Below, piece after piece: positions 1 to 64,000 of a stretch of 64,000 nt of DNA. The stretch is from Acidobacteriota bacterium (GTDB lineage: Bacteria > Acidobacteriota > Terriglobia > Terriglobales > Acidobacteriaceae). Position 1 is the stretch's first letter. The number at the start of each line of letters is the position of its first letter. The stretch lies in NCBI GenBank assembly GCA_003225005.1, contig QIAN01000065.1, forward strand, positions 124,001 through 188,000, read 5' to 3'. The translations under genes and the position numbers were made by a program. The notes beneath the pieces were generated by a model, which had not been told where the DNA came from, did no database searches, and was given only the letters and a program-made list of their open reading frames with translations.

Positions 1-1025
1 TCGACCGTCGCCTCGGTGGGACCGTAGAGATTCGTCAGCCGCGCCCCAATCCTGTTTGTCACGATATTGTTGAACTTTTTAACGTGACTAGGCGTCAGGG
101 CTTCACCACTGACGAATACTCGTCGAACCGATGCCAGACCTTCCAGAACGCGATCATCCTTGCCATCCAGATATTCGAGGAACACGTTCAGCATGGACGG
201 AACGAAGTGCAGAACGGTGACGCGGTGCTTCCTGATGGCTTCGATAATGGCCAGTGGACTTCCTTCGCCTCCTGGCATCAGGAAGCAAAGTTTTGCCCCC
301 TCGAGCGCCCACCAGAAAAGCTCCCACACCGAAACGTCGAAGTAATAGGGGGTCTTCTGCAGGATGACATCGTTTCCCTCGATCGGATAGGCGTGTTGCA
401 TCCAGTGCAGGCGATTCACCACGGAGCGATGCTCAATCATGACTCCCTTCGGTTTGCCGGTCGAGCCGGAGGTATACATCAGGTAGGCGAGATCTCGCGC
501 CTGATTGACGATGATCGGATTTTCCTTCGGCCCCAGATAAATTCCGGGATCATCCATATTGACGATCGTTCCATCGAAGGGTGTTCTGCCGGCCGTCTTG
601 GTGTGCACGATCAGTACTCTGACCTCTGCATCCTTCAGCATGTAGTTGGTGCGGGCCGGCGGATTATCGGGCGATAAAGGCAGATAAGCGGCTCCGGCCT
701 TAATGATTCCCAGGATGCCAATCATCATGGCGAAGGATCGTTCCACCATCAGGGCAACGACGTGTCCGGGTCCGATACCCGTGGCTCTCAAAGAGCGCGC
801 GAGTTGGTTGGCCTTTTCATTGAGCTCCATACAAGAAAGTGAGGGCACGCCGCCGGCCTTGGCGTGGTCACAGATCACAGCCGTCGCGGAGGCACAGTCG
901 ACAAACTGTGCTTCGATCAATTCCTGAAGAGTGGCGTGATCGGGGAAAGGCGCCTCTGTGCGATTGAATTCAGCGATCTTCTCGAGGTCTGCTTGGCTGG
1001 CGGTACGTAGGGCAGGAGACTCCAT
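1..1025 (-). CDS. NRPS adenylation domain, predicted serine-activating (partial, runs off left edge)
   Basis: Reading frame opens at an ATG (1023-1025, minus) and stays open to the window edge (341 codons). The product starts about 20 residues before the linker that normally follows a condensation domain, so it enters the A domain directly with no C domain: either a loading module or a stand-alone A protein. Core motifs visible are YMYTSGSTGKPKGV-like A3, the A4 region FDVSVWE and NLYGPTEAT. Signature residues read by eye at the ten binding-pocket positions are D-V-W-H-F-S-L-V-(D/E)-(K not seen), which matches the serine code of EntF (DVWHFSLVDK). It lies 17 bp after the acyl-CoA dehydrogenase and so is probably in the same transcript. 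In zwittermicin-type pathways a serine A domain of this kind charges a free carrier protein for aminomalonyl-ACP; a normal NRPS loading module is the alternative. What follows the A domain is not visible. Confidence 0.9.
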   Translation of the reverse strand, partial: MESPALRTASQADLEKIAEFNRTEAPFPDHATLQELIEAQFVDCASATAVICDHAKAGGVPSLSCMELNEKANQLARSLRATGIGPGHVVALMVERSFAMMIGILGIIKAGAAYLPLSPDNPPARTNYMLKDAEVRVLIVHTKTAGRTPFDGTIVNMDDPGIYLGPKENPIIVNQARDLAYLMYTSGSTGKPKGVMIEHRSVVNRLHWMQHAYPIEGNDVILQKTPYYFDVSVWELFWWALEGAKLCFLMPGGEGSPLAIIEAIRKHRVTVLHFVPSMLNVFLEYLDGKDDRVLEGLASVRRVFVSGEALTPSHVKKFNNIVTNRIGARLTNLYGPTEATV

Positions 1026-1042
1026 AACGCTGACCGAAGGGT

Positions 1043-2194
1043 TTATTGTAGCGACCGGCGCACCTGTCCGAGAAATATCCCTCCGAGAAGGTGCTCATGG
1101 ATCTGGGTGGTGCCTTCAATGATCTCCATGATCTTGGCGTCACGATAGAAGCGCGAAACCGACGAAGATGCGTGACATCCAGCGGCTCCCTGGATCTGAA
1201 CTGCATCCGAGGCCGCCCTGACGGCGGCTCTGGAGGTGAAATACTTGGCCATCAGGGCTTTTTCAAACGCTTCCGGGAGATTTTCATCTGCCGCCCGGCA
1301 GGCGCTGTGGCAGAGGAAGCTGCCGGCCTCTAAGTCGGTGCCCATTTCGGCGATCAAGGAACGGATCATTCCGATGTCTCCCAAGGGCTGATTCCCTATC
1401 TTTCGCGTGGCCGCCCAGGTGACACTCTCTTCAAAACATCCCCGCAAAAGCCCTAAAGCCGAGCACGCGGTGCTGATCCTCCCGTAGTGCAGACCAACCG
1501 GCGCGATGTGCGACAGAGCAAAGCCAGGTTTGCCGACTACATTTGCGGGGGGAACTTCGACATTATTGAAAGTAAGCTTCGCCAGACCGGCGGCACGGAA
1601 TCCCATCAGATCATGAATGGGTTCCACCTCGAGACCGGGAGTTTCCCGCGGCACCAAACACGCCAGCGAGCGGTCTCCCAGTTTTCCAAACACCAGAAAT
1701 AACGATGCAAACTGGCCACAGCTGATCCATTTTTTGGCGCCGTTCAGAACCAGAGAGTCACCGCGCGAGTCGGTGAATTCGGTCACCAGGGAATGGATAT
1801 CACTTCCCCCACCGGGCTCGGTCAAGGCAAAAGCGCCGATAATCTCGCCTTGGGCAAGCATCGGAATCCATTTCCGTATCTGCTCCACACTTCCCCACTT
1901 CAGCAGAGCCTTGGAAACCATGGTCTGGACGGTCAGCACGCCGTTCAATGAGGAGGACCCTCTTCCCAAAGCTTCATTCAGCAAGCCGAAGGTGACCGTG
2001 TCCCATCCGTGTCCTCCATTCTGGGTCGGAAGGCTGCAGCCTAAATAACCCAGTTTCGCCAGCAGCGCGATTACGGACTCGGGAAGTCGCTGCTCCCGAT
2101 CCCATTTCTCGGCAAACGGCTCGACGTTCTGGTTCACGAATGTTTTGAAATCCCCGTGCCTGGCTTTCTGCTGTTCGGTCAATAAATATTGCAT
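1043..2194 (-). CDS. Acyl-CoA dehydrogenase family protein of the FkbI/ZmaE/ZmaI type
   Basis: A 383-residue flavoprotein with the full acyl-CoA dehydrogenase layout: helical N domain (about 1-110), beta middle domain with the FAD/substrate stretch ALTEPGGGSD near 130, and C-terminal helical domain ending in RDAKIMEIIEGTTQI, which carries the usual catalytic Glu before G-T. In methoxymalonyl-, hydroxymalonyl- and aminomalonyl-ACP pathways such an enzyme oxidises the carrier-bound aldehyde to the acid. Here it sits beside a free carrier protein, a 3-hydroxyacyl-CoA dehydrogenase and an FkbH protein, which is the diagnostic set. That context, not the sequence alone, is why the extender-unit role is preferred over beta-oxidation. 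The gap to the carrier-protein gene upstream is 91 bp. Confidence 0.88.
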   Translation of the reverse strand: MQYLLTEQQKARHGDFKTFVNQNVEPFAEKWDREQRLPESVIALLAKLGYLGCSLPTQNGGHGWDTVTFGLLNEALGRGSSSLNGVLTVQTMVSKALLKWGSVEQIRKWIPMLAQGEIIGAFALTEPGGGSDIHSLVTEFTDSRGDSLVLNGAKKWISCGQFASLFLVFGKLGDRSLACLVPRETPGLEVEPIHDLMGFRAAGLAKLTFNNVEVPPANVVGKPGFALSHIAPVGLHYGRISTACSALGLLRGCFEESVTWAATRKIGNQPLGDIGMIRSLIAEMGTDLEAGSFLCHSACRAADENLPEAFEKALMAKYFTSRAAVRAASDAVQIQGAAGCHASSSVSRFYRDAKIMEIIEGTTQIHEHLLGGIFLGQVRRSLQ

Positions 2195-2285
2195 AGCGCT
2201 TGCCTGTGGACGAGGCTGTCCTCTGCGGATCAGAATGCCGAATCACGAAATGACCATGGCGGGCTTGAGAGAAACAGGAACGCGG

Positions 2286-2576
2286 CTATGAAGGCCCAGC
2301 CTCAGCCTTTTGCCAGCCCTTTTTTCTCATGACAAACGCCGTAGTCGCGTTAACGGATTTGAAATTTTCGATGTCCAGATCGTCCATGCCTAGTTCGATG
2401 ACGAAGATCTTTTCGAGGAACGTCATCAACTGAACCGCGAATAGGGAATTCACGATACCCGATGCAAAAAGATTATCGTCGTCGTTCAGATTCGCAATAT
2501 TGATCGAGCTCAGCAGAAAGTTGGTAACGGTTTCCCTTACCTTCTTTTCCTCTTCTGCATGCGAGGAATTGGTCAA
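2286..2576 (-). CDS. Free-standing acyl carrier protein (FkbJ/ZmaD/ZmaH-like)
   Basis: A 96-residue acidic helical protein. The phosphopantetheine site is GIVNSLFAVQL near residues 40-50: the usual D-S-L has become N-S-L, with Ser kept as the attachment residue. The following helix (MTFLEKIFVIEL) and the ENFKSV segment match free carrier proteins dedicated to unusual extender units. It sits between the two dehydrogenase genes, so it most likely carries the glyceryl or seryl group while those enzymes oxidise it. The PPTase gene encoded at 16995-17747 could activate it. Which of the two routes (glyceryl via FkbH, or seryl via the A domain at the left edge) loads it cannot be decided from sequence. 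Confidence 0.88.
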   Translation of the reverse strand: MTNSSHAEEEKKVRETVTNFLLSSINIANLNDDDNLFASGIVNSLFAVQLMTFLEKIFVIELGMDDLDIENFKSVNATTAFVMRKKGWQKAEAGPS

Positions 2577-2639
2577 CAGGTTTCCCTCCAGAAATAGGCA
2601 ACATCGAACGGTCCGAACGGAGGAATCGGGATCGGTCCA

Positions 2640-3500
2640 TCAGCCGGCAAAATAAGTATAGAAGCCCCGTCCAGTTTTGCGCCCTAAATGCCCGGCATGA
2701 ACCATCTTTCTAAGCAGCGGACAACAACGGTACTTCGGGTCCTTGTAACTTTCAAAAAGAACGTCGAGAGAATGCACGACCGTGTCCAATCCGATCAGAT
2801 CGGCGGTCTCCAGAGGACCCATCGCATGTCCGAAGCACTTTTTGAAAATCATGTCGATCTTCTCCGCCGTCGAGACATGGTCCTGCAGGACAAACGCGGC
2901 CTCGTTCATGAACAAGTGAGAGATGCGGTTGGAAACAAAGCCCGGCATGTCCTCGACTAGGATTGCTTCCTTGTTCAGTTGGGAGAGCAATTGCAGCAAT
3001 CGACTGAGTGCCAGGTCAGAGGTATGGAATCCCCGGATCACCTCGACGGCTGGTTTCAGATGGACCGGATTCATGAAGTGAACCCCGATCACATTCGCGG
3101 GACGCCCGGAGGCGTTGCCTATTTGCGTAATGGAAATGCACGAGGTATTGGCTCCAAAACAGACTTCGGGCGGCGCCAGTTCCCCCAACCTTTCGTAGAG
3201 GGGCTTTTTAATTCCCCAATCCTCGGTAACGTTCTCGATAATGAAGTCGCAGGAAGTCAGATCCTGCAGATCGGTCGTCAGGGTTATCCGCTGCAAGGCC
3301 TCATCCCGGCTGGCTCGCGGCAGTGTTTTTGATAACACAGGAGCGAACCGTATGTTGTTCAAAATCTCGGCTTGAGCGCGTTCCAGAATGTCTGTTGTGA
3401 GGTCAACGACAACCGCTGAGATGCCATGAAGCACAAGGTCGGTGACGACGCCAACCCCGATGTTCCCCGCGCCCAGAACCCCTACTGTTCCCAAGATCAT
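2640..3500 (-). CDS. 3-hydroxyacyl-CoA dehydrogenase family protein (FkbK/ZmaG-like)
   Basis: A 286-residue NAD(P)-dependent dehydrogenase. The N-terminal Rossmann fold carries GVLGAGNIGVGV at 8-19, followed by an acidic VVDLT strand end. The catalytic His is in GVHFMNPVHLKP, and the C-terminal helical domain (KIDMIFKKCFGHAMGPLETADLIGLD) is typical of the 3-hydroxybutyryl-CoA dehydrogenase family. Its start overlaps the end of the upstream fusion gene by 4 bp (ATGA), which indicates translational coupling. In ACP-bound extender-unit pathways this enzyme oxidises the primary hydroxyl of glyceryl- or seryl-ACP to the aldehyde, and the next dehydrogenase finishes the oxidation. In zwittermicin a single such enzyme serves both the hydroxy- and aminomalonyl routes. 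Confidence 0.9.
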   Translation of the reverse strand: MILGTVGVLGAGNIGVGVVTDLVLHGISAVVVDLTTDILERAQAEILNNIRFAPVLSKTLPRASRDEALQRITLTTDLQDLTSCDFIIENVTEDWGIKKPLYERLGELAPPEVCFGANTSCISITQIGNASGRPANVIGVHFMNPVHLKPAVEVIRGFHTSDLALSRLLQLLSQLNKEAILVEDMPGFVSNRISHLFMNEAAFVLQDHVSTAEKIDMIFKKCFGHAMGPLETADLIGLDTVVHSLDVLFESYKDPKYRCCPLLRKMVHAGHLGRKTGRGFYTYFAG

Positions 3501-6500
3501 TGCCTCGTCCGTCTCATAGCCCTGGATCGCCTTTGCTGGCCACGCACAGCAGCCCCACTTGTGCTGGGCTCGCTAGAAGGGCTTCTGCCGGTTGCGCCCA
3601 ATCTGGCAGCCAGAAGGGTTACAGTCGGACACTCGAAGAGACTGACGATCGACAGGTTTTGATGCAGTTGCTTCCGGATCATGGTTATCACCTGGACCGC
3701 CTTCAGGGAAGTTCCGCCCACCTCAAAAAAATTGACGTTCAGTCCGATTCCTGCCCGACCCAGGACCTTTCTCCATATATTTACGATCGTGGTTTCAATA
3801 CTGTCAGATGGCTCTGGTTCCGCCACGCCCTCAAGACCTTGTGTGCGGAGCCGGAACTCATCGATCGCTTTTCGAACCCGGCTGACGTCGTACAATTCTT
3901 CCCCAATCCGTTGCAGGTGCTCCGATCGGGCAGTCATGCCAAATCCTGATGCCGGTGTTGGCTTCTCCACAGGGGGAGTTGCCGGCTTGTCGTTCGATTG
4001 TCGAGTCTTTTCGTCCGCATCGTATTGGAGACTCGCCAAGTATTCCGCGGGAAACAGCCACGACGCACCTGCCTCACTTCGGTACTGATCGCCCAGGCTG
4101 CTGACGAAGTCCCTGGCAGGCAAATTTCTTTCCGTCGGCAGGCAGCTCAGTTCCACAAACCTCTTCCCTGCACGTAGCGCCCTCTGGCCAATGCTGGACA
4201 GCACCCTGTGTTCCACCCCTCTGCCCAAGACCCGGCAGCTCAGTAGAAAGGTGTCGAGCTTGAACCGAACGGCTTCGGCCTCGTACAAAACGACACCGAC
4301 AAGACCATAGTCTCCGAATCGATCAGCCACCCGAACCGCCAGGCATCCAGTGTCTTCCCGCTTCAAAAACTCTCTGATTTCGCTGGGCGAGCGCCGGATA
4401 GTGGTGAAGTTGAATTGATTGGTTCGAAAGGTCAATTGCGAGACACGGCTGAGCTGATCCTCAGTTGCTTCATCAATTTCGACCCGAACCATAAGGCCTA
4501 GGACAAAGTCATTCAGGGAAGGGGTCTGCGCACGGAAGCGCTCTCTTTGCGCGTTATCCTGATACATCCTGACGCGGCTTCGATCTTCTTCGGTCGTTCC
4601 GGTCTGATCGAAAGCCCAGATATGCTCGAAAAACGAGGCAAATGATGCAGGGTCTCGCGGCAACCGCAGAGTCAACACTTCGGGACAGTTGATCTCCACA
4701 TCCGCGCAATCCACAGGATTGTCATCGATGAAGATAAAACTGTCCAACCCAAGATTCAGCTCGCTGGCGAGAGATTTGATGTTCTCAGACTTGCTGCTCC
4801 AGTTGATCCGCCATGAAGCCAGATGCTCGCGTCGCAGGAGCATATCAGCTCGCTGATCGAATACGTTCAGCACATCCTGTTCGCTGTTCTTGCTCGAGAG
4901 GCACAGCAGCATTCCAGAATTCATCTGATCAACCATGAACTGCTGCAGAGCGCGGTGAGCCTCGGTGACTGCGACTCCCTGCGAACCCTCTTCGCCACAT
5001 ACGCCTTTCCAAACAGTGTTATCACAGTCCAGCACAATGACTTTGAAGGGCTTTCGCTTCAGGTTGAAGATGGTTCGAAACAGGGCGGTGCCGATGGCGG
5101 CGAAGCACTCCGGTGTGTAAGGAATATCCCCCAACTGATGGCTATGAATGTCGTAATACTCGGCGACTGGGTAGCGCCGCAACAGGGCCTCCGAACCGAT
5201 GGTGGAAACGCCCGCCCAAGTACTCGTCCGTAAGAGCAATTCCCGCTCGGCGTCAACGATCGCCGCCTTCAGTTCCGCATTGGCTTCGGCGGCAGGGCTC
5301 GCCGGACAGACACAGAGGACAAGAGGCGCCGACGTCTGGCTTGTGAAGGACTGCAGCGCGGCGCAGAAATCCCGGACATTGCGTTGCAGGCTGCCGGTCA
5401 GCCACGGCACTTGCCCGGGAGCAGCGGTGGTTTCGAAGCGCTCGGAATCCGAGCCCAGCCGGTCGCCGGTCGCATCACGGGTTGCGAACAGGTTGAATAA
5501 TCCGGAATGCTCCAGCAGTTTTTGCTGTTCGATCGCGCATCGGTATCCTTTCCGGATCAGCAGGTCGTTGATCCCACGAACCGCATCGCCGGTGCCGTGG
5601 ATCTCGATGACGATCTGATCGATCTTCGGCCAGTCGCAATCCGCGATGCCTCGGATGATTTCGAGTTCGCTTTTTTCAGCATCAATTTTGAGTAGATCGA
5701 TCCGCTCGATCTGATTTTCGCGGATGATGTCCGACACGGTTGTCAGGCGGCACTCGTGCGTACTGCGGCGAAGCCTGTCTCTGGTAAGCTCATGCACATA
5801 TTCCTGCACGGATTCGTCGGCCACCGATTCAGCCTTGAGCATGTTGCGAACAACGGCCCGGATAGCCTTGCCGTCCTCGGCCTCATCGGAATGAAAGCTG
5901 GAGAAGACAGAGGAATTCTCATAAAAGGTGAAGGTCGCGGTGCCCTGCCTGTCCGAGACGCCGAAATTAAAGGCTTGAGCACAAGAGCCGTAGGCGGCGC
6001 AGTTCGCCTTCAGGAGGTCATACGCGACCGGGGCGGGCTCGAAGGCGTAGATTCTCGGGTTCCGGCAGCGGCTCATCACAAAAAGGGAAAACAGGCCGAT
6101 GTTGGCCCCAATGTCCACCACTGTGGCTCCCTCGGGCAGTCGTATATCGTGCTTTAGGTAGCATTCATCCTCAAAAATCTCCTCGTACAAGTAGTCGGTT
6201 TCATACTGGTTTAAATGGACGATCTCGAGGCCGTTCGGCAGAATGCATCTCTTGCGCTTCCCGAAGCACCGCTCCGCTCTTGTTTTGTCGAAATCCGGGG
6301 CCGCGTCTCGTTCGGCAGCAGCCCACCTCTCCAATTGCAGCAGGATTATGCTAACCCCGGCCTGGTTCCTGCGAAACGCGCTGTCCGCCTGCAGCAACTG
6401 CTGAAAAACCTGATCGTAAGGTGCAAATGCGATGTTGCTCTGAAGGCTGAAATGCGCCGCCCAGAACTTCAGGGAATCCTCGACCGGCTCAGCGGTAAAG

Positions 6501-7444
6501 TTGGAGGCGACCACAAACATCGGCCCCCTGTTTTCTTCGGGCGCCTCCAGGCGGTCCAGCAGGATAAAGGCGACTCCCCAGAGTTCGAGGTATGTCTTGC
6601 CCGATGGATCGAAGACCCGAATATCGCCAACCAGGCGATTGTTCTCTCCCTCATCCTGCGGCAGCAACCTGCCATGGCACCACAGCGGGTTGGGAAAATT
6701 GAGGTCTGCTATCTCGATACGTTCAATCGACTGCAGTATGAAAGTCCTGCCCCGCGCCATCATGAAGGACGCCAGCAATTGTGTCATCGAATCCAGCAGA
6801 GTGGAGCGCAGACTATGGGGCTCGTTTTCCGCACGCGCCGAGGAAAGCCTCCCCAGAGACTGATTGCCCGCCCGCCAAATCGAGGACACACATTGAAATC
6901 GGGGCCCGTACTGGTTGCCGTTGCTACGAAGCTCTTGGTAAAAACGCTCCGAATCGATTACGTCATCTGCCAGCGCCTGAAAGGCTTCGATTGAAAATGA
7001 TTCGTCGACCAACTCTTGGAGGGCGGATGGACTGCGATCCACTTCCAGCCTGGCAGCATACTGGTGGCGGATGGAAGCGCCTCCATTTCCGACAGCGCCT
7101 TCGTAGAAGGTGTATTCAGCAGTGGTGGCGCCCCTGTTCCGGACCTCCACTCTTATGATCGTGTCCTCCGGCGAAAGCATGACTGGGTTCTGAAAGGTCA
7201 CGTTTCGCACGACAGCCGGGGCGCGTTTAGAAAGCTCCTGATGAACAGACAGCGCCATTTCGATGTAGAACGAACCGGGTAGCACGACCACGTCCTGAAA
7301 CGCGTGATCGGCCAGAAACGGCAGGGAACGGAGGCCGATTCTGAACTCCGCGGAGGCCTCCAGCGACGGATCGGGCACGAAGGTGAAAAGACGAGTCATG
7401 TCAGCTGCCAGTTCAGCAGTCGACTGGGGATCGAAGCCGGGCAA
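3497..7444 (-). CDS. Multidomain fusion: PKS-type dehydratase, FkbH (HAD-IIIC) with inserted FkbM methyltransferase, C-terminal carrier domain
   Basis: 1315 residues. (a) About 20-298: double-hotdog PKS dehydratase with catalytic His47 in HAFQDVVVLP (Asp51 where Gly is usual) and Asp218 in LLDSMTQ, so both catalytic residues are present. (b) About 308-374: the N-terminal segment of long FkbH proteins, recognisable by FTAEPVEDSLKFW and APYDQVFQQLL. (c) About 375-660: FkbM-family methyltransferase, with NGLEIVHLNQYETD and the SAM loop VVDIGANIGLFS at 442-453. (d) About 680-1140: FkbH resumes, with CVCPASP, HAD motif DCDNT at 806-810 and a GNAT-like C-terminal part. (e) About 1210-1285: carrier domain with FFEVGGTSL, Ser1246. 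FkbH domains take the glyceryl group of 1,3-bisphosphoglycerate and load it on a carrier; the methyltransferase probably O-methylates it. The annotated start is TTG with AAGGGA upstream; ATG at 7399 is an alternative. Overlaps the next gene by 4 bp. Confidence 0.88.
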   Translation of the reverse strand: MPGFDPQSTAELAADMTRLFTFVPDPSLEASAEFRIGLRSLPFLADHAFQDVVVLPGSFYIEMALSVHQELSKRAPAVVRNVTFQNPVMLSPEDTIIRVEVRNRGATTAEYTFYEGAVGNGGASIRHQYAARLEVDRSPSALQELVDESFSIEAFQALADDVIDSERFYQELRSNGNQYGPRFQCVSSIWRAGNQSLGRLSSARAENEPHSLRSTLLDSMTQLLASFMMARGRTFILQSIERIEIADLNFPNPLWCHGRLLPQDEGENNRLVGDIRVFDPSGKTYLELWGVAFILLDRLEAPEENRGPMFVVASNFTAEPVEDSLKFWAAHFSLQSNIAFAPYDQVFQQLLQADSAFRRNQAGVSIILLQLERWAAAERDAAPDFDKTRAERCFGKRKRCILPNGLEIVHLNQYETDYLYEEIFEDECYLKHDIRLPEGATVVDIGANIGLFSLFVMSRCRNPRIYAFEPAPVAYDLLKANCAAYGSCAQAFNFGVSDRQGTATFTFYENSSVFSSFHSDEAEDGKAIRAVVRNMLKAESVADESVQEYVHELTRDRLRRSTHECRLTTVSDIIRENQIERIDLLKIDAEKSELEIIRGIADCDWPKIDQIVIEIHGTGDAVRGINDLLIRKGYRCAIEQQKLLEHSGLFNLFATRDATGDRLGSDSERFETTAAPGQVPWLTGSLQRNVRDFCAALQSFTSQTSAPLVLCVCPASPAAEANAELKAAIVDAERELLLRTSTWAGVSTIGSEALLRRYPVAEYYDIHSHQLGDIPYTPECFAAIGTALFRTIFNLKRKPFKVIVLDCDNTVWKGVCGEEGSQGVAVTEAHRALQQFMVDQMNSGMLLCLSSKNSEQDVLNVFDQRADMLLRREHLASWRINWSSKSENIKSLASELNLGLDSFIFIDDNPVDCADVEINCPEVLTLRLPRDPASFASFFEHIWAFDQTGTTEEDRSRVRMYQDNAQRERFRAQTPSLNDFVLGLMVRVEIDEATEDQLSRVSQLTFRTNQFNFTTIRRSPSEIREFLKREDTGCLAVRVADRFGDYGLVGVVLYEAEAVRFKLDTFLLSCRVLGRGVEHRVLSSIGQRALRAGKRFVELSCLPTERNLPARDFVSSLGDQYRSEAGASWLFPAEYLASLQYDADEKTRQSNDKPATPPVEKPTPASGFGMTARSEHLQRIGEELYDVSRVRKAIDEFRLRTQGLEGVAEPEPSDSIETTIVNIWRKVLGRAGIGLNVNFFEVGGTSLKAVQVITMIRKQLHQNLSIVSLFECPTVTLLAARLGATGRSPSSEPSTSGAAVRGQQRRSRAMRRTRQ

Positions 7445-7460
7445 TCAGGATCAGATCCCT

Positions 7461-7772
7461 TCATGGAGAGCCATCCTTCGTTCTGGCAAAAAGCGGCTGG
7501 TCTGCTACTGCTGGATCAGCGGAATTGCCGAAGTCGCTTAGGTGGTTTTCGTTCGCAAGCGAATGGTCGAGGTGCAGTACTTGCGAACTTCCATCACCGA
7601 TCAGCAAGGCGAGGAATTCGGCGAACTTAGGATTTTCTGGAAGATGGGGGGAATCATTCACCCCGGGAGGCCCGGAGCTAAAAAGCTCTGCAGTTGAAGC
7701 CCGAACCACGCGCTCCGGAAATTCTAGCGCGATTGTCACGCCACCTTGGGTTCTAAGCCGAATGCTTTTCAT
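7461..7772 (-). CDS. Small ORF of unknown function between the glycine NRPS and the FkbH fusion
   Basis: A 103-residue frame starting at an ATG (7770-7772) that lies inside the last codons of the glycine NRPS gene, overlapping it by 20 bp, and ending 16 bp before the FkbH-fusion start. It neatly fills an otherwise empty gap in a tight operon, and its codon use looks coding. The product is mildly acidic with a segment PENPKFAEFLALLIGDGS followed by Q-V-L-H-L-D; I see no known domain, signal peptide or membrane helix. No strong Shine-Dalgarno precedes the ATG, so expression would depend on coupling to the NRPS. It could be a cluster-specific accessory or interaction protein, or chance coding. 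Confidence 0.42.
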   Translation of the reverse strand: MKSIRLRTQGGVTIALEFPERVVRASTAELFSSGPPGVNDSPHLPENPKFAEFLALLIGDGSSQVLHLDHSLANENHLSDFGNSADPAVADQPLFARTKDGSP

Positions 7773-10700
7773 CGAGCACACTCTTCAGCAGGTTCTCAGC
7801 TTCATCCGGTGATAACTTATCAAGCTGGGACAAAATAGCTTCTCGGCTGGCGCCAGGAGGCACAGAACCAGCACGCCGCCGTGCGAACAGGCTGCGCCCC
7901 TTCAGGCCGAGCGCTTGAGCCCTTTGTAGTTCGTCCGCCAAGGCGGCAACCGTCGGTTCTTCAAACAGTCGTCGCACCGGTAGCTCCAGATCGAAAATGT
8001 GACGGATGCGGGCCATTACTTGCATTGCCAGCAGTGAGTGTCCGCCAAGCTCAAAGAAGTTGTCTTGCCGTCCGACCCTCTCCACTTTCAGCACGTCCGC
8101 CCAAATCTCCACCAGCCGCCTCTCAATCTCCCCTTTCGGCGCTTCATACCCCCGCTCCGCGCGCGCATCACCTGCCGGCATCGGCAAGGCCTTGCTGTCG
8201 AGCTTCCCGTTCGCGGTCAAGGGCATCCGATGCATCCGCACGTATGCGGTAGGTACCATGTAGTCGGGCAACTGGCTCGACAAATGAGAACGCAACTCCC
8301 CGGCTTCAATACTCGGTCCGTTTGCATCGCAGGCCGTGTAGTAGGCCACAAGCCGCTTCTCCCCTGTCACGTCCTCCCGCGCGGCTACCACCGCTTCCCG
8401 CACCCCTGAATGGCCCATAAGTGCAGCTTCAATCTCTCCCAACTCGATGCGAAACCCCCGAATCTTTACCTGATCGTCAACCCGACCTAGATACTCGATA
8501 TTTCCATCCGGCCCGAAGCGACCGAGATCGCCAGTCTTGTACAGCCGCGCCGACTGGCTCGGTGCCAGCGGATTGGCCACGAATCGCTCCGCCGTCAACT
8601 CCGCTCGGTTCAGGTACCCGCGTGCCACCCCGTCGCCGCCGATATAGATCTCTCCTACAATATTGGCGGGCACAGGATTCAAATGAGGATCCAGGATGTA
8701 AATTTGTGTGTTCGCAATCGGCCGACCGATAGGTATGCCGTTCTCTTCCCGGCCAGTGACGCGGCGCAACGAGGACCAGATTGTGGTTTCGGTCGGGCCA
8801 TACATGTTCCAGACCGAGCCACTCCGTTTCACCAACTCCCTAGCCAGCTCGGGCGGCAGGGCTTCGCCTCCGCACAGAATTTTAAGATCCCCCGATCCTT
8901 GCCATCCCGCTTCCATAAGCAGCCGCCAGGTCACCGGCGTCGCTTGCATGACGGTCGCTTTGCTGTCGAGCAACAATTCAAGCAGCCTGGTTCCGTCCAC
9001 CGCGGTTTCTAAACCCGCTATCACCAAACGCGCCCCCGAGATCAGCGGCAGGTAGATCTCAAGACCGGCGATATCGAAGGATAATGTGGTCACCGCCAAG
9101 AGCACGTCTTCCCGACTCAGACCCGGCTCCCGTTGCATAGAACAGAGAAAGTTCACTACGCTCCGGTGCTCGATCGGTACCCCTTTCGGTCTTCCCGTCG
9201 ATCCGGATGTATACATCACATACGCCAGAGTGTGAGGATCGGCGCCTTTGCCCGGATTGGCTTTACTCTCCCTCGCAATCCGATCCCGATCCGTGTCGAT
9301 TAAAACCTTTCGTGCGCGGGGAAACTTATCCTGCCATCGCTGTTGTGTCAGCACCACAGGCGGATTCACATCAGAGAGCATGAAGGTCAGGCGCCCTTCC
9401 GGAAGTCGCGAATCCAGTGGGACGTAGGCTCCGCCTGCTTTCAAAATACCGAGCAGACCGACCACCATTTCCCATCCCCGGTCCATACATATGCCCACAG
9501 GCACATCCGGACCAACTCCCTGCTGACGCAAATACCACGCCACCTGGTTTGCCCGCTCGTTCAATTCCCGATAGGAGAGTTGCGAATCTTCGCATTCGAC
9601 CGCGATGGCGTCCGGCGATCGATCGACCTGCAACTCAAACAGTTCATGAATGCACGCCTGCGGATAGGAACAATCGGTCCGGTTCCACTCCGTCAAGATT
9701 TGATTAGTCTCATCCAGAGTCAAAACTGGTAACTCGGAAAGCGACTGCACAGGGCTGTCGATGGCCCCTTCCAGCAATCTCTGCCAATGATTCGCCATGG
9801 CAGCGATCATTGCAGAACTAAACAAGTCAGTGCTGTAGTGAAATCGAGCCAAGACCTCGGCGGACCGCTCACCCAGTTCCAGATATAGGTCGTACTTCGA
9901 AGTTCCCGTATCAACATCCATCTGGGTGAGGCGCCAGGCGGGATCGATTTCCGGCAGAGGCGGATCGAGCGAAAACATCGCCTGGAACAATGGATTGCGC
10001 CCGGGATTGCGTCGAACTTTCAGCTCCTTGACCAGATGCTCAAAGGGCAAACCATCGTGCTCGAGCACGTCAAGGGTGAGATTTCGGAACCTGTGCACCA
10101 ATGTTCGAAAGCTTGGATTCCCTGATACGTCGGAAGGAAAAACCACCGTATTGAGAAAGTACCCGAGCAGTGCCTCTGTTTCCGGCCGATCGCGGCCCGC
10201 AGTGATGCTACCGATCGGAATTACTTCCTCTCCTGAATAGCGATACAGCAAGGCGGCAAAGGCCGCGAACAACACGTGAAACAACGACACGTCTTCCGTG
10301 CGGCAAAATGCTCCTAATTTCGAGGTTAAGCTCTGGCTCAACCTGAACGGGTACATCGAACCACGAAAGGTCAGCGCTGTTTTCTGTGTCCGGTCTACCG
10401 GCAAGTAAGAGTCGGGCAAATTGCGGCTCAGCTGCTTGCTCCAAAATTCAACATCTTTCGCTAGAGCTTCCGTCGTCATGGTCTGACGCTGCCAGCATGC
10501 GAAGTCCGGATACTGAATGACCGGCTCTGGCAAGGGTGAGGGCTTACCCGCCTCATACGCCTTGTAGAGGGTGGCCAGTTCCGGAAGAAACACACGATAA
10601 AACCCCACGCCATCGAAGATGATGTGGCTAAGAGTCAAGTACAGCCGATATTCCTCGTTGTCTACGCGGATGAGTCTTGCCCAAAACAGCGGAACCCGAC

Positions 10701-11139
10701 CTAGATCAATTGGCCTCCGAGCATCCTCGGTGGCGATGGCCAACGCCGCTGCATTGCGCTCCGCATGAGGGATGTTCCGAAGATCCAAAACGGGCAATGA
10801 AATCGAAAGATTCGGAACTACTTTTTGCGTAGCTTGACCGTCCACGACCGAGAAGAGAGTTCGCCAAGCTTCATGACGGCGCAGAATCTCGTTGAAGCTT
10901 TGCTCGAGGGCCGCAACGTTCAGCGCGCCGGAATAGTGGATGGTGACCGGCTCGTTGTAGAGAGGAAAATCACCCGCGAGCTGAGCATGCAACCACACCT
11001 GCTCTTGAGCGTAGGAGAGAGGTATTGTTTGACCTGGCTCGCGCGGCGGAATCGCCTGAGTCGACGGGCGAAGTCCCAACTCGCCGCGAAGACGCCGCTC
11101 AAGCAGATGCTTTTTTGCCTCGGAGTGCTGCTCGGCCAT
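7753..11139 (-). CDS. NRPS, C-A-T module predicted to activate glycine
   Basis: 1128 residues from the ATG at 11137-11139. This start is chosen because GAGG lies 6 nt upstream; the frame stays open 19 codons further. C domain about 38-475, with the active-site motif as SHIIFDG (first His of HHxxxDG replaced by Ser, second His and DG kept). A domain about 495-980 with YVMYTSGSTGRPKGV, YGPTETTIW and the LYKTGDLGRF hinge region. T domain about 1020-1085, FFELGGHSL. Pocket residues read by eye are D-I-L-Q-L-G-M-I-W-K, one change from the glycine code DILQLGLIWK. After the T domain comes a tail of about 50 residues, nearly the same as in the next NRPS (REAILSQLD..LS), that may be a docking element. 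No epimerase, methyltransferase or thioesterase. Downstream partner is presumably the FkbH fusion. Confidence 0.93.
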   Translation of the reverse strand: MAEQHSEAKKHLLERRLRGELGLRPSTQAIPPREPGQTIPLSYAQEQVWLHAQLAGDFPLYNEPVTIHYSGALNVAALEQSFNEILRRHEAWRTLFSVVDGQATQKVVPNLSISLPVLDLRNIPHAERNAAALAIATEDARRPIDLGRVPLFWARLIRVDNEEYRLYLTLSHIIFDGVGFYRVFLPELATLYKAYEAGKPSPLPEPVIQYPDFACWQRQTMTTEALAKDVEFWSKQLSRNLPDSYLPVDRTQKTALTFRGSMYPFRLSQSLTSKLGAFCRTEDVSLFHVLFAAFAALLYRYSGEEVIPIGSITAGRDRPETEALLGYFLNTVVFPSDVSGNPSFRTLVHRFRNLTLDVLEHDGLPFEHLVKELKVRRNPGRNPLFQAMFSLDPPLPEIDPAWRLTQMDVDTGTSKYDLYLELGERSAEVLARFHYSTDLFSSAMIAAMANHWQRLLEGAIDSPVQSLSELPVLTLDETNQILTEWNRTDCSYPQACIHELFELQVDRSPDAIAVECEDSQLSYRELNERANQVAWYLRQQGVGPDVPVGICMDRGWEMVVGLLGILKAGGAYVPLDSRLPEGRLTFMLSDVNPPVVLTQQRWQDKFPRARKVLIDTDRDRIARESKANPGKGADPHTLAYVMYTSGSTGRPKGVPIEHRSVVNFLCSMQREPGLSREDVLLAVTTLSFDIAGLEIYLPLISGARLVIAGLETAVDGTRLLELLLDSKATVMQATPVTWRLLMEAGWQGSGDLKILCGGEALPPELARELVKRSGSVWNMYGPTETTIWSSLRRVTGREENGIPIGRPIANTQIYILDPHLNPVPANIVGEIYIGGDGVARGYLNRAELTAERFVANPLAPSQSARLYKTGDLGRFGPDGNIEYLGRVDDQVKIRGFRIELGEIEAALMGHSGVREAVVAAREDVTGEKRLVAYYTACDANGPSIEAGELRSHLSSQLPDYMVPTAYVRMHRMPLTANGKLDSKALPMPAGDARAERGYEAPKGEIERRLVEIWADVLKVERVGRQDNFFELGGHSLLAMQVMARIRHIFDLELPVRRLFEEPTVAALADELQRAQALGLKGRSLFARRRAGSVPPGASREAILSQLDKLSPDEAENLLKSVLDEKHSA

Positions 11140-11413
11140 GCTGTCCTCAACACCTGAGGGGGTTATATTCTCCCACCGGACGGTGCGGGCAACCAACCAA
11201 AATAACTGTCCATCCCCTCGATCCGATGGTACCCAAGTTCGCGGCCTGTCGGGAAGTCAAAATCGAAATTCACAGGTGCCCAAAGTTAAAATCCAAACTA
11301 AAATAAAGAGCCGCCAAACGGCCAAATCAAACCGTCTGGCCGAAACATTCCGCCCTCGAAATACACAATCACGCGCACACAAAAAAATACGTTCCGCGCC
11401 TACAGTTGTTCCG

Positions 11414-14400
11414 CTACGCGGGCTGCTTGCCATCGATCATACTGTTTAACAAACTTTGTAATTCGGCGGCCGACAGATTATCGAGCTGCGACAAGATAGC
11501 TTCTCGACTGGCGCCCGTGTTTGCGGAAGCGGCATGGCGAGGCACAATCGGGGTAGGTGCCTTCAGTCCTAACGCTTGCGCCTTTTCCAGTTCAACCGCC
11601 AAACCTTCAATCGTCGGTTCTTCAAACACGCTCCGTACTGGAAGCTCAACCTGGAAAATGCGACCAATACGGGCAATCATCTGCAACACCAGCAGAGAGT
11701 GCCCTCCCAGCTCAAAAAAATTCTGATCGATTCCTACCTGATCCACTGCCAACAGTTCCCGCCAGATTTCGGCCAGCCTGCTCTCTGCCTCATTGCGCGG
11801 CGGTACCAGTTCTTGCCCGTCCCTGATTGGCACTCCCACCCCCGGCGAGAGCGCTTTGCGATCGATCTTGCCACTGGGGAGGGTAGGTAGCTTAGGGAGT
11901 CGGCAGTAACTGGCAGGAACCATGTGTTCAGGAAGCTTAGACCGGAGAAGACGCCCCAACTCTCCGGCCATCGGGCATTTTCCGTCACGTGGGACCAGGT
12001 ACGCTCGAAGCATCTGCTGCCCTCCCTCCTCATGCAACGTAACCACGGCTTCCCTGATCTCATCATGCGAGGCTAGAATCGTCTCGATTTCGCCCAGTTC
12101 GATGCGCATTCCCCGCAATTTGACCTGGCCATCCACACGGCCCAGATACTCGATGTCGCCATTGGCCCGGAAGCGTCCCAGGTCGCCGGTCTTGTACAGC
12201 CGCGCCGATTGCGCAGGTGCCAAGCGGTTAGGCACAAATCGTTCTTGCGATAACTCCGGCCGATTGCAATATCCAAGCGCCAATCCGTCTCCGCCCACCA
12301 AAATCTGCCCGCGAACCCCAATGGGTACGGGATTGGAATATTCATCCACCAAGTACACTTGCGTGTTGCTGATGGGCTTGCCGATGGCAACCAAACCAGC
12401 CGTCTGGTCTGCCTCACACACGAGATGACAAGTTACATCTGCCCCCACCTCGGAGGAGCCGTAAATGTTCAGCAAGGTCGCTTCCGGGAACGCAGCCAGA
12501 AAGCGCTTGGCTAACTCCGCCGATAATACCTCTCCACTGCTCGACCAAAGCTTCATTCGCGGAATTCTCTGCGCCAGGTTTGGACTATGGTCCAACAAGC
12601 TTCGCAAAAGCGAGGGCACCAGCACGATGCGCGTGACTTCTTCGTGCGCCAGCGTCCGCAACAGTTCCTCGGGATCCTGCACAACCTCCGGCGGAATGAT
12701 CACGTTGGGAACACCTGCCAGCAGTGGACCGAAGATCTCCCAAACCGAGTCCACAAAGCCCAAATTCGTTTTCTGGCAGCACACTTCCCCGGGCTGGAAC
12801 GGATAGGTTTGCCACATCCAGGCAAAACGATTGACGGCGCCCCGATGGGTTCCCTCTACCCCTTTCGGGCTGCCGCTCGATCCCGAGGTGTAAATCACGT
12901 AAGCAGGTTGATCATTCGATTGCGCCGAGGAGGGAGTGCTGGCTGACTCGCCTCTGATAAGTTCTCTCTCTCTGTCGATATCGACGAAACTCGAACCTTC
13001 GCTTGAGAATTCTCTCCCGCTCCCCGAAATAACACAGCCCACTCCAGCATCTCGCAGCATAAATTCGAGCCGTTGGACTGGATAAGAAGGATCAAGCGGC
13101 ACATAAGCAGCTCCAGCTTTGAGTACGCCCAGGAGGGCCACTACCATTTCCGGAGAGCGCGCGACCGAGACACCCACGAGCCCGCCGCGTCGCACGCCTT
13201 TCTTAATCAGGTAGTGGGCCAGGCGATTCGCATCCGCGTCGATCTGCCCGTAGCTGAATTCCTTGCCTTGGAACAACAGTGCCGTCGCATCAGGAGTCCG
13301 CTCGGCTTGCAACTCAAACAGTTCATGAATGCACGCCTGCGGATAGGAACAATCGGTCCGGTTCCATTCCTTTACGATTCGCTGCCGTTCCTGGGCGCTC
13401 ATCAGCGGTATCCGCGCCAGTGGCAGGTCCGGATTCCTGATCACGGCACTCACCAGATTCCGGAAGTGACCGAGCATCCTGCGAATCGTCTGCTTGTCAA
13501 ACAGGTCGGTGTTGTATTCGAACTGCCAGATAAACTCCTCGGTCTCGAATACTTCGACCGCCAGATCGAGCTTCGCGATTCCGGTCTCGAATCCCAGTTC
13601 CTCCATGGCCAGCCCGGCAATCTCAAATACTTGCTTGGGCACGTTCTGGAATGTGAACAGCACCTGGAACAGTGGACTGGTATCTACCAGACGCTGCGGA
13701 ACCAGCTCTTCCACCAGCTTCTCAAAGGGAAGGTCCTGGTGCATGTAGGCTTCGAGAGCAGAGGCGCGCACTTGACGAACCAAATCGCGGAAGCTGAGGT
13801 CTTCGCTAAAGTCAGCCCTGAACACCAGGGTATTCACGAACAACCCAATCACATTTTCAATTTCCAATTCGTTGCGGGCTGCAACCGGCGTGCCCACCAG
13901 AATGCTCTCTTGCATGGTGTAGCGCCGCAGCAGCGCCTGAAATGCGGCCAGGGCAACCATGAACAGCGTCCCGCCTTCGTTCTTCGCCAAGCCCTTCAGT
14001 TCTGCCAAAACGTTGCCGTCAAATCTCAGCTCTTCATTGGCCCCGTGCCAACTGTGGCCCGTTGGACGGGGGCGATCCGTGGGTAAATCAAGTATGGTTT
14101 GGGCACCCGCTAATTTGCCCTTCCAGTAATCAATTTGCTTTTCCAGCATCTCCCCGCTCATGTATTCGCGCTGCAATTGTGCGTATTCGGCATACTGCAA
14201 GGGAAGGGACGGAAGATTCACTTCCTCACCCCGGCTGAAAGCCTCGTAGCAGCGCGTCACTTCGCGGAAAAGCACAGCGATCGACCAGCCGTCGGTGACG
14301 ATGTGATGCATCACCAGAATCAGTAGGTGTTGCTTCGGACCCAGCCGCACCAGAACCGCTCGCAGCAAAGGTCCCCGCGTCAAATCAAAGGTTTTTTTGC

Positions 14401-14755
14401 CTTCTTCACTGGCAATGCGCAACGCTTGCTTCTCGCGGTCATGCTGGGGAATATCGGTCAGATCCACAACCGGGATCTGTACCTCCATATCCGACAACAC
14501 AATCTGTCTGGCTTCGCCGTCTACGGAATCAAAAACCGTGCGCAGCGATTCGTGACGTCGCACGATCGCCTCGAAGGCACGCGTCAGGACAGGGATGTCC
14601 AAAGGGCCCGTGACCCGAAAGGCGCGCGCCAGGTTGTAGGCGGCTGTTCCCGGCTCGAGCTGATCGAGAAACCAGAGTCTTCGCTGACCGAACGACGCCG
14701 GATAGGCTGTTTGGCTCACTGGCATTCCTTCCATTTTAAGCATCTTACGGGCCAA
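11414..14755 (-). CDS. NRPS, C-A-T module predicted to activate beta-alanine
   Basis: 1113 residues. C domain about 15-460 with intact HHIVTDG at 150-156; A domain about 480-965 with YVIYTSGSSGSPKGV, LYKTGDLGRF and GRVDGQVKLRG; T domain about 995-1062 with FFELGGHSL; then a C-terminal tail like that of the glycine NRPS. The A4 segment reads FVDSVWEIF, so the first pocket position is Val and not the Asp that grips alpha-amino groups. The code by eye is V-D-W-V-S-S-I-A-D-K, close to the beta-alanine code VDWVISLADK, and YGSSEV replaces YGPTE as is usual for that group. The longest frame starts at TTG (14753-14755); ATGs at 14743, 14734 and 14725 are equally possible. 217 bp separate its stop from the longest frame of the next NRPS. 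Its C domain needs an upstream donor, and the only NRPS sequence upstream is a decayed remnant. Confidence 0.93.
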   Translation of the reverse strand: MARKMLKMEGMPVSQTAYPASFGQRRLWFLDQLEPGTAAYNLARAFRVTGPLDIPVLTRAFEAIVRRHESLRTVFDSVDGEARQIVLSDMEVQIPVVDLTDIPQHDREKQALRIASEEGKKTFDLTRGPLLRAVLVRLGPKQHLLILVMHHIVTDGWSIAVLFREVTRCYEAFSRGEEVNLPSLPLQYAEYAQLQREYMSGEMLEKQIDYWKGKLAGAQTILDLPTDRPRPTGHSWHGANEELRFDGNVLAELKGLAKNEGGTLFMVALAAFQALLRRYTMQESILVGTPVAARNELEIENVIGLFVNTLVFRADFSEDLSFRDLVRQVRASALEAYMHQDLPFEKLVEELVPQRLVDTSPLFQVLFTFQNVPKQVFEIAGLAMEELGFETGIAKLDLAVEVFETEEFIWQFEYNTDLFDKQTIRRMLGHFRNLVSAVIRNPDLPLARIPLMSAQERQRIVKEWNRTDCSYPQACIHELFELQAERTPDATALLFQGKEFSYGQIDADANRLAHYLIKKGVRRGGLVGVSVARSPEMVVALLGVLKAGAAYVPLDPSYPVQRLEFMLRDAGVGCVISGSGREFSSEGSSFVDIDRERELIRGESASTPSSAQSNDQPAYVIYTSGSSGSPKGVEGTHRGAVNRFAWMWQTYPFQPGEVCCQKTNLGFVDSVWEIFGPLLAGVPNVIIPPEVVQDPEELLRTLAHEEVTRIVLVPSLLRSLLDHSPNLAQRIPRMKLWSSSGEVLSAELAKRFLAAFPEATLLNIYGSSEVGADVTCHLVCEADQTAGLVAIGKPISNTQVYLVDEYSNPVPIGVRGQILVGGDGLALGYCNRPELSQERFVPNRLAPAQSARLYKTGDLGRFRANGDIEYLGRVDGQVKLRGMRIELGEIETILASHDEIREAVVTLHEEGGQQMLRAYLVPRDGKCPMAGELGRLLRSKLPEHMVPASYCRLPKLPTLPSGKIDRKALSPGVGVPIRDGQELVPPRNEAESRLAEIWRELLAVDQVGIDQNFFELGGHSLLVLQMIARIGRIFQVELPVRSVFEEPTIEGLAVELEKAQALGLKAPTPIVPRHAASANTGASREAILSQLDNLSAAELQSLLNSMIDGKQPA

Positions 14756-14989
14756 TTGGATGCAAAGTCTGGCGCAGACGGCAGTCCGCGGCAGCCAACA
14801 AGCCCCCCTAGCGCTACCAGACCCCGGCGAACCTTAGCAACTTGAACAGCTTCCACCATTTTATTCGTCTATTGTTCGCTCGCCGTCGATTGGTCATCAG
14901 AACCGGAAAGACCGAAAAGTGCAAGCTTTTGCGCCTCTTGGGTAATCCGAATCGCATCGCCCGAGCGCGGTTCAATCCGTGGGGGAGTC

Positions 14990-15785
14990 CTAAGCCGAGT
15001 GCTTCGAGTTCAGCGCGCGTCTTATGAGATTTTGCGCCTCATCTGCAGATAACTTGCTGAGCTGAGACAAAAGTCGGCTGGCACCGATGACCACAGAAGT
15101 GGCGAGCGGTTGCACAATCGGAAACCGAGCCTTCAGTGCTAAACACTTGCGCCTTTTGCAGTTCGCCAGCTAAACCTTCGATTGTGGGTTCGTCAAACAC
15201 AGGCCGCACTGGAAGTTCGAGTTCGAAAAATATGCCGGATCCTGTCAATCATCTGCAACACCAGCAGGAATGGCCTCCCAATTCAAAAAAATTCTGACCA
15301 ATTCCTGCCTGTTCCACTGCCAGCAATTCCCGCCAGATGTCGGCTAACTTGCTCTCTGCCGCATTGCGCGGCGGTATCAATTCCTGCCCGTCCTGGAGTG
15401 GCTCTCCCACACCCGGCGAGAATGCTTTACGATCGATCTTGCCACTGGGAAGTAAAGGTAACTGATCGAGCCGCCAGTAAATGGCAGGAACCATGTGCTC
15501 GGGAAGCTTGGACCCGGAGACATTTACGCACTTCATTCGGCAGCAGGAACAGCTTCCTTGGCCGCCACGATAGAGGCGCTCAGTTTGCGCTGCTCGTTTT
15601 CGACGTGCAAGGTCACCACGGCTCCGCGTATCCCGGGATGCGAGGCTAGAACTGCCTCGATTCGCCTAGTTCGATGCGCATGCCACGCAATTTGACCTGA
15701 GCATCCACTCGGCGCAGGCACTCGATGTCGCCATTGGATCGGAAACCACCGAGATCGTCAGTCTTGTACAGCCGCGCACCAATAT
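14990..15785 (-). pseudogene. Decayed 3' end of a third NRPS module (A-domain C-terminus, T domain, tail)
   Basis: Pieces in different minus-strand frames line up in order with the intact NRPSs: [10 protein letters not shown] and [12 protein letters not shown] (about 15655-15778), [16 protein letters not shown] (about 15590-15660), SKLPEHMVPA through SGKIDRK, IWRELLAVEQAGIGQNFFELGGHS (about 15265-15520), then FFELELPVRPVFDEPTIEGLA (about 15165-15235), and a tail reading QLSKLSADEAQNL before a TAG at 14990-14992. At least four frame breaks (near 15660, 15535, 15245 and 15130) exclude a working protein. The A-domain part is closest to the beta-alanine NRPS, while the last residues before the stop (KHSA) match the glycine NRPS. 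Homology ends abruptly at about 15780, beside a perfect hairpin. It is the scar of a lost upstream module or of a recombination event. Confidence 0.88.
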
Positions 15786-15788
15786 TTA

Positions 15789-15813
15789 CGGGACCGGAGG
15801 GTCTCCGGTCCCG
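15789..15813. other. Perfect 11-bp inverted repeat with 3-nt loop
   Basis: The sequence 15789-15799 is exactly complementary to 15803-15813 (arm CGGGACCGGAG, loop GGT). It lies 48-72 bp downstream of the stop of the BPL_N lipoprotein gene and directly beside the point where NRPS homology stops. No T-tract follows on either strand, so a classical intrinsic terminator is not shown; it may still stop transcription of the lipoprotein gene, or mark the deletion that removed the module. Confidence 0.6.
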
Positions 15814-15860
15814 GGCCACTTTACGATCACGCGCTTCGCCACCCAATTGTTACAGCGACT

Positions 15861-16721
15861 TTAGTAGTGAGGTAACAACGTCCCATTGAGGGCCGCCGTC
15901 ACCAAGGTACCGGCATAGGCGAGGTCGGTCGCAAGTGGTGTCGTAAAGGTGCAGCAGGTTCTCCAGCTTGCGGGTGCCTCCGGATGTACGCCTGACAGGA
16001 TGGCGAATCCTTTTCCGTAAGCTCCCTCCGCGATGGCTGCCGTTCCGTCGGGGTACTTGGCAACGATATAGCCCCAACCGGAAGTCTCTGGGCCATCATG
16101 CCAGTACATATCAAGCTTACTGCTCTTGGGGAAAGAAATTTCAACTGCTTCCATGCCAATTCCCTTGCCGTTATTCGGCCAAACGTTAAACCACACGCCC
16201 GATGTAAGGTCGAGTCCATTGCCATATTGGTAGCTGCCAAAGAACCCTCCAGCACAGATTCCCAAGTAATGAAGCCCGTCGTTTTGCACCGTGGCCCGAA
16301 CCATGGCCTTCGTTGCTTTCGAAAGATTGTTCCCGATCGTGGTCGAGTTTCCCCCAGGCACGATGAGCAGCTTGTAAGCCTTAAGCTTTGTCTCGGTCAT
16401 GGCATTGAGTTGGCTCGAGTTCGCCGTGGCGTAGCGGAGCTTGAGCGTACTGAGGACAGATTCGACGCTGGCAACTGAGGTGTCGGTTCCTGTCCCGTTA
16501 AAAAGAAGTACAGGCGGCGTAGTGACTGTATTCGTTGACCCAGAGCCTGAACTCGACGGCGCTGGAACCTCATCCACTGTGGGTGCTACCTGCTTGCTGG
16601 GGTTCCCTATCGGCGAACCCGGAGAACCGCATGCGGTGAAAATGGTTGGCGCAACAAAAAGCAAGGTCGTGACAACCATCCGACGCAACACGTTTTTGGC
16701 GGGGGCGAGGAAAATGCGCAT
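15861..16721 (-). CDS. Predicted lipoprotein with BPL_N / class I glutamine amidotransferase-like domain
   Basis: 286 residues from the ATG at 16719-16721, chosen because AGGAGG (16728-16733) lies 6 nt upstream. N-terminal signal: Arg-rich start, hydrophobic VVTTLLFVAPTIF, then Cys31 in FTAC followed by a Gly/Ser/Pro linker, so probably a lipoprotein. The rest (about 75-286) has the flavodoxin-like fold of the N-terminal domain of biotin-protein-ligase homologues: VLLFNGTGT start, LLIVPGGNS, and a nucleophile-elbow-like YLGICAGGFFGS with Cys. Later HDGPE and GVHPEAP supply possible further residues. Members of this family are mostly uncharacterised. It lies between the PPTase and the NRPS remnant on the same strand; a role in the cluster is possible but unproven. 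Confidence 0.75.
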   Translation of the reverse strand: MRIFLAPAKNVLRRMVVTTLLFVAPTIFTACGSPGSPIGNPSKQVAPTVDEVPAPSSSGSGSTNTVTTPPVLLFNGTGTDTSVASVESVLSTLKLRYATANSSQLNAMTETKLKAYKLLIVPGGNSTTIGNNLSKATKAMVRATVQNDGLHYLGICAGGFFGSYQYGNGLDLTSGVWFNVWPNNGKGIGMEAVEISFPKSSKLDMYWHDGPETSGWGYIVAKYPDGTAAIAEGAYGKGFAILSGVHPEAPASWRTCCTFTTPLATDLAYAGTLVTAALNGTLLPHY

Positions 16722-16994
16722 TGACATCCTCCTGAGGCAGGGCGTGGTTTCAGCCTTGGGCTGCGAAGCCATCTGCAAAATCTTGGTGAAATTCCGACCT
16801 CGACGAAGTGGAGCGCCTTAAAGGATGGTCCGATTTTACAGTTGTGAAAGGAAATGAAAAGACACGGTGGTACAACTAAAGCGGTGTCCCTGGGGCTAGT
16901 TACCAGGAGTGTCTATCGGCCCCGGATGGAAGTTCGGGGTGCTTCGAAAACCGCTGAATAACCGAACTGTTTGCCAGGAGCAGCACGTGGGCCG

Positions 16995-17747
16995 TCAGGC
17001 ACGGGGTTGCGTGGTTGGAACATTGCCCACGGTTAGGGCTGCGGCGTATCCCTGTCCAACAGAAAGGTCGTACAAGGTCCATCGTCCGGCTTCGGTGGGG
17101 TCTGGTCTGGTCCCGACCAACGCTGCCGGTTGATCCTCCTCGAGCGACACGTCGAAAGCGTGCAAGGGGATGGATAGGCCTTCGCCCTTCGCCTTGATGT
17201 AGGCTTCTTTACGGGTCCAGCAACGAAAAAACGCTCGTTGCAACTCGTCACCTGAAAGTTTTCCGAGAAAGAGTTGTTCCCGCGCTGAGAAAAACCGCTT
17301 GGCCAATTTTTGTGCGTCAGGTTGGGGACGGATCTTTTCCGCGTCAACACCGATCTCTCGCTCCCTTACCAGCGCCAATACAGCCAAGCCTTCGGTGTGT
17401 GAAACGTTGAATCGCAGATCGGGGGGACCATTCTTCAAAGCCGGCTTTCCCTGGGCGGAATAATCAAATGACAGACTTTCCGGCGACTGTGCCGTATACG
17501 ACGCAAGCACAATGCGCAGGACCGCACGGGTCAAAATGAATTCGTTCCGGTGCTGGTCAAAACGGTAGCGTTCGGCTCGCTCCATTTCGTCCGGCGAGAG
17601 CACTTTCTTTAAGTCTGCAACTTCCAGCGCGGAAACATCCAGCGGCCAGTGCCAGATTCGCGCCACACCTGCTGGAATGTTTGGAGCCGAGCGGTCTCCC
17701 GCGAAACCATCCCACTTATGAATCTCAATGTGCAAGTCGGGGGTCAT
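16995..17747 (-). CDS. 4'-phosphopantetheinyl transferase, Sfp type
   Basis: 250 residues. Core motifs of the Sfp superfamily are present: NVSHTEGLAV near 110, IGVDAEKI near 130 (Mg-binding Asp/Glu) and FFRCWTRKEAYIKAKGEGL near 170-190 (WxxKEAxxK). It transfers phosphopantetheine from CoA to carrier-domain serines, and is the natural activator for the T domains and free ACP of the neighbouring cluster. It is first in the minus-strand direction, upstream of the lipoprotein and NRPS genes. 273 bp separate its stop from the lipoprotein start, so they need not share a promoter. No strong Shine-Dalgarno is visible before the ATG. Confidence 0.93.
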   Translation of the reverse strand: MTPDLHIEIHKWDGFAGDRSAPNIPAGVARIWHWPLDVSALEVADLKKVLSPDEMERAERYRFDQHRNEFILTRAVLRIVLASYTAQSPESLSFDYSAQGKPALKNGPPDLRFNVSHTEGLAVLALVREREIGVDAEKIRPQPDAQKLAKRFFSAREQLFLGKLSGDELQRAFFRCWTRKEAYIKAKGEGLSIPLHAFDVSLEEDQPAALVGTRPDPTEAGRWTLYDLSVGQGYAAALTVGNVPTTQPRA

Positions 17748-18447
17748 GTCCAGCGACCAACAAGTCTACACCCCAGCCTTTCAGCGCGGCGTCCGCATTC
17801 CGACGGACACGCTACTCCGCAGCGGAGCTGGCAATCATTGCGGCAACCCCCTTCCGCCCTCAGCGGGAGCTGATATATAATTACCCGAGATTTGCCCAAG
17901 TGTGGGAACCCGGCTCGTGGTCCTTGGCTGGGAGTCAGTCTCGTTCTTACACTTCGTTTTTCCTCTGGCCTGCGCTCATAGATAGGGATGCTGCGGCCTC
18001 CTGGGCCGCCCGATTTGCAATCAGTTCAATCGTGTAAATTGTTCAGCATTTAACTGTAGGACGGGGAATTTTCGCCTAGGGTGTTTACCCGAGGGGTTGG
18101 CTCCGACCGTACGATTTGCGAAAAGCACCGGGGGAAATTCTGAAGCAGGTGCTACCCTACGTCGGATTTGGTTTAAGCCGCCGGACGGCGAGCCTCTGGA
18201 ATGGGTACCTCCTGTTCACGCAGATTTGAGCGCACCTAGAGGCCTTGCGCATCAGAATAGGCTATTGGCGGTCCTGACTTGCGGCCAACCCGCGTTTTTG
18301 GAAGGCAGAATTACGGCGTCCAGATACCTGTGGAAATTGTTGTTCTATCGTCAACAGCTGTTTTCGTCTCAAAATGGCATTGCGGATGCTATGGTAACGA
18401 GCACGCTATCGCATGATAAGGCGGGAACCGATCCAAAGGAGGTACCG
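17748..18447. other. Divergent intergenic region upstream of the PPTase and the LuxR pair
   Basis: About 700 bp between the PPTase start (minus) and the first short LuxR gene (plus). A plus frame that continues upstream from the LuxR gene to 18097 has no recognisable protein character before the ATG at 18448, so I read it as noncoding leader. No tRNA, clear terminator or repeat seen. It must hold the promoters for both directions. Confidence 0.5.
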
Positions 18448-18738
18448 ATGAGGGAACAGCCCGTTCGGCTGGGTCCGCGCGAACAGCAAATTGTTGAATT
18501 GCTTTTGCAAGGATGTGACAACGCCGAAATCGCGCAGCAGCTGAAGATGGCGCGTAGAACCGTGAAGGCACACTTCAATCGGTTGTTCCTGCGTTTCGGA
18601 ATCACCGGCGGAATCAAGCGAGTAAAACTCGCGACCCTACTATATCGGAGGCAATTATGTTCGGGAACGAACGTTACGGAACACGCACCCCAAATGAACG
18701 TGAATGCAGAGTCATCCAGCTTGTCGCACAAGGCTTAA
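18448..18738 (+). CDS. Short LuxR-type HTH protein
   Basis: 96 residues from the ATG at 18448, preceded by AAAGGAGG (18435-18442) five bases upstream. Residues 8-70 form a GerE/LuxR-type DNA-binding helix-turn-helix: LGPREQQIVELLLQG, NAEIAQQLKMARRTVKAHF and NRLFLRFGI. There is no receiver or ligand-binding domain, so it is a stand-alone HTH. Its last 82 bases overlap the next gene, which encodes a second LuxR-type HTH in another frame. Autoregulation or heterodimer formation with its partner is an inference. It is divergent from the NRPS cluster's first gene and could regulate it. Confidence 0.82.
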   Translation: MREQPVRLGPREQQIVELLLQGCDNAEIAQQLKMARRTVKAHFNRLFLRFGITGGIKRVKLATLLYRRQLCSGTNVTEHAPQMNVNAESSSLSHKA

Positions 18739-18899
18739 AAAACAAGGAAGTGGCGGACGAGATCGGGACTACCGAACACGTGGTGAAAAATTATTTACGC
18801 GTGATTTACGATAAGCTCGGTCTCTGGAACCGGGTTGAACTCGCCCTTTGGTATGAATCCCGTAGGAATCCAGCGGCGTTCGGGGCATCAGCATCTTGA
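18657..18899 (+). CDS. Second short LuxR-type HTH protein, overlapping the first
   Basis: 80 residues, ATG at 18657 with GGAGG 7 nt upstream. LuxR-type HTH at about 10-70: NERECRVIQLVAQGLKNKEVADEI, then EHVVKNYLRVIYDKLG. It shares 82 bp with the preceding HTH gene in a different frame; both frames have good ribosome-binding sites and conserved helices, so both are judged real. Acts presumably as a DNA-binding regulator; no sensing domain is present. The next gene downstream is convergent (minus). Confidence 0.82.
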   Translation: MFGNERYGTRTPNERECRVIQLVAQGLKNKEVADEIGTTEHVVKNYLRVIYDKLGLWNRVELALWYESRRNPAAFGASAS

Positions 18900-18967
18900 G
18901 GGGACTCAGTGCTGCTGCTGGTCTTGGCCCCGCATGGTCATGAATTCGGGGGGAACCAGTTTCCCAA

Positions 18968-20293
18968 TCACTGGCAACCGAAGGCCTGCAGGTTGCGAAG
19001 TCGTTCACCGGCGGCTGCCTTGCCCTTGCGTGCGGCCGCATCTAACAGCAGACGGGCTTGGTCACAACTTTTTGAAACACCGTCCCCACGGAGATAAGAG
19101 TCAGAAAGCAAAAGCGTCGCAGTCGCATTCTGTTTGGCGACGGATCTCCACAACCACCTTACGGCCTCAGTGCTGTCGCGGGGCGCGCCGTGTCTGCCGT
19201 TGAGATAGCTCTGTGCCACGGCCAATTCGTCAGAGCCGTCTCCTCCCGTTCCGGGGACCCAGGTATTTTCCGCGAGGGGTGCGTGGTTCGCTGCTAGCTG
19301 CGGCCCAGCGGGAGGTCGCGGCGGAGGAGCCACGGTCCGATTTCGAAGTTGAGCCGGCGGCGCAGTGCCTTGTGCGCTCTTAGCCGGAGGGGGACCACTT
19401 ACCTGCGATGCAGCTGGAGACTGCGGCGCAGGCGCGGCGGCCCGATTTCGAACTTGATTTGGCGTCGCAGCGACCGGCGGGCTTTGAGGTGGGGGAGCTT
19501 TCATACCGCTTGCCTGCGGTGAGCTGGATGCCGTTGGCTGTGTCGAGGGTGGCAACGCGGGAAGTGACCCCGGATGGTGAACTCCTGGCGCAGTTCCGTC
19601 TGATGAGACTGCGTTATTCCGCCAAGCTACGAAGACCAGGAGGCCGATCAGTACCGCGAGCGCAGCTCCAACGTAAAGCCGGTATCGATAGTGAACCGGC
19701 TCATACTCCGGAATAAAACGGGGGGCGTCCTCCGCCACCGGACGAAAGTCATCATTGCCAGTGTTAAGGCTAGCGCTACGGATTGACGACGCGAACGGGG
19801 CAAAAGGCGCTTCTTTCGGTGAGCTGTGGGCAGTTTGGAACTCCCATGCTGGTGCTACCGAAGATGGCAACGGAGTGCCCTCCGGCAGAACCGCACCACA
19901 GCTCCCACAATACTTTTGAGACCCTAGACTTTTTTCTCCGCACTGTCGACAAACAACGGGCAGCGGCAGCACCTCTGACCATGAGCGCGATTCCATTACT
20001 GGATCGGGAGTTTCCACCTGTTCGGGGCGGTTTTCAATTGTTGCTCTTTCGGCCTTGGAATCTGCGGCTAGCTCGTGCAGCAATTGCTGCACTGCTTCCC
20101 GCCGCTTCTCAGGAGGAGTAGTGAAATAGACTTCCGCCCACCTGCCCATGTGCTCGCCTAACACAGGATTCGACAGAGGATTTAAATTAGGGTCAGGAAC
20201 CGTCCCGGAATCGGGCTTCATAGAGTCTGGCAACAATGTCCTCCACTGAGCGGGGTTAACTAAGATTCCACTCCGCAGGGCGAAGGTTGTCAA
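18968..20293 (-). CDS. Zinc-ribbon membrane protein with Pro-rich linker and Sel1-like repeats
   Basis: 441 residues. N-terminal acidic region with GRWAEVYFTTPPEKRREAV; zinc ribbon CRQCGEK...YCGSCGAVL at about 115-140; one membrane helix LYVGAALAVLIGLLVFVAW at about 208-226; a Pro/Ala/Gln-rich linker (about 240-340); and two tetratricopeptide-like Sel1 repeats near the C-terminus (VAQSYLNGRHGAPRDSTEAV and LSDSYLRGDGVSKSCDQAR). The ribbon should face the cytoplasm and the repeats the periplasm. It follows the GAF/zinc-ribbon gene by 46 bp on the same strand, so the pair is probably co-transcribed. No catalytic domain is seen and no function can be named. ATG at 20221 is an alternative start. 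Confidence 0.8.
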   Translation of the reverse strand: MTTFALRSGILVNPAQWRTLLPDSMKPDSGTVPDPNLNPLSNPVLGEHMGRWAEVYFTTPPEKRREAVQQLLHELAADSKAERATIENRPEQVETPDPVMESRSWSEVLPLPVVCRQCGEKSLGSQKYCGSCGAVLPEGTPLPSSVAPAWEFQTAHSSPKEAPFAPFASSIRSASLNTGNDDFRPVAEDAPRFIPEYEPVHYRYRLYVGAALAVLIGLLVFVAWRNNAVSSDGTAPGVHHPGSLPALPPSTQPTASSSPQASGMKAPPPQSPPVAATPNQVRNRAAAPAPQSPAASQVSGPPPAKSAQGTAPPAQLRNRTVAPPPRPPAGPQLAANHAPLAENTWVPGTGGDGSDELAVAQSYLNGRHGAPRDSTEAVRWLWRSVAKQNATATLLLSDSYLRGDGVSKSCDQARLLLDAAARKGKAAAGERLRNLQAFGCQ

Positions 20294-20339
20294 ATCAGCA
20301 ACGCGAAATATTTAACCCGCCGGCCCACGGTGAGCGTTT

Positions 20340-22118
20340 TCAATCACATGCCTTACGGTATGCCGGTTCGAACTGATCGAGTTGCGCACTGCGCTGGCTG
20401 GTAAGCTTTCCCTTATCCGTCTTGCCGTACAGATCAGAACCGGGGCAGTAGTAAAGAGCGGTGCGCAAATCTACCCAGACCCGCGTGTCGGGATTGCCCT
20501 TGTATTCTGGCTGCTCCGGCGCCTCCGCCAGTCCCAGGCTGACCAACAGCTTTTCGAACATCGAAAGATCGGCGTCAGGGGCGGCTTTGCGGCGATGGCT
20601 CGCGCCGGGGATTGCAGACGGACTTCCGCCCGCCGTAGCGCCAACTGAGTTGTTCGACCAGATTCCCCATCGAATGACGACGCCTATAAGAATCACCGCA
20701 ACCGCGAGATAGAAGTCTCCGCGGCGCGAATTCCAGAACAGCCCCATGGCGCCTGGCGTGCGCGATGCAGCGAGAGCCTCGAGAGCCTCCCTCGCTTTAG
20801 CCGCAGAATTCCAGGTGATGTCCTCCCGCGATTTTGCCAGTGCTGTTTCTCCCGGCGGAACTTGTAGTTCGAGCCGCGGCGATTCGAACTCCTCGGAGTC
20901 GGCCTCAATCGAGTCCGCGTCACTGTCCCTCAAGACCGGGAAGACGGGGAGGGTCACCGCCGCCGAAGGTACAATTTCCGTCTTCGCGTCTGATCCCGTC
21001 GTGGCAACTTCCTCACCCGACCTAGGTTTCGGAAACCCGACTGGTGCAGAATCCGTTTCGTTGTTTTGCCCATCGAGAGTCGCGCTGTCCTCGCCAGGAA
21101 CTGAATTGCGGTTCGGGGATGCTGCCTTGGTTGCCGGTTGCATTTGCCGCAACGTGGCGAGCCTGCGTTGCGGGCTGGACGGATGAGTCGCACTGCGGCG
21201 AGGAAGGCCACATTTGCCACAGAACTGCTCCCCGCCCATCAATTCGTGGCCACACTTCCGGCAAACGGAAGCCTCACGTACCTCTGCCCGAGTACGGACA
21301 CCGGCTCCGCCTAGCTTTGATGCCTTCGCGGACTCCTGCTCAGACAAGGTAGTCAAATTCGGTTTCAGCTTCTCCAGCGCCTCCAGCATATTGGCGCGCT
21401 CGACCGCCAAGGATTTCATCCACGTCAGTTCGGAATCACGAGCGAATACCTCGGTCACCAGACCAGCCATGAGCTGGCAGTTGTGGACATCCTGCGCAGT
21501 GAAGGCCAGTGTTTTCCCGAAGTAAAGCTCGAGCGCGCCGGTGACGCTGCCATCGTGGTAAACGGGCACTGCGATCAGGGATTGAATTCCGCGCCGCCGG
21601 CATTCTTCCCCATCGACCAAGAACTCCGAGTTGATGTCCGTCGAGCGAACCACCTGACCGGAGCGCAAGCATGCTGAACAAATCGCCTTGTCGACAGCGA
21701 CTTCGCTATCCAACCGCAATGCGCATGCACCGCTCACGGCACGATATCGAACTTTTTTCCCGTCTAATATTGCGATCGCAGCGCCGCTCGCGTTCGTGAT
21801 CTTGACGATGCTCTCCGCTACTAATGCCATCGCATTCTCGAATTTCAGATGGCGCGTCTGGATCTGGCGTTGAGTTTCTACGATCTGCGCGAGAGTGAGA
21901 GTGTAATCGTGCTGGGAACCGAGATCGTCCCCAGTTTGTTTTTCCCGCCGCGAGTGAGCAACCAATTCCTGCACTCTCAGCTGATCGGTTTCGGACTCCT
22001 GATCCTCGAACCCATCGCTGCGCTCTTGCAGCACAAAGGCCGCCTCGAGCAGTCTTTGAAGAGTCTGCTCGTCGAGAATTGGTTTCTCCTTCTGATCGGC
22101 CACGATTTGTTCTGCCAT
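20340..22118 (-). CDS. GAF-domain, zinc-ribbon, membrane-anchored protein
   Basis: 592 residues. N-terminal coiled/helical part (10-95), GAF domain about 95-235 (SIVKITNASGAAIAILDG, ACLRSGQVV, IAVPVYHDG, GALELYFGK), zinc ribbon CRKCGHELMGGEQFCGKCG at about 285-305, low-complexity acidic linker, one membrane helix YLAVAVILIGVVIRWGIW at about 475, and a short conserved tail with LYYCPGSDLYGKT. The GAF domain may sense a small molecule or redox state; Cys in CSACLRSG is notable. No kinase, cyclase or HTH output is fused. It sits 46 bp upstream of the second zinc-ribbon protein and probably works with it. Confidence 0.8.
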   Translation of the reverse strand: MAEQIVADQKEKPILDEQTLQRLLEAAFVLQERSDGFEDQESETDQLRVQELVAHSRREKQTGDDLGSQHDYTLTLAQIVETQRQIQTRHLKFENAMALVAESIVKITNASGAAIAILDGKKVRYRAVSGACALRLDSEVAVDKAICSACLRSGQVVRSTDINSEFLVDGEECRRRGIQSLIAVPVYHDGSVTGALELYFGKTLAFTAQDVHNCQLMAGLVTEVFARDSELTWMKSLAVERANMLEALEKLKPNLTTLSEQESAKASKLGGAGVRTRAEVREASVCRKCGHELMGGEQFCGKCGLPRRSATHPSSPQRRLATLRQMQPATKAASPNRNSVPGEDSATLDGQNNETDSAPVGFPKPRSGEEVATTGSDAKTEIVPSAAVTLPVFPVLRDSDADSIEADSEEFESPRLELQVPPGETALAKSREDITWNSAAKAREALEALAASRTPGAMGLFWNSRRGDFYLAVAVILIGVVIRWGIWSNNSVGATAGGSPSAIPGASHRRKAAPDADLSMFEKLLVSLGLAEAPEQPEYKGNPDTRVWVDLRTALYYCPGSDLYGKTDKGKLTSQRSAQLDQFEPAYRKACD

Positions 22119-22481
22119 GTGTCGGCCCCGGCGACTGGCCCGGAACGGGACTTCATAGAGGCCCGGGGGGATGGAGCTATTTTAGTGCAATTCCCGCAAA
22201 CCGACCATCAAGTTCAGTTCCGGCCGCAGATGCCGTCGGCGTAAGATGTCATCCCCCCTGCCTTGAACTCACCGAGGAATCTGCAATTCCCTTAATATTC
22301 AATAGCTTAGAGGTGGAGTTCAATGAGTCGAGATTGTATCGTAGGGCTCCGGTGCGGTTTCGCGGAAAGCCATTTCGACGTGAACAGTAGATGCAAGAAA
22401 CTGCACACATATCCCCAGAAATGGCCCGTCAGGCGAAATCGTCATTCCACCATTGCAGAACAGTCGGCGGGCGGGAGCGAC
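22119..22481. other. Intergenic region between the efflux operon and the GAF gene
   Basis: 363 bp. It contains the leader of the GAF gene (minus) and the 3' region of the RND gene. No convincing ORF, RNA gene or T-tailed hairpin was seen. Confidence 0.5.
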
Positions 22482-25400
22482 TCAAGTGGCCGACGCACGT
22501 TCGTTGCGATGCGTTTTTTTACCCAGGTAGAAATGCACAGCCGGAGTGATGATGAGTGAAAGCACCATCGAAATCAGGACTCCACCGATGACCGCAATCG
22601 CCAGCGGCTGCAGCATTTGAGATCCTGCGCCGATGGCGAAGGCAAGGGGCAGCATGCCGGCGACAGTAGCCAATGCGGTCATAACGATGGGGCGCAGACG
22701 TCGGCGTCCCGCCTGCAAGATAGCATCGCGGGGGCTGGCTCCGAGAGCGCGCATTCGCTGATCAGCGTCAAGCAGAAGGATGCCGTTTTTGGCCACGATG
22801 CCGATCACCATAATCATGCCCATGAAGGATGAAATATTGAAAGTCGTGCGCGTGATCAGAAGCGCGATAAAAACGCCCGATGTGGAAAGCAGAGCGGACG
22901 ATAGAATCGCGACCGGCGCGGAGAACGTCCCAAACTCAAACATCAGCACAATGAACAGCAGCAGTACCGCGAGGATCAGCACGATCACGAGATCGTGGAA
23001 TGAGCGTTGCTGCTCCTGATAAGTTCCACCATACTCGACGCGGATGCTGGAAGGCAGATGTAAACCGCTGACTGTCTTTTGCACGGCAGCCATTCCACTG
23101 CCCAGATTGGTGCCCTCCAAACGGGCTGTAACCGCTACGTAACGCTGCAGATTCTGTCGCCGGATTTCGGTTTGGCCGGGAACTTCGATGATCGTCGAGA
23201 GCGCACCCAGCGTGGCGGTGTGGCCAGTGCTGCTTACGAGGAGCGTGTCGCGCATGGCCTCCAGAGTAGCCCGATTCTGGGCAGGAAAGCGCACTCTTAG
23301 CGTGTACGCGCGATCGTTTGCGACCACAGGGGTGGGCGCCGGTTCTCCCTCCAGAATGGCGGCAGCATCTACGGCCACCTCTTCAGCCGTGAATCCCGCA
23401 CGGGCGGCGACTCCCGGATCAACCTGGAATGTAACCGCCGGTCCGCTAACCGTATTCTCGATTCCATTGAGTACATCGACTACACCTTTAATCTTCTGAA
23501 TGGCCTCGCCAACCCTGGGCGCCCATTCCTCGAGTTGCTTGGGATCCTGGGAAAATAGTTTGATCTGGATCGGTTCCGGCGCTGAGGTAAGGTCGCCAAT
23601 CATGTCCTGCAGAACTTGTATGAAGTCGAGATCGAGTGCAGGCTCCTCCTGCTTGATCTTGGCCCGCACCTCCGCCATTACTTCTTCCACGTCGCGGTCT
23701 CGCTTGGCCTTTAGCTTTACCAAAACATCGCCTGTGTTTGCTTCGGTCACCGCGGCCAGTCCGAGCTGCAGGCCGGTGCGTCGCGAAGTGCTCTCCACTT
23801 CGGGAGTTTTGCGGAGTATCTGCTCAACGTGTCCCACCACGCGGTTGGTTTCTGCCAGAGAACTGCCTGCAGGCATGATGTAGTCAATGACAAATCCGCC
23901 TTCGTCCATCGCCGGCAGCAAGTCGGAGCCGGAGAAGTGGTAGCACACATAGGAAACGACAACCAGCGCGAGACTGAACAGAACCAGAAAGCGCGGGCGC
24001 TCCAGCGCCCGGCGTAACCATCGCTCGTGGAAGTTGACCACGCGAAGGAAAAAGCCGCTAAGATGTTTTTCTTCGGCAGCCAGCAGGCGCTGAATGTTGT
24101 CGGCGTCGGTTTGTTCCTCCGGCCGAACCGCGGGGCCGTTTGGAGTTCCCATCGCCGGCTGCGTCCCGGGGGCGTTGAAATCGGATTCGTGATCTCCTTT
24201 GTCGTGTTTTCCTCGGATAAAGTATTGGCTCAGATTGGGCGTCCAGGTAACGGCGAGCCCAAGCGAGGTCAGCAGTGACACGCTCATGGTAACCGCCAGA
24301 GCGCGGAAAAAGACGCCGGTTACACCGGTGATCGCTATCAGGGGAATGAACACCACAACGGGCGTAATCGTTGATCCAATCAACGGCATCGTAATTTCGC
24401 GCAAAGCGCTCTCAATGGCCTCGAGGCGGTCCTCTCCGGCATCGCGATGCAGAACAATATTTTCCACTACCACAATCGCATCATCGATCACCAGACCTAC
24501 GGCGGCCGCCAATCCGCCCAGTGTCATCAGGTCGAAGGTTTGTCCCATGACCTTGAGAGCAATGAAGGTCACCAATACTGTGACGGGGATCACGAGACCT
24601 GCCACCAGCGACGTTCCCCAATCTCGCAGGAACACCACCAGAATGATGGAAGCGAGAATCAACCCCAGCAGGATGGCATCGCGCACGCTCTTAATCGATT
24701 CGTTCACAATCACCGACTGGTCATAGAACGGACGAATCTCCACACCCGGCGGCAGGGTCGTGCGAATGCTTTCGACTTCCTTATGAACCTCGTCGGCGAC
24801 CTGGACCGTATTGCCGTCGGGCTGCCGATTAATGTTGAGCAGCACAGCGGGTTTCCCGTTGGCGGTTACGACCGTATACACGGGTTTAACGTTCGGTGCG
24901 ACCGTGGCCACGTCACCGATACGCACCGGAATGCCCGCCGACGTGGTCTTAATGACGGTGTTTGCGATCTGTTCGGGATTGCGCACCTGCCCATTCACGA
25001 GCCCGAGAAATAGCTGGTGATTGCGTTCCAGCAAGCCTGGCGAATCCACCAGATTGGTGCGCCGAATGGCGTCCAGCATGTCGTTTACGGTCGCGCTGGC
25101 GGTGAGCAGCTTCGCAGGGTCCGGCGTGATCTGGAATTCGGGTTCCTGGCCGCCCTGCACGATCACGGTGGAGACACCGTCAAGCCGGTTCAGCCGCGGC
25201 TTCATCTCATACGTCGCCATCTCCCAGAGCCTGGTTTGCGGCATCCTGTCGGAGGTGATGCTGTAACCGATGACCGGAAAGCTGGCGAAGGTCATGCGAT
25301 GCGCTTCGATCCTCGCGGTGTTGGGAAGCTCGGGCTGCACCCGTGAAATGGCGGCATTCACGTACTGCAAGGTCTGGAACATGTCCAGATCCCAGCGGAA

Positions 25401-25706
25401 GTAAAGATCCACCTCCGCCGAACCGCGGCTGGTGATGGAACGCACCTGCAACAGTCCGGGCACACTGTTTACTGCTTCCTCGATGGGCCGGGTGACTGTG
25501 ACCATCATCTGGTCGATGGGCATGACTCCGTTGTCCACGGCAATCAGTACACGAGGGAAGTTTGTCGAAGGGAACACCGACACCGGAATAGTGAAGGCGA
25601 GATACCCACCCAGCAGGGCCAGAGTGAGGATCAGGAAGATCATTGGCCGGGAATGCCTGGCCACCCAGTGATCGGACTTCGCGTGGTTCACGCCTGTGCT
25701 CCGCAA
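22482..25706 (-). CDS. RND-family efflux permease (inner membrane pump)
   Basis: 1074 residues with the twelve-helix RND plan: first helix about 20-40, large periplasmic loop, helices 2-6 about 340-490, second periplasmic loop, helices 8-12 after 890. The proton-relay pair Asp408-Asp409 is in GLVIDDAIVVVENI of helix 4. The motif LLPAMDEGGFVIDY after helix 7 resembles the HME/HAE groups. It pumps substrates across the envelope using the proton gradient together with the adaptor and outer-membrane channel encoded directly upstream (gap of 3 bp). Substrate cannot be predicted; no Met/His-rich metal sites stand out. Confidence 0.95.
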   Translation of the reverse strand: MRSTGVNHAKSDHWVARHSRPMIFLILTLALLGGYLAFTIPVSVFPSTNFPRVLIAVDNGVMPIDQMMVTVTRPIEEAVNSVPGLLQVRSITSRGSAEVDLYFRWDLDMFQTLQYVNAAISRVQPELPNTARIEAHRMTFASFPVIGYSITSDRMPQTRLWEMATYEMKPRLNRLDGVSTVIVQGGQEPEFQITPDPAKLLTASATVNDMLDAIRRTNLVDSPGLLERNHQLFLGLVNGQVRNPEQIANTVIKTTSAGIPVRIGDVATVAPNVKPVYTVVTANGKPAVLLNINRQPDGNTVQVADEVHKEVESIRTTLPPGVEIRPFYDQSVIVNESIKSVRDAILLGLILASIILVVFLRDWGTSLVAGLVIPVTVLVTFIALKVMGQTFDLMTLGGLAAAVGLVIDDAIVVVENIVLHRDAGEDRLEAIESALREITMPLIGSTITPVVVFIPLIAITGVTGVFFRALAVTMSVSLLTSLGLAVTWTPNLSQYFIRGKHDKGDHESDFNAPGTQPAMGTPNGPAVRPEEQTDADNIQRLLAAEEKHLSGFFLRVVNFHERWLRRALERPRFLVLFSLALVVVSYVCYHFSGSDLLPAMDEGGFVIDYIMPAGSSLAETNRVVGHVEQILRKTPEVESTSRRTGLQLGLAAVTEANTGDVLVKLKAKRDRDVEEVMAEVRAKIKQEEPALDLDFIQVLQDMIGDLTSAPEPIQIKLFSQDPKQLEEWAPRVGEAIQKIKGVVDVLNGIENTVSGPAVTFQVDPGVAARAGFTAEEVAVDAAAILEGEPAPTPVVANDRAYTLRVRFPAQNRATLEAMRDTLLVSSTGHTATLGALSTIIEVPGQTEIRRQNLQRYVAVTARLEGTNLGSGMAAVQKTVSGLHLPSSIRVEYGGTYQEQQRSFHDLVIVLILAVLLLFIVLMFEFGTFSAPVAILSSALLSTSGVFIALLITRTTFNISSFMGMIMVIGIVAKNGILLLDADQRMRALGASPRDAILQAGRRRLRPIVMTALATVAGMLPLAFAIGAGSQMLQPLAIAVIGGVLISMVLSLIITPAVHFYLGKKTHRNERASAT

Positions 25707-25709
25707 GAA

Positions 25710-27086
25710 TTATTTCTCATTCTTGTCCTCACTCGGAGCTTTGGCGCCCTCACCTTTGGCACCTTGGCCTTTGGCGCCTCCTGCCGGGGCTTCGCTGGGC
25801 GCCGCCTCGACTTTGATCTTGGTGTTGTCAGGCAGGCCGTAGGCGCCGCTTGCCACCACCTTGTCGTGCTCGGTGACGCCGTCGACAATCTGCACATCGT
25901 CAGCTTGGCGAATGCCGATCTTCACGGCTTTCAGGTGGGCTTTACCATCCGCGCCAGCTAGCATTACGGCAGGACTCCCATCCTGAGCGCTAATTACGGC
26001 AGCGGCGGGGACGACCAGAGCATCTTTCACTGTCCGAGCCGTGACCGAGAGTTGCACGCTGGTGCCTGGTTTCAGTTGGTTCTTGGGATTTTTCGCTTCC
26101 AGCCAAACTTCGACTGTGGTGCTGCTCGGATCGAGAGCCGGACTGACCACGGTGATTTTGCCTTTGATGGGTTCATCGATGCCCGGCACGGTGAGTGTCC
26201 CCGGGTCTCCCATCTTCAGTTGAGCGGCATCGGCCTGCGGGATATGAGCTTTCGCGATGACCGAGGAAATATCCATCACGGTAATGAGTGGAGTTCCAGC
26301 TGCGGCCATCTCCCCCGGGTACAACGGACGATCGGTCACGAAACCATCGATCGGGCTGTGAATCTCCGAGTACCCGAGCTGGGCTTGGGCACCGAGATAC
26401 TTCCCCTTGGCTTGATCCAACTGACCTGCGGCAGACTTCAACTCCTGCTGCTTACCTATGGCATTGAGAGCTTCCAGGTGTCGGGTGGTAATGGCAAACT
26501 GGTTTCGCGCTAGAGTGACGTCGACGGTCGACTGATCCAATTCCTTACGGGGTAAAGCCCCTTGTGCGAACAGTTGCTGGCGGCTCTCATAGACTTTCTC
26601 CTGGGCGTCAAGAGCTTTCTTGGCTTGTTGGGCATCGGCTTCGGCTTTCTGAATTTCCTCGGGCAAGGTGGCAGCCGTCGTGGTCGTGTAGGCTGCTTGG
26701 GCTTGAGCGTAGGCCCCTTTATTTTCCTGCGCTGCGGCGCTCAGGTCGCGATTCTCCAGCACGGCGAGCAACTGTCCCTGATGAACTTTGGCCCCCCGTT
26801 TGACCAGGAATTTTTGTACCGGAGCGCTGATCTTGGGCACGATCGCAGCTTGCTGCCGGGCAAAGAGAACCGCTTGAGCCGTAATGGTTTGTTCAATCGC
26901 CGTCTTTTCCACCGGCGCCACCTGGACGGAAACGGTTGGCTCGGTCTCGCCCTTGTCGCTGGAGCAGCCAACATTAAACAGGAGCCCCGCAGCCGAGGCA
27001 GCTAGCGCCAGCTTCCGTAGAGCGCGGCGCAGCGCAACCCAGTCGCCCGCGGAACTTAAGAAGACGGCTCGTTCAGTATGGTTCAT
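25710..27086 (-). CDS. RND efflux periplasmic adaptor (membrane fusion protein)
   Basis: 458 residues. N-terminal hydrophobic segment ending in a Cys (LLFNVGCSS), so likely membrane-anchored or a lipoprotein. Lipoyl half-motifs (VKRGAKVHQGQLLAVLENRDL and GYSEIHSPIDGFV) flank a long alpha-hairpin (about 115-235), followed by beta-barrel and membrane-proximal domains. The C-terminal tail is Lys/Gly/Glu/Ala-rich low complexity (GAKGQGAKGEGAKA). It bridges the RND pump and TolC-like channel. It sits 4 bp after the channel gene and 3 bp before the pump gene, one operon. Confidence 0.95.
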   Translation of the reverse strand: MNHTERAVFLSSAGDWVALRRALRKLALAASAAGLLFNVGCSSDKGETEPTVSVQVAPVEKTAIEQTITAQAVLFARQQAAIVPKISAPVQKFLVKRGAKVHQGQLLAVLENRDLSAAAQENKGAYAQAQAAYTTTTAATLPEEIQKAEADAQQAKKALDAQEKVYESRQQLFAQGALPRKELDQSTVDVTLARNQFAITTRHLEALNAIGKQQELKSAAGQLDQAKGKYLGAQAQLGYSEIHSPIDGFVTDRPLYPGEMAAAGTPLITVMDISSVIAKAHIPQADAAQLKMGDPGTLTVPGIDEPIKGKITVVSPALDPSSTTVEVWLEAKNPKNQLKPGTSVQLSVTARTVKDALVVPAAAVISAQDGSPAVMLAGADGKAHLKAVKIGIRQADDVQIVDGVTEHDKVVASGAYGLPDNTKIKVEAAPSEAPAGGAKGQGAKGEGAKAPSEDKNEK

Positions 27087-27090
27087 CCGG

Positions 27091-28536
27091 CTAGAAGGTT
27101 CCCGTCAGAGTTTGCAAATTTGCCACCGCCACGCGGAATCGCGCTTGGCCATCATCGTACGCATTGCGGGCTAGGGTCAGCGTATTCTGCGCATCCACTA
27201 CTTCGAGAACGGTGGATTCTCCCGCCTGATAACGCAACGTAGTCAATCGCAGGCTATCGGTTGCCATTTCGGCGGAGCTGGCCAAAGACTGCATCTCCGA
27301 ACGCGCGATTTCAGCTTCGTTGTAGAACTGGCGCAAATGGGCAAGAAGCTGGCGCTGCGCAAAACTTAACTCCACCCGCGACTGATCGCGGCGCAGTTCC
27401 GCCTGCTTCAATTTGCTGCGGTCAGCGCCCCAGCTGAAAATCGGAATTTGCAGGCTAGCCACGGCTGAGTATCCCAGGTTGCGCACGCCAGCCCGATCTT
27501 TTACAGCGAACTGGTCGGCGTCGATGCCATAAAAATAGTCCATCGTCAGTGCTGGCAGGAGGCCACCCCACGCGGCGGTAACTTCGTGCCTGGCGGCCTC
27601 GAGGGCGGCCAACGCCGCCCGCAGTTCAGGATTATTCTTCTTGGCCAAGACTTCCACGTCAGAAAAACTGGGAAGGGGTTCGGGAGCCTGAAGGTCATCG
27701 ACGACGGCGAAGTCCTGATTAAAGTCTGGAAACAACAGAACCGCCAAATCAAGGCGCGTGCGCTCCATGTCGAGTTGCGCCTCTTGCAAGGCCCGGTCCT
27801 GCTGCTGGCTCTGGATCGACGCCTTAAGCACATCCGCATGTGCCACTTCTCCGCCGTTCTCCAACTTTTGGCTGACACTCAGAAATCGTTGTGCCTCGCT
27901 CGCAGCCCGTTGCGCGCTGGCATATTTGCGCTGCGCCACAATCAGGCCATAGTAGGCCTGGGTCACCGTGACCACCAATCCGCGCGTGGCAACTTCCGCC
28001 TTAGCCCTGGCCTCCGCCAGCATGGCCGATGAGCGGCTGTAGTCGGCGAAACCAGTCAACGAAACTGCCTGATGAACATCACCCTGGCTGATGTATTCAT
28101 GAACGGCATTATTGGCGATGTAGCGAACCGGAGCGCAGGTGGCGCCCGGCGATGCGCACGCAGCCGGCACGCGACCGACCCCTTGGGTGTAGAGGAAGGA
28201 GTTGTTGTAGATCGCGTTCGGCAGGAGTGCGGCCCGCGCCTGGACGCGATCCTCACCGGCCAGCCTCAAAGCGGTGACCGCCGAACGAAATTGCGGCTCA
28301 TTGGCCTTCGCGCGCTGCAACGCGTCCTGAAGCGTAATCGTCAGGGGAGCGCCCGAGGCTGGAGAGTCGCTCGACACCGATGATGCCTGAACGTCGACCG
28401 GTGGGGTCTGGGTTTGTGCAAAAAGCGCAGACACGAACAACGCCAGAACCAGAATGGTTGTTGGTATCGGTCGCCAATTCCCATTGTGGCATCGCGGAGT
28501 GGTCGTCCGAGGACAATCAAAGAAAGACACTTTCAA
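27091..28536 (-). CDS. TolC-family outer membrane efflux channel (RND operon)
   Basis: 481 residues with an N-terminal export signal (ILVLALFVSALFAQ near 28-41) and two OEP repeats: LQDALQRAKANEPQFRSA at the start of the mature part and long amphipathic helices such as AARHEVTAAWGGLLPAL and RYQAGESTVLEVVDAQNTL. This forms the trimeric outer-membrane duct of the tripartite pump. First gene of the operon; its promoter should lie in the 760-bp region upstream. Start codon choice is not certain because the first 25 residues precede the signal core. Confidence 0.93.
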   Translation of the reverse strand: MKVSFFDCPRTTTPRCHNGNWRPIPTTILVLALFVSALFAQTQTPPVDVQASSVSSDSPASGAPLTITLQDALQRAKANEPQFRSAVTALRLAGEDRVQARAALLPNAIYNNSFLYTQGVGRVPAACASPGATCAPVRYIANNAVHEYISQGDVHQAVSLTGFADYSRSSAMLAEARAKAEVATRGLVVTVTQAYYGLIVAQRKYASAQRAASEAQRFLSVSQKLENGGEVAHADVLKASIQSQQQDRALQEAQLDMERTRLDLAVLLFPDFNQDFAVVDDLQAPEPLPSFSDVEVLAKKNNPELRAALAALEAARHEVTAAWGGLLPALTMDYFYGIDADQFAVKDRAGVRNLGYSAVASLQIPIFSWGADRSKLKQAELRRDQSRVELSFAQRQLLAHLRQFYNEAEIARSEMQSLASSAEMATDSLRLTTLRYQAGESTVLEVVDAQNTLTLARNAYDDGQARFRVAVANLQTLTGTF

Positions 28537-29298
28537 GGGCCACCTCGAATCGTGAAGTCGAGTCGCTTTACCCGCGAAGTAGGTGAAGCGAAAAGCCCGT
28601 GCGGATGCTTCGCGGGCATTGCCCGGACCGCTCGAACGTCACTGCGGCAGGCTGCATGTTTGGCGGCATCGAATCGAGTCATGGGCTTCTGCGACGGCGT
28701 CGGTCGAGCGGTCGGACCGATTTGGGACTTGCCAGCGTAGCACAAGCATCCTGAAATCCACATGAAAAGCGTTAGTCTCAGCCCCCAAGTGCAAGCATGC
28801 GCAGCTCTTATTCTCTTAGTGACGAGACGGCGAATGTGTGACGAAGAGCTAGCTCATAAGCATCGTCCACGTGACATTTGGCAAGCCCCGAAGCGAAATA
28901 GTGAGGTCAATAAGGTGATTGATCTGAATGAAGTCAGGGTCACGCCCCGCGACCACTTGAGCGTTCCGGTCGCGCACGCCGCCGGCGCGCCAAAAAGGGA
29001 AGCAGTCGAAACCGTTTGGTTCGCTCCACAGAAACCGGTGCGCGTGTTCTTTGTTCTTTAAACATCGGCGATTACGGACGCCGGGGATTCGGGATTTCAC
29101 CAAGCGCCGTTTGTCCAATTTTCTGCAAAAGCTTTCACGTTGGTGCCTCGCGCAGCTGACTAACGTCTCGTAAGCTCTTCTCCGTGAATGTCTTACGCAA
29201 CCATTCGCAGCGGCCTGAGAATTGCACTGAGGAACGTCTGATCTTAAGACAGGCTCAAAGCAGCCACGGGCCCGTCATCACATTCCCCCTGAGGCAGG
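28537..29298. other. Divergent intergenic region, no gene recognised
   Basis: About 760 bp between the efflux operon (minus) and a small hypothetical gene (plus). Frames of 70-100 codons exist on both strands but show no domain, no good ribosome-binding site and no conserved-looking composition. GC-rich inverted repeats occur (for example around 28588-28615), none with a T-tract that I could identify. Confidence 0.5.
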
Positions 29299-29700
29299 AT
29301 GGCTTACAGAGAGATCTTTTGGATGGCGTGTGACTCCACTGAGCAACTGCGGGCGGAATACGGCCCGTTTCTTACTCGGGGCGAAGCCGAAGCCGAGGCT
29401 CGAAAGCTGGGTTTTGGTTACCTTCTGCGTTACGAGCATCTTCTCGGCGAAGATGAAGAAATTCAAGAAGTGCGCTGCATCTTTATCGAATTGCCGGAAA
29501 CTGTTCCCCCGGCCGAACTATTTTCCTTCACTCTCCACACTCGTTGCGCAACTTGCGGTGAATCGGCCGCCCACAACAAAAACTGGCAGGCCGAGGTCTG
29601 GGCCGACATTCACGAATTCGAACATGCACGCCATCGCGTGCGACTTTTTGAGCGCGCCCGCGGCCAGGGCCTGAAGGAAATTGGCGGCTGGCGAAGCTAG
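29299..29700 (+). CDS. Conserved-type hypothetical protein, 133 aa
   Basis: Soluble acidic protein with a GAGGCAGG-type ribosome-binding stretch just before the ATG. Visible features are the start YREIFWMACDSTEQLRAEYGPFLTRGEAEAEARKLG split over an N-terminal alpha/beta segment, an LPETVPPAE turn, and a CATCGESAAH segment that may bind a metal through two Cys and one His. I do not recognise a named family. It is convergent with the pentose-phosphate operon (24 bp from the pgl stop), so it is not part of it. Confidence 0.65.
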   Translation: MAYREIFWMACDSTEQLRAEYGPFLTRGEAEAEARKLGFGYLLRYEHLLGEDEEIQEVRCIFIELPETVPPAELFSFTLHTRCATCGESAAHNKNWQAEVWADIHEFEHARHRVRLFERARGQGLKEIGGWRS

Positions 29701-29724
29701 AGCGGAACTTGCTGGCTGCTTGGG

Positions 29725-30477
29725 TCAACGAGCCGCTGACAGTTCGCTGGCGGCTGCCCGGTCCACAAACCATATCAACTTGCCTTCTGCGGGGCGCACC
29801 AATTTTGCGGGATACTTTTCTCCTGGGGCATCGCCCTCCAACACCTCATGCAAGGCCGATGCTTTCTCTGATCCGCTCATCAAAAACGCCACGCAGCGCG
29901 CCGCATTCAGCAACGGTAGAGTGAAGGTAATCCGGTAAGTCTTTAACTTCTCCACCCAATTGGCAACCACAAGCCGCGACTTTTCCTCAAGTGCGGCGGT
30001 CTCGGGAAACAGTGACGCGGTATGTCCATCCGGTCCCAGCCCCAAAAGAATCAAGTCAAAGCGCGGGATCTCTCCTGCCTGTAGCGAAAAAAACTGGCGC
30101 AAAATCCGTTCGTAGGCTAGAGCTGCATCTTCTGTGTCCGGTTTCTCGGCGGGAACGCGGAACACGTTGCTCACCGGGACCGGAACCCTCGACAACATGG
30201 CCTCCTGGGCCATTCGGTAGTTGCTGTCGGGATCTGTCGGCGGAACCTGGCGCTCGTCGCTCCAGAAAAAAAACATCTGTGCCCAAGGTAAAGCTGCGCG
30301 AGCGTTCGTAGCCAGAAGGGTGTAGAGATTCTTGGGCGTCGATCCTCCGGAGAGCGCAATCACAAAGCGGCCTCGCTCCGCCACGGCTTCATCGGCGGCG
30401 CGCACGACTTCCTCCGCTGCGGCGTGAAACACATCCTGCGGGGTGGTCAGTCTCCGGACTTCAACGGGCGATTTCAT
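29725..30477 (-). CDS. pgl: 6-phosphogluconolactonase
   Basis: 250 residues of the glucosamine-6-phosphate isomerase/6-phosphogluconolactonase fold: ALSGGSTPKNLYTLL near 43 (phosphate loop), FFWSDERQVP near 92, and the lactonase signature LGLGPDGHTASLFPET near 148. Hydrolyses 6-phosphogluconolactone to 6-phosphogluconate in the oxidative pentose phosphate pathway. Last gene of the operon; starts 4 bp after the glk stop. Confidence 0.95.
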   Translation of the reverse strand: MKSPVEVRRLTTPQDVFHAAAEEVVRAADEAVAERGRFVIALSGGSTPKNLYTLLATNARAALPWAQMFFFWSDERQVPPTDPDSNYRMAQEAMLSRVPVPVSNVFRVPAEKPDTEDAALAYERILRQFFSLQAGEIPRFDLILLGLGPDGHTASLFPETAALEEKSRLVVANWVEKLKTYRITFTLPLLNAARCVAFLMSGSEKASALHEVLEGDAPGEKYPAKLVRPAEGKLIWFVDRAAASELSAAR

Positions 30478-30481
30478 GCGC

Positions 30482-31477
30482 TTACAGAGAGGCGGGTGCG
30501 CTACTGGCTACGGCACAACGCGCAGCACCGATCAGTCCAGCTTTGTCGTTGGTGACCACCTGCACGGGAATGCCATCCATGAGTGGACGCATCCGACCTT
30601 TGTCCAAGAAGGCCTGCATGAAGAGCGGGCCGGTGAGCTTGGAAAGAATCTTGGGTGAAATGCCTCCGGCCAAGAAGACTCCGCCCGTACCCATGACCTT
30701 AAGCGCCAGATTACCCGCTTCAGCGCCGTATACGGAGATCCACAAATCGAGTGCTTGCTCGGCAAGTTTGTTGGTATGGTCAAGAGCGGCCTGAGAAATT
30801 CTGGCGGCGTCGTTTTCTCGTTTTACCCGGTCGCCGACCTCGAGCAATTCATCGTCGCAGGTATGAGCGCACAAGAATTCGTAGACATTGACCAGGCCAG
30901 GTCCGGAGAGGATACGCTCGTAGCTGACTCGTCCGTGACGGGCTTCGAGAAACTTCAGGAGCTCAATCTGCAAATCGCCTCGGGGGGCAAAATCCGTGTG
31001 GCCGCCTTCGCAGGCGAAAACGTGGTGCTTTTTTCCATCCCAGTACAAACCTGCCTCGCCCAAGCCCGTGCCCGGCGCGATAACCGCCTGGTTGCCCGTG
31101 GGCTGGCGGCCGCTGATCCGGTGCAACGGAACCAAGTCGTTGGCCTCCAGCGCCCCAATGCCCCAGGCATTGGCTTCCAGGTCATTGATGAGTAACGTTG
31201 CGGGAAGGTGAATTTGTTTCGCCAGGCGGGAGCGTTCGACGATCCAGGGCAGGTTGGATGTCTCCACCCGGCCATTGCGCACCGGACCTGCAACTCCAAA
31301 ACAGGCAAGCTTGGGGCGCCCACCGGAATCCTTCAAGAACTCGGCGACGATTTCGCCCAGTTCGCTGTGCTCGCGGCTGGGAAATACTCGCTCCGACACC
31401 AGACGCAAGGACCCGTTCTGAGGTTGAAAATAGGCCAATCGAGCGTGGGTTCCCCCAATGTCGCCGGCCAGGATCAT
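30482..31477 (-). CDS. glk: Glucokinase
   Basis: 331 residues from the ATG at 31475-31477, which overlaps the zwf stop in an ATGA arrangement. The open frame runs 66 codons further upstream into zwf, but the protein family starts at [17 protein letters not shown], the phosphate-1 motif of the Glk (hexokinase-like) family. Other motifs: [22 protein letters not shown] (catalytic Asp), [11 protein letters not shown] and [11 protein letters not shown]. Phosphorylates glucose with ATP to glucose 6-phosphate, feeding zwf and pgi of the same operon. Confidence 0.95.
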
Positions 31478-33015
31478 TTCTCGAAATTCCTCCAACGGCG
31501 GCCATCGCGCTCCAACAGTTCGTCTGCCTCTTTTGGGCCCCAGGTACCGGCGGCGTAATTGGGAAAATTGCGGGGCGGCAGCGCTTTCCAAAGATCCAAA
31601 ATCGGATTGACCACACACCACCCCGCCTCCACCATATCGGCGCGCTGAAAAAGTGTCTGATCTCCGATCATGCAATCATGCAAGAGCCGCTCGTAGCCCG
31701 TGCTGGGCTGCTTTCCGAAGTATTCCTGGTATTCGAAATTCATGTCGACTGGATCCAGCCGCATGACCGGGCCCGGGACTTTCGCCGCGAAGCGCAACGA
31801 AATTCCCTCTTCCGGCTGGATATGCAGCACCAGTTGGTTCGGCATGAGGTGTTCCACGGGGGTATCGCGGAAAAGCACAAACGGCGCCCGCCGAAACTGT
31901 ATCACGATATAGGTGTTTCGCATCGGCATGCGCTTGCCAGTGCGCAGATAGAAGGGCACGTCCGCCCATCGCCAATTGTCAATGTTGACTTTCATCGCCA
32001 CGAACGTTTCGTTGCGCGAATCGGGAGCAACATCAGCTTCAGCGCGGTAGGCTGGAGCTCGTTCTCCACCTAAGATGCCTTCGCCATACTGGCCGCGCAC
32101 TGACCGGTTAAGCACTTCTTGGTCACTCATGGGCTGGATCGCGTGCAGTATCTTGGCCTGCTCATCGCGCACCGCGTCAGCCTGGAATGATATGGGCGGC
32201 TCCATCGCCGTCAAGCTGATGAGCTGCATGATGTGATTGGGCACCATATCGCGCAAGGAACCAGCATGGTCAAAATAGCCGCCACGCCCTTCAACCCCCA
32301 CCGTCTCGGCCACTGTAATCTGTACGTGATCGATGTATCGGCGGTTCCAGATGGGCTCGAAGATTCCGTTGGCAAAACGGAAAGCCATAATGTTCTGGAC
32401 AGTTTCTTTGCCGAGATAGTGGTCGATCCGGTAAATCTGGTTCTCTTCGGCCACCTTGCGCAGTTGCTGGTTGAGAGCTTTGGCCGATTCCAGGTCGTGA
32501 CCGAAGGGCTTTTCGATAACAACCCGGCGCCAATACTCGCTGGTCTGTTCCATCAATCCCGCGGCCGCCAGCTTCTCCACGATGGGCCCGAAATAATTGG
32601 GGGCAGTGGCCAAATAATAGAAGTAGTTTTGCTGAGTCGAGTGATCGCGATCAATCTTAGCCAGGAAATCCTTCAATTGCGGATAAAGATCCTGGTTGTT
32701 GAAATCACCCTTGAAATAATAGAAGCGGCGCGAGAAGATCTCCCACAAAGCGGGGTCAATCTCTTCCTCGCCATATTCTTTGACTTCCTCCAGGATCTTC
32801 TTGCGGAAGTCTTCATTCGTCACTGGCGAACGTGCCACTCCTACTACCGCGAATTCCTTGGCAAGCAGGTCTGCCTTGGCAAGATTGTAAAGCGCAGGAA
32901 TTAACTTGCGTCCCGTCAGGTCGCCGGCGGCGCCGAAGATCACCATCACACAAGGGTCGCCCTGTTTGCCAACGCGCGGTAGCGTTACGGCGGGATGTTC
33001 CATCAACTGAGCCAT
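31474..33015 (-). CDS. zwf: Glucose-6-phosphate 1-dehydrogenase
   Basis: 513 residues from the ATG at 33013-33015, preferred because GAGG lies about 9 nt upstream; the frame extends 28 codons more, into gnd. NADP-binding [21 protein letters not shown] near the N-terminus; substrate and catalytic motif [13 protein letters not shown] near 200. Oxidises glucose 6-phosphate to 6-phosphogluconolactone. The 4-bp overlap with glk indicates coupling. No sign of damage; length is normal for the family. Confidence 0.96.
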
Positions 33016-33064
33016 CACTCGCATCCTCGGAATTCTTGGCTGAACAGCAAAACGTTTTCGCTGG

Positions 33065-34057
33065 TTATGCGCTCTTTTGTGCGGCGTCCGCTTCCACATG
33101 TCCGCCGAATTTTTGCCGCATAGCAGAAAGCATTTTTTCCGCGAATGTATGCTGCTGCCGAGAACGGAAACGCACGTACAAAGCCGCGGTCAACACGTCA
33201 GCCGGGACTGCTTCTTCGAGGGCCGCCTGTATCGTCCAGCGGCCCTCGCCGGAATCTTGCACGAAGCCTTCGTAGGCGGACAGGGTGGGGCTCTCCGTCA
33301 AGGCCATGGCGGTGAGATCCAGAAGCCACGAACTCACCACGCTGCCGCGACGCCAGACTTCAGCGATGTCCGGCAGGTTTAGATCGTAGCGCAGCTCTTG
33401 CGGTAAGTCTTTGCTGACGGCATTCTTGAAAATGTCGAAGCCCTCGGCGTAGGCCTGCATCATTCCGTACTCAATTCCGTTGTGCACCATCTTGACGAAA
33501 TGACCCGAGCCCGAGGGCCCGCAGTGAATGTAGCCTTCTTCCGCCGTGCCCCCCAGTTTATCCCGGCCTGGGGTTCGCGGAATCTGGCCCTTCCCCGGTG
33601 CTAGCGTCTGGAAAACAGGATCGAGGCGTTGTACTGCTTCTTTAGGGCCACCGATCATCATGCAGTAGCCGCGTTCCAAACCCCAGACACCACCACTAGT
33701 GCCCACATCCACGTAATGAATGCCCTTTTCTTTCGATTGCTTGGCGCGGCGCACGTCGTCTTTAAAGTAGGAATTCCCCCCGTCAATGATGACGTCCCCA
33801 GACTGCATGTGCTGCGCCAGCTGCTGCACCGTCTGCTCGGTGGGATCGCCTGCCGGCACCATGACCCATGCGGCACGCGGCGGTTTCAGCTTGCCCACCA
33901 AGTCTAGAAGAGAGACGGAACCGCTAGCTCCCTCGCCCGCCAGTTTCTTGACCGCCTCGCTACTGAGGTCCGACACCACCAGCTGATGTCCGCCGCGAAT
34001 CAGACGGCGGGTCATGTTGGAGCCCATGCGGCCCAGGCCTACCATTCCCAATTGCAT
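33065..34057 (-). CDS. gnd: 6-phosphogluconate dehydrogenase (decarboxylating), short GndA-type
   Basis: 330 residues from the ATG at 34055-34057, chosen because AAGGAG lies 7 nt upstream and the protein then opens with [15 protein letters not shown], the NAD(P) Rossmann motif. The 20 extra upstream codons come from a short direct repeat (GTTCC-ACGAAACG type) and are not conserved-looking. Catalytic-region motifs: [16 protein letters not shown] and [21 protein letters not shown]. At 330 residues it belongs to the short form, about 140 residues smaller than the E. coli type. Converts 6-phosphogluconate to ribulose 5-phosphate and CO2. Confidence 0.93.
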
Positions 34058-34122
34058 GCCAGTGCTCCTTGAGTTCCTTCGAAACGAGTTCCTACGAAAC
34101 GGACTTGCGTCCGACAATGGCC

Positions 34123-35844
34123 CTACGCGGTCAAGGCCTTCTTTACCAAGCTGTGCAATTTTGTCAGACCCGCATGGACATCAGTTCCCAGATGCACCCG
34201 CAGAGCGCGGCGTCCCCGCTCGGCCAACACCTGGAAGTCTCCGCGCGCTTGCGCTGCCTTAACAATCCCAAAGGTGTATTTTTGACCTGGCACCGGCACA
34301 TCGAAGGCATCGTCGCATGTGACCTGCAGGAAGACTCCGGAATTCGGTCCGCCCTTGTACGCTTGTCCAGTGGAGTGCAGAAAGCGCGGCCCAAAGCCCA
34401 GACAGCTAGCGACGCGCTTGTTATCGCGCACCTGGTGCCGCAGAGCCTGAAGACGCTCTTCGTGCTCCGAATTCATCTGCACATAGCCGAGGGTTGCGAA
34501 ATAGTCGCCGGACTTGATGCGGTCGAGGTGAGCTTGGATGTAACTGGCAACAGACTTGTCATGCGCGCTCCTCGCCAGTTCCGTCGCATTCTTCTCGTCG
34601 GTGAACAGCTTCATGCCACTGTCTTCAAGCACCGGCTTTTCGGCAGGCAGGGAACTGGTTTTCTCATATTCGGAAGTGAGGTTACGGGTGGCGATCTTAC
34701 TGGCTTCCACATCCGGTTGATTGAATGGATTGATGCCGATGATCGCTCCCGCCACAGCGGTGGCGACCTCCCAACGGAAGAACTCCTGACCCAGATCGTA
34801 AATGTCCGCCATCGAGATGCGCACCACCGGATGCCCAGCTTTTTCGAGCGCCGCCACTTGCCGATCCTGCTCCGACTCCGAAGCTCCCTCGAGACGCACA
34901 TACGCGAAAACGCGATCGTTCCCATAAAGTTCCGGAGGGCCCAACCGCTCCCGATCTACGGGGATGATGCCTTTCCCCTGTTTGCCGGTGGACTCGGCCA
35001 AGAGTTGCTCAAGCCATGCGCCCAGGTCTGAAATTCCCCCCGACGTGATGATGGTGACTTTATCTCGTCCGCTACGCGCTGCCGCTCCCAGAATAATCCC
35101 CAACACAGCGCCAGGATTTTGCTCCACAGCAACGTTCTCGCCACAGGCTCGCACCATTTCCGCGGTGCGTTCCAGAAACTTCCCGGTGTCGAGTCCCATC
35201 ACCGCCGCCGGTACCATGCCGAAATTGGAGAGCACGGAATAGCGGCCGCCGATCGAAGGCAAGCCGTAAAAAATGTGCCGGAAGTGATCAGCTTCGGCGA
35301 CCTGTTGCATCTTGGAGCCGGGATCAGTAATGGCGATGAAATGACTCCCGGCCTTGTCCGCACCGACTGCCTGCTTGGTCAATGCAAAGAAATATTGCTT
35401 AAAAATATTTGGTTCGAGGGTGCTGCCCGATTTACTTGAAACGATGAAAACGGTCTTAGGAATGTCGATCTTATTTTCGAAAGTTTTCACCTGCGCCGGA
35501 TCGGTGGAATCCAGCACATGCAACTCGGGGAAGCCCGCGGGCTTCCCGAAGGTCATTTGTAATACCTCGGGGCCTAGGCTCGAACCCCCCATGCCCAGCA
35601 AAAGAACATGCTTGAAACCGGCGCCGCGCACCGCATCAGCGATTTTGCGCAAATTGTCTGTCTGAGCAATCTGCCGGTCTACGACATCAAGCCAGCCCAG
35701 CCAGTGGGCCTCGTCCGTGCCGGTCCAGAGCGACGCATCGCGCTGCCACAGGCGTTTCATTTTTCCGCCCGTTTGCCACTCGCTGATCGCACTCTTAACC
35801 GACGCCGCGAGCGATTCTGGCAGCGAAGATTTCAACCGACTCAC
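34123..35844 (-). CDS. pgi: Glucose-6-phosphate isomerase
   Basis: 573 residues. SIS-type sugar-isomerase domains: [14 protein letters not shown] near 88, [12 protein letters not shown] near 145 (phosphate-binding Ser/Thr), [12 protein letters not shown], and the C-terminal half with [21 protein letters not shown] carrying the usual active-site His/Lys region. Interconverts glucose 6-phosphate and fructose 6-phosphate. Its ATG overlaps the transaldolase stop by 4 bp. In several other bacteria transaldolase and this isomerase form are fused; here they are two coupled genes. Confidence 0.93.
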
Positions 35845-37010
35845 GCTTGCGCCTTTCGTTGAGTGCTCTTCTCCACCGCTGCTAGGAGCTTGTCGAAGGC
35901 GTCGGCGAACAATTTGACACCGTCGTCGGTCAGCTTGTCGGTAACCTCTTTCATCGCAATGCCGGCTTGGGCGAGATCCGCCATGGTTTTTTGCGCCCCG
36001 GGAATATCTTCGGTCAAGCTCTCGCGCACGCGGCCGTGATCGCGAAACGCTTCCAAGGTCGCCGGCGGAATGGTGTCAACCGTGTCGGGCCCAATGAGTT
36101 CTTCCACGTACATAACATCCCGGTAGTTCGGATTTTTCGTGCTGGTGCTCGCCCAAAGCACGCGTTGCGTGTGGGCTCCTTTCGCCGCCAACGGTTCCCA
36201 ACGCGGCCCGCTGAAGATGCCTCGATAACGCTGATAGGTCAACTTCCCATTGGCGATGGCGACCTTGCCCAGAAGACTCTTCAGCAAAGATTGCTGTCCA
36301 GAATCGGTCGTCTTTTTTAGACGATCATTCAGCAGGGAGTCCACCAGTGTGTCGATGCGGCTGATAAAGAAGCTGGCCACGCTAGCCATTTTCTTCAAAT
36401 TGCCTCCACGGGTCTGGAGATTCTCGAGACCCTCCAGATAGGCTTCCGCCACTTTTTCATAAACTTCTTGCGCGAAAAGAAGGGTGATGTTGATGTTGAT
36501 GCCTTCGCCGATCAATTGCCGGATCGCCGGCAGACCTTCCGCCGTGCCCGGAACTTTGACCATGACATTGTCCCGCCTTACCGCCTTCCACAACCGGCGG
36601 GCTTCTTCCATAGTTTCTTGGGTTTTGTGTGCCAGGTAAGGAGAGACTTCCAGGCTGACAAATCCATCGCGGAATTTCGAGCTCTCATAGACAGGCCGGA
36701 GCAGGTCGGCGGCATCTTGAATATCACGAATCGCAATTTGCTCAAAGCGCGCAGTCGCGTCGAGTTCCGGCCGAGACGCCAACTCTTTCAACATGCCGTC
36801 ATAATCAGAGCTCTCGGCGATCGCCTTTTCGAAAATAGCGGGATTCGACGTTATGCCCCGCAGGCCATCTTCGTCGATAAGCCGCTTCAGTTTGCCGCTG
36901 GTGATCAGATCCCGCCGGATGTAGTCAAGCCATACCGACTGTCCGCATTCGAGCAATGTCCGCAATGGATTCGTGGCTTTCGAGGTTTCCAGAACTCCAG
37001 TTGGCTGCAT
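35841..37010 (-). CDS. tal: Transaldolase
   Basis: 389 residues of the long (plant/cyanobacterial/actinobacterial type) transaldolase group: QSVWLDYIRRDLI near 30, GITSNPAIFEKAI near 52, MVKVPGTAEGLPAI with the Schiff-base Lys near 149, and ININITLLFA, FFISRIDTLVDSLL. Transfers a dihydroxyacetone unit between sugar phosphates in the non-oxidative pentose phosphate pathway. Encoded 93 bp downstream of transketolase and overlapping pgi by 4 bp. Confidence 0.95.
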   Translation of the reverse strand: MQPTGVLETSKATNPLRTLLECGQSVWLDYIRRDLITSGKLKRLIDEDGLRGITSNPAIFEKAIAESSDYDGMLKELASRPELDATARFEQIAIRDIQDAADLLRPVYESSKFRDGFVSLEVSPYLAHKTQETMEEARRLWKAVRRDNVMVKVPGTAEGLPAIRQLIGEGININITLLFAQEVYEKVAEAYLEGLENLQTRGGNLKKMASVASFFISRIDTLVDSLLNDRLKKTTDSGQQSLLKSLLGKVAIANGKLTYQRYRGIFSGPRWEPLAAKGAHTQRVLWASTSTKNPNYRDVMYVEELIGPDTVDTIPPATLEAFRDHGRVRESLTEDIPGAQKTMADLAQAGIAMKEVTDKLTDDGVKLFADAFDKLLAAVEKSTQRKAQA

Positions 37011-37103
37011 GATGATTTCTCCCTGAACGACTTGACGATAATGGCTGCTGTTGCTTCACTCTAAGACCCGTCCTGCTATGAGTTCCCCGGCAACAAACTC
37101 GCA

Positions 37104-39188
37104 TTAACGTGTTGCCGTGACGGCCTGACGCGCCTGCGCAACGACCGCATCCACGGTAAATCCGAAATACTTCAATAAATCCTTCAATGGAGCCGAGGCT
37201 CCGAAACGATGCATGCCAATCATCCGCCCCTGCGGACCAACGTATCGCTCCCAGCCGAACGTCGAGGCCATCTCGACGGATACCCGAGCGGTCACCTTGG
37301 CGGGCAGCACGCTTTCTTTGTAAACCGAATCCTGTTGCTCGAAGATCTCCCACGACGGCATGCTGACGACGCGTGCCTTGATGCCTTCCGCTTGAAGCTT
37401 TTCGTAAGCATCCAGGCAAAGCGCAACCTCGCTACCGGTGCCGATGAGAATCACATCAGGAGCAGCACCCGGAGCATCCGCCAGAACGTAGGCTCCTTTC
37501 GCCACTCCTGAAGCGGCAGCATACTTCGTGCGGTCTAACGTCGGTATTGCTTGCCGGGTAAGTACAAGGGCGACGGGTTGATGCCTCAGCCCCATGATGA
37601 GCTTCCAAGCTTCCGTGACTTCGTTGGCATCGCCGGGCCGCAGCACGATCAAATTCGGCATGGCACGCAGCGACGCCAATTGTTCGATCGGCTGATGAGT
37701 CGGACCGTCTTCGCCAAGACCGATCGAGTCGTGAGTAAAAATAAAGATTGACGGCGCTTCCATCAAGGCGGCCAGACGGATACTGGCACGCATGTAGTCG
37801 CTGAAGTTGAAGAAGGTCGCGCCAAAAGCTCGGATGCGGGAGACAACGAGCCCGTTTACACTCGCACCCATGCCGTGCTCGCGAACCCCGAAATGCAGAT
37901 TGCGGCCCGCGTATTCGCCCGCCTGAAAGTCGCCCGCGCCTTCAAATTTCAGCGTCGTCTTGTTCGAGGTGGCCAAGTCTGCTGAACCACCGATGAGCCA
38001 GGGTACATTTTGCGCGACGGCGTTCAGGACTTTTCCCGAGCTGTCTCGGGTAGCTAGGCCTTTCGCGTCGGCTGGGAACGTCGGCAGTTTTTTGTCCCAT
38101 CCTTCGGGCAGTTCGTGGTGGCGCATTCGCTCCAGACGGTCCGCCATCTCCGGGTATTTCTGCGAGTACCCAGAATAAAGTTTTTGCCACTGTCCGCGCA
38201 GTTCCCCTCCGCGCTTTCCGATCCCATCGCGGAAGTGCTCGCGCACGCCCTCGGGCACAAGAAATTTGGCGTCTTCGGGCCAGCCGTAAAATCTCTTGAC
38301 CAGCCGGACTTCTTCCTCCCCCAATGGTTCGCCGTGCGCCGCGTTCGTGTCTTGTTTGTGCGGAGATCCGTAGCCGATGTGACTGTCCACGACAATCAGG
38401 GTTGGCTGGTCGGCGGTTTTCAGGAAAGTCTCAAACGCCCGGCCTAGCATTGCCAGGTCATTCGCATCGGCCACCCGTGTGACATTCCAGCCGTAGCCGA
38501 CGAACCGTGTCATCACATCTTCGCTGAACGACCAGTTCGCCGGACCATCTAATGTGATGTTGTTGTGATCGTAGATCCAGCACAGATTTGACAGCTTCAA
38601 ATGGCCGGCCAGGGACGCCGCTTCGCCTCCGACTCCCTCCATGAGATCACCATCCGAGCACATGGCGTACACGTTGTAGTTGAATACTTCAAAATTCGGG
38701 CGATTGAAATTCGCCGCCAGCCATTTGCCGGCGATCGCCATGCCCACGCTGTTTCCCACTCCCTGACCGAGTGGTCCAGTCGTGGTTTCCACGCCGGAAG
38801 TGATATGCGATTCGGGATGCCCCGGAGTCTTGCTGCCCAGTTGCCGGAAGCGTTTAATTTCCTCCATCGGCATCGCGAGCTCTTTCAGAACTTGCTCATC
38901 AGCGCCTACCGCTCTCACCCCCGCGAGATGAAGCATGGCATAAAGCAGCATCGAGGCGTGTCCGTTGGAGAGCACGAAGCGGTCGCGATTGGGCCAAACG
39001 GGATCTTCGGGGTCATAGCGCAGAAATTCCTGCCACAAGCAATAAGCCACCGGCGCCAAGGCCATCGGAGCGCCAGGGTGACCTGAGTTCGCTTGTTGGA
39101 CCGCGTCGATGGCGAGAGTGCGAATGGTGTTAATGCTGAGCACATCCAGTTGCTTACCGGTCACCAAGGTTCGTTCGCTGACTACCAT
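37104..39188 (-). CDS. tkt: Transketolase
   Basis: 694 residues from the ATG at 39186-39188, with GGAGGAG 10 nt upstream. N-terminal thiamine-diphosphate domain with QQANSGHPGAPMALAPV near 35 and the GDG-type motif MCSDGDLMEGVGGEAASLAG near 160; Pyr domain with HDSIGLGEDGPTHQPIEQL near 490; C-terminal domain with GTGSEVALCL. Transfers two-carbon units between sugar phosphates. First gene of the operon, so the promoter should be between 39189 and 39371. Confidence 0.95.
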   Translation of the reverse strand: MVVSERTLVTGKQLDVLSINTIRTLAIDAVQQANSGHPGAPMALAPVAYCLWQEFLRYDPEDPVWPNRDRFVLSNGHASMLLYAMLHLAGVRAVGADEQVLKELAMPMEEIKRFRQLGSKTPGHPESHITSGVETTTGPLGQGVGNSVGMAIAGKWLAANFNRPNFEVFNYNVYAMCSDGDLMEGVGGEAASLAGHLKLSNLCWIYDHNNITLDGPANWSFSEDVMTRFVGYGWNVTRVADANDLAMLGRAFETFLKTADQPTLIVVDSHIGYGSPHKQDTNAAHGEPLGEEEVRLVKRFYGWPEDAKFLVPEGVREHFRDGIGKRGGELRGQWQKLYSGYSQKYPEMADRLERMRHHELPEGWDKKLPTFPADAKGLATRDSSGKVLNAVAQNVPWLIGGSADLATSNKTTLKFEGAGDFQAGEYAGRNLHFGVREHGMGASVNGLVVSRIRAFGATFFNFSDYMRASIRLAALMEAPSIFIFTHDSIGLGEDGPTHQPIEQLASLRAMPNLIVLRPGDANEVTEAWKLIMGLRHQPVALVLTRQAIPTLDRTKYAAASGVAKGAYVLADAPGAAPDVILIGTGSEVALCLDAYEKLQAEGIKARVVSMPSWEIFEQQDSVYKESVLPAKVTARVSVEMASTFGWERYVGPQGRMIGMHRFGASAPLKDLLKYFGFTVDAVVAQARQAVTATR

Positions 39189-39371
39189 GTGAGTGTTGCT
39201 CCTCCAGCCTGGCATGGTCCATCCGGTCGCAATGATGGGGTGACCACGATTTATTAGAGTCCTGAAGGCGGAAAGGGTTGCAGGTACGCCCAGAGTGTAT
39301 CAATTCTCACCAAGCGTTTGCTTAAACCGCCGTGAAAAAGGCAGAAAACAATGTCGGATCGCTCGTGGGTG

Positions 39372-40034
39372 TTACTTCAGGAGATCCAGGTAGCTGTTTT
39401 CACTGCGCGATACGCGTGTGGTCTCTTGCACGAATTTGAGGAATTGGTGCAGACTTTCTCGCTCCGTAGGCTCCATGCTAGCGAAGCGAATGCGCACGCC
39501 GGTGTGAGCACTTCGAGCCACGACGCCGTTCAGCGAGAAGCCCTTCACCCAGATCTTGCCGCTGGCAAGCCAAAGACCGACTTCCACTTTGGCGTTAGAT
39601 CTCATGGCGCTGGCAGTTTCTACCAGACAGCCACCCATGCTGGTGTTGGCCAGGTTGCCCCAAATTGGTATTTCTGCCTCGTCCACTCGCAACTCGACTG
39701 CCACGAAGCATTTCAAGCGAAAGTGCCGGCGACGGTCTTGTCCCCAGTTTGGACCAAACATGTCCGGCTCGAATGGAGGGGTGGCCGCAGATGGCATCGA
39801 TACCGCACGCGGTGGCGTCTCCGCAGGGTTAACCTTTGCATTAGCGGACGCATCCTTGCCCGGGACCTGTCCCTTTATTTCCCGCATAGCCGCAAGCAGT
39901 GCTTCTTCGCGGTTTTCCGGTCGAGCGTCGCGGTAAGTCTGGAGCAATTTCCCCAGATGCCGGACTAGTTCCGGATCGGTCAGTAGCCGCGTCCAGTCAG
40001 TTCCTGCCGGTCGGAAGGGTTTGGAATCAGACAT
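39372..40034 (-). CDS. PilZ-domain protein, 220 aa
   Basis: Start at ATG 40032-40034 with GGAGAAG 8 nt upstream. N-terminal half is a helical region (DWTRLLTDPELVRHLGKLLQTY) with a disordered linker; residues about 95-205 form a PilZ domain with the c-di-GMP motif RRRHFRLK and NTSMGGCLVE (N/DxSxxG). PilZ domains bind cyclic di-GMP and control surface behaviour, motility or polysaccharide secretion. Encoded 40 bp after another PilZ gene on the same strand. Confidence 0.85.
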   Translation of the reverse strand: MSDSKPFRPAGTDWTRLLTDPELVRHLGKLLQTYRDARPENREEALLAAMREIKGQVPGKDASANAKVNPAETPPRAVSMPSAATPPFEPDMFGPNWGQDRRRHFRLKCFVAVELRVDEAEIPIWGNLANTSMGGCLVETASAMRSNAKVEVGLWLASGKIWVKGFSLNGVVARSAHTGVRIRFASMEPTERESLHQFLKFVQETTRVSRSENSYLDLLK

Positions 40035-40074
40035 GGGTTGAACTTCTCCTGAACGCGAAGCTTTACTGAACCCT

Positions 40075-40440
40075 TCAGTCGGCCCGCTCCAAACCGGCAA
40101 GGTAGGCCGCAAGAAGCGTGCTTTGCTCCTGGGACAATGACAGGAACTCAAGTCCGTGGTGATATCTACGGCGGTGCCGCACGACCGTGCGCACGTGCCA
40201 AACTACAGCCGATACCGGCAGCGAAAAGGTCAACGCCAGGACTTCACCGGTAGCGAGCTCCTCGGCCAAAAGCGCCCCGATTCCTGCTATAGAAAGATCC
40301 TTACACTGCCCGTCCAGGCGCTGGTATCCCTTTTCGAGCAACAGCTCCACCGAGACCGGAAAGTTGGTGCGGTACCTCGGGAATCGCCTGTGGCGTCGCT
40401 CCGGTTCAGTCGTAATGTGCTTTCTGCCTGGTGCGGCCAA
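40075..40440 (-). CDS. PilZ-domain protein, 121 aa
   Basis: Single PilZ domain with RRFPRYR at about 18-24 and DLSIAGIG at about 47-54, both c-di-GMP contact motifs. The likely start is TTG (40438-40440) with GAGG 9 nt upstream; no ATG is available in a suitable place. Followed after 40 bp by a second PilZ protein, so the two are probably co-expressed. A broken TonB_C gene lies 35 bp upstream on the same strand. Confidence 0.82.
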   Translation of the reverse strand: MAAPGRKHITTEPERRHRRFPRYRTNFPVSVELLLEKGYQRLDGQCKDLSIAGIGALLAEELATGEVLALTFSLPVSAVVWHVRTVVRHRRRYHHGLEFLSLSQEQSTLLAAYLAGLERAD

Positions 40441-40475
40441 GTTCTCGGTCCTCTATCGTCGGCGAGGGACGTTGT

Positions 40476-40865
40476 TCAGTGAGCGCCAAACCTGAATTCC
40501 ATGACTTCTGTAGTTTCGCCTTGCGCGGGCTCAAATTTCCATTTGCGGGCAGCCGTGGTCGCCGCGTCTATCAACACCGGGTTCCCACCAACGGGCTACT
40601 CAACTTCTCCACCAGCACGCACCGTCACTGCGAGTTTCACCGTACCTCGGAGGTGCATGCGCTGCGCCAGGTCCGGATACGCAGCTGCGGCCCTGTCGAC
40701 GACTTTACCGTCTGCTCCGGTCTGTGCACCGACAGCTGTTGGCCCTCGGAAACAAGTCGCGGATAACACGGCCGCCGCAATGAATGGCGTTGCTTTTTCG
40801 ATGACCAACGGGACTTTGAGGCCGGTCTCCGTTCTCAGCCTATTCCCGGTCTGACACAGCGGCAA
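40476..40865 (-). pseudogene. Secreted TonB_C-domain (energy transducer-like) protein, interrupted by an in-frame TAG
   Basis: One frame of 130 codons (start TTG 40863-40865, stop TGA 40476-40478) encodes a hydrophobic export segment (TPFIAAAVLSATCF) and a TonB C-terminal fold: AAAYPDLAQRMHLRGTVKLA, VTVRAGGEVE, then PVGGNPVLIDAATTAARKW and KFEP. A TAG at 40596-40598 falls exactly where family members read V-V/K-x-V-G-G. The frame is otherwise intact on both sides. It may be a recent nonsense mutation, readthrough, or a base-call error. The start codon is also weak, which fits decay. Confidence 0.78.
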
Positions 40866-41115
40866 AATACCCGAAGTAACCTACACCTGAAGTACTATTT
40901 CTTGACCGCGGACGCTGGTCTAAGTGCGTCGCTCGGGCGCGGAGTGGCCATTCGTCCTGTTCATGAGCGGCAGATACGATAGATCGTTTGCATCCCTAGG
41001 CTGGCTAAACGAATCAAAACCAAGACGTTAAGCTGTGCATCCAAGGTACATTCCGAGAACTGGGTGTCGTTCGGGGACGTTTTTAAGACCGAGAATGCTC
41101 CCTTTCTCAACCAAC

Positions 41116-42555
41116 ATGCGACGAAAGCTTTTTATCACACTGTGTTTGCAGCTTCTTGCTGCTCCCCTCCTAAGTTCACAGGTTTCGTCCGGATCCGCCA
41201 CATCTCCGGGAAGCTCCATCTCGCTTCCGGGATCGCAAAGTCCGTTCACCGGCAGCGCGCCAGAGGGCAAGGCCTCGAGCGAAATTCTGCAACTGAACTT
41301 CAAGGACGCGATTGATCGCGGCTTGCGCAACAATCTCGGGCTGCTTATTGCCGGCGACGACACGATCACTGCGCGCGGTGAGAGGTGGAAAGAACTGAGC
41401 AACCTGCTGCCGAACCTTGAAGCCAAGGCCCAAGAGAATGTGCAGACCCAAAGCCTTACCGCACTAGGTCTAAAGCCCAGTGTTTTTCACGCTCCGGTGC
41501 CGCGCGTAATCGGTCCATTCAACTATTTCGACGTGCGCGCTTATCTCAGCCAGTCGCTCTTCGATTTCAAATCCATCGAGAAAGAACGGGCAGCGACCCA
41601 GAGTTTGAAGGCCGCCAATTACAGCTACAAAGATGCCCGTGAGTTCGTAGTTCTTGCGGTCGGCAACGCATATTTGCTAGCCGTCGCGGAAGCGGCCCGG
41701 ATCCAAACCACTGAGGCCCAGGTCAACAGTGCTGAAGCTTTATACAACAAGGCGGTTGACCTCGAGAAGGCAGGGCTCACTCCGGCGATTGACATGCTGC
41801 GCGCGCAAGTGGAATTCCAGACGCGTCGACAACAACTCATCGTCGCTCGCAACGATTTCGCCAAGCAGAAATTATCGTTAGCCCGCATCATTGGCTTGCC
41901 TCTTGGACAGGAATTCGTCCTGACCGAGAAAACTCCCTATCAGGCTCTGACCACCATCCCGCTCGAGCAATATCTGGAGCGTGCCTATGCGGGACGGGCT
42001 GATTACCAGGCAGCGCTGGCCCAAGTAAGATCCGCCGAACTATCACGCCGGGGAGCTTCTGCCGGCCGCTATCCCTCGTTGAACTTGGGCGCTAACTTCG
42101 GGGACATCGGCGTCAACCCGGCTAACTCAAATGGGACATGGCAAGTAAATGGCGGAATCAATATTCCCATCTTTGCCGGCGGCAAAGTTCACAGTGACGT
42201 CCTCGAAGCCGAAGCCGCCCTCAAACAAGCGCGTTCCCGCCTGGGTGATCTCCGCGGCCGAATTGATTACGAAGTCCGAACTGCGCTGCTGGACTTGAAC
42301 GCTGCTGCCGAGCAGGTGGAGGTCGCCCGCAGCTCCGTCGAGTTAGCCGAGCAGACTTTTGCGCAATCACAGGATCGTTTTGGCGCTGGTGTGACTGACA
42401 ACCTGGAGGTGGTGCAGGCGCAAGAGTCCGTGGCCAGCGCCCACGAGAGTTATATCCAGAGCCTCTATGCGCATAACCTGGCCAAAGTCGAACTCGCGCA
42501 TGCTATCGGAGATGCGGAACAGGGTGTGAGACGATATCTAGAAGGCGATCACTAG
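41116..42555 (+). CDS. TolC-family outer membrane protein of an EmrAB-type pump
   Basis: 479 residues from the ATG at 41116; an in-frame ATG at 41095 and a longer frame to 41035 also exist, none with a strong ribosome-binding site. Signal peptide RRKLFITLCLQLLAAPLLS followed by a Ser/Gly linker, then two OEP repeats (FKDAIDRGLRNNLGLLIAGD; RDRFGAGVTDNLEVVQAQE-like near the C-terminus). Outer-membrane channel partner of the adaptor and MFS pump encoded directly downstream (3-bp gap). Confidence 0.92.
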   Translation: MRRKLFITLCLQLLAAPLLSSQVSSGSATSPGSSISLPGSQSPFTGSAPEGKASSEILQLNFKDAIDRGLRNNLGLLIAGDDTITARGERWKELSNLLPNLEAKAQENVQTQSLTALGLKPSVFHAPVPRVIGPFNYFDVRAYLSQSLFDFKSIEKERAATQSLKAANYSYKDAREFVVLAVGNAYLLAVAEAARIQTTEAQVNSAEALYNKAVDLEKAGLTPAIDMLRAQVEFQTRRQQLIVARNDFAKQKLSLARIIGLPLGQEFVLTEKTPYQALTTIPLEQYLERAYAGRADYQAALAQVRSAELSRRGASAGRYPSLNLGANFGDIGVNPANSNGTWQVNGGINIPIFAGGKVHSDVLEAEAALKQARSRLGDLRGRIDYEVRTALLDLNAAAEQVEVARSSVELAEQTFAQSQDRFGAGVTDNLEVVQAQESVASAHESYIQSLYAHNLAKVELAHAIGDAEQGVRRYLEGDH

Positions 42556-42558
42556 TCC

Positions 42559-43830
42559 ATGGAACCGACGACGCAGAGTCCCCCCACCGCAGCGCAAGAG
42601 CGATCCGAGACGGGAGCGAAACCGTTGCCCGCCACGGAACGGGATTTCCGTACTCGGCCCTCGCGGACCGCAAGTCCCGGTTTTCGAATTGCCTTGGTCA
42701 TAGCCGTCATTGTCCTGCTTGTAGTTGGACTATTTATCTATCGTTATGTGACCAGTTATGAATCCACCGACGACGCGCAGGTGGATGGGCACGTCAATTC
42801 CATCAGCGCCCGGATCTCTGGCCACGTGGTGAAACTTAACGTCCAGGACAATCAGTTTGTGCAAGGCGGAACAGTGCTGGTGGAAATTGATCCCACCGAT
42901 TATCGGGTTGCGCTCGAGCGCGCCAAAGCGGATTTCGAAGATGCCCGAGCCCTGGCGATTGCAGCAGGAGTCGATGTTCCCATCACCTCGGTGAGTACGG
43001 CCAGTCAGCTTTCATCCGCTCAGGCCGAGGCCGACAGTACGCGCGCCGGCATCCAGGCCGCGAGACAGCAGTCGGAAGCGGCCAAGGCGCAATTTCAGCA
43101 AGCTGAGGCCAATAACGTGAAAGCCCAAAACGATGTTGGCCGGTACAGACAGCTTGTCGACAAACAGGAGATATCGCAACAACAATACGATCAAGCCGTC
43201 GCCGCCGCCCGGGCCGGCGACGCCGCGGTCGAAGCCGCGCGTGCCAATGCCGACGCCGCACTGCAGCAGGTCAGCCAAGCGCAGAGTAAGCTCGCCCAAG
43301 CCGAAGCGAATTGGCGCAATGCCAATACGGCCCCAAAACAAATGACCGCCATGCGCGCCAAGGCTGCGTCTGCCGAGGCCGAAGTACAACGCAAGAAAGC
43401 CGACCTCGATCAAGCTCAGTTGAATTTGCAATATACGAAAATCGTGGCTCCGGTCGCCGGCGTGGTTAGCGACCGCACTGTGGAGATCGGCCAGAACGTA
43501 GTGCCCGGACAGGAACTCATGAAGGTCATTCCCCTGGATGACATCTGGATCACCGCGAACTTTAAAGAGACACAGTTGCGAAACATCAGGGTCAGCCAGC
43601 CCGTCACCGTCGAAGTGGACGCGAACGGGAGAAAATATAAGGGTAAGGTCGATAGCATTGCCGGCGCCAGCGGCGCCCGCTTCAGCCTCCTGCCGCCTGA
43701 AAATGCCACCGGTAACTATGTGAAAGTTGTGCAGCGCATTCCGGTGAAGATCGTGCTTGAGCCGGGCGAAAACCAAGACCACCAATTGCGTCCCGGCATG
43801 TCAGTCGTGCCCGAGGTCTGGATTCGGTAA
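42559..43830 (+). CDS. HlyD/EmrA-family membrane fusion protein
   Basis: 423 residues. Cytoplasmic N-terminus, one membrane helix IALVIAVIVLLVVGLFIY at about 46-63, then DDAQVDGHVNSISARISG and biotinyl-lipoyl half, long Ala/Gln/Glu-rich coiled-coil hairpin (about 120-280), second half-motif KIVAPVAGVVSDR and a C-terminal barrel with GMSVVPEVWI. Links the MFS pump to TolC. The stop codon overlaps the pump start by one base (TAATG). Confidence 0.94.
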   Translation: MEPTTQSPPTAAQERSETGAKPLPATERDFRTRPSRTASPGFRIALVIAVIVLLVVGLFIYRYVTSYESTDDAQVDGHVNSISARISGHVVKLNVQDNQFVQGGTVLVEIDPTDYRVALERAKADFEDARALAIAAGVDVPITSVSTASQLSSAQAEADSTRAGIQAARQQSEAAKAQFQQAEANNVKAQNDVGRYRQLVDKQEISQQQYDQAVAAARAGDAAVEAARANADAALQQVSQAQSKLAQAEANWRNANTAPKQMTAMRAKAASAEAEVQRKKADLDQAQLNLQYTKIVAPVAGVVSDRTVEIGQNVVPGQELMKVIPLDDIWITANFKETQLRNIRVSQPVTVEVDANGRKYKGKVDSIAGASGARFSLLPPENATGNYVKVVQRIPVKIVLEPGENQDHQLRPGMSVVPEVWIR

Positions 43831-45419
43831 TGAGCGTGGCTGCCGGAACCCTCGATCATGCCGATGCATGGCAGCCGGCGGTGAATCCCTGGATCATCGC
43901 CGTGGCGGTCACGCTGGCCACATTCATGGAGGTCCTTGACACCAGCATTGCCAATGTTGCTTTGCCCCATATCGCGGGAAGTCTCTCAGCCGGTCAAGAC
44001 GAGAGCACCTGGGTCCTTACTTCCTACCTTGTTTCCAACGCTATCGTGCTTCCCTTGAGTGGCTGGCTTTCTTCCATTGTGGGCCGGAAGAATTTCTATA
44101 TGGGCTGTGTCGCCCTATTCACCATCAGCTCATTTTTGTGTGGACTGGCGCCAAATCTGGCCGTCCTCATCATTTGCAGGGTCTTGCAGGGCGCGGGTGG
44201 TGGCGGCCTCCAACCCAGTGAACAGGCCATTCTTGCGGACACGTTTCCGCCCGCCAAGCGCGGCATGGCATTCGCTGTTTACGGCGTTGCCGTAGTGACC
44301 GCACCCGCCATAGGTCCTACGCTCGGCGGCTGGATTACCGATAACTTTACTTGGCGCTGGATTTTCTTCATTAATATTCCGGTGGGCATTGTTTCTCTTC
44401 TGCTCACCTCCCGGCTCATCCAAGACCCGCCCTACCTCAGGCGGAGGAAGCTCAGCGAAACCAAGATCGATTACGTCGGACTCGGTTTCGTGGCGTTGGG
44501 CTTGGGAACTCTGCAAATCGTCCTCGATAAAGGACAGCGCGACGACTGGTTCGAATCACACTTCATCCTCATACTTTCAATCGTCGCCGCAGCTTCGCTC
44601 ATCTTCGTTGTGTTTTGGGAATGGAGGCACAAGGATCCAATCATCGACCTTCATCTTTTTCGCGATCGGACTTTTGGAGTCTCCAACCTGCTGATGTTCA
44701 TGCTGGGGTTTGCCCTGCTCGGGAGTACCCTCCTGTTGCCGCTGTTCATGCAGACTATGCTGGGATATACGGCCGAGCAAGCCGGGCTGGCGTTAATGCC
44801 TGGCGGATTCACCATCATGCTCCTGCTGCCGCTGGTGGGATTCTTGCTCTCGCGCTACAGTCCGCGCTGGCTGCTCCTGTTCGGCTTGGTTGTTCTTTCG
44901 TTCTCTTTGTTCCACATGACCAACTTCGATCTGCAAGTAGATTTCCGCACCGCCGTCCTTGCGCGGGTAATTCAAGCCGTCGGAATGGCCTTCCTGTTTG
45001 TTCCCATCAATACGGCGGCATATGCCTTTCTCCCGCGGGCGAAGAACAATGCCGCTTCGGGCTTGATGAATCTGGCACGGAATATTGGCGGCAGTGTGGG
45101 GATTTCTGTGGTCACCACCTTACTCGATCGGCGGACACAGGCCCATACCACCGATTTGGTGAGCCATATTTCGGCTTCGAACCCGGCATTCCGATCAACG
45201 TTGCAGGGTGCCACACGGGCCATGCAGGCCCACGGTGCGAGTGCAGCTCACGCCACCCAGCAGGCGTATGCTTTGGTTCAGTCGACAGTTCAGCGTCAAG
45301 CCACTATGCTGGCCTACATCGATTGCTTCTGGCTCCTGGGAGTGGCCATCATGGCCATGATCCCGATGGTCTTCCTGATGAAAAAGTCCCGGCCCGGTGG
45401 CGCGATAGCAGTACACTAG
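43830..45419 (+). CDS. DHA2-family MFS drug transporter (EmrB-like)
   Basis: 529 residues with fourteen predicted membrane helices. Signature motif LDTSIANVALPHIAGSL in helix 1, STWVLTSYLVSNAIVLPLSG in the second segment, RVLQGAGGGGLQPSEQAIL, and motif C PAIGPTLGGWI near 155. Exports small molecules by proton antiport together with the HlyD-type and TolC-type partners of the same operon. Substrate unknown. Confidence 0.95.
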   Translation: MSVAAGTLDHADAWQPAVNPWIIAVAVTLATFMEVLDTSIANVALPHIAGSLSAGQDESTWVLTSYLVSNAIVLPLSGWLSSIVGRKNFYMGCVALFTISSFLCGLAPNLAVLIICRVLQGAGGGGLQPSEQAILADTFPPAKRGMAFAVYGVAVVTAPAIGPTLGGWITDNFTWRWIFFINIPVGIVSLLLTSRLIQDPPYLRRRKLSETKIDYVGLGFVALGLGTLQIVLDKGQRDDWFESHFILILSIVAAASLIFVVFWEWRHKDPIIDLHLFRDRTFGVSNLLMFMLGFALLGSTLLLPLFMQTMLGYTAEQAGLALMPGGFTIMLLLPLVGFLLSRYSPRWLLLFGLVVLSFSLFHMTNFDLQVDFRTAVLARVIQAVGMAFLFVPINTAAYAFLPRAKNNAASGLMNLARNIGGSVGISVVTTLLDRRTQAHTTDLVSHISASNPAFRSTLQGATRAMQAHGASAAHATQQAYALVQSTVQRQATMLAYIDCFWLLGVAIMAMIPMVFLMKKSRPGGAIAVH

Positions 45420-45428
45420 CAAACGGCC

Positions 45429-46094
45429 ATGTTCCGGCTCATTACCATTGAACGCGAATACGGATGTGGCGGCGGGAAGATCGCCGCACAGCTAGCCGGC
45501 CACTTGGGGTGGAAACTCTGGGACCACCTGCTCACCGAAGAGATTGCCCGCATCGCGAACGTTCATCCCGCAGCCGTTCGGCGCTGTGACGAACGCATGG
45601 ACAGTCGTTTCTACCGCATGGCCAAAGTTTTCTGGCGAGGCAGTTATGAGCGCACCTCGCCCCTGGGCGATCAGGCTTTCGATACCGATCGCATGGTTTC
45701 CATGATGCAGGACATCACCGGTAGAATTGCTGAAGAGGGGAACGCAGTCGTAGTCGGTCGCGGCGCTCCCTACTTCCTGCGCGAACGCTCGGACGCATTC
45801 CACGTCTTTCTCTACGCGCCGCGGGCGGAGAAAATTCGCCGCTTGCAGCAAGACGGATCCGGTGAAACAGAGGCTCAAGATCTCGTCGACATGGTCGACC
45901 GCGAGCGCATTGCTTTCGTGAAGCACTACTTTAATGCCGACTGGCCCACGCGTTCGCTGTATCACCTCATGCTCAACACCGCCGTCGGAGACGATCCAGT
46001 CATTGAGACGATCTTGAGCACCATGCGCCGGGTCGAGGACCGTCCCAAAGCCACGGACTACGAGGCTCCAAGCGCGTTCAGCCGACAGACTTAG
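45429..46094 (+). CDS. Cytidylate-kinase-like P-loop protein
   Basis: 221 residues of the AAA_26/cytidylate kinase-2 family. ITIEREYGCGGGKIAAQLA near 5-24 is the altered P-loop, followed by LGWKLWDHLL, a helical lid, VVVGRGAPYFLRE near 110 and VDRERIAFVKHYFNADW near 155. True CMP kinase activity is not established for this family. Starts 9 bp after the MFS pump stop, so it is in the efflux operon, and its last 17 bp overlap the convergent ferrochelatase gene. Confidence 0.85.
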   Translation: MFRLITIEREYGCGGGKIAAQLAGHLGWKLWDHLLTEEIARIANVHPAAVRRCDERMDSRFYRMAKVFWRGSYERTSPLGDQAFDTDRMVSMMQDITGRIAEEGNAVVVGRGAPYFLRERSDAFHVFLYAPRAEKIRRLQQDGSGETEAQDLVDMVDRERIAFVKHYFNADWPTRSLYHLMLNTAVGDDPVIETILSTMRRVEDRPKATDYEAPSAFSRQT

Positions 46095-47133
46095 ATCCAA
46101 CCGGGTGCGACCTGCGAGCGGGCACGGAGCCTCGCGGTGCCGCACAGCAGTCTTCGGGACAAGTATCCGGCCTTGCTCCGAGCGTTCCCAGAGCGCGCCG
46201 CTCGGAACCGGGGTTCATGCGTTCAACAATCAGCTCACCAATCATGCCAACGAACTTTGGATGAACTCCCACAGTCTTCGCCCGCACCATCGGCAAGCGC
46301 AATGAATCGCAGAGCTGCCGCGCTTCCACGTCCAGGTCATAAACCACTTCCATATGATCGGAAATGAAACCAATCGGCGCCAGTACTACCGCCGACGCCA
46401 GACTGCGTTCCTTCACTTCGCGCAAGTAATCAAGAACGTCCGGCTCCAGCCAAGGTTGGCCAGCAGCTCCGCTGCGGGACTGATAGACGAGAGCATCATT
46501 GGTCTGCCCTAATCGCGTAGAAACCAGGTTCCGCACTTCTTGCAACTGTTGGACGTAATCGCAAGTGCTAGCCATCGAGACGGGGACACTATGCGCTGTG
46601 TATACCACCTGGATCTTGTTCCGCACCGGCGCCGGAACCGCCCTAAGCGCATCCTGAACTCTTTCCAACGTTGCCTCAATAAATCCGGGGTGATTGTAGA
46701 ATGGCCTCACTTTGTCCACCACCGGCACTCCATTGCCGACTTCGCTTTGAGCCCGTGCAATGTCCTCGCGGTACTGGCGGCATCCCGAGTATGAACTGTA
46801 CGCCGAAGTCACAAAGGCGAGAGCTTTATGTATGCCATCCTGTTTCATCTGCCGCAGGGTATCTGCGAGCATTGGATGCCAGTTGCGATTGCCCCAATAA
46901 ATGGGCAGGTTTGGGGCATTCCGTGCTAGTTCGGCTTGCAGTGCGCCCATCAATTCGCGCATTTGCTGGTTGATCGGGCTCTTACCACCGAAGTGACGGT
47001 AGTGTTCCGCGACTGTCAACATTCGGTCCCGAGGCACGTTACGTCCGCGCAACACATTCTCAAGGAAGGGAATGACATCATCTCCTGATTCCGGCCCACC
47101 GAAGGAAACCATCAAAACCGCATCGTAGTTCAT
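46078..47133 (-). CDS. hemH: Ferrochelatase (coproporphyrin/protoporphyrin)
   Basis: 351 residues of the ferrochelatase family: VLMVSFGGPESGDDVIPFL at the N-terminus, YWGNRNWHPML, TSAYSSYSGCRQYREDI, the metal-site His in YTAHSVPVSM near 178, and the acidic site PIGFISDHMEVVYDLDVEA near 260-277 with conserved Glu. The tail has TCPEDCC, a Cys cluster like that of ferrochelatases carrying a [2Fe-2S] centre. Inserts iron into the porphyrin, last or next-to-last step of heme synthesis. Its 3' end overlaps the convergent cytidylate-kinase-like gene by 17 bp. Confidence 0.94.
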   Translation of the reverse strand: MNYDAVLMVSFGGPESGDDVIPFLENVLRGRNVPRDRMLTVAEHYRHFGGKSPINQQMRELMGALQAELARNAPNLPIYWGNRNWHPMLADTLRQMKQDGIHKALAFVTSAYSSYSGCRQYREDIARAQSEVGNGVPVVDKVRPFYNHPGFIEATLERVQDALRAVPAPVRNKIQVVYTAHSVPVSMASTCDYVQQLQEVRNLVSTRLGQTNDALVYQSRSGAAGQPWLEPDVLDYLREVKERSLASAVVLAPIGFISDHMEVVYDLDVEARQLCDSLRLPMVRAKTVGVHPKFVGMIGELIVERMNPGSERRALGTLGARPDTCPEDCCAAPRGSVPARRSHPVGSKSVG

Positions 47134-47541
47134 ATTCGAGTCGTCGATCGCCCCAGTAGCGAAGAAAGCTAGCTCAACCGGTTCGGCCGAGCTGCACCTG
47201 AAATGTTTATGCTACAGGAATGTGGTGCACAGACGAGGTGAGACCATCGCCCGCCATGCTGGGATATTCGACAAAGACTTGGTCGCGGCAGTGTGAGAGT
47301 CCCAAACCGGCGTCCACTGAAATGGATGCCGACCGAAAGAATGGAAGCAGGACTGATTCCCGGAAAGGGCGGACCGGGTTAAGCAGTTATGTTTAGCGCA
47401 GGAGATGGTGGTGGCAGCGCTTCCTCCGACTCACTGTTGAGATCCTGAAGCGTAGGGTGTGAAGGCGGTCCGCCGCCGGCGAGATCACCACTCTGTTCAG
47501 GCGTCATGGCGGGGCATTCTGGGAGCGGGTCGAGGACCGGC
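47134..47541. other. Intergenic region upstream of hemH
   Basis: About 410 bp. It should contain the hemH promoter (minus strand). A frame of 92 codons (47379-47657, minus) overlaps the small gene at 47542-47757 and is compositionally noncoding. Nothing else recognised. Confidence 0.5.
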
Positions 47542-47757
47542 TCAACGCCATTTCCGCAACTGCTTCCAGGCCTGGACGAGTGTTTGCATCTCTCGGGGAC
47601 TCGGAAGACGGTTGTAGACCAACCGGCAGTCCTGATACGCCTGCTCGTAAAAATCACGAACCGCCGTCACGCTGAGGTGCGCGAGGTTGTAACGGAGTTC
47701 TTTGAGGTCCTTCTCGCTCAAAATCTCCGCCTTCTCGCGATCCGGACGGCGCGCCAT
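47542..47757 (-). CDS. Small conserved-type hypothetical protein, 71 aa
   Basis: A highly charged helical protein (ATG 47755-47757) with EKDLKELRYNLAHLSV, VRDFYEQAYQDCRLVYNRLP and a Trp-rich C-terminus VQAWKQLRKWR. No signal, membrane helix or metal site. The composition is protein-like and the C-terminal block looks conserved, but I cannot name a family. No strong ribosome-binding site is seen before the ATG. No operon partner. Confidence 0.6.
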   Translation of the reverse strand: MARRPDREKAEILSEKDLKELRYNLAHLSVTAVRDFYEQAYQDCRLVYNRLPSPREMQTLVQAWKQLRKWR

Positions 47758-47983
47758 TTGGAAAGCGATTTTAGTATATTCGCTATTTATTCGCCTTGGC
47801 GTCCCTTGCGCAGCCTTTTGGCCAAGAGCGTGACACTAGCGAAAAGGCAGAGCGGACAGTAGGAAGAGAGCGCCGCCCCACGCCTCCCCGAACTCTCTGC
47901 AATGGGACTTTCGACTCCCTAAGAGCAGCTTGCTAGGGCTGACCGCCGAAGTTCTTGGTTATCCGTTTTGCTTCCCAGATAGC

Positions 47984-48304
47984 TCAGACGACGATAACCA
48001 CAACGATGACGGTCGCACAGGGGTGTCCAGGATTGAAATTGACGCGCACGGTTTGGTCCAGTGGGAATAGAACGCTTTGATCGCCGCAAAACCCGACAGT
48101 GGAGGATGTGCTGTTTTGCAGCAAGGTCACGAACGTGACTTGAACGGTTTCCATTCCGTTCAGGGTATTACCGAGCTGCACGACCGTGACAAAGCCTTGG
48201 ATGGTGGAACCCGTCTCGATGGCACCACGGACGAATACATTGCCGCAGCCACTTGAAAGCAGGAACAACGAGAGAACCACAAGGAGCGAGAGGAGGCGCT
48301 TCAC
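47984..48304 (-). CDS. Small predicted lipoprotein, 106 aa
   Basis: Clear lipoprotein signal: MKRLLSLLVVLSLFLLSSGC with Cys20. The mature part is about 86 residues, Val/Thr-rich and probably beta-structured (GSTIQGFVTVVQLGNTLNG), with two further Cys (FCGDQ, HPCAT) that could form a disulfide. It ends in an unusual hydrophobic run ATVIVVVIVV. Unknown function; stands alone with empty DNA on both sides. Confidence 0.72.
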   Translation of the reverse strand: MKRLLSLLVVLSLFLLSSGCGNVFVRGAIETGSTIQGFVTVVQLGNTLNGMETVQVTFVTLLQNSTSSTVGFCGDQSVLFPLDQTVRVNFNPGHPCATVIVVVIVV

Positions 48305-48633
48305 AAATCACCTCGCCATCAAAGTATACCGCCAGTCCTAAGCCGTTTTCAGCGCGAAGCCGAGGCGCTAGTGAAGAGCAGTTATTCCGGCAGGCGGAAA
48401 AGGTCGAAGGCGGACCGCTTACAACAACTGAAATCCCAGTTTGCCATCTCCATCAAACCAATAGCACAGGGCATCATCGCGGAGGTGTTCTTGGCAGCTG
48501 CGAGAACAATCCTCGGGGCTGGCGCGACTGAGATGCGGCAGCGTTACGTTCTTGCGAACCACGAGCTCCGCCCGGCGCTTTCCAGAAGCTCCGTGGTGGA
48601 TCTAGCAAGGGCTCCCACCCGGAGGAGGAGCGT
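48305..48633. other. Intergenic region, no gene recognised
   Basis: About 330 bp between the lipoprotein start and the response regulator stop, both minus strand. Plus-strand frames here lack any domain or ribosome-binding site. Nothing else seen. Confidence 0.5.
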
Positions 48634-49017
48634 CTAGGCCTTGGTTGCGGTTAGCACGGATTCCACTGCTTGAATCAGGGCCAATGAAGCGTTCTCTGAC
48701 GATTTCTCTGATTTCGTAAAAAACGCCGCTGCCCCATCTTTCAATAACCTGGCTTCATTCGCTTGACCAAGTCCGCTCAGCACGATGACGGGGATGTGTT
48801 TTGCGAGCACGTCGCTCTTAAGAGCCCGAAGGACATCGAGTCCTGACAATTTGGGCAACATCATATCGAGCAGAATAAGATCGGGAATGCTCTCGCGCGC
48901 GGCACGCAGACCCTCTTCTCCGTCGGCGGCATAGATGACGCTGTACCCGGCATGGGTGAGCGCCCGTCCGTTTGCCACCCGCTGAAACTTGCTGTCTTCA
49001 ACCAAAAGTATTTTCAT
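48634..49017 (-). CDS. Stand-alone CheY-like response regulator
   Basis: 127 residues from the ATG at 49015-49017 with GTGAGG just upstream. A single receiver domain: KILLVEDSK (acidic pair), phospho-acceptor Asp in LILLDMMLPKLSG, VIVLSGLG (switch Ser/Thr position) and AAAFFTKSE (conserved Lys). No output domain, so it acts by protein-protein contact or as a phosphotransfer step. No histidine kinase is nearby. Its 5' region holds only weak ORFs. Confidence 0.88.
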   Translation of the reverse strand: MKILLVEDSKFQRVANGRALTHAGYSVIYAADGEEGLRAARESIPDLILLDMMLPKLSGLDVLRALKSDVLAKHIPVIVLSGLGQANEARLLKDGAAAFFTKSEKSSENASLALIQAVESVLTATKA

Positions 49018-49026
49018 TTTCCTCAC

Positions 49027-49856
49027 TCCGTCTAGTTGGGATCACACTCTTCCGACGATGGCCGATTCCTCTCTTCTGAGTGCCTCGGGTAGTCTGGCGT
49101 AGCCCAAACGTTCGGCAAATCCTTGATCACTTTGAGTAGAAGCGCTGGGGCAACCAGGGATGAACAAAACATCATCGCCACCACGGTGAATCGATTCATT
49201 TTTGACGACACCCAGGAATCCGAGACGACGGGTCGGCAGTCCGACCTGCTTTGTGCACTAAGTATGGAGGCGCCGGCACTTACGGTTCTGTTCAAAACCG
49301 CTCAGAGCAATCGCCGTCCCGCCCGCAGGGTGTAGCAGTTTCCCATCTGTGTAGCTATCCCCGTCAAACGATAGAGGGGGTAGTATGGATAGGGGAAGGA
49401 AACATGGAGTGCACCCTTGGGTTGAGACACGTGGCTGGATTATCATATTTCATGCGCCTTTTCAGCGGGCGACGCAAGTAATTTAACACCTAGTTTCTCC
49501 TCTGTTTGCTTCGGCACCGCGGGTATTGCAAGACCAGAACCTTTTGGTGAGATACCCACCAGTTCCCATAGCGTCTCCCAGTGCCTCGGATGCGGTTAGC
49601 GACGGCCCGCGCGGATGGCGATTCTCCGATACCAACTGCTGAGGGAATTCAGGCACGGTCTGAGGCAAGAGTGTGTTGCTTTGAGCTTCCGTTCGGGCGT
49701 CGCAACTATTCTCTGGGCTTCGCGAACCTCCGGTCCGTCTGGGTAACAGATTACTGGTCCAGCGCGCGTCCTTTTTCCTGCCACTCAAGGCCCTTTCGTT
49801 ACCTTTCTGCTCGAGCAGGTTTCGGAATACTCTGCCATCAGCGTCAGGACCCTCGA
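49027..49856. other. Long sparse region upstream of a PilZ gene
   Basis: About 830 bp. A minus frame at 49032-49295 ends 5 bp before the response-regulator frame and includes a hydrophobic stretch (FTVVAMMFCSSLVAPALLL), so a small exported peptide from an internal ATG (near 49199) is possible but weak. Other frames look random. No RNA gene or terminator recognised. Confidence 0.4.
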
Positions 49857-50192
49857 ATGCACTCCCCCCGGCAGCCCGAGCGGCAAAATATACGCTACCC
49901 TCTGCATCTGCCTGTTGCGGTCAAGGTGGGTCGCGAAGAGATGCACACTCAATCTGAGAACATAAGCCTCAACGGCATTCTGCTATCCAGTGCTTTTCTA
50001 ATTCCAGCGGGTTCCACAGTTGAGTTAGCGGTTGGAATTGCGCAAGTGCCCAGCCCCGGCATACTACTGAAAGCTCGTGGTAAGGTGCTTCGAGTACAAC
50101 CAAAAGCCTCCGGAAATTTTGCCGTAGCAATCGAATGCGAGGGTCCTTTCGAGCTTAAGCGAAGAACCCCGAATTCCGAACAAAAGGCATGA
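49857..50192 (+). CDS. PilZ-domain protein, 111 aa
   Basis: Translation from the ATG at 49857 gives a protein opening RQPERQNIRYPLHLPVAV, with the N-terminal Arg motif, then ENISLNGILLSSAF matching the (D/N)xSxxG motif with Asn for Asp and beta strands to residue 100. The frame is open upstream to 49581 but that part is not protein-like. No clear Shine-Dalgarno. Third PilZ protein in the window, not linked to the other two. Confidence 0.75.
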   Translation: MHSPRQPERQNIRYPLHLPVAVKVGREEMHTQSENISLNGILLSSAFLIPAGSTVELAVGIAQVPSPGILLKARGKVLRVQPKASGNFAVAIECEGPFELKRRTPNSEQKA

Positions 50193-50451
50193 AACGAAGG
50201 CACTCCCCGGGAAGTTGAGCTGGCAGGCTTTGCATGCACCCGGCTTCGGAGCCAAGCGCGTTGGCGGCGCCGAAGAGTGAATGAGTTTGCGACTGACAAA
50301 GCCCAAGCTTGGAGGAGTTTGAAGGAAAAGTGCCGCGGCCTACTGGACCACCCGGTTCATTTCTGACACTTTCTCGCTTCTTGGCAGTGTCTTAATCACC
50401 TGCAACACGCTATTTAAGACACTGCCCTTTTCTTTATCCTCTTGAAGCCGT

Positions 50452-50688
50452 ATGCATGAATCATGGATACTGATACATAGGCAGACGACTCTGAACATTA
50501 ACGATGACCTGCTCAAGCAAGCGGCACAGCTCAGCGGTATCACGGAGAAGACGGCTGTCGTCCACGCCGGACTGGAAGCCCTGGTCGCCCGTGAGAGTGC
50601 TAAGAGGCTAGCGGCCCTGGGCGGCAGCGAGCCGCGTCTGCGGAAAATCCGGCGACGCCGTCCTCAGGCCTCTATGGCCAGCCGCTGA
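50452..50688 (+). CDS. vapB: VapB-type antitoxin
   Basis: 78 residues. The start of the family motif is TTLNINDDLLKQAAQLSGI (ribbon then helix), followed by TEKTAVVHAGLEALVARESAKRLAALGG and a basic tail RKIRRRR, typical of ribbon-helix-helix VapB proteins that pair with PIN-domain toxins. The stop overlaps the start of a vapC-like sequence by TGATG. That partner is broken, so this antitoxin is now an orphan. Confidence 0.82.
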   Translation: MHESWILIHRQTTLNINDDLLKQAAQLSGITEKTAVVHAGLEALVARESAKRLAALGGSEPRLRKIRRRRPQASMASR

Positions 50689-50935
50689 TGCTTGTTGATA
50701 ACTCGATCTGGGTTGAGCATTTGCGCCATGGCCAGCTCGGGTCGTCTCGCTTCTTCATCGCGCCGAAGTTCAGTGCCATCCTTTTATTATCGGTGAATTG
50801 GCATGTGGTTCCATAAGCCGCCGCTCTGAGATCCTGCTATTGCTCCGGAGATTGCCCTCCGTGCTGAAGTGATGACGTTCGTCGAGCACATCGCCTCATG
50901 GGTCGGGGTGTTGGCTGGGTCGATGTATTCGAGTC
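50688..50935 (+). pseudogene. vapC: Decayed VapC (PIN-domain) toxin
   Basis: The ATG at 50688-50690 overlaps the vapB stop. Frame 1 gives MLVDNSIWVEHLRHGQLGSS and breaks by about 50765; another frame continues HPFIIGELACGS and SEILLLLRRLPSVLK to about 50872; then VMTFVEH; then LMGRGVGWVDV near 50900-50930, the last conserved PIN block. At least three frame changes and loss of the C-terminal helix. The order and spacing of PIN motifs (Asp4, Glu in GELACG, Asp in GWVDV) match VapC, so this is a degraded toxin. Confidence 0.82.
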
Positions 50936-51124
50936 AAACAGACCGAGATAGATGATAAGTTCTCCCGCGTAGGTGCACTGGTGCACTCTAGTTCGCGGAG
51001 CCACAGGTGCAGGCTGGCAAGAATAGCCGCCATGATCCCGAGCACGCGCTTCCGGCCTTCGTCCACCGCAGGATTCGAGCTGATGACGACCGGCACGATG
51101 ATGAGGATGGCGACCATGACCCAT

Positions 51125-51154
51125 GATGATGATCACAAAGATGATGATCACAAA
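51125..51154. repeat. Two exact tandem copies of a 15-bp unit
   Basis: GATGATGATCACAAA occurs twice in direct succession (51125-51139, 51140-51154) and is followed by a related GACGAC stretch and a purine-rich run to about 51245. It lies in the 300-bp gap between the vapC remnant and the doc gene. Frames through it give Asp/His/Lys- or Ile/Val-rich peptides with no family resemblance, so it is treated as simple-sequence DNA. Confidence 0.75.
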
Positions 51155-51242
51155 GACGACGAAAGGCGACGACAACGTTGAGGTGGTAAAGGGAGACAAG
51201 AACAACGATAAGAAGGAAAAGGATAAGAACAAGGAGGACGAG

Positions 51243-51620
51243 TTAGAGAAGGGGTTCGCTGTGCTGACGGATCCAGTCAAGGATTTGGGCAAAGCGGAAT
51301 TCGTGCCGGTCCATCGAGCCGTCGATGAAAGTGTGTGCGTCCAAGCTCTCGACCTCGATGTAAAAGCCGTTGCGTCGCAGAAAGACATCGGTAGCGGTGA
51401 AAGCGATGCGCTTATTGCCGTCGAGGAAGCCGTGGTTATTGCCTAGCGACTCCATCAGCGCGGCGGCTTCTTCTTCGATGGAGTTGTAATAGCCGGTTTG
51501 CGGACGAAAAACGGCGGCCTCAACAGCGCCCTTATCGCGGACACCATGGAGACCGCCGAACATTTCGATCAATCGATGTTGCATCCGGTAGACTTCAGCT
51601 ACCGTAAGGTAATCCGCCAT
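51243..51620 (-). CDS. doc: Doc/Fic-family toxin (death on curing)
   Basis: 125 residues with the Doc fold: YLTVAEVYRMQHRLIEMFGG start, GVRDKGAVEAAV, and the active-site loop HGFLDGNKR near 63-71 (HxFxDGNKR, complete), then FTATDVFLRRNGF. Doc proteins phosphorylate elongation factor Tu and stop translation. Its start directly follows the stop of the antitoxin gene with no spacer. All catalytic residues are present, so the toxin is likely functional. Confidence 0.9.
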   Translation of the reverse strand: MADYLTVAEVYRMQHRLIEMFGGLHGVRDKGAVEAAVFRPQTGYYNSIEEEAAALMESLGNNHGFLDGNKRIAFTATDVFLRRNGFYIEVESLDAHTFIDGSMDRHEFRFAQILDWIRQHSEPLL

Positions 51621-51857
51621 TTACTTGGCGAGACGCTGCAACAGGTCACGGTTGCGAGCAACCGACTGCTCGAAGGCGTCCATCACCTCGGGGCGGACCA
51701 GATGCTGGGACGGAACCACGTTGTGCAAATAGAACCCGAGCGCCTGTTCGAGAACATGCCGCTTCGTTTGCCCATTCTGCTCGGCGACCGCAACGAACTC
51801 ATCGTAAAGCTGGGCGTCGATCTCAGGAGTGAACTTCTTGGTCCTCGTAGCTGGCAT
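51621..51857 (-). CDS. Antitoxin partner of the Doc toxin
   Basis: 78 residues; GGAGG 8 nt before the ATG. The N-terminus (TRTKKFTPEIDAQLYDEF) followed by AEQNGQTKRHVLEQALGFYL looks like a ribbon-helix-helix DNA-binding unit, and the C-terminal part (VMDAFEQSVARNRDLLQRLAK) would wrap the toxin. This is not the classical Phd sequence; the assignment rests on position directly upstream of doc, size and the RHH-like pattern. Confidence 0.82.
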   Translation of the reverse strand: MPATRTKKFTPEIDAQLYDEFVAVAEQNGQTKRHVLEQALGFYLHNVVPSQHLVRPEVMDAFEQSVARNRDLLQRLAK

Positions 51858-51884
51858 GATCCTAACCTCCCCCGTTCGACTCCT

Positions 51885-51930
51885 ATCTTACTTCTCTGCC
51901 ATGATAAGTCAAGATAAATCTTTATTTATC
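51885..51930 (-). promoter_or_regulatory. Candidate promoter and operator of the antitoxin-doc operon
   Basis: On the minus strand TTGACT (51907-51912) and TAAGAT (51885-51890) are 16 bp apart, giving a sigma-70-type promoter about 30 bp before the antitoxin ATG. Immediately upstream of the -35 box is a perfect inverted repeat GATAAAT-CTTT-ATTTATC (51913-51930) that could be the binding site for the RHH antitoxin. The region is AT-rich, unlike its surroundings. Confidence 0.5.
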
Positions 51931-52333
51931 CATGTCATTGTAAATAAACTACTTAAAATATAAAAGCGTACCGTGTGGCGCTTGCCTGCGACCTAGAACA
52001 CAATCCCGCCCCGGGCGGCCATGCCTGCCATGAGAATCGTGAGAGGGGCCCGATTCATCTGGACGCTTGATCGTCGCCTCCCATCGCAAGCACATTTTCC
52101 TGCACTCGCGATGTCACTTCTTGCGCCCCGCGATGTCAACTTTCTAGACTAGTGAGTGTAGTCAGCTTTTCGCTCAATCGCAATTTCCAGCCGCTACGTC
52201 CACCCCTCTGAGGACGCTGTTCTTACCGCCATGGCCAACTTGGGTGGAGCACAATTTTGGGCACAGGCCTGAAATTCCAAAAATCCCGCCCCGGTCACAG
52301 GGCACAAAAGTGATTGAACAAAAAGAAGAAATC
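51931..52333. other. Intergenic region between the antitoxin promoter and tRNA-Arg
   Basis: About 400 bp. AT-rich to 51965, then ordinary GC. A T-rich stretch (minus strand, near 52306-52332) just after the tRNA 3' end may help end transcription. No ORF or further RNA gene supported. Confidence 0.45.
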
Positions 52334-52410
52334 TGGTGCGCCCGGAGAGATTCGAACTCCCGACCTATTGCTCCGGAGGCAATCGCTCTATCCAGCTGAG
52401 CTACGGGCGC
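52334..52410 (-). tRNA. tRNA-Arg (anticodon CCG)
   Basis: 77 nt including an encoded CCA. The acceptor stem GCGCCCG/CGGGCGC pairs fully; the D arm starts TAGCTCAGCTGGATAGAGC; anticodon stem ATTGC/GCAAT encloses the loop CTCCGGA, giving anticodon CCG for CGG codons; the T arm carries GTTCGAATC. All conserved positions are present. Confidence 0.96.
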
Positions 52411-52587
52411 GTACCGATAAACTAGTTTACAGGGCAGCTGGAAAGCCTTCAATGCCGAGGTATAAGGTGAAACCCGCAAGGCGGGACAGAACGGTTCCGC
52501 GCCCGCCTCGACGGTTTGCACCGGAGGCAGAGCGCCCGCCGACACGACAAATTTTCAGCTATTAAGAAAGGCCTGGGAAGTACTCGG

Positions 52588-52929
52588 CTAATAGCGTCCG
52601 CGACCGCCGCCTCCGCCTCGCCCGCCGCGATCTCCACCACGGCCACCACGGTCCCGGTCGCGTCCACCACCTCCGCCGTGTTCCGTCTTAGGACGAGCTT
52701 CGTTTACGTTAAGCGTACGACCGCCAATTTCTGAACCATTCAGCCCCGCGATGGCTTTTTCGCCCTCTTCGGCGTTGGCCATCTCCACAAATCCGAATCC
52801 GCGCGAGCGCCCGGTATCACGGTCTGTCATGATGCTTACCCGGTCAACTTGCCCGTAAGACCCGAACATCTGGCGCAACTCATCTTCTGTGGTGTTGAAA
52901 CTCAGATTGCCTACGAAAATATTCTTCAA
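52588..52929 (-). CDS. RNA-binding protein, single RRM with Gly/Arg-rich tail
   Basis: 113 residues. RRM with RNP2 IFVGNLSFN at 4-12 and RNP1 RGFGFVEMA at about 44-52, then a Gly/Arg/Asp-rich tail (RGG-type repeats) from about 85. Proteins of this kind in bacteria bind RNA and are often cold-induced. A single-gene unit; the 180 bp upstream should hold its promoter and 5' leader. Confidence 0.93.
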   Translation of the reverse strand: MKNIFVGNLSFNTTEDELRQMFGSYGQVDRVSIMTDRDTGRSRGFGFVEMANAEEGEKAIAGLNGSEIGGRTLNVNEARPKTEHGGGGGRDRDRGGRGGDRGGRGGGGGRGRY

Positions 52930-53107
52930 GCGTCTGCCTCTGCATTGAGCTGTCGAAGTGCGAGCTCAATTCGGCGGACTGGCAGGGAGCTGAAGTGGCT
53001 TTCCTGAAAATCGATACCGGAGCTGGCGAACAGTCAAATGCGGGCAGAAGTATAGCAGATTTGTCGAGGGACTTTAGTTTAATTGGAAGGAATGGCTTGC
53101 GGCGGGC

Positions 53108-53344
53108 TCAGCATTCATCCACTTTCCAATATCCCTCGCAGTGAAATCCAACTTGCAGCAGCCGGTTCTTGGGATCATGGCGCTTACCGCAGTTCGGGCA
53201 GGTTAGATACCGGTTCCAAGCCGTGCCTTGGTGGTCGTAATCATTCGAAACCGTAAATGTTATGCCGCAACTACAAGGCACCAGATACATCCGCAGGTGG
53301 AGTTCCTTGTTTGCTGCCGGCTTTACTGAACAGCGATATCTCAC
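53108..53344 (-). CDS. Small zinc-ribbon protein coupled to typA
   Basis: Up to 78 residues. The frame opens with GTG at 53342-53344, overlapping the typA stop as GTGA, so translational coupling is possible; an ATG at 53290 would give 60 residues and has AAGGAA about 12 nt upstream. The product has four Cys in a ribbon pattern, CSCG and [10 protein letters not shown], with further Cys in FHCEGY and at the C-terminus. Probably binds zinc. Function unknown; the link with TypA suggests a ribosome or RNA connection but this is only positional. Confidence 0.68.
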
Positions 53345-55221
53345 GAACCTTCCTCAACCCCTACCATAGCACTCCGCTTTCGCTTATTGGCCTGTAGAAG
53401 CTTCTTCCGCAGCCGCAGCGATTTGGGCGTGACCTCCACGAACTCGTCATCGGTGATGAACTCAATGGCCTGCTCCAGATTCAACTGCCGGAAGGGGACC
53501 AGACGTATGGCTTCGTCTGCGGTGGAAGCGCGCATATTGGTAAGTTTCTTTTCGCGGACTGCGTTTACGTCGAGATCATTGTCCTTGGCATTCTCGCCGA
53601 TAATCATGCCCTCATAGAGTTCAACGCCCGGCCCGAGCAAAAGCTCTCCGCGTTCCTGCAGACCCCATAATGCGTACGCCGTGGAGACACCGCCGCGGTC
53701 GGCAATCAGCGCCCCGGTTGGCCGATGCGGAATTTCGCCCTGCCACTCCGTGTATCCATCAAAAAGAGAATTCATCACGATGGTGCCGCGGGTATCTGTC
53801 AGCAGTTGGCTGCGCAAGCCAATCAGCCCCCGGCTAGGGACGCGAAACTCAATCCGCACCCGCCCGTAGCCGTGGTTATGCATATTTGTGACTTCGCCCC
53901 TGCGCGCGCCCAGTTGCTCCATCACCACACCCACGAATTCTTCCGGTACATCAATCGTGAGATGTTCCACAGGTTCCATCAGCTTGCCGTTAATCCGCTT
54001 GGTGACGATCTCGGGTTTGCCAACCATCAGTTCGTAACCTTCACGCCGCATCATCTCGATCAGGATGGAAAGCTGCAACTCTCCGCGTCCCAGCACCTTG
54101 AACGAATCCGTGCTGCCCATGTCCTCCACGCGCAGGGAAACGTTGGTCAGCAGCTCTTTCGCCAGTCGCTCGCGCAAGTTGCGTGAGGTGACGTAAGGCC
54201 CCTCGCGCCCCGCGAAAGGCGACGTATTCACGGTAAATGTCATCGCGATGGTGGGCTCATCAATCACAATCGGCGGCAGCGGAGAAGGATTCTCCGCGTC
54301 CGTGATGGTCTCGCCAATGGTGATGCCTTCCACGCCCGCAACCGCGACGATGTCTCCCAGAGTGGTTTCCGTGATGTCGGTCCGCTTCAAGCCGGAGAAT
54401 GAAAACAACTTGGTAATCTTGGTCTTCTGTATCGATCCGTCGAGTTTGGCGATGCCTACTTCCTCACCCGTCCGCATCGTGCCATTGAACACGCGCGCAA
54501 TCGCCAGCCGCCCCAGGTAGTCGCTGTAGTCAAGATTCGCCACCAGGATTTGCAAGGGACCCGCGGGATCCCCCTCGTGGACAATAATCGTCTTCAAGAT
54601 CGCGTCAAACAGCGGCCGCAAGTCTTCGCCGCCGCCTTTCATATCCGTCGATGCCGTGCCCGCTTTCGCATTCGTGTAAAGAACAGGGAAGTCGAGTTGA
54701 TCTTCCTTGGCATCGAGGTCGATAAAGAGGTCGTAAATCTCATTCAGCACTTCCTGCGAACGCGCATCCGCACGGTCAATCTTGTTAATGACCACGATCG
54801 GAGGAAGTTTCGCTTCCAGCGCCTTGCTGAGCACGTAGCGGGTTTGTGGCAGCGGTCCCTCGCTTGCATCCACGAGCAGCATCACCCCGTCCACCATTTT
54901 CAGAGCGCGTTCCACTTCGCCGCCAAAATCGCTGTGGCCGGGCGTGTCCACAATGTTGATCTTCACATCGTGATAGAAAATGGCCGTGTTCTTGGCCAGG
55001 ATGGTAATGCCGCGCTCCCGCTCCAGTTCGTTCGAATCCATCACGCGTTCTGCGACGGCCTCGTTGGCGCGGAACGTACCACTCTGCTTAAGCATAGCGT
55101 CCACCAGCGTGGTCTTGCCGTGGTCGACGTGCGCGATGATGGCGATGTTGCGGATACTCAGACTCAAAGTGCTGGTTGTCCTTTGCCGTGGATCGGGTTG
55201 CGGCGCGATTAAACGCCGCAA
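53341..55221 (-). CDS. typA: GTP-binding protein TypA/BipA
   Basis: About 610-626 residues. Translational GTPase: [15 protein letters not shown] (G1) near 31-45, RERGITI (G2), [16 protein letters not shown] (G3), [10 protein letters not shown] (G4); domains II and V-like; C-terminal BipA domain with [15 protein letters not shown]-type motif. Acts in ribosome assembly and stress adaptation. There is no good ATG: TTG at 55221 or a TTG about 20 codons later (with AAAGGA upstream) are the options. Normal length for the family. Confidence 0.95.
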
Positions 55222-55329
55222 GGCCTCTCTTAGTACTTTACTATGTGTGGATGGTTCTCAGTAGCAGTTTGCGTAATGGAACCAACACGGTTTTGATGGC
55301 TGGAACCAGGAATCGGGAAAATACTTGAG

Positions 55330-56874
55330 TCAGCCGACCACAGCCGTTTCCCTGGGCGCAAGCTTACCCGCCAGTCGCGCCTCCGCTTGCGTTGCCGCGC
55401 GCTGGGCCGCGAGAATCGCCTCGTTTGTGGTTGACTCTGGACCCTCTGAGTCCGTATTGGCGAAGAACACGCGCTCCATCGGCCGCCGGACCAATGGTTG
55501 CACCTGCCCGTAGAGTCCGGGCGTCGACATATACATGGGATGCCCTCGACGGTATATGTGTACTTCGATCGGATCAACATCCGATCCCGGCATCACCTTT
55601 TGGAAGTCACGCAGCACGTTGGCGGCGATCTTGCGCGCGCCGATTTCGTTGAGCAGGTACCCGCGATCTTCTTCCTTCATCGGCGTGTAACAACTGAGAA
55701 TGTTGTATTTCTGTGGATGACCCGATTGCTTGCGAACCACCCAGTTCGCGACCACGATGTCAGTAAAGGTATTTCCTGGACACCAGGTATCGTATCCACG
55801 ATTGAAAACTGGTTTGTCGAAGATGAGATTCACCACGGGGTAGGGAATATAGCGAATCTGATGCATGGCCTCACTTTGCTTGCCGGGCAAGCCTTCAACA
55901 ATACGTCGAGTGATGAATTTGGGAGTGGCCATGACGACCGCCTTGGCAGCGACTGTCTTCAATTCGCCGCCCAACATGTATGTCACTTGCACCTGTTCTC
56001 TCTCCGGAACTACCGCCACGATGGTCGCCCCGGCCTGCATTCGATCGTTGTATTTGGCCTGTAGAATCTCCGCTAATTTCTTGCTGATGGCGCCCAGCCC
56101 TCCCGGCCATGTATAACGGTTGTCCGAATGACTTTGAATCACCAACTCCTGCAATTCCGCGATCGCCAGCGCGGCATTGGTCTGATCACTGGTTGCTCCC
56201 CAATTCGAGGGTCCGTACGTGTCCCACCATTGTTTGATTTCGCCCGCGTAGTTCTTCATGAAGTCTGAGAACGGAACGTTGTAAAGCTCACGGCCACGTT
56301 TCTCCAGATCGATGGCCACCATCTCCTTCCTGAATTTCTTGAAGCTGTCACGGACGATCGGCGGATAGGGCAGCTGGTTGAGCCCGTCGCCCCAGGTGTC
56401 GTGAACAAACTCGCCATTGATGATGCTGCCGTCGGGCGAGTTGATGGGCAACGGCTGGAGGCCGATTTCTTTGGCAAAGTCGTAGGCTTCTGATGGCTTC
56501 CAAAGAAATGCCGAGCCCGTGCCATAGGTGCTGCCTTCGTACTCCATCGCGAAAGCGTTGCCCCCCCAGTGCGGCTCTTTTTCCAGTAAAAGGAAGTCGC
56601 GATGCTGCAAACGGTAAGCGGCTGCCAGGCCGCTCACGCCACCCCCAACAATCACCACGTCATGTCGAGCCGAAGCCGGAGGCCTCGCGAATATTAGGCC
56701 GCCTTGATCGCGAACCTGGTGGCAAATGTGGTTGTCTTCGCCATCCACGTTTGCCGCATGGTCTTTCTTCGCGTCGGCCGCCTGCGCTTCCCCCAGCGAG
56801 AGATCAACAGGACAACCCGCGGTCACTGCTCCTGCGACAACAAATTTGATGAAGTCCCTGCGGTTTGCACTCAC
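55330..56874 (-). CDS. Tat-exported FAD-dependent amine oxidoreductase (spermidine dehydrogenase-like)
   Basis: 514 residues from a GTG at 56872-56874 that overlaps the permease stop (GTGA); the frame extends 26 codons more without protein character. N-terminal twin-arginine signal NRRDFIKFVVAGAVTAGC, then a CHQVRD segment and the FAD Rossmann motif VVIVGGGVSGLAAAYRL, LLLEKEPHWGGNA, and TGSAFL. The C-terminal half has FFANTDSEGPES, the flavin-contact region. Spermidine dehydrogenase-type enzymes oxidise polyamines in the periplasm. The neighbouring putrescine/spermidine-type transporter genes support this, but the true substrate is unknown. Confidence 0.83.
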   Translation of the reverse strand: MSANRRDFIKFVVAGAVTAGCPVDLSLGEAQAADAKKDHAANVDGEDNHICHQVRDQGGLIFARPPASARHDVVIVGGGVSGLAAAYRLQHRDFLLLEKEPHWGGNAFAMEYEGSTYGTGSAFLWKPSEAYDFAKEIGLQPLPINSPDGSIINGEFVHDTWGDGLNQLPYPPIVRDSFKKFRKEMVAIDLEKRGRELYNVPFSDFMKNYAGEIKQWWDTYGPSNWGATSDQTNAALAIAELQELVIQSHSDNRYTWPGGLGAISKKLAEILQAKYNDRMQAGATIVAVVPEREQVQVTYMLGGELKTVAAKAVVMATPKFITRRIVEGLPGKQSEAMHQIRYIPYPVVNLIFDKPVFNRGYDTWCPGNTFTDIVVANWVVRKQSGHPQKYNILSCYTPMKEEDRGYLLNEIGARKIAANVLRDFQKVMPGSDVDPIEVHIYRRGHPMYMSTPGLYGQVQPLVRRPMERVFFANTDSEGPESTTNEAILAAQRAATQAEARLAGKLAPRETAVVG

Positions 56875-57728
56875 GACGCAGTCCCCCCCACCGCTTCCAC
56901 TACTTCCATGCCCGCCTCTGTTCCTCCATCGCGCATGCGCAAGCGGTACCAAACGACGATCGCCACCAACGAAAACACGAAGATAATGGTCGAGACAGCA
57001 TTAATTTCTGGCGTGATCCCCCGCCGCAACCGTCCCCAGATCTCAAGCGGCAGCGTGTTATCCCGCCCAATCAGAAAGAAGCTGACCGCGATCTCATCCA
57101 TGGAAAGCGTGAAGATCAGCAGCGCCGCGCCAATGATCGATAGCTTCAAATTCGGCATTGTCACTCGCCAAAACGTCTGCCAGTAGTTCGCACCCAAGTC
57201 GAGCGAGGCTTCTTCCTGTGCGCGATCCAGTTTTTGCAACCCGGCGAATACTTCTGTCGTGGCGACCGAAATCAGCGCCGTGCCATGACCCAGCACAATG
57301 GTCAGCAAGCTGAGTTTAATGGCGGCGGCATTGAAGAGCATGAGTAGCGACAGACCCGTAATCACTCCCGGCAAAATAAGTGGCAGCAGTACGAGCCGCC
57401 GGAAAAGCGCTTTGCCAGGAAATTGGGCCCGATCGAGTGCCAGCGCCGCCGGCACGCCGATCGCAAGAGAAATCACCATCGCTGCGAAGGCCACGTGCAG
57501 GCTATTCCACACGGAGTCCCAGATAGGGCCATCGGAGAACAGTACGCGGTACCAATCGAACGTCAGATGACGCGGCGGGAATCCACCCACGCCCTCCCCA
57601 TTAAACGAATAAAGAATAAGGACTGCTATCGGCAGGTAGAGAAACGCGAACACAGCGACGGCGTGCGCCAACAACCAGCGCGGTCCCTTCGTGGCTTCCC
57701 TCCGGTTGCCGCTCACGAGAAGCTCCAT
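56871..57728 (-). CDS. potC: ABC transporter permease, PotC-type
   Basis: 285 residues, six membrane helices. The conserved EAA loop is EEASLDLGANYWQTFWRVTMPNLK near 185-210; the N-terminal helix begins AHAVAVFAFLYLPIAVLIL. Second permease of a spermidine/putrescine-type importer; its ATG lies 16 bp inside the end of the first permease, and its stop overlaps the oxidoreductase start. Confidence 0.92.
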   Translation of the reverse strand: MELLVSGNRREATKGPRWLLAHAVAVFAFLYLPIAVLILYSFNGEGVGGFPPRHLTFDWYRVLFSDGPIWDSVWNSLHVAFAAMVISLAIGVPAALALDRAQFPGKALFRRLVLLPLILPGVITGLSLLMLFNAAAIKLSLLTIVLGHGTALISVATTEVFAGLQKLDRAQEEASLDLGANYWQTFWRVTMPNLKLSIIGAALLIFTLSMDEIAVSFFLIGRDNTLPLEIWGRLRRGITPEINAVSTIIFVFSLVAIVVWYRLRMRDGGTEAGMEVVEAVGGTAS

Positions 57729-58561
57729 TTCCTTTCCAGGCGCTCGGAAAGAAAAATCAAACTCCCCACCAGTAACAGCATGCAGAAAGAAATTGCCGCA
57801 CCCAAAGGCCAGTTATATGCCGCGCCAAACAGGCTTACCACGATGTTCGAGATCATAATTCCGCTCGGTCCGCCCAACAGCAGTGGAGCCAGAAAATCTC
57901 CCAGACTTAGCACGAATGCAAAGGTTGCGCCGGCCAGCACCCCGGGAATCGAGAGAGGAAAAACTATTTTCCAGAAGGTTTGCCCGGGAGTTGCGCCCAG
58001 ATCGTGCGAAGCCTCCACCAAATTGCGCGGAATGTGTTCGAGGGCGGCGTAAATCGGCAAAAAGGTAAATGGCGTATAGATGTGCGTCAGAGTCAGCACC
58101 ACCGCGAACGGGCTGTACAACAGAAACTCCAGCGGATGCTGGGTGAGATGCACGTATTGCAGCAACGTGTTCAAGACGCCGTCCGATCCTAGGATCGTCT
58201 TCCACGCGTAGGCCCGCACCAAATAACTGACCCACAACGGAATAATTACCAACTGATAAAAAAGGTCTTTCCGCTTGCCGGCGTGAAAGGAAAGAAAATA
58301 GGCCAGCGGATATCCCAGCAGCAGCGAAAAGATCGTCACCCGGGCCGCGATCCACATGGAGCGGAATAGCGTTTGCCAGTAAACCCCTACGCGCAGCAAC
58401 TCGCGGTAGTTATCCAGACTCCAGTGGTGAACGATAACCTGCACCGCCGAAACCGACCAGAAGCTGTAGCAAAGCATCAGCAGATACGGGCTCAGCAGAA
58501 ATGCCGCGACCCACACTAGCGGAGGCAAGGTCACCGCCGTTTTGTAAGCGCGGGAAAACAA
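57713..58561 (-). CDS. potB: ABC transporter permease, PotB-type
   Basis: 282 residues, six membrane helices (ILFPPLVWVAAFLLSPYLLML-like start), EAA loop VEASHDLGATPGQTFWKIVFPLS near 185-208. First permease of the polyamine-type importer; starts at the base next to the ATPase stop, and overlaps the PotC-like gene by 16 bp. Substrate class inferred from the binding protein. Confidence 0.92.
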   Translation of the reverse strand: MFSRAYKTAVTLPPLVWVAAFLLSPYLLMLCYSFWSVSAVQVIVHHWSLDNYRELLRVGVYWQTLFRSMWIAARVTIFSLLLGYPLAYFLSFHAGKRKDLFYQLVIIPLWVSYLVRAYAWKTILGSDGVLNTLLQYVHLTQHPLEFLLYSPFAVVLTLTHIYTPFTFLPIYAALEHIPRNLVEASHDLGATPGQTFWKIVFPLSIPGVLAGATFAFVLSLGDFLAPLLLGGPSGIMISNIVVSLFGAAYNWPLGAAISFCMLLLVGSLIFLSERLERKWSFS

Positions 58562-59671
58562 TCAATTCCTTTCGGCAGACTTGCGCACCGGAACGGCATC
58601 CGCAGGAGAGAACTCCAACTCGACCTCAGCGTGGCCCGCCACGCTGCTGGGTGTTCTCACGATGAGGACTAACTCCTCTGCGCACTGCACTCGAATCAAC
58701 TCGGTGGCTCCATGGAACGCCTGGTTCACTACCCTGCCTGGCAGGCGAACGCGGCCAGAAACAACAAGAGTGGCAGGCGGAACGACAGCAATATTCTCCG
58801 GTCGCAAAGAGAATAGGGCCGGCCCGTCGGCAAGCTGGACTGGCCACGATAGCGATGAGCAGCGCGCGATCCCGCCTCGCACTTCAGTTTCCAATAAATT
58901 CGTGTGTCCGATGAATTGCGCGACGTATGCCGTTGCCGGACGGCTGTATATCTCTCTGGGCGCCGCTACTTGTTCGAGTTCGCCGGAACGCAAAAGAGCG
59001 ATGCGATCTGACATCACCATGGCTTCTTCCTGATCATGGGTCACGAACAGAAACGAAATCGCTACTTCCCGCTGCAGTGATTTCAGTTCTAATTGCATCT
59101 GCCGCCGCAGATTCGCATCCAGCGCCGAAAGCGGCTCATCCAGCAATAACAATTTCGGACGGTTCACCAGCGCCCGGGCCAAGGCAATGCGCTGCTGCTG
59201 TCCGCCGCTGATTTTCGACGGCTTCACCTTCGCGTAAGCCGTCATCTTTACTTTGGCAAGCGCGTCTTCGACGCGTGTCTTAATCTCAGCATCGGGACGC
59301 TTGGCTACGCGCAACCCGTACCCCACGTTCTCCTCGACGGTGAGATGAGGAAATAAAGCGTAGTGCTGAAACACTGTGTTCACCCGTCGCCGGTAAGGAG
59401 GCCGCTGGTCCAATCGCTCGTCGCCCATCCAAACTTCGCCCGCCGTCGCGCTCTCAAAGCCGGCAACGATTCGCAGAAGCGTCGTCTTGCCTGAGCCACT
59501 TTCCCCGAGTATGGTGAGAAACTCGCCCTCCGCAATGTCCAAAGAAATGTTCCGTAGGACTATGTTCTTGCCAAAGTGCTTGGCGACATTGTGAATGCTG
59601 AGGAGCGTCTTTGGTGTCGCGGCATTTGTGTCGAGCACGGATGCGGCTGTCGAATAGGGGAGGAAGACCAT
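58562..59671 (-). CDS. potA: ABC transporter ATP-binding protein, PotA-type
   Basis: 369 residues. Walker A GESGSGKTT near 56-64, Q-loop FQHYALFPHLTVEENVGYGL, signature ISGGQQQRIALARAL, Walker B LLLLDEPLSALD, H-loop VTHDQEEAM, and a C-terminal TOBE-like regulatory domain after 280. Powers the polyamine-type import system. 29 bp after the binding-protein gene. Confidence 0.94.
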   Translation of the reverse strand: MVFLPYSTAASVLDTNAATPKTLLSIHNVAKHFGKNIVLRNISLDIAEGEFLTILGESGSGKTTLLRIVAGFESATAGEVWMGDERLDQRPPYRRRVNTVFQHYALFPHLTVEENVGYGLRVAKRPDAEIKTRVEDALAKVKMTAYAKVKPSKISGGQQQRIALARALVNRPKLLLLDEPLSALDANLRRQMQLELKSLQREVAISFLFVTHDQEEAMVMSDRIALLRSGELEQVAAPREIYSRPATAYVAQFIGHTNLLETEVRGGIARCSSLSWPVQLADGPALFSLRPENIAVVPPATLVVSGRVRLPGRVVNQAFHGATELIRVQCAEELVLIVRTPSSVAGHAEVELEFSPADAVPVRKSAERN

Positions 59672-59700
59672 GGATTGTTTCTTGTTGCCGGCTGCATTCG

Positions 59701-60768
59701 CTACTGCGCTGCCTTCACTTCATTCCAAATCTCGTTGTACTTCGCCCGCCGGGGCACATTCTGCCAGAAGTAGAGGCGCTTCTGGTAGCTGTCAACGTCG
59801 TCGAGATGCAAGCTCTTCACTTCTGCTGGCGTCATGAATTGCGCTGCCTGCGGATTTGCCGGAGTGTAGCCGGTAACGTCGGTGACTTTCTTCTGCGTCT
59901 GCGCCTCAATCATGTACTTGAGAAATTCGTAAGCCAAGTCTTTGTTCTCGCTGCCCGCAGTAATCATCAGGTGATCAATCCATCCAGTGGTGTTCTCTTT
60001 TGGAATCGTCTCGCCCACGGGAAAGTTAATCTTGCGCAGTTGATTGGTCATCAGCGGCCACCCCATTGCCGCTACAACTTCATGATTCTGAAAAAGATTC
60101 GTCAGCTCCCCTCCGGTGGACCACATCTTGCGAATGTTCGGCTTTAGCTCCAGCAGCTTTTTCTTCACCGCCTCGAGCTGCTCATCGCTCAAGTTGTAGA
60201 GCCGCGACGAATCGGGTTTGTCATAGCCGAGAACTTGCGCTGCCATGTAGACGGTGGACAGATCGTCCCACACCGAAATCTTTTTCCGATACTTTGGATC
60301 CCAAAGCACGTTCCAACTATCCGGAGGCTGCACGAGAACCGTGGTGTCATAGATAAGTGGGTCCGGTCCCCACATGAACGGCACGCCGTACACCTGACCG
60401 TTCATACGCACCAGGGGAAGGGAAGTCAGCTGCGCTGAAAGCTGCGTGTAGCCCGGAATCTTCGATAAATCAAGCGGTGCCGCCAGGCCTGCCGACGCAA
60501 TCGAGGTGGCCACATCGCTCGAAGGAGAAATAATGTCATAATTTCCAGCGCTACCACCCCGCAGCTTGGCGACCAGTTCATCGCTCGATCCCATATACGA
60601 GGCTGAAACCTTGCAGTAGTGCTGCTCTTCGAATGCCTTCACGAACGATGGATCGGCGTAGCCTTCCCACACCAGCAGATTCAAGGTTGGCGTCTTCGTA
60701 GTGCAGGAGCCCGCAACCAAAACCACTGCCAGCAATGGCCACAGCCCCATCCAGCGCCGCCAGATCAT
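59701..60768 (-). CDS. potD: Periplasmic polyamine-type substrate-binding lipoprotein, PotD-like
   Basis: 355 residues from the ATG at 60766-60768 with GGGAGG 4 nt upstream. Signal peptide ends LAVVLVAGSC, a lipobox with Cys. The mature protein starts LNLLVWEGYADPSFVKAFEE and contains YDIISPSSDVA, FMWGPDPLIYD and a typical extracellular solute-binding family 1 fold. PotD/PotF-type residues (Trp and Asp in WEGYADP, SSD) fit polyamine binding. Encoded 20 bp after the amidohydrolase. Confidence 0.9.
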   Translation of the reverse strand: MIWRRWMGLWPLLAVVLVAGSCTTKTPTLNLLVWEGYADPSFVKAFEEQHYCKVSASYMGSSDELVAKLRGGSAGNYDIISPSSDVATSIASAGLAAPLDLSKIPGYTQLSAQLTSLPLVRMNGQVYGVPFMWGPDPLIYDTTVLVQPPDSWNVLWDPKYRKKISVWDDLSTVYMAAQVLGYDKPDSSRLYNLSDEQLEAVKKKLLELKPNIRKMWSTGGELTNLFQNHEVVAAMGWPLMTNQLRKINFPVGETIPKENTTGWIDHLMITAGSENKDLAYEFLKYMIEAQTQKKVTDVTGYTPANPQAAQFMTPAEVKSLHLDDVDSYQKRLYFWQNVPRRAKYNEIWNEVKAAQ

Positions 60769-60788
60769 TTTTCCTCCCAGTGTGCCGC

Positions 60789-62561
60789 TCACCGGCCGTC
60801 GCTCACTTTCTTCCACTCCGGAGATTCATAGACTGCTCTCCCTCCTACCATGGTCAGCAGAACTTCAGTTTTGCCGATTTCCTCGGGCTCAATCTTGAAA
60901 AGGTCCTGATTCACCATGATCAAATCAGCCAGTTTCCCCGGTTCCAGCGATCCTTCCTGCTTTTCGCGTCGCCCAGCGAAAGCCGCGCCCAGCGTGTAGG
61001 CCTTGATCGCATCTTCCAGGCTGACTGCTTCCCCCGGCACGAAGCCACCCTCCGGTTTTCCCTGCGCGGTCTTTCGGGTAATCCCGGTTTCGATGCCTGT
61101 CCACGGGTTCAGCGTCACCACCGGCCAATCGCTCCCAAACGCCAATCGGCCTCCATGTTCTTCAATGCTGTGGAATGACCAGGCTCGCTGCGCACGTTCT
61201 GGGCCAGCGTTTCGGGCCCATATGTCGAGCGTGTCTTCGTCCGGATAAAGATGTAGCGGCTGAACACTGGCAATCACGCCCAGTTTCCCGAAGCGCGGAA
61301 TATCCTCCGCACTGATGGTTTCAATGTGCTCAATCCTTGGCCGGGCATCTTTGGTCTGATTCGTCCTGGCGGCCCCTTCGTATGCGTCTAAGGCTGTCCG
61401 AACCGCCAAATCCCCAATCGCATGGGTAAAGATTTGGAGTCCGCGCCGGTCCAATTCCGTGACCGCAGCTTTGTATTTGGCCGGTTCCCAGAAAAGTTTT
61501 CCGCTCTGGCTCGGATCATCACTATAAGGCGTCAGCATGGCTGCGGTGTGTGCTTCCACCACCCCGTCGAGCATCGTCTTCACCACGCCGCCCGAGATCC
61601 AATCATCGTGGTAGGTCCGCCGCGCTTGCTCGATCTTCTCCAGGTCCTCCCCCCTGAGCTCCGGCGGGTTGAGAAAGTAGGCCACGTAAAAACGCAGCGT
61701 CAATTCGCCCTTGCGCCGTAGTTCATCGTATAAATCCAAATATTCGAAATCCTGGCCGGCGCTGTGAACGCGAGTCAACCCGAACTGGTTTGCCTCATGA
61801 ATGCCTTTACGCAGAGCGGCCAGGCGTTCTTCCCGCGTAGGTTTCGGCATGAGTGTGGCGACTAAATCGCCTGCCGATTCCTTCAGTGCTCCCGTGGCCT
61901 CGCCATTGGCGTCCCGTATAATCTTGCCGTTCGCAGGATCAGGTGTCTGTTTGCTGATGCCAGCCATCGCCAGCGCCTTGCTGTTCGCCCAGGAACTGTG
62001 ACCATCGAACGCGACTAAGTAAACCGGTCGATCGGGCACAACCTCGTCCAGAATTTTTTTGTCGGGCAAAGCCGCAGGACCGAAAGTTGGATACGTCCAT
62101 CCCATCCCAGTGATCCAAGGTTCTTTCGGGTGCGATGCTGCATACACCTTCACCCGTCGCTGGATCTCCGCCACGCTGGAGGCGCCATTGAGGTCAACCT
62201 CTACCAGGCCCAGCGACCCATCCATGAAGTGAATATGACAATCTTCGAATCCGGGCAGAAGCAGATGCCCGCCGGCATCAACAATTTTCGTCAAAGATCC
62301 ACGGTAGGCCTGAATATCCTTGTCGCTGCCGACCGCAAGGATTTTGTCTGCTTTGATGGCCAAAGCCTCCGCCCACGGCTGCTTGTCATTTAATGTATAG
62401 ATTTTGGCGTGTACGATGATGGTGTCAGCGGCACCGGCACCGACCTTCTCTTGCGCCCCGGCTTCCGTGAAGGCAAAAGAGAGAACTGCCAGGAGCGCCA
62501 CCAACAATCGCAAGAGACCTTTGGGCAGGTTTTTTGAGCTGAACAAGTTTTCGCTCCGCAA
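60789..62561 (-). CDS. Secreted metal-dependent amidohydrolase (YtcJ/Amidohydro_3 type)
   Basis: 590 residues. N-terminal export signal LLRLLVALLAVLSFAFTEAGAQ, then the beta-sandwich and TIM barrel of the amidohydrolase superfamily: LLLPGFEDCHIHFMDG (HxH metal site), GMGWTYPTFG, a His-containing IFTHAIGDLAVRTALDAYE, RIEHIETISAEDIPR, and FGSDWPVVTLNPW (metal Asp). Lies between the regulator and the PotD-like gene, all same strand with gaps of 24 and 20 bp. The substrate is unknown; release of amines from amides for uptake by the transporter is an inference. The start is TTG and uncertain. Confidence 0.88.
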   Translation of the reverse strand: MRSENLFSSKNLPKGLLRLLVALLAVLSFAFTEAGAQEKVGAGAADTIIVHAKIYTLNDKQPWAEALAIKADKILAVGSDKDIQAYRGSLTKIVDAGGHLLLPGFEDCHIHFMDGSLGLVEVDLNGASSVAEIQRRVKVYAASHPKEPWITGMGWTYPTFGPAALPDKKILDEVVPDRPVYLVAFDGHSSWANSKALAMAGISKQTPDPANGKIIRDANGEATGALKESAGDLVATLMPKPTREERLAALRKGIHEANQFGLTRVHSAGQDFEYLDLYDELRRKGELTLRFYVAYFLNPPELRGEDLEKIEQARRTYHDDWISGGVVKTMLDGVVEAHTAAMLTPYSDDPSQSGKLFWEPAKYKAAVTELDRRGLQIFTHAIGDLAVRTALDAYEGAARTNQTKDARPRIEHIETISAEDIPRFGKLGVIASVQPLHLYPDEDTLDIWARNAGPERAQRAWSFHSIEEHGGRLAFGSDWPVVTLNPWTGIETGITRKTAQGKPEGGFVPGEAVSLEDAIKAYTLGAAFAGRREKQEGSLEPGKLADLIMVNQDLFKIEPEEIGKTEVLLTMVGGRAVYESPEWKKVSDGR

Positions 62562-62585
62562 CCTTAAATAATCTTTATCCGTTGG

Positions 62586-63386
62586 CTAGAATGTGGGCGG
62601 AGTATTCACCCACAACAACCATGTTTCCGTTCGGCCGGGATTTTTCCAGCGATGCGGAATCGCACTCTCGAAGTAAAAACTGTCTCCCGGCTTGAGCCGG
62701 TATTGCTCGCGGTTCAGAGTAATGGCAAACTCTCCGCGCAAGATGTAGAGAAACTCTTCGCCTTCGTGCGTGTACGAGTCGCCGCTCTCCGCCGCTGGTG
62801 CCACACGAAACAAATGCGGCTCCATCACGGTGTTGCCCCATGCCAGCAACTCCATACGCACTCCCGGCCCAGCCTCAAGAATCTTTCTGGCCTTCGGAGG
62901 CACATGCAGGCTGCTTGCCTCTGTCCCATCAAAGAAATTTAGGATGTTAGTTTTGTAAAAGCGCGCCAGCTTTCGCAGAGTTCCGACGGAAGCGCTCATC
63001 TGGGACCGCTCCAGAGCGCTCAAAAATCCCACCGATATACCGGCCGCCCGCGCCACCTGCGCCAGGGACAGCTTCCGTTTCACCCGCAACTGCCGCAAGT
63101 GTCCACCGATTGCCCCCGAGTTGCCGTCTGGAACCGGCAGTAGTCTGCCTTCACGTTTCAGCAGTTGCACAATCGCAGGGGCATTCAGTCCTCGCACTTT
63201 GCGCAGGAATCGCGCGCGTTTGAGCAGGGTGACGTCTTCGGCGCTGTAAAGGCGGTATTTGCTCTCGGTCCGCCGTGGACGTGTCAGACCCAGGCTTTCC
63301 CACGACCGGATCACCGATGGAGACACTCCCACCCTGCGCGCTACGTCGCCAATCTTCAAGTACGGTACGGAATTTTTGGCCTTCAT
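62586..63386 (-). CDS. Three-domain regulator: MerR-type HTH, XRE-type HTH, cupin
   Basis: 266 residues. About 9-75: MerR-type winged HTH (YLKIGDVARRVGVSPSVIRSWE, YRLYSAEDVTLLKRARFL). About 96-150: XRE/Cro HTH (LSLAQVARAAGISVGFLSALE). About 185-262: cupin_2 barrel (HEGEEFLYILRGEF, YRLKPGDSFYFES, IPHRWKNPG). XRE-cupin proteins such as PuuR sense small molecules including putrescine; the added MerR domain gives a second DNA-binding unit. First gene of the polyamine-type operon, so likely its regulator. Confidence 0.9.
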   Translation of the reverse strand: MKAKNSVPYLKIGDVARRVGVSPSVIRSWESLGLTRPRRTESKYRLYSAEDVTLLKRARFLRKVRGLNAPAIVQLLKREGRLLPVPDGNSGAIGGHLRQLRVKRKLSLAQVARAAGISVGFLSALERSQMSASVGTLRKLARFYKTNILNFFDGTEASSLHVPPKARKILEAGPGVRMELLAWGNTVMEPHLFRVAPAAESGDSYTHEGEEFLYILRGEFAITLNREQYRLKPGDSFYFESAIPHRWKNPGRTETWLLWVNTPPTF

Positions 63387-63463
63387 GCCTTAGTGCGCCA
63401 GACCGAAGATTGATGCCGCGGTAAGAATCTAGAATCGAATCGAAAGGGATGCGATTTTTGTTC

Positions 63464-63493
63464 TTGACAGTTCGCCTCCCCCTTCTCTAACCT
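63464..63493 (+). promoter_or_regulatory. Candidate sigma-70 promoter for the TonB-dependent receptor
   Basis: TTGACA (63464-63469) matches the -35 consensus exactly; TAACCT (63488-63493), 18 bp later, is a weak -10. It lies about 80 bp before the receptor ATG, in the 188-bp region shared with the divergent MerR-XRE-cupin regulator, which could act on both. Confidence 0.4.
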
Positions 63494-63574
63494 TGCGGGA
63501 TTATAGCAAGGTTGGCGTCGGATACAAGCAGCCCTTTTGAAAACAAACCCTTCCCCGAATACGTTGGAGGTTCC

Positions 63575-64000
63575 ATGCCGTCATCGAGAGCCCGCTGGAC
63601 CGCCGTTTGCCTGACCGTCGCGTTGTCTCTTTGCACTTCCACCCTTCTTGTCGCGCAAGGCACGAGCGGCCGCATTCTTGGCCGCGTCGCTGATCCCACC
63701 GGCGCCGTCCTCGCAGGAGTCAAGGTCACGCTGGTCAACGAAGCCACCAACGTCAGCCGTGACGCCCTGACCAACGGAAACGGTGACTATGATTTTGTTG
63801 AAGTCCCCGTTGGCACCTACCGCTTGGAGTTCGATCTCAAAGGATTCAAGAAGAACGTCCGCCGCAGCATTGCTCTCGACATCAACCAGGTCATCACCCT
63901 CAACTTGACCATGCAGCTGGGAGCGGCGCAGGAAATCGTTGACGTCACCTCCGAAGCGCCTCTGGTTGAGACGACGAGTACTCAGCTTGGCGCGGTTGTA
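63575..64000 (+). CDS. TonB-dependent receptor with carboxypeptidase-regulatory-like N-terminus (partial)
   Basis: ATG at 63575 with GGAGG 4 nt upstream; open to the window edge (142 codons). Signal peptide WTAVCLTVALSLCTSTLLVAQ, then a CarboxypepD_reg-like beta-sandwich: ILGRVADPTGAVLAGVKVTL, TNGNGDYDFVEVPVGTYRLE, and the start of the plug-proximal region VDVTSEAPLVETTSTQLGAVV. This architecture (Oar-like receptors) is abundant in Acidobacteriota. Imports an unknown ligand across the outer membrane. Divergent from the polyamine regulator. Confidence 0.9.
   Translation, partial: MPSSRARWTAVCLTVALSLCTSTLLVAQGTSGRILGRVADPTGAVLAGVKVTLVNEATNVSRDALTNGNGDYDFVEVPVGTYRLEFDLKGFKKNVRRSIALDINQVITLNLTMQLGAAQEIVDVTSEAPLVETTSTQLGAVV

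Follow-up and report, generated by a model that had tools for sequence, protein, structure and literature searches.

A Methyltransferase Nested in an FkbH Loader with a Fused Dehydratase, Found in a Soil Bacterium and Several Phyla, Probably Makes an Unusual Natural-Product Starter Block

Introduction

The acidobacterial DNA analyzed here, a stretch of 64,000 nucleotides referred to as the window, encodes a protein in which a dehydratase (DH), an FkbH enzyme, an FkbM methyltransferase, and a carrier domain (PCP) are joined. Two questions are raised by this locus: whether FkbM truly lies inside FkbH, and what such a protein would make. Among the open-licence papers listed by literature searches, none mentions FkbM nested inside FkbH in its title or the opening of its abstract. 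The FkbM domain is confirmed here as a genuine insertion. We consider it probable that this protein, as a self-contained enzyme, both makes and loads a starter unit, yielding 2-methoxyacryloyl-PCP, and that the genes beside it form a cassette of their own, for which aminomalonyl-ACP is the most likely product.

Domain Organization of the Fusion Protein

The preliminary description of this DNA, made from the sequence alone, placed the dehydratase first, FkbH split by FkbM, and the carrier last, and this order is recovered by the Pfam and NCBIfam models together with an FkbH profile (Table 1). The FkbH model TIGR01686 matches residues 801–1120 with 290 bits (cut-off 146.65), and this part has both the DxD of a HAD-IIIC phosphatase (DCDNT) and the acyltransferase Cys (LLSCRVLG). 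The methyltransferase is matched by Methyltransf_21 (62 bits, cut-off 22.7) and fkbM_fam (93.5 bits, cut-off 37.7). Both PKS_DH_N and PS-DH exceed their cut-offs, and the alignment places the catalytic His47 and Asp218 of the DH where they had been claimed to be intact. By alignment and profile, the catalytic residues of the parts are retained in the window protein. No sulfotransferase has been found in the fusion protein with Pfam. By domain content, the protein has every part that it would need for loading a glyceryl unit onto its own carrier, methylating it, and dehydrating it.

Table 1. Features of the locus, in window positions unless a contig position (C432) is given.
Feature	Position	Strand	Basis
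DH-FkbH(N)-FkbM-FkbH(C)-PCP protein	3497..7444	minus	ORF of 1315 aa, TTG start (start codon uncertain); Pfam/NCBIfam
PKS-type dehydratase, residues 33–299	6548..7348	minus	Pfam PKS_DH_N 33–114 and PS-DH 162–299; His47 and Asp218 present by alignment
FkbH N-domain, N-terminal block, residues ~308–374	6323..6523	minus	Profile of uninterrupted FkbH; structure alignment
FkbM O-methyltransferase insert, residues ~376–685	5390..6319	minus	Pfam core Methyltransf_21 444–636; SAM motif VVDIGANIG; structure alignment
FkbH N-domain, second half, residues ~686–800	5045..5389	minus	Homology to uninterrupted FkbH; structure alignment
FkbH HAD-IIIC phosphatase part, residues 801–940	4625..5044	minus	TIGR01686/TIGR01681; motif DCDNT
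FkbH acyltransferase (GNAT-like) part, residues 941–1125	4070..4624	minus	TIGR01686; Cys in LLSCRVLG
PCP, residues 1219–1282	3599..3790	minus	Pfam PP-binding; carrier serine in GGTSL
3-Hydroxyacyl-CoA dehydrogenase type protein (3HADH; FkbK/ZmaG-like)	2640..3500	minus	Pfam; 4-base overlap with the fusion gene stop
Free-standing acyl carrier protein (ACP), 96 aa, motif GIVNSL	2286..2576	minus	ORF; Pfam PP-binding 21.2 bits, barely over cut-off 20.8
Acyl-CoA dehydrogenase (FkbI/ZmaI-like)	1043..2194	minus	Pfam; PDB and plasmid matches
Lone adenylation (A) domain, 543 aa, pocket D V W H F S L V D, serine type	1..1025, beyond the window to C432:123394	minus	
NRPS module C-A-PCP	7753..11196	minus	Pfam
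NRPS module C-A-PCP	11414..14755	minus	Pfam
4'-Phosphopantetheinyl transferase (could activate carriers)	16995..17747	minus	Pfam
Neighboring KS-AT-KR-ACP PKS module, outside the window	C432:118517-123226		

Insertion of FkbM in FkbH

The matching FkbH family models stop short of the N-terminal block, so this block was checked with a separate profile, for which 10 FkbH proteins lacking FkbM were used. This uninterrupted-FkbH profile matches the window protein at residues 310–375 (iE 4.5e-25), and the remainder of the FkbH N-domain picks up again at residue ~686, which bears out the split first read from the sequence (block at about 308–374, continuation from about 680). It is further borne out by the gap between the two halves, which is bimodal, with 3–34 residues in 15 rows without FkbM and 290–317 residues in 18 rows with FkbM (rows with both FkbH halves detected, the window protein being the query; L022/L164, L039/L162, and L045/L135 each look like one genome drawn twice).

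An AlphaFold2 model of fusion residues 300–1130 has a mean pLDDT of 82 and a pTM of 0.44. The crystal structure of BF1531 (3slr), an uninterrupted FkbH_N and HAD protein, aligns with the model with a Z of 30.1 and an rmsd of 5.0 over 341 of 376 residues. This alignment, for which the output gives the first and last aligned residues only, spans model residues 7–651, or window residues 306–950, and thus runs across the insert. The FkbM domain of the model matches 2py6 (Z 15.1, rmsd 2.1) in a list of structural matches that consists mostly of methyltransferases and barely samples other folds. In the model, block 308–374 and region 680–800 appear to make up a single domain that encloses the insert; the failure of the two to pack together, which would have spoken against an insertion, is not seen. 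Because the spacing, the uninterrupted-FkbH profile, and the structure alignment all point the same way, the FkbM domain is taken as a true insertion; a plain tandem of FkbM and FkbH is excluded by these same tests.

Distribution and History of the Architecture

A domain-architecture search for DH-FkbH-FkbM-FkbH-PCP, which had been suggested as a check, has found the same layout in distant relatives. With the uninterrupted-FkbH profile, the N-terminal block stands directly ahead of FkbM in at least 18 of 24 fusions from seven phyla; these frequencies are minimum values, since scoring took in only a few candidates from each genome among the matches listed. The block of L049 is a weak match (iE 0.021) and has been counted as weak. 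By alignment, all 15 DH-bearing proteins, among them the window protein, have the DH His and Asp intact. The contig-end fragments L044, L051, and L083 are not among the 24 fusions profiled; L051 and L083 enter the DH count, L044 enters the cassette and A-domain counts given below, and L041, with an open frame that starts within the DH, is excluded from the DH-bearing proteins. Five Streptomyces-type proteins (L030–L033 and L095) looked insertion-like in a first alignment but show no significant block with the FkbH_N profile (0/5) and are uncounted. An architecture unique to the window protein is ruled out, since it recurs in seven phyla, in DysB/AerB-like loaders, and in Leptolyngbya PCC 7375.

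In the FkbH tree (41 rows, without L044), a single clade for the FkbH parts of the fusions is rejected (AU p 0.001, 5 changes), which argues against a single origin of all fusions. In the FkbM tree (67 rows, without L051 and two-thirds of the FkbH-less FkbM rows from loci above L070), 15 fusions and L037 fall in one supported group, and the five Streptomyces-type fusions are placed elsewhere. Since the FkbH tree splits the fusions, they need not share a function by descent.

Proposed Function

In the proposed route, the FkbH part, with its HAD domain and its acyltransferase Cys, would take D-glycerate from 1,3-bisphosphoglycerate and form a glyceryl thioester on the PCP of the same protein. 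From its place inside the FkbH N-domain, the FkbM domain would then O-methylate the C2 hydroxyl, and the N-terminal DH would take off the C3 hydroxyl to give 2-methoxyacryloyl-PCP (methyl-enolpyruvyl). The 2-methoxyacryloyl unit could be handed to the neighboring KS-AT-KR-ACP module or to an NRPS condensation domain. With its C3 hydroxyl, the PCP-bound unit is a beta-hydroxyacyl thioester, which is the normal substrate of a DH. We infer the order of the steps, the product, and its fate, as well as the DH substrate, for which gene context is the guide.

A natural control is provided by three complete DysB/AerB-like proteins (L172–L174), which have a nested FkbM and a sulfotransferase and no DH by Pfam. 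The comparison of DH-bearing with DH-free relatives favors a product other than plain methoxymalonyl. This part of the earlier product idea is retained.

Neighboring Genes

The fusion gene is followed by a row of genes for a 3HADH, a free ACP, an acyl-CoA dehydrogenase, and a lone A domain, and this neighborhood is conserved in related clusters. At E 1e-5, L039 and L044 are the only loci found with homologs of all of the first three next to the fusion; L038 has two of them, and no 3HADH homolog was found there at that threshold. The free ACP homologs of these three loci have 67–75% identity. The free ACP gene (2286–2576) is absent from the gene list of the preliminary description. No homologs of the three proteins have been found in 13 other fusion loci, with a flank of at most about 8 kb, and so the fusion seems independent of the cassette genes.

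The lone A domain is of the serine type (D V W H F S L V D) in all four cassette-bearing clusters. The nine pocket positions of the window A domain, located by motif in what we take to be the correct numbering, equal the serine code of enterobactin synthetase, the tenth position (Lys) lying outside the comparison. A proline-to-pyrrole reading of the trio of ACP, acyl-CoA dehydrogenase, and lone A domain has been dropped because of this serine code. In published work, an aminomalonyl-ACP subcluster is made up of a 3HADH, an ACP, an acyl-CoA dehydrogenase, and a seryl-activating A domain; by gene content, the four neighbors look like a separate cassette of this kind.

Alternatively, the fusion could be a joined FkbG/FkbH for ordinary methoxymalonyl-ACP, in which glyceryl is loaded on the free ACP (or on the PCP of the fusion), FkbM methylates, the 3HADH and the acyl-CoA dehydrogenase oxidize, the KS-AT-KR-ACP module uses the extender, and the DH is unrelated. 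We regard this as unlikely, even though the window, L039, and L044 all bring together FkbH, an O-methyltransferase, the 3HADH, the free ACP, and the acyl-CoA dehydrogenase, and the order 3HADH-ACP-acyl-CoA dehydrogenase is that of plasmid FkbH cassettes in 7 of 7 annotated neighborhoods (an eighth is unannotated). The window acyl-CoA dehydrogenase is also nearer to FkbI (1r2j, 162 bits) than to the prolyl-ACP dehydrogenase (4irn, 132 bits), with 16 other distinct sequences ranking above FkbI. On the other hand, the serine-type A domain occupies the position of the separate FkbH gene in the plasmid cassettes, and the failure to find a 3HADH homolog in L038, or any of the three homologs in the 13 other loci, speaks against this reading. 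The AT of the PKS module has GHSMG and HAFH as in malonyl-CoA ATs and not GYS, a distinction that is not clear-cut since a mixed I-S-R stands at the position of the third motif, RXR. PMC4207774 tabulates two ATs for ACP-linked extenders, both with GYS and neither of them for methoxymalonyl. All three AT domains found in the 550-contig assembly are of the GHS type and no ZmaF-like trans-AT (GYSLG) has been found among them, although one could be missing from such an assembly.

Role of the Dehydratase

The DH might instead work in trans, after extension, on the beta-hydroxyacyl chain of the KS-AT-KR-ACP module, with the loader supplying 2-O-methylglyceryl. For the window, L040, L042, and L050, the PKS module downstream has a KR and no DH of its own by Pfam, and HxxxGxxxxP has not been found in these four, which makes action in trans possible. 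However, it is the loader and its PCP that carry the fused DH, not an extension module, and a fused DH with its His and Asp is also present where no KR has been seen beside the loader among the genes examined. In L049, a C domain follows the PCP, and of the ten flanking proteins, the seven that were scanned include no PKS or KR; in L048, the two PKS proteins beside the loader are KS-AT-ACP without KR; and in L045, the first KR comes only after a KS and two ECH domains. In some relatives, the fused DH is thus without a ketoreduced substrate at hand, and we judge action in trans to be improbable.

The usual motif of a PKS DH is HxxxG. An idle, structural DH, with 2-O-methylglyceryl-PCP as product as in DysB/AerB, would fit the HxxxD found in its place and the identical layout of the nested FkbH(FkbM) core in DysB/AerB-like proteins, but it is very unlikely given that His and Asp are kept throughout the DH-bearing proteins although DH identity to the window falls to about 21% (BLAST).

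For the preferred 2-methoxyacryloyl product, a wider reading may be entertained tentatively: a portable one-protein 2-methoxyacryloyl starter synthase, recognized by FkbM nested in FkbH behind a DH, could have been passed among distant phyla and now serve an acidobacterial pathway that also makes aminomalonyl-ACP, and whether or not a DH is present could switch between methoxyvinyl and methoxyglyceryl starters.

Implications

If the proposal is true, the nested FkbH(FkbM) core would be a signature of 2-O-methylglycerate starters, and the fused DH would tell whether the C3 oxygen of the starter stays or goes. Genome miners could then predict from sequence the starter unit of clusters for which the annotation offers no more than 'FkbM family methyltransferase' or 'HAD-IIIC phosphatase'. 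The fusion would also supply a reactive methoxyvinyl thioester from a single protein, and it would draw attention to a so far uncharacterised pathway of acidobacteria and verrucomicrobia in which the extender cassette is unusual.

Comparison with Known Systems

The comparisons with known systems draw on passages of PMC8609519, PMC10143770, PMC13122637, PMC7600079, PMC7930024, PMC8262917, PMC4768178, PMC6164871, PMC6395733, PMC3795760, PMC8880653, and PMC6520454. In the aeruginosin family (DysB/AerB/SuoB of dysinosin, varlaxin, and suomilide), FkbM is nested in FkbH at the same site in the three cyanobacterial proteins L172–L174, which are called DysB/AerB-like by domain content and length alone. 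Their domain content is that published for DysB (MT, FkbH, two PCP, sulfotransferase, C, A, and E), and in L172 the first PCP sits between FkbH and the sulfotransferase. The window protein shares the loader core of nested FkbM in FkbH followed by a PCP, but it has a DH, no sulfotransferase, and a separate loader, whereas L172–L174 are single long NRPSs. In the literature, DysB and SuoB are proposed to form sulfated (O-methyl) glycerate, a unit in which the C3 oxygen is retained.

L045 from Leptolyngbya sp. PCC 7375 matches the window order DH-FkbH(FkbM)-carrier with an intact DH dyad and about 40% identity. Its loader is fused to a PKS (an ORF of over 3500 aa, with a KS and two ECH domains next), whereas that of the window is separate, and no homologs of the 3HADH, ACP, and acyl-CoA dehydrogenase, all three of which the window has, were found in the L045 locus. 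The methoxyvinyl end of phormidolide may likewise derive from glycerate. According to published reports, PCC 7375 is the strain of the phormidolide-like lept (leptolyngbyalide) trans-AT PKS, to which L045 is tied by strain, the phormidolide PKS has FkbH-like, O-MT, and DH domains, and phormidolide ends in a bromomethoxydiene.

The methoxymalonyl-ACP cassettes (FkbG-K type; HliH-K and HliQ of haliangicin) have FkbH, an O-MT, a 3HADH, a free ACP, and an acyl-CoA dehydrogenase in common with the window, but the window nests FkbH and the O-MT with a DH and PCP, adds the serine A domain, and has an AT without the tabulated GYS. The zwittermicin aminomalonyl-ACP subcluster (ZmaG/H/I/J) resembles the window by gene content. 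Both have a 3HADH, an ACP, an acyl-CoA dehydrogenase, and a seryl A domain in a row, but no ZmaF-like trans-AT with GYS was found among the three AT domains of the window assembly.

Nested architecture of the fusion protein

Features of the fusion protein and the adjacent small ACP (residue numbers are those of the window protein)
Feature	Position	Strand	Remarks
Small ACP	2286-2576	minus	absent from the gene list of the preliminary description
Fusion ORF	3497-7444	minus	1315 aa, TTG start; real
DH	residues 33-299	minus	first domain
FkbH N-block	residues about 308-374	minus	between DH and FkbM
FkbM	residues 444-636 (Pfam core)	minus	between the two halves of the FkbH N-domain
FkbH N-domain, second half	residues about 686-800	minus	after FkbM
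FkbH HAD and acyltransferase parts	residues 801-1120	minus	after second half of N-domain
PCP	residues 1219-1282	minus	C-terminal carrier

The insertion of FkbM inside FkbH, claimed in the preliminary description, is real and is borne out by a profile search, gap sizes, and a structure alignment. A profile (FkbH_N) of uninterrupted FkbH, taken from 10 FkbH proteins without FkbM, places the N-block at residues 310-375 of the window protein (iE 4.5e-25). Among 24 tested fusions, this profile finds the N-block directly ahead of FkbM in 18, including the window protein; the match at L049 (L-numbers denote related loci from other genomes) is weak (0.021), and five Streptomyces-type fusions gave no significant match. 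Counting only proteins in which both halves were found, and with three pairs that look like one genome sampled twice, the gap between N-block and second half is 3-34 residues in 15 proteins without FkbM versus 290-317 in 18 with FkbM, and none falls between these ranges.

Residues 300-1130 were modelled with AlphaFold2 at a mean pLDDT of 82 and a pTM of 0.44, so the individual domain folds are good and their relative placement is less certain. The model aligns over 341 residues with 3slr, an uninterrupted crystal structure of 376 residues (Z 30.1, rmsd 5.0); the range, model residues 7-651, marks the first and last aligned residues rather than every pair. Such an alignment across the insert requires the chain on either side of FkbM to form one FkbH N-domain plus HAD. 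The inserted part aligns with the FkbM structure 2py6 (Z 15.1, rmsd 2.1).

Distribution and evolution

One scan of a genome collection gave 318 related loci, of which the 80 best were retained. The 18 strong fusions are spread over Acidobacteriota (window, L039), Verrucomicrobiota, Cyanobacteriota, Ignavibacteriota, Thermodesulfobacteriota, Actinomycetota, and Bacteroidota, as assigned by record title or by the group sampled. In evenly drawn genomes, full-length matches occur in at least 1 of 396 from the window's phylum (its own; any match in 12), at least 1 of 297 in a second draw from the phylum of L039 (its own; any match in 20), and at least 4 of 386 cyanobacteria (one being that of L045; any match in 32), all figures being lower bounds with few candidates scored per genome. 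Among the matches listed for 61 genomes (the window's own and 60 relatives), only the window protein has both domains in one piece. The nested architecture is widespread yet sparse.

The FkbH tree rejects a single clade for the fusions (AU p 0.001), which require five changes there; L023, an FkbH without FkbM, adjoins the window group (99/91). The FkbM tree places 15 fusions and L037 in one group (99/95), with the five Streptomyces-type fusions apart. The sample is compatible with repeated insertion, loss, or domain exchange alike.

Other architectures were also observed. On a Burkholderia ubonensis plasmid, L037:4551-6788 is an open frame with FkbM, a short FkbH-like stretch, and then isochorismatase; judged by eye, an apparent relic of the FkbH N-block precedes FkbM, and the frame gave no match to the HAD or acyltransferase parts. 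The FkbM of this frame clusters with its counterparts in L043 and L045-L047. The Streptomyces-type fusions L030-L033 and L095 (Streptomyces, Kitasatospora, Embleya) are NRPS starter proteins in which FkbM precedes a diverged FkbH and a PCP; the only one scanned, L030, continues with a C domain and has no Pfam match in the ~350 aa ahead of FkbM. In Aquimarina, two FkbH proteins adjoin, the first without nested FkbM (L052:2529-6245) and the second with it (6261-11510), the latter starting with a C domain and ending in a thioesterase.

Neighboring genes and the serine cassette

Downstream of the fusion lie a 3-hydroxyacyl-CoA dehydrogenase type protein (3HADH), whose gene start shares 4 bases with the fusion gene stop, the small ACP, an acyl-CoA dehydrogenase, and a lone A domain, followed beyond the window edge by a KS-AT-KR-ACP protein. 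In L039 and L044, each of these five has a homologue next to the fusion (67-78% identity), L044 and the fusion fragment L051 being contigs of one isolate; L038 has all except 3HADH. Thirteen other fusion loci, several of them short (L040-L043, L045-L050, L052, L083, L103), showed no homologue of 3HADH, ACP, or acyl-CoA dehydrogenase at E 1e-5 within the stretches covered.

The A domain pocket is D V W H F S L V D in the window, L038, L039, and L044, matching the enterobactin synthetase serine code at these nine positions. A seryl-activating A domain, 3HADH, ACP, and acyl-CoA dehydrogenase are described for the zwittermicin aminomalonyl-ACP subcluster, which the window cassette resembles. Plasmid relatives of the acyl-CoA dehydrogenase have a separate FkbH gene where the window has the A domain (7 of 7 annotated neighborhoods, one further being without annotation). 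Since a serine-type A domain replaces that gene, the cassette more likely provides aminomalonyl-ACP than methoxymalonyl-ACP, in which case FkbH in the fusion would be available to the PCP of the same protein. The AT of the PKS protein carries GHSMG and HAFH, of the malonyl-CoA type, with a mixed third motif; the genome yielded three AT domains, all of the GHS type.

A Methyltransf_24 protein adjoins the cassette at L038:10871-11641, with a 77% identical one at L039:6442-7164 and no homologue found in the window or L044. An RND efflux set near the cluster (22482-28536; AcrB-like pump, membrane-fusion protein, and outer-membrane protein) possibly exports its product. A glutamine-amidotransferase-like protein (BPL_N, 15861-16778) lies between NRPS genes and the PPTase.

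Substrate of the dehydratase

An N-terminal DH occurs in 15 proteins, including the window protein and the contig-end fragments L051 and L083. The catalytic His and Asp noted earlier in the window protein are retained in all 15 in the alignment. Glyceryl bound as a thioester already has a beta-hydroxyacyl structure, and the DH would dehydrate this starter. Possibly, the DH instead acts in trans on the product of the next PKS module, which has a KR and no DH in the window, L040, L042, and L050. However, three loci have the DH version and no obvious ketoreduced substrate: in L049, a condensation domain follows the PCP of the loader and no PKS or KR was found among seven flanking proteins scanned, of ten; in L048, both adjoining PKS proteins are KS-AT-ACP without KR; and in L045, ECH domains come ahead of the first KR. 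The starter is thus the simplest substrate. Loading, methylation, and dehydration on the protein's own carrier, as first proposed, is a plausible mechanism that has gained support, with the DH step being the part that we infer.

Comparison with known glycerate loaders

By its architecture, the protein is a member of an already known group of glycerate loaders; no description of the nesting was found in the literature examined on them. What is new is the evidence for nesting, the comparison of versions with and without DH, and the serine cassette cluster from an acidobacterium. L172-L174, all complete cyanobacterial proteins of ~2860 aa, begin with the FkbH N-block and nested FkbM and also contain a sulfotransferase, two carrier stretches (in L172, the first is at 920-983, ahead of the sulfotransferase), two condensation-type stretches, and an A domain; a Pfam scan found no DH. 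By domain content, they fit DysB, published as an octadomain protein, as well as the loading modules of AerB/SuoB, whose published composition is OMT, FkbH, PCP, and ST. These pathways are reported to yield 2-O-methyl-3-sulfoglycerate, which means that the C3 oxygen is kept when no DH is present. Proteins with and without DH form a natural control, and one Symploca genome (G454) encodes both (L042 with DH, L174 without).

In L045, from Leptolyngbya sp. PCC 7375, the DH version is followed by a KS and two ECH domains. This strain is described as carrying the leptolyngbyalide PKS, related to phormidolide; the link to L045 is by strain. The phormidolide PKS has been reported with FkbH-like, O-MT, and DH domains, and the phormidolide terminus as a bromomethoxydiene. 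A methoxyvinyl group of this kind would arise if a glyceryl unit methylated at C2 lost its C3 oxygen.
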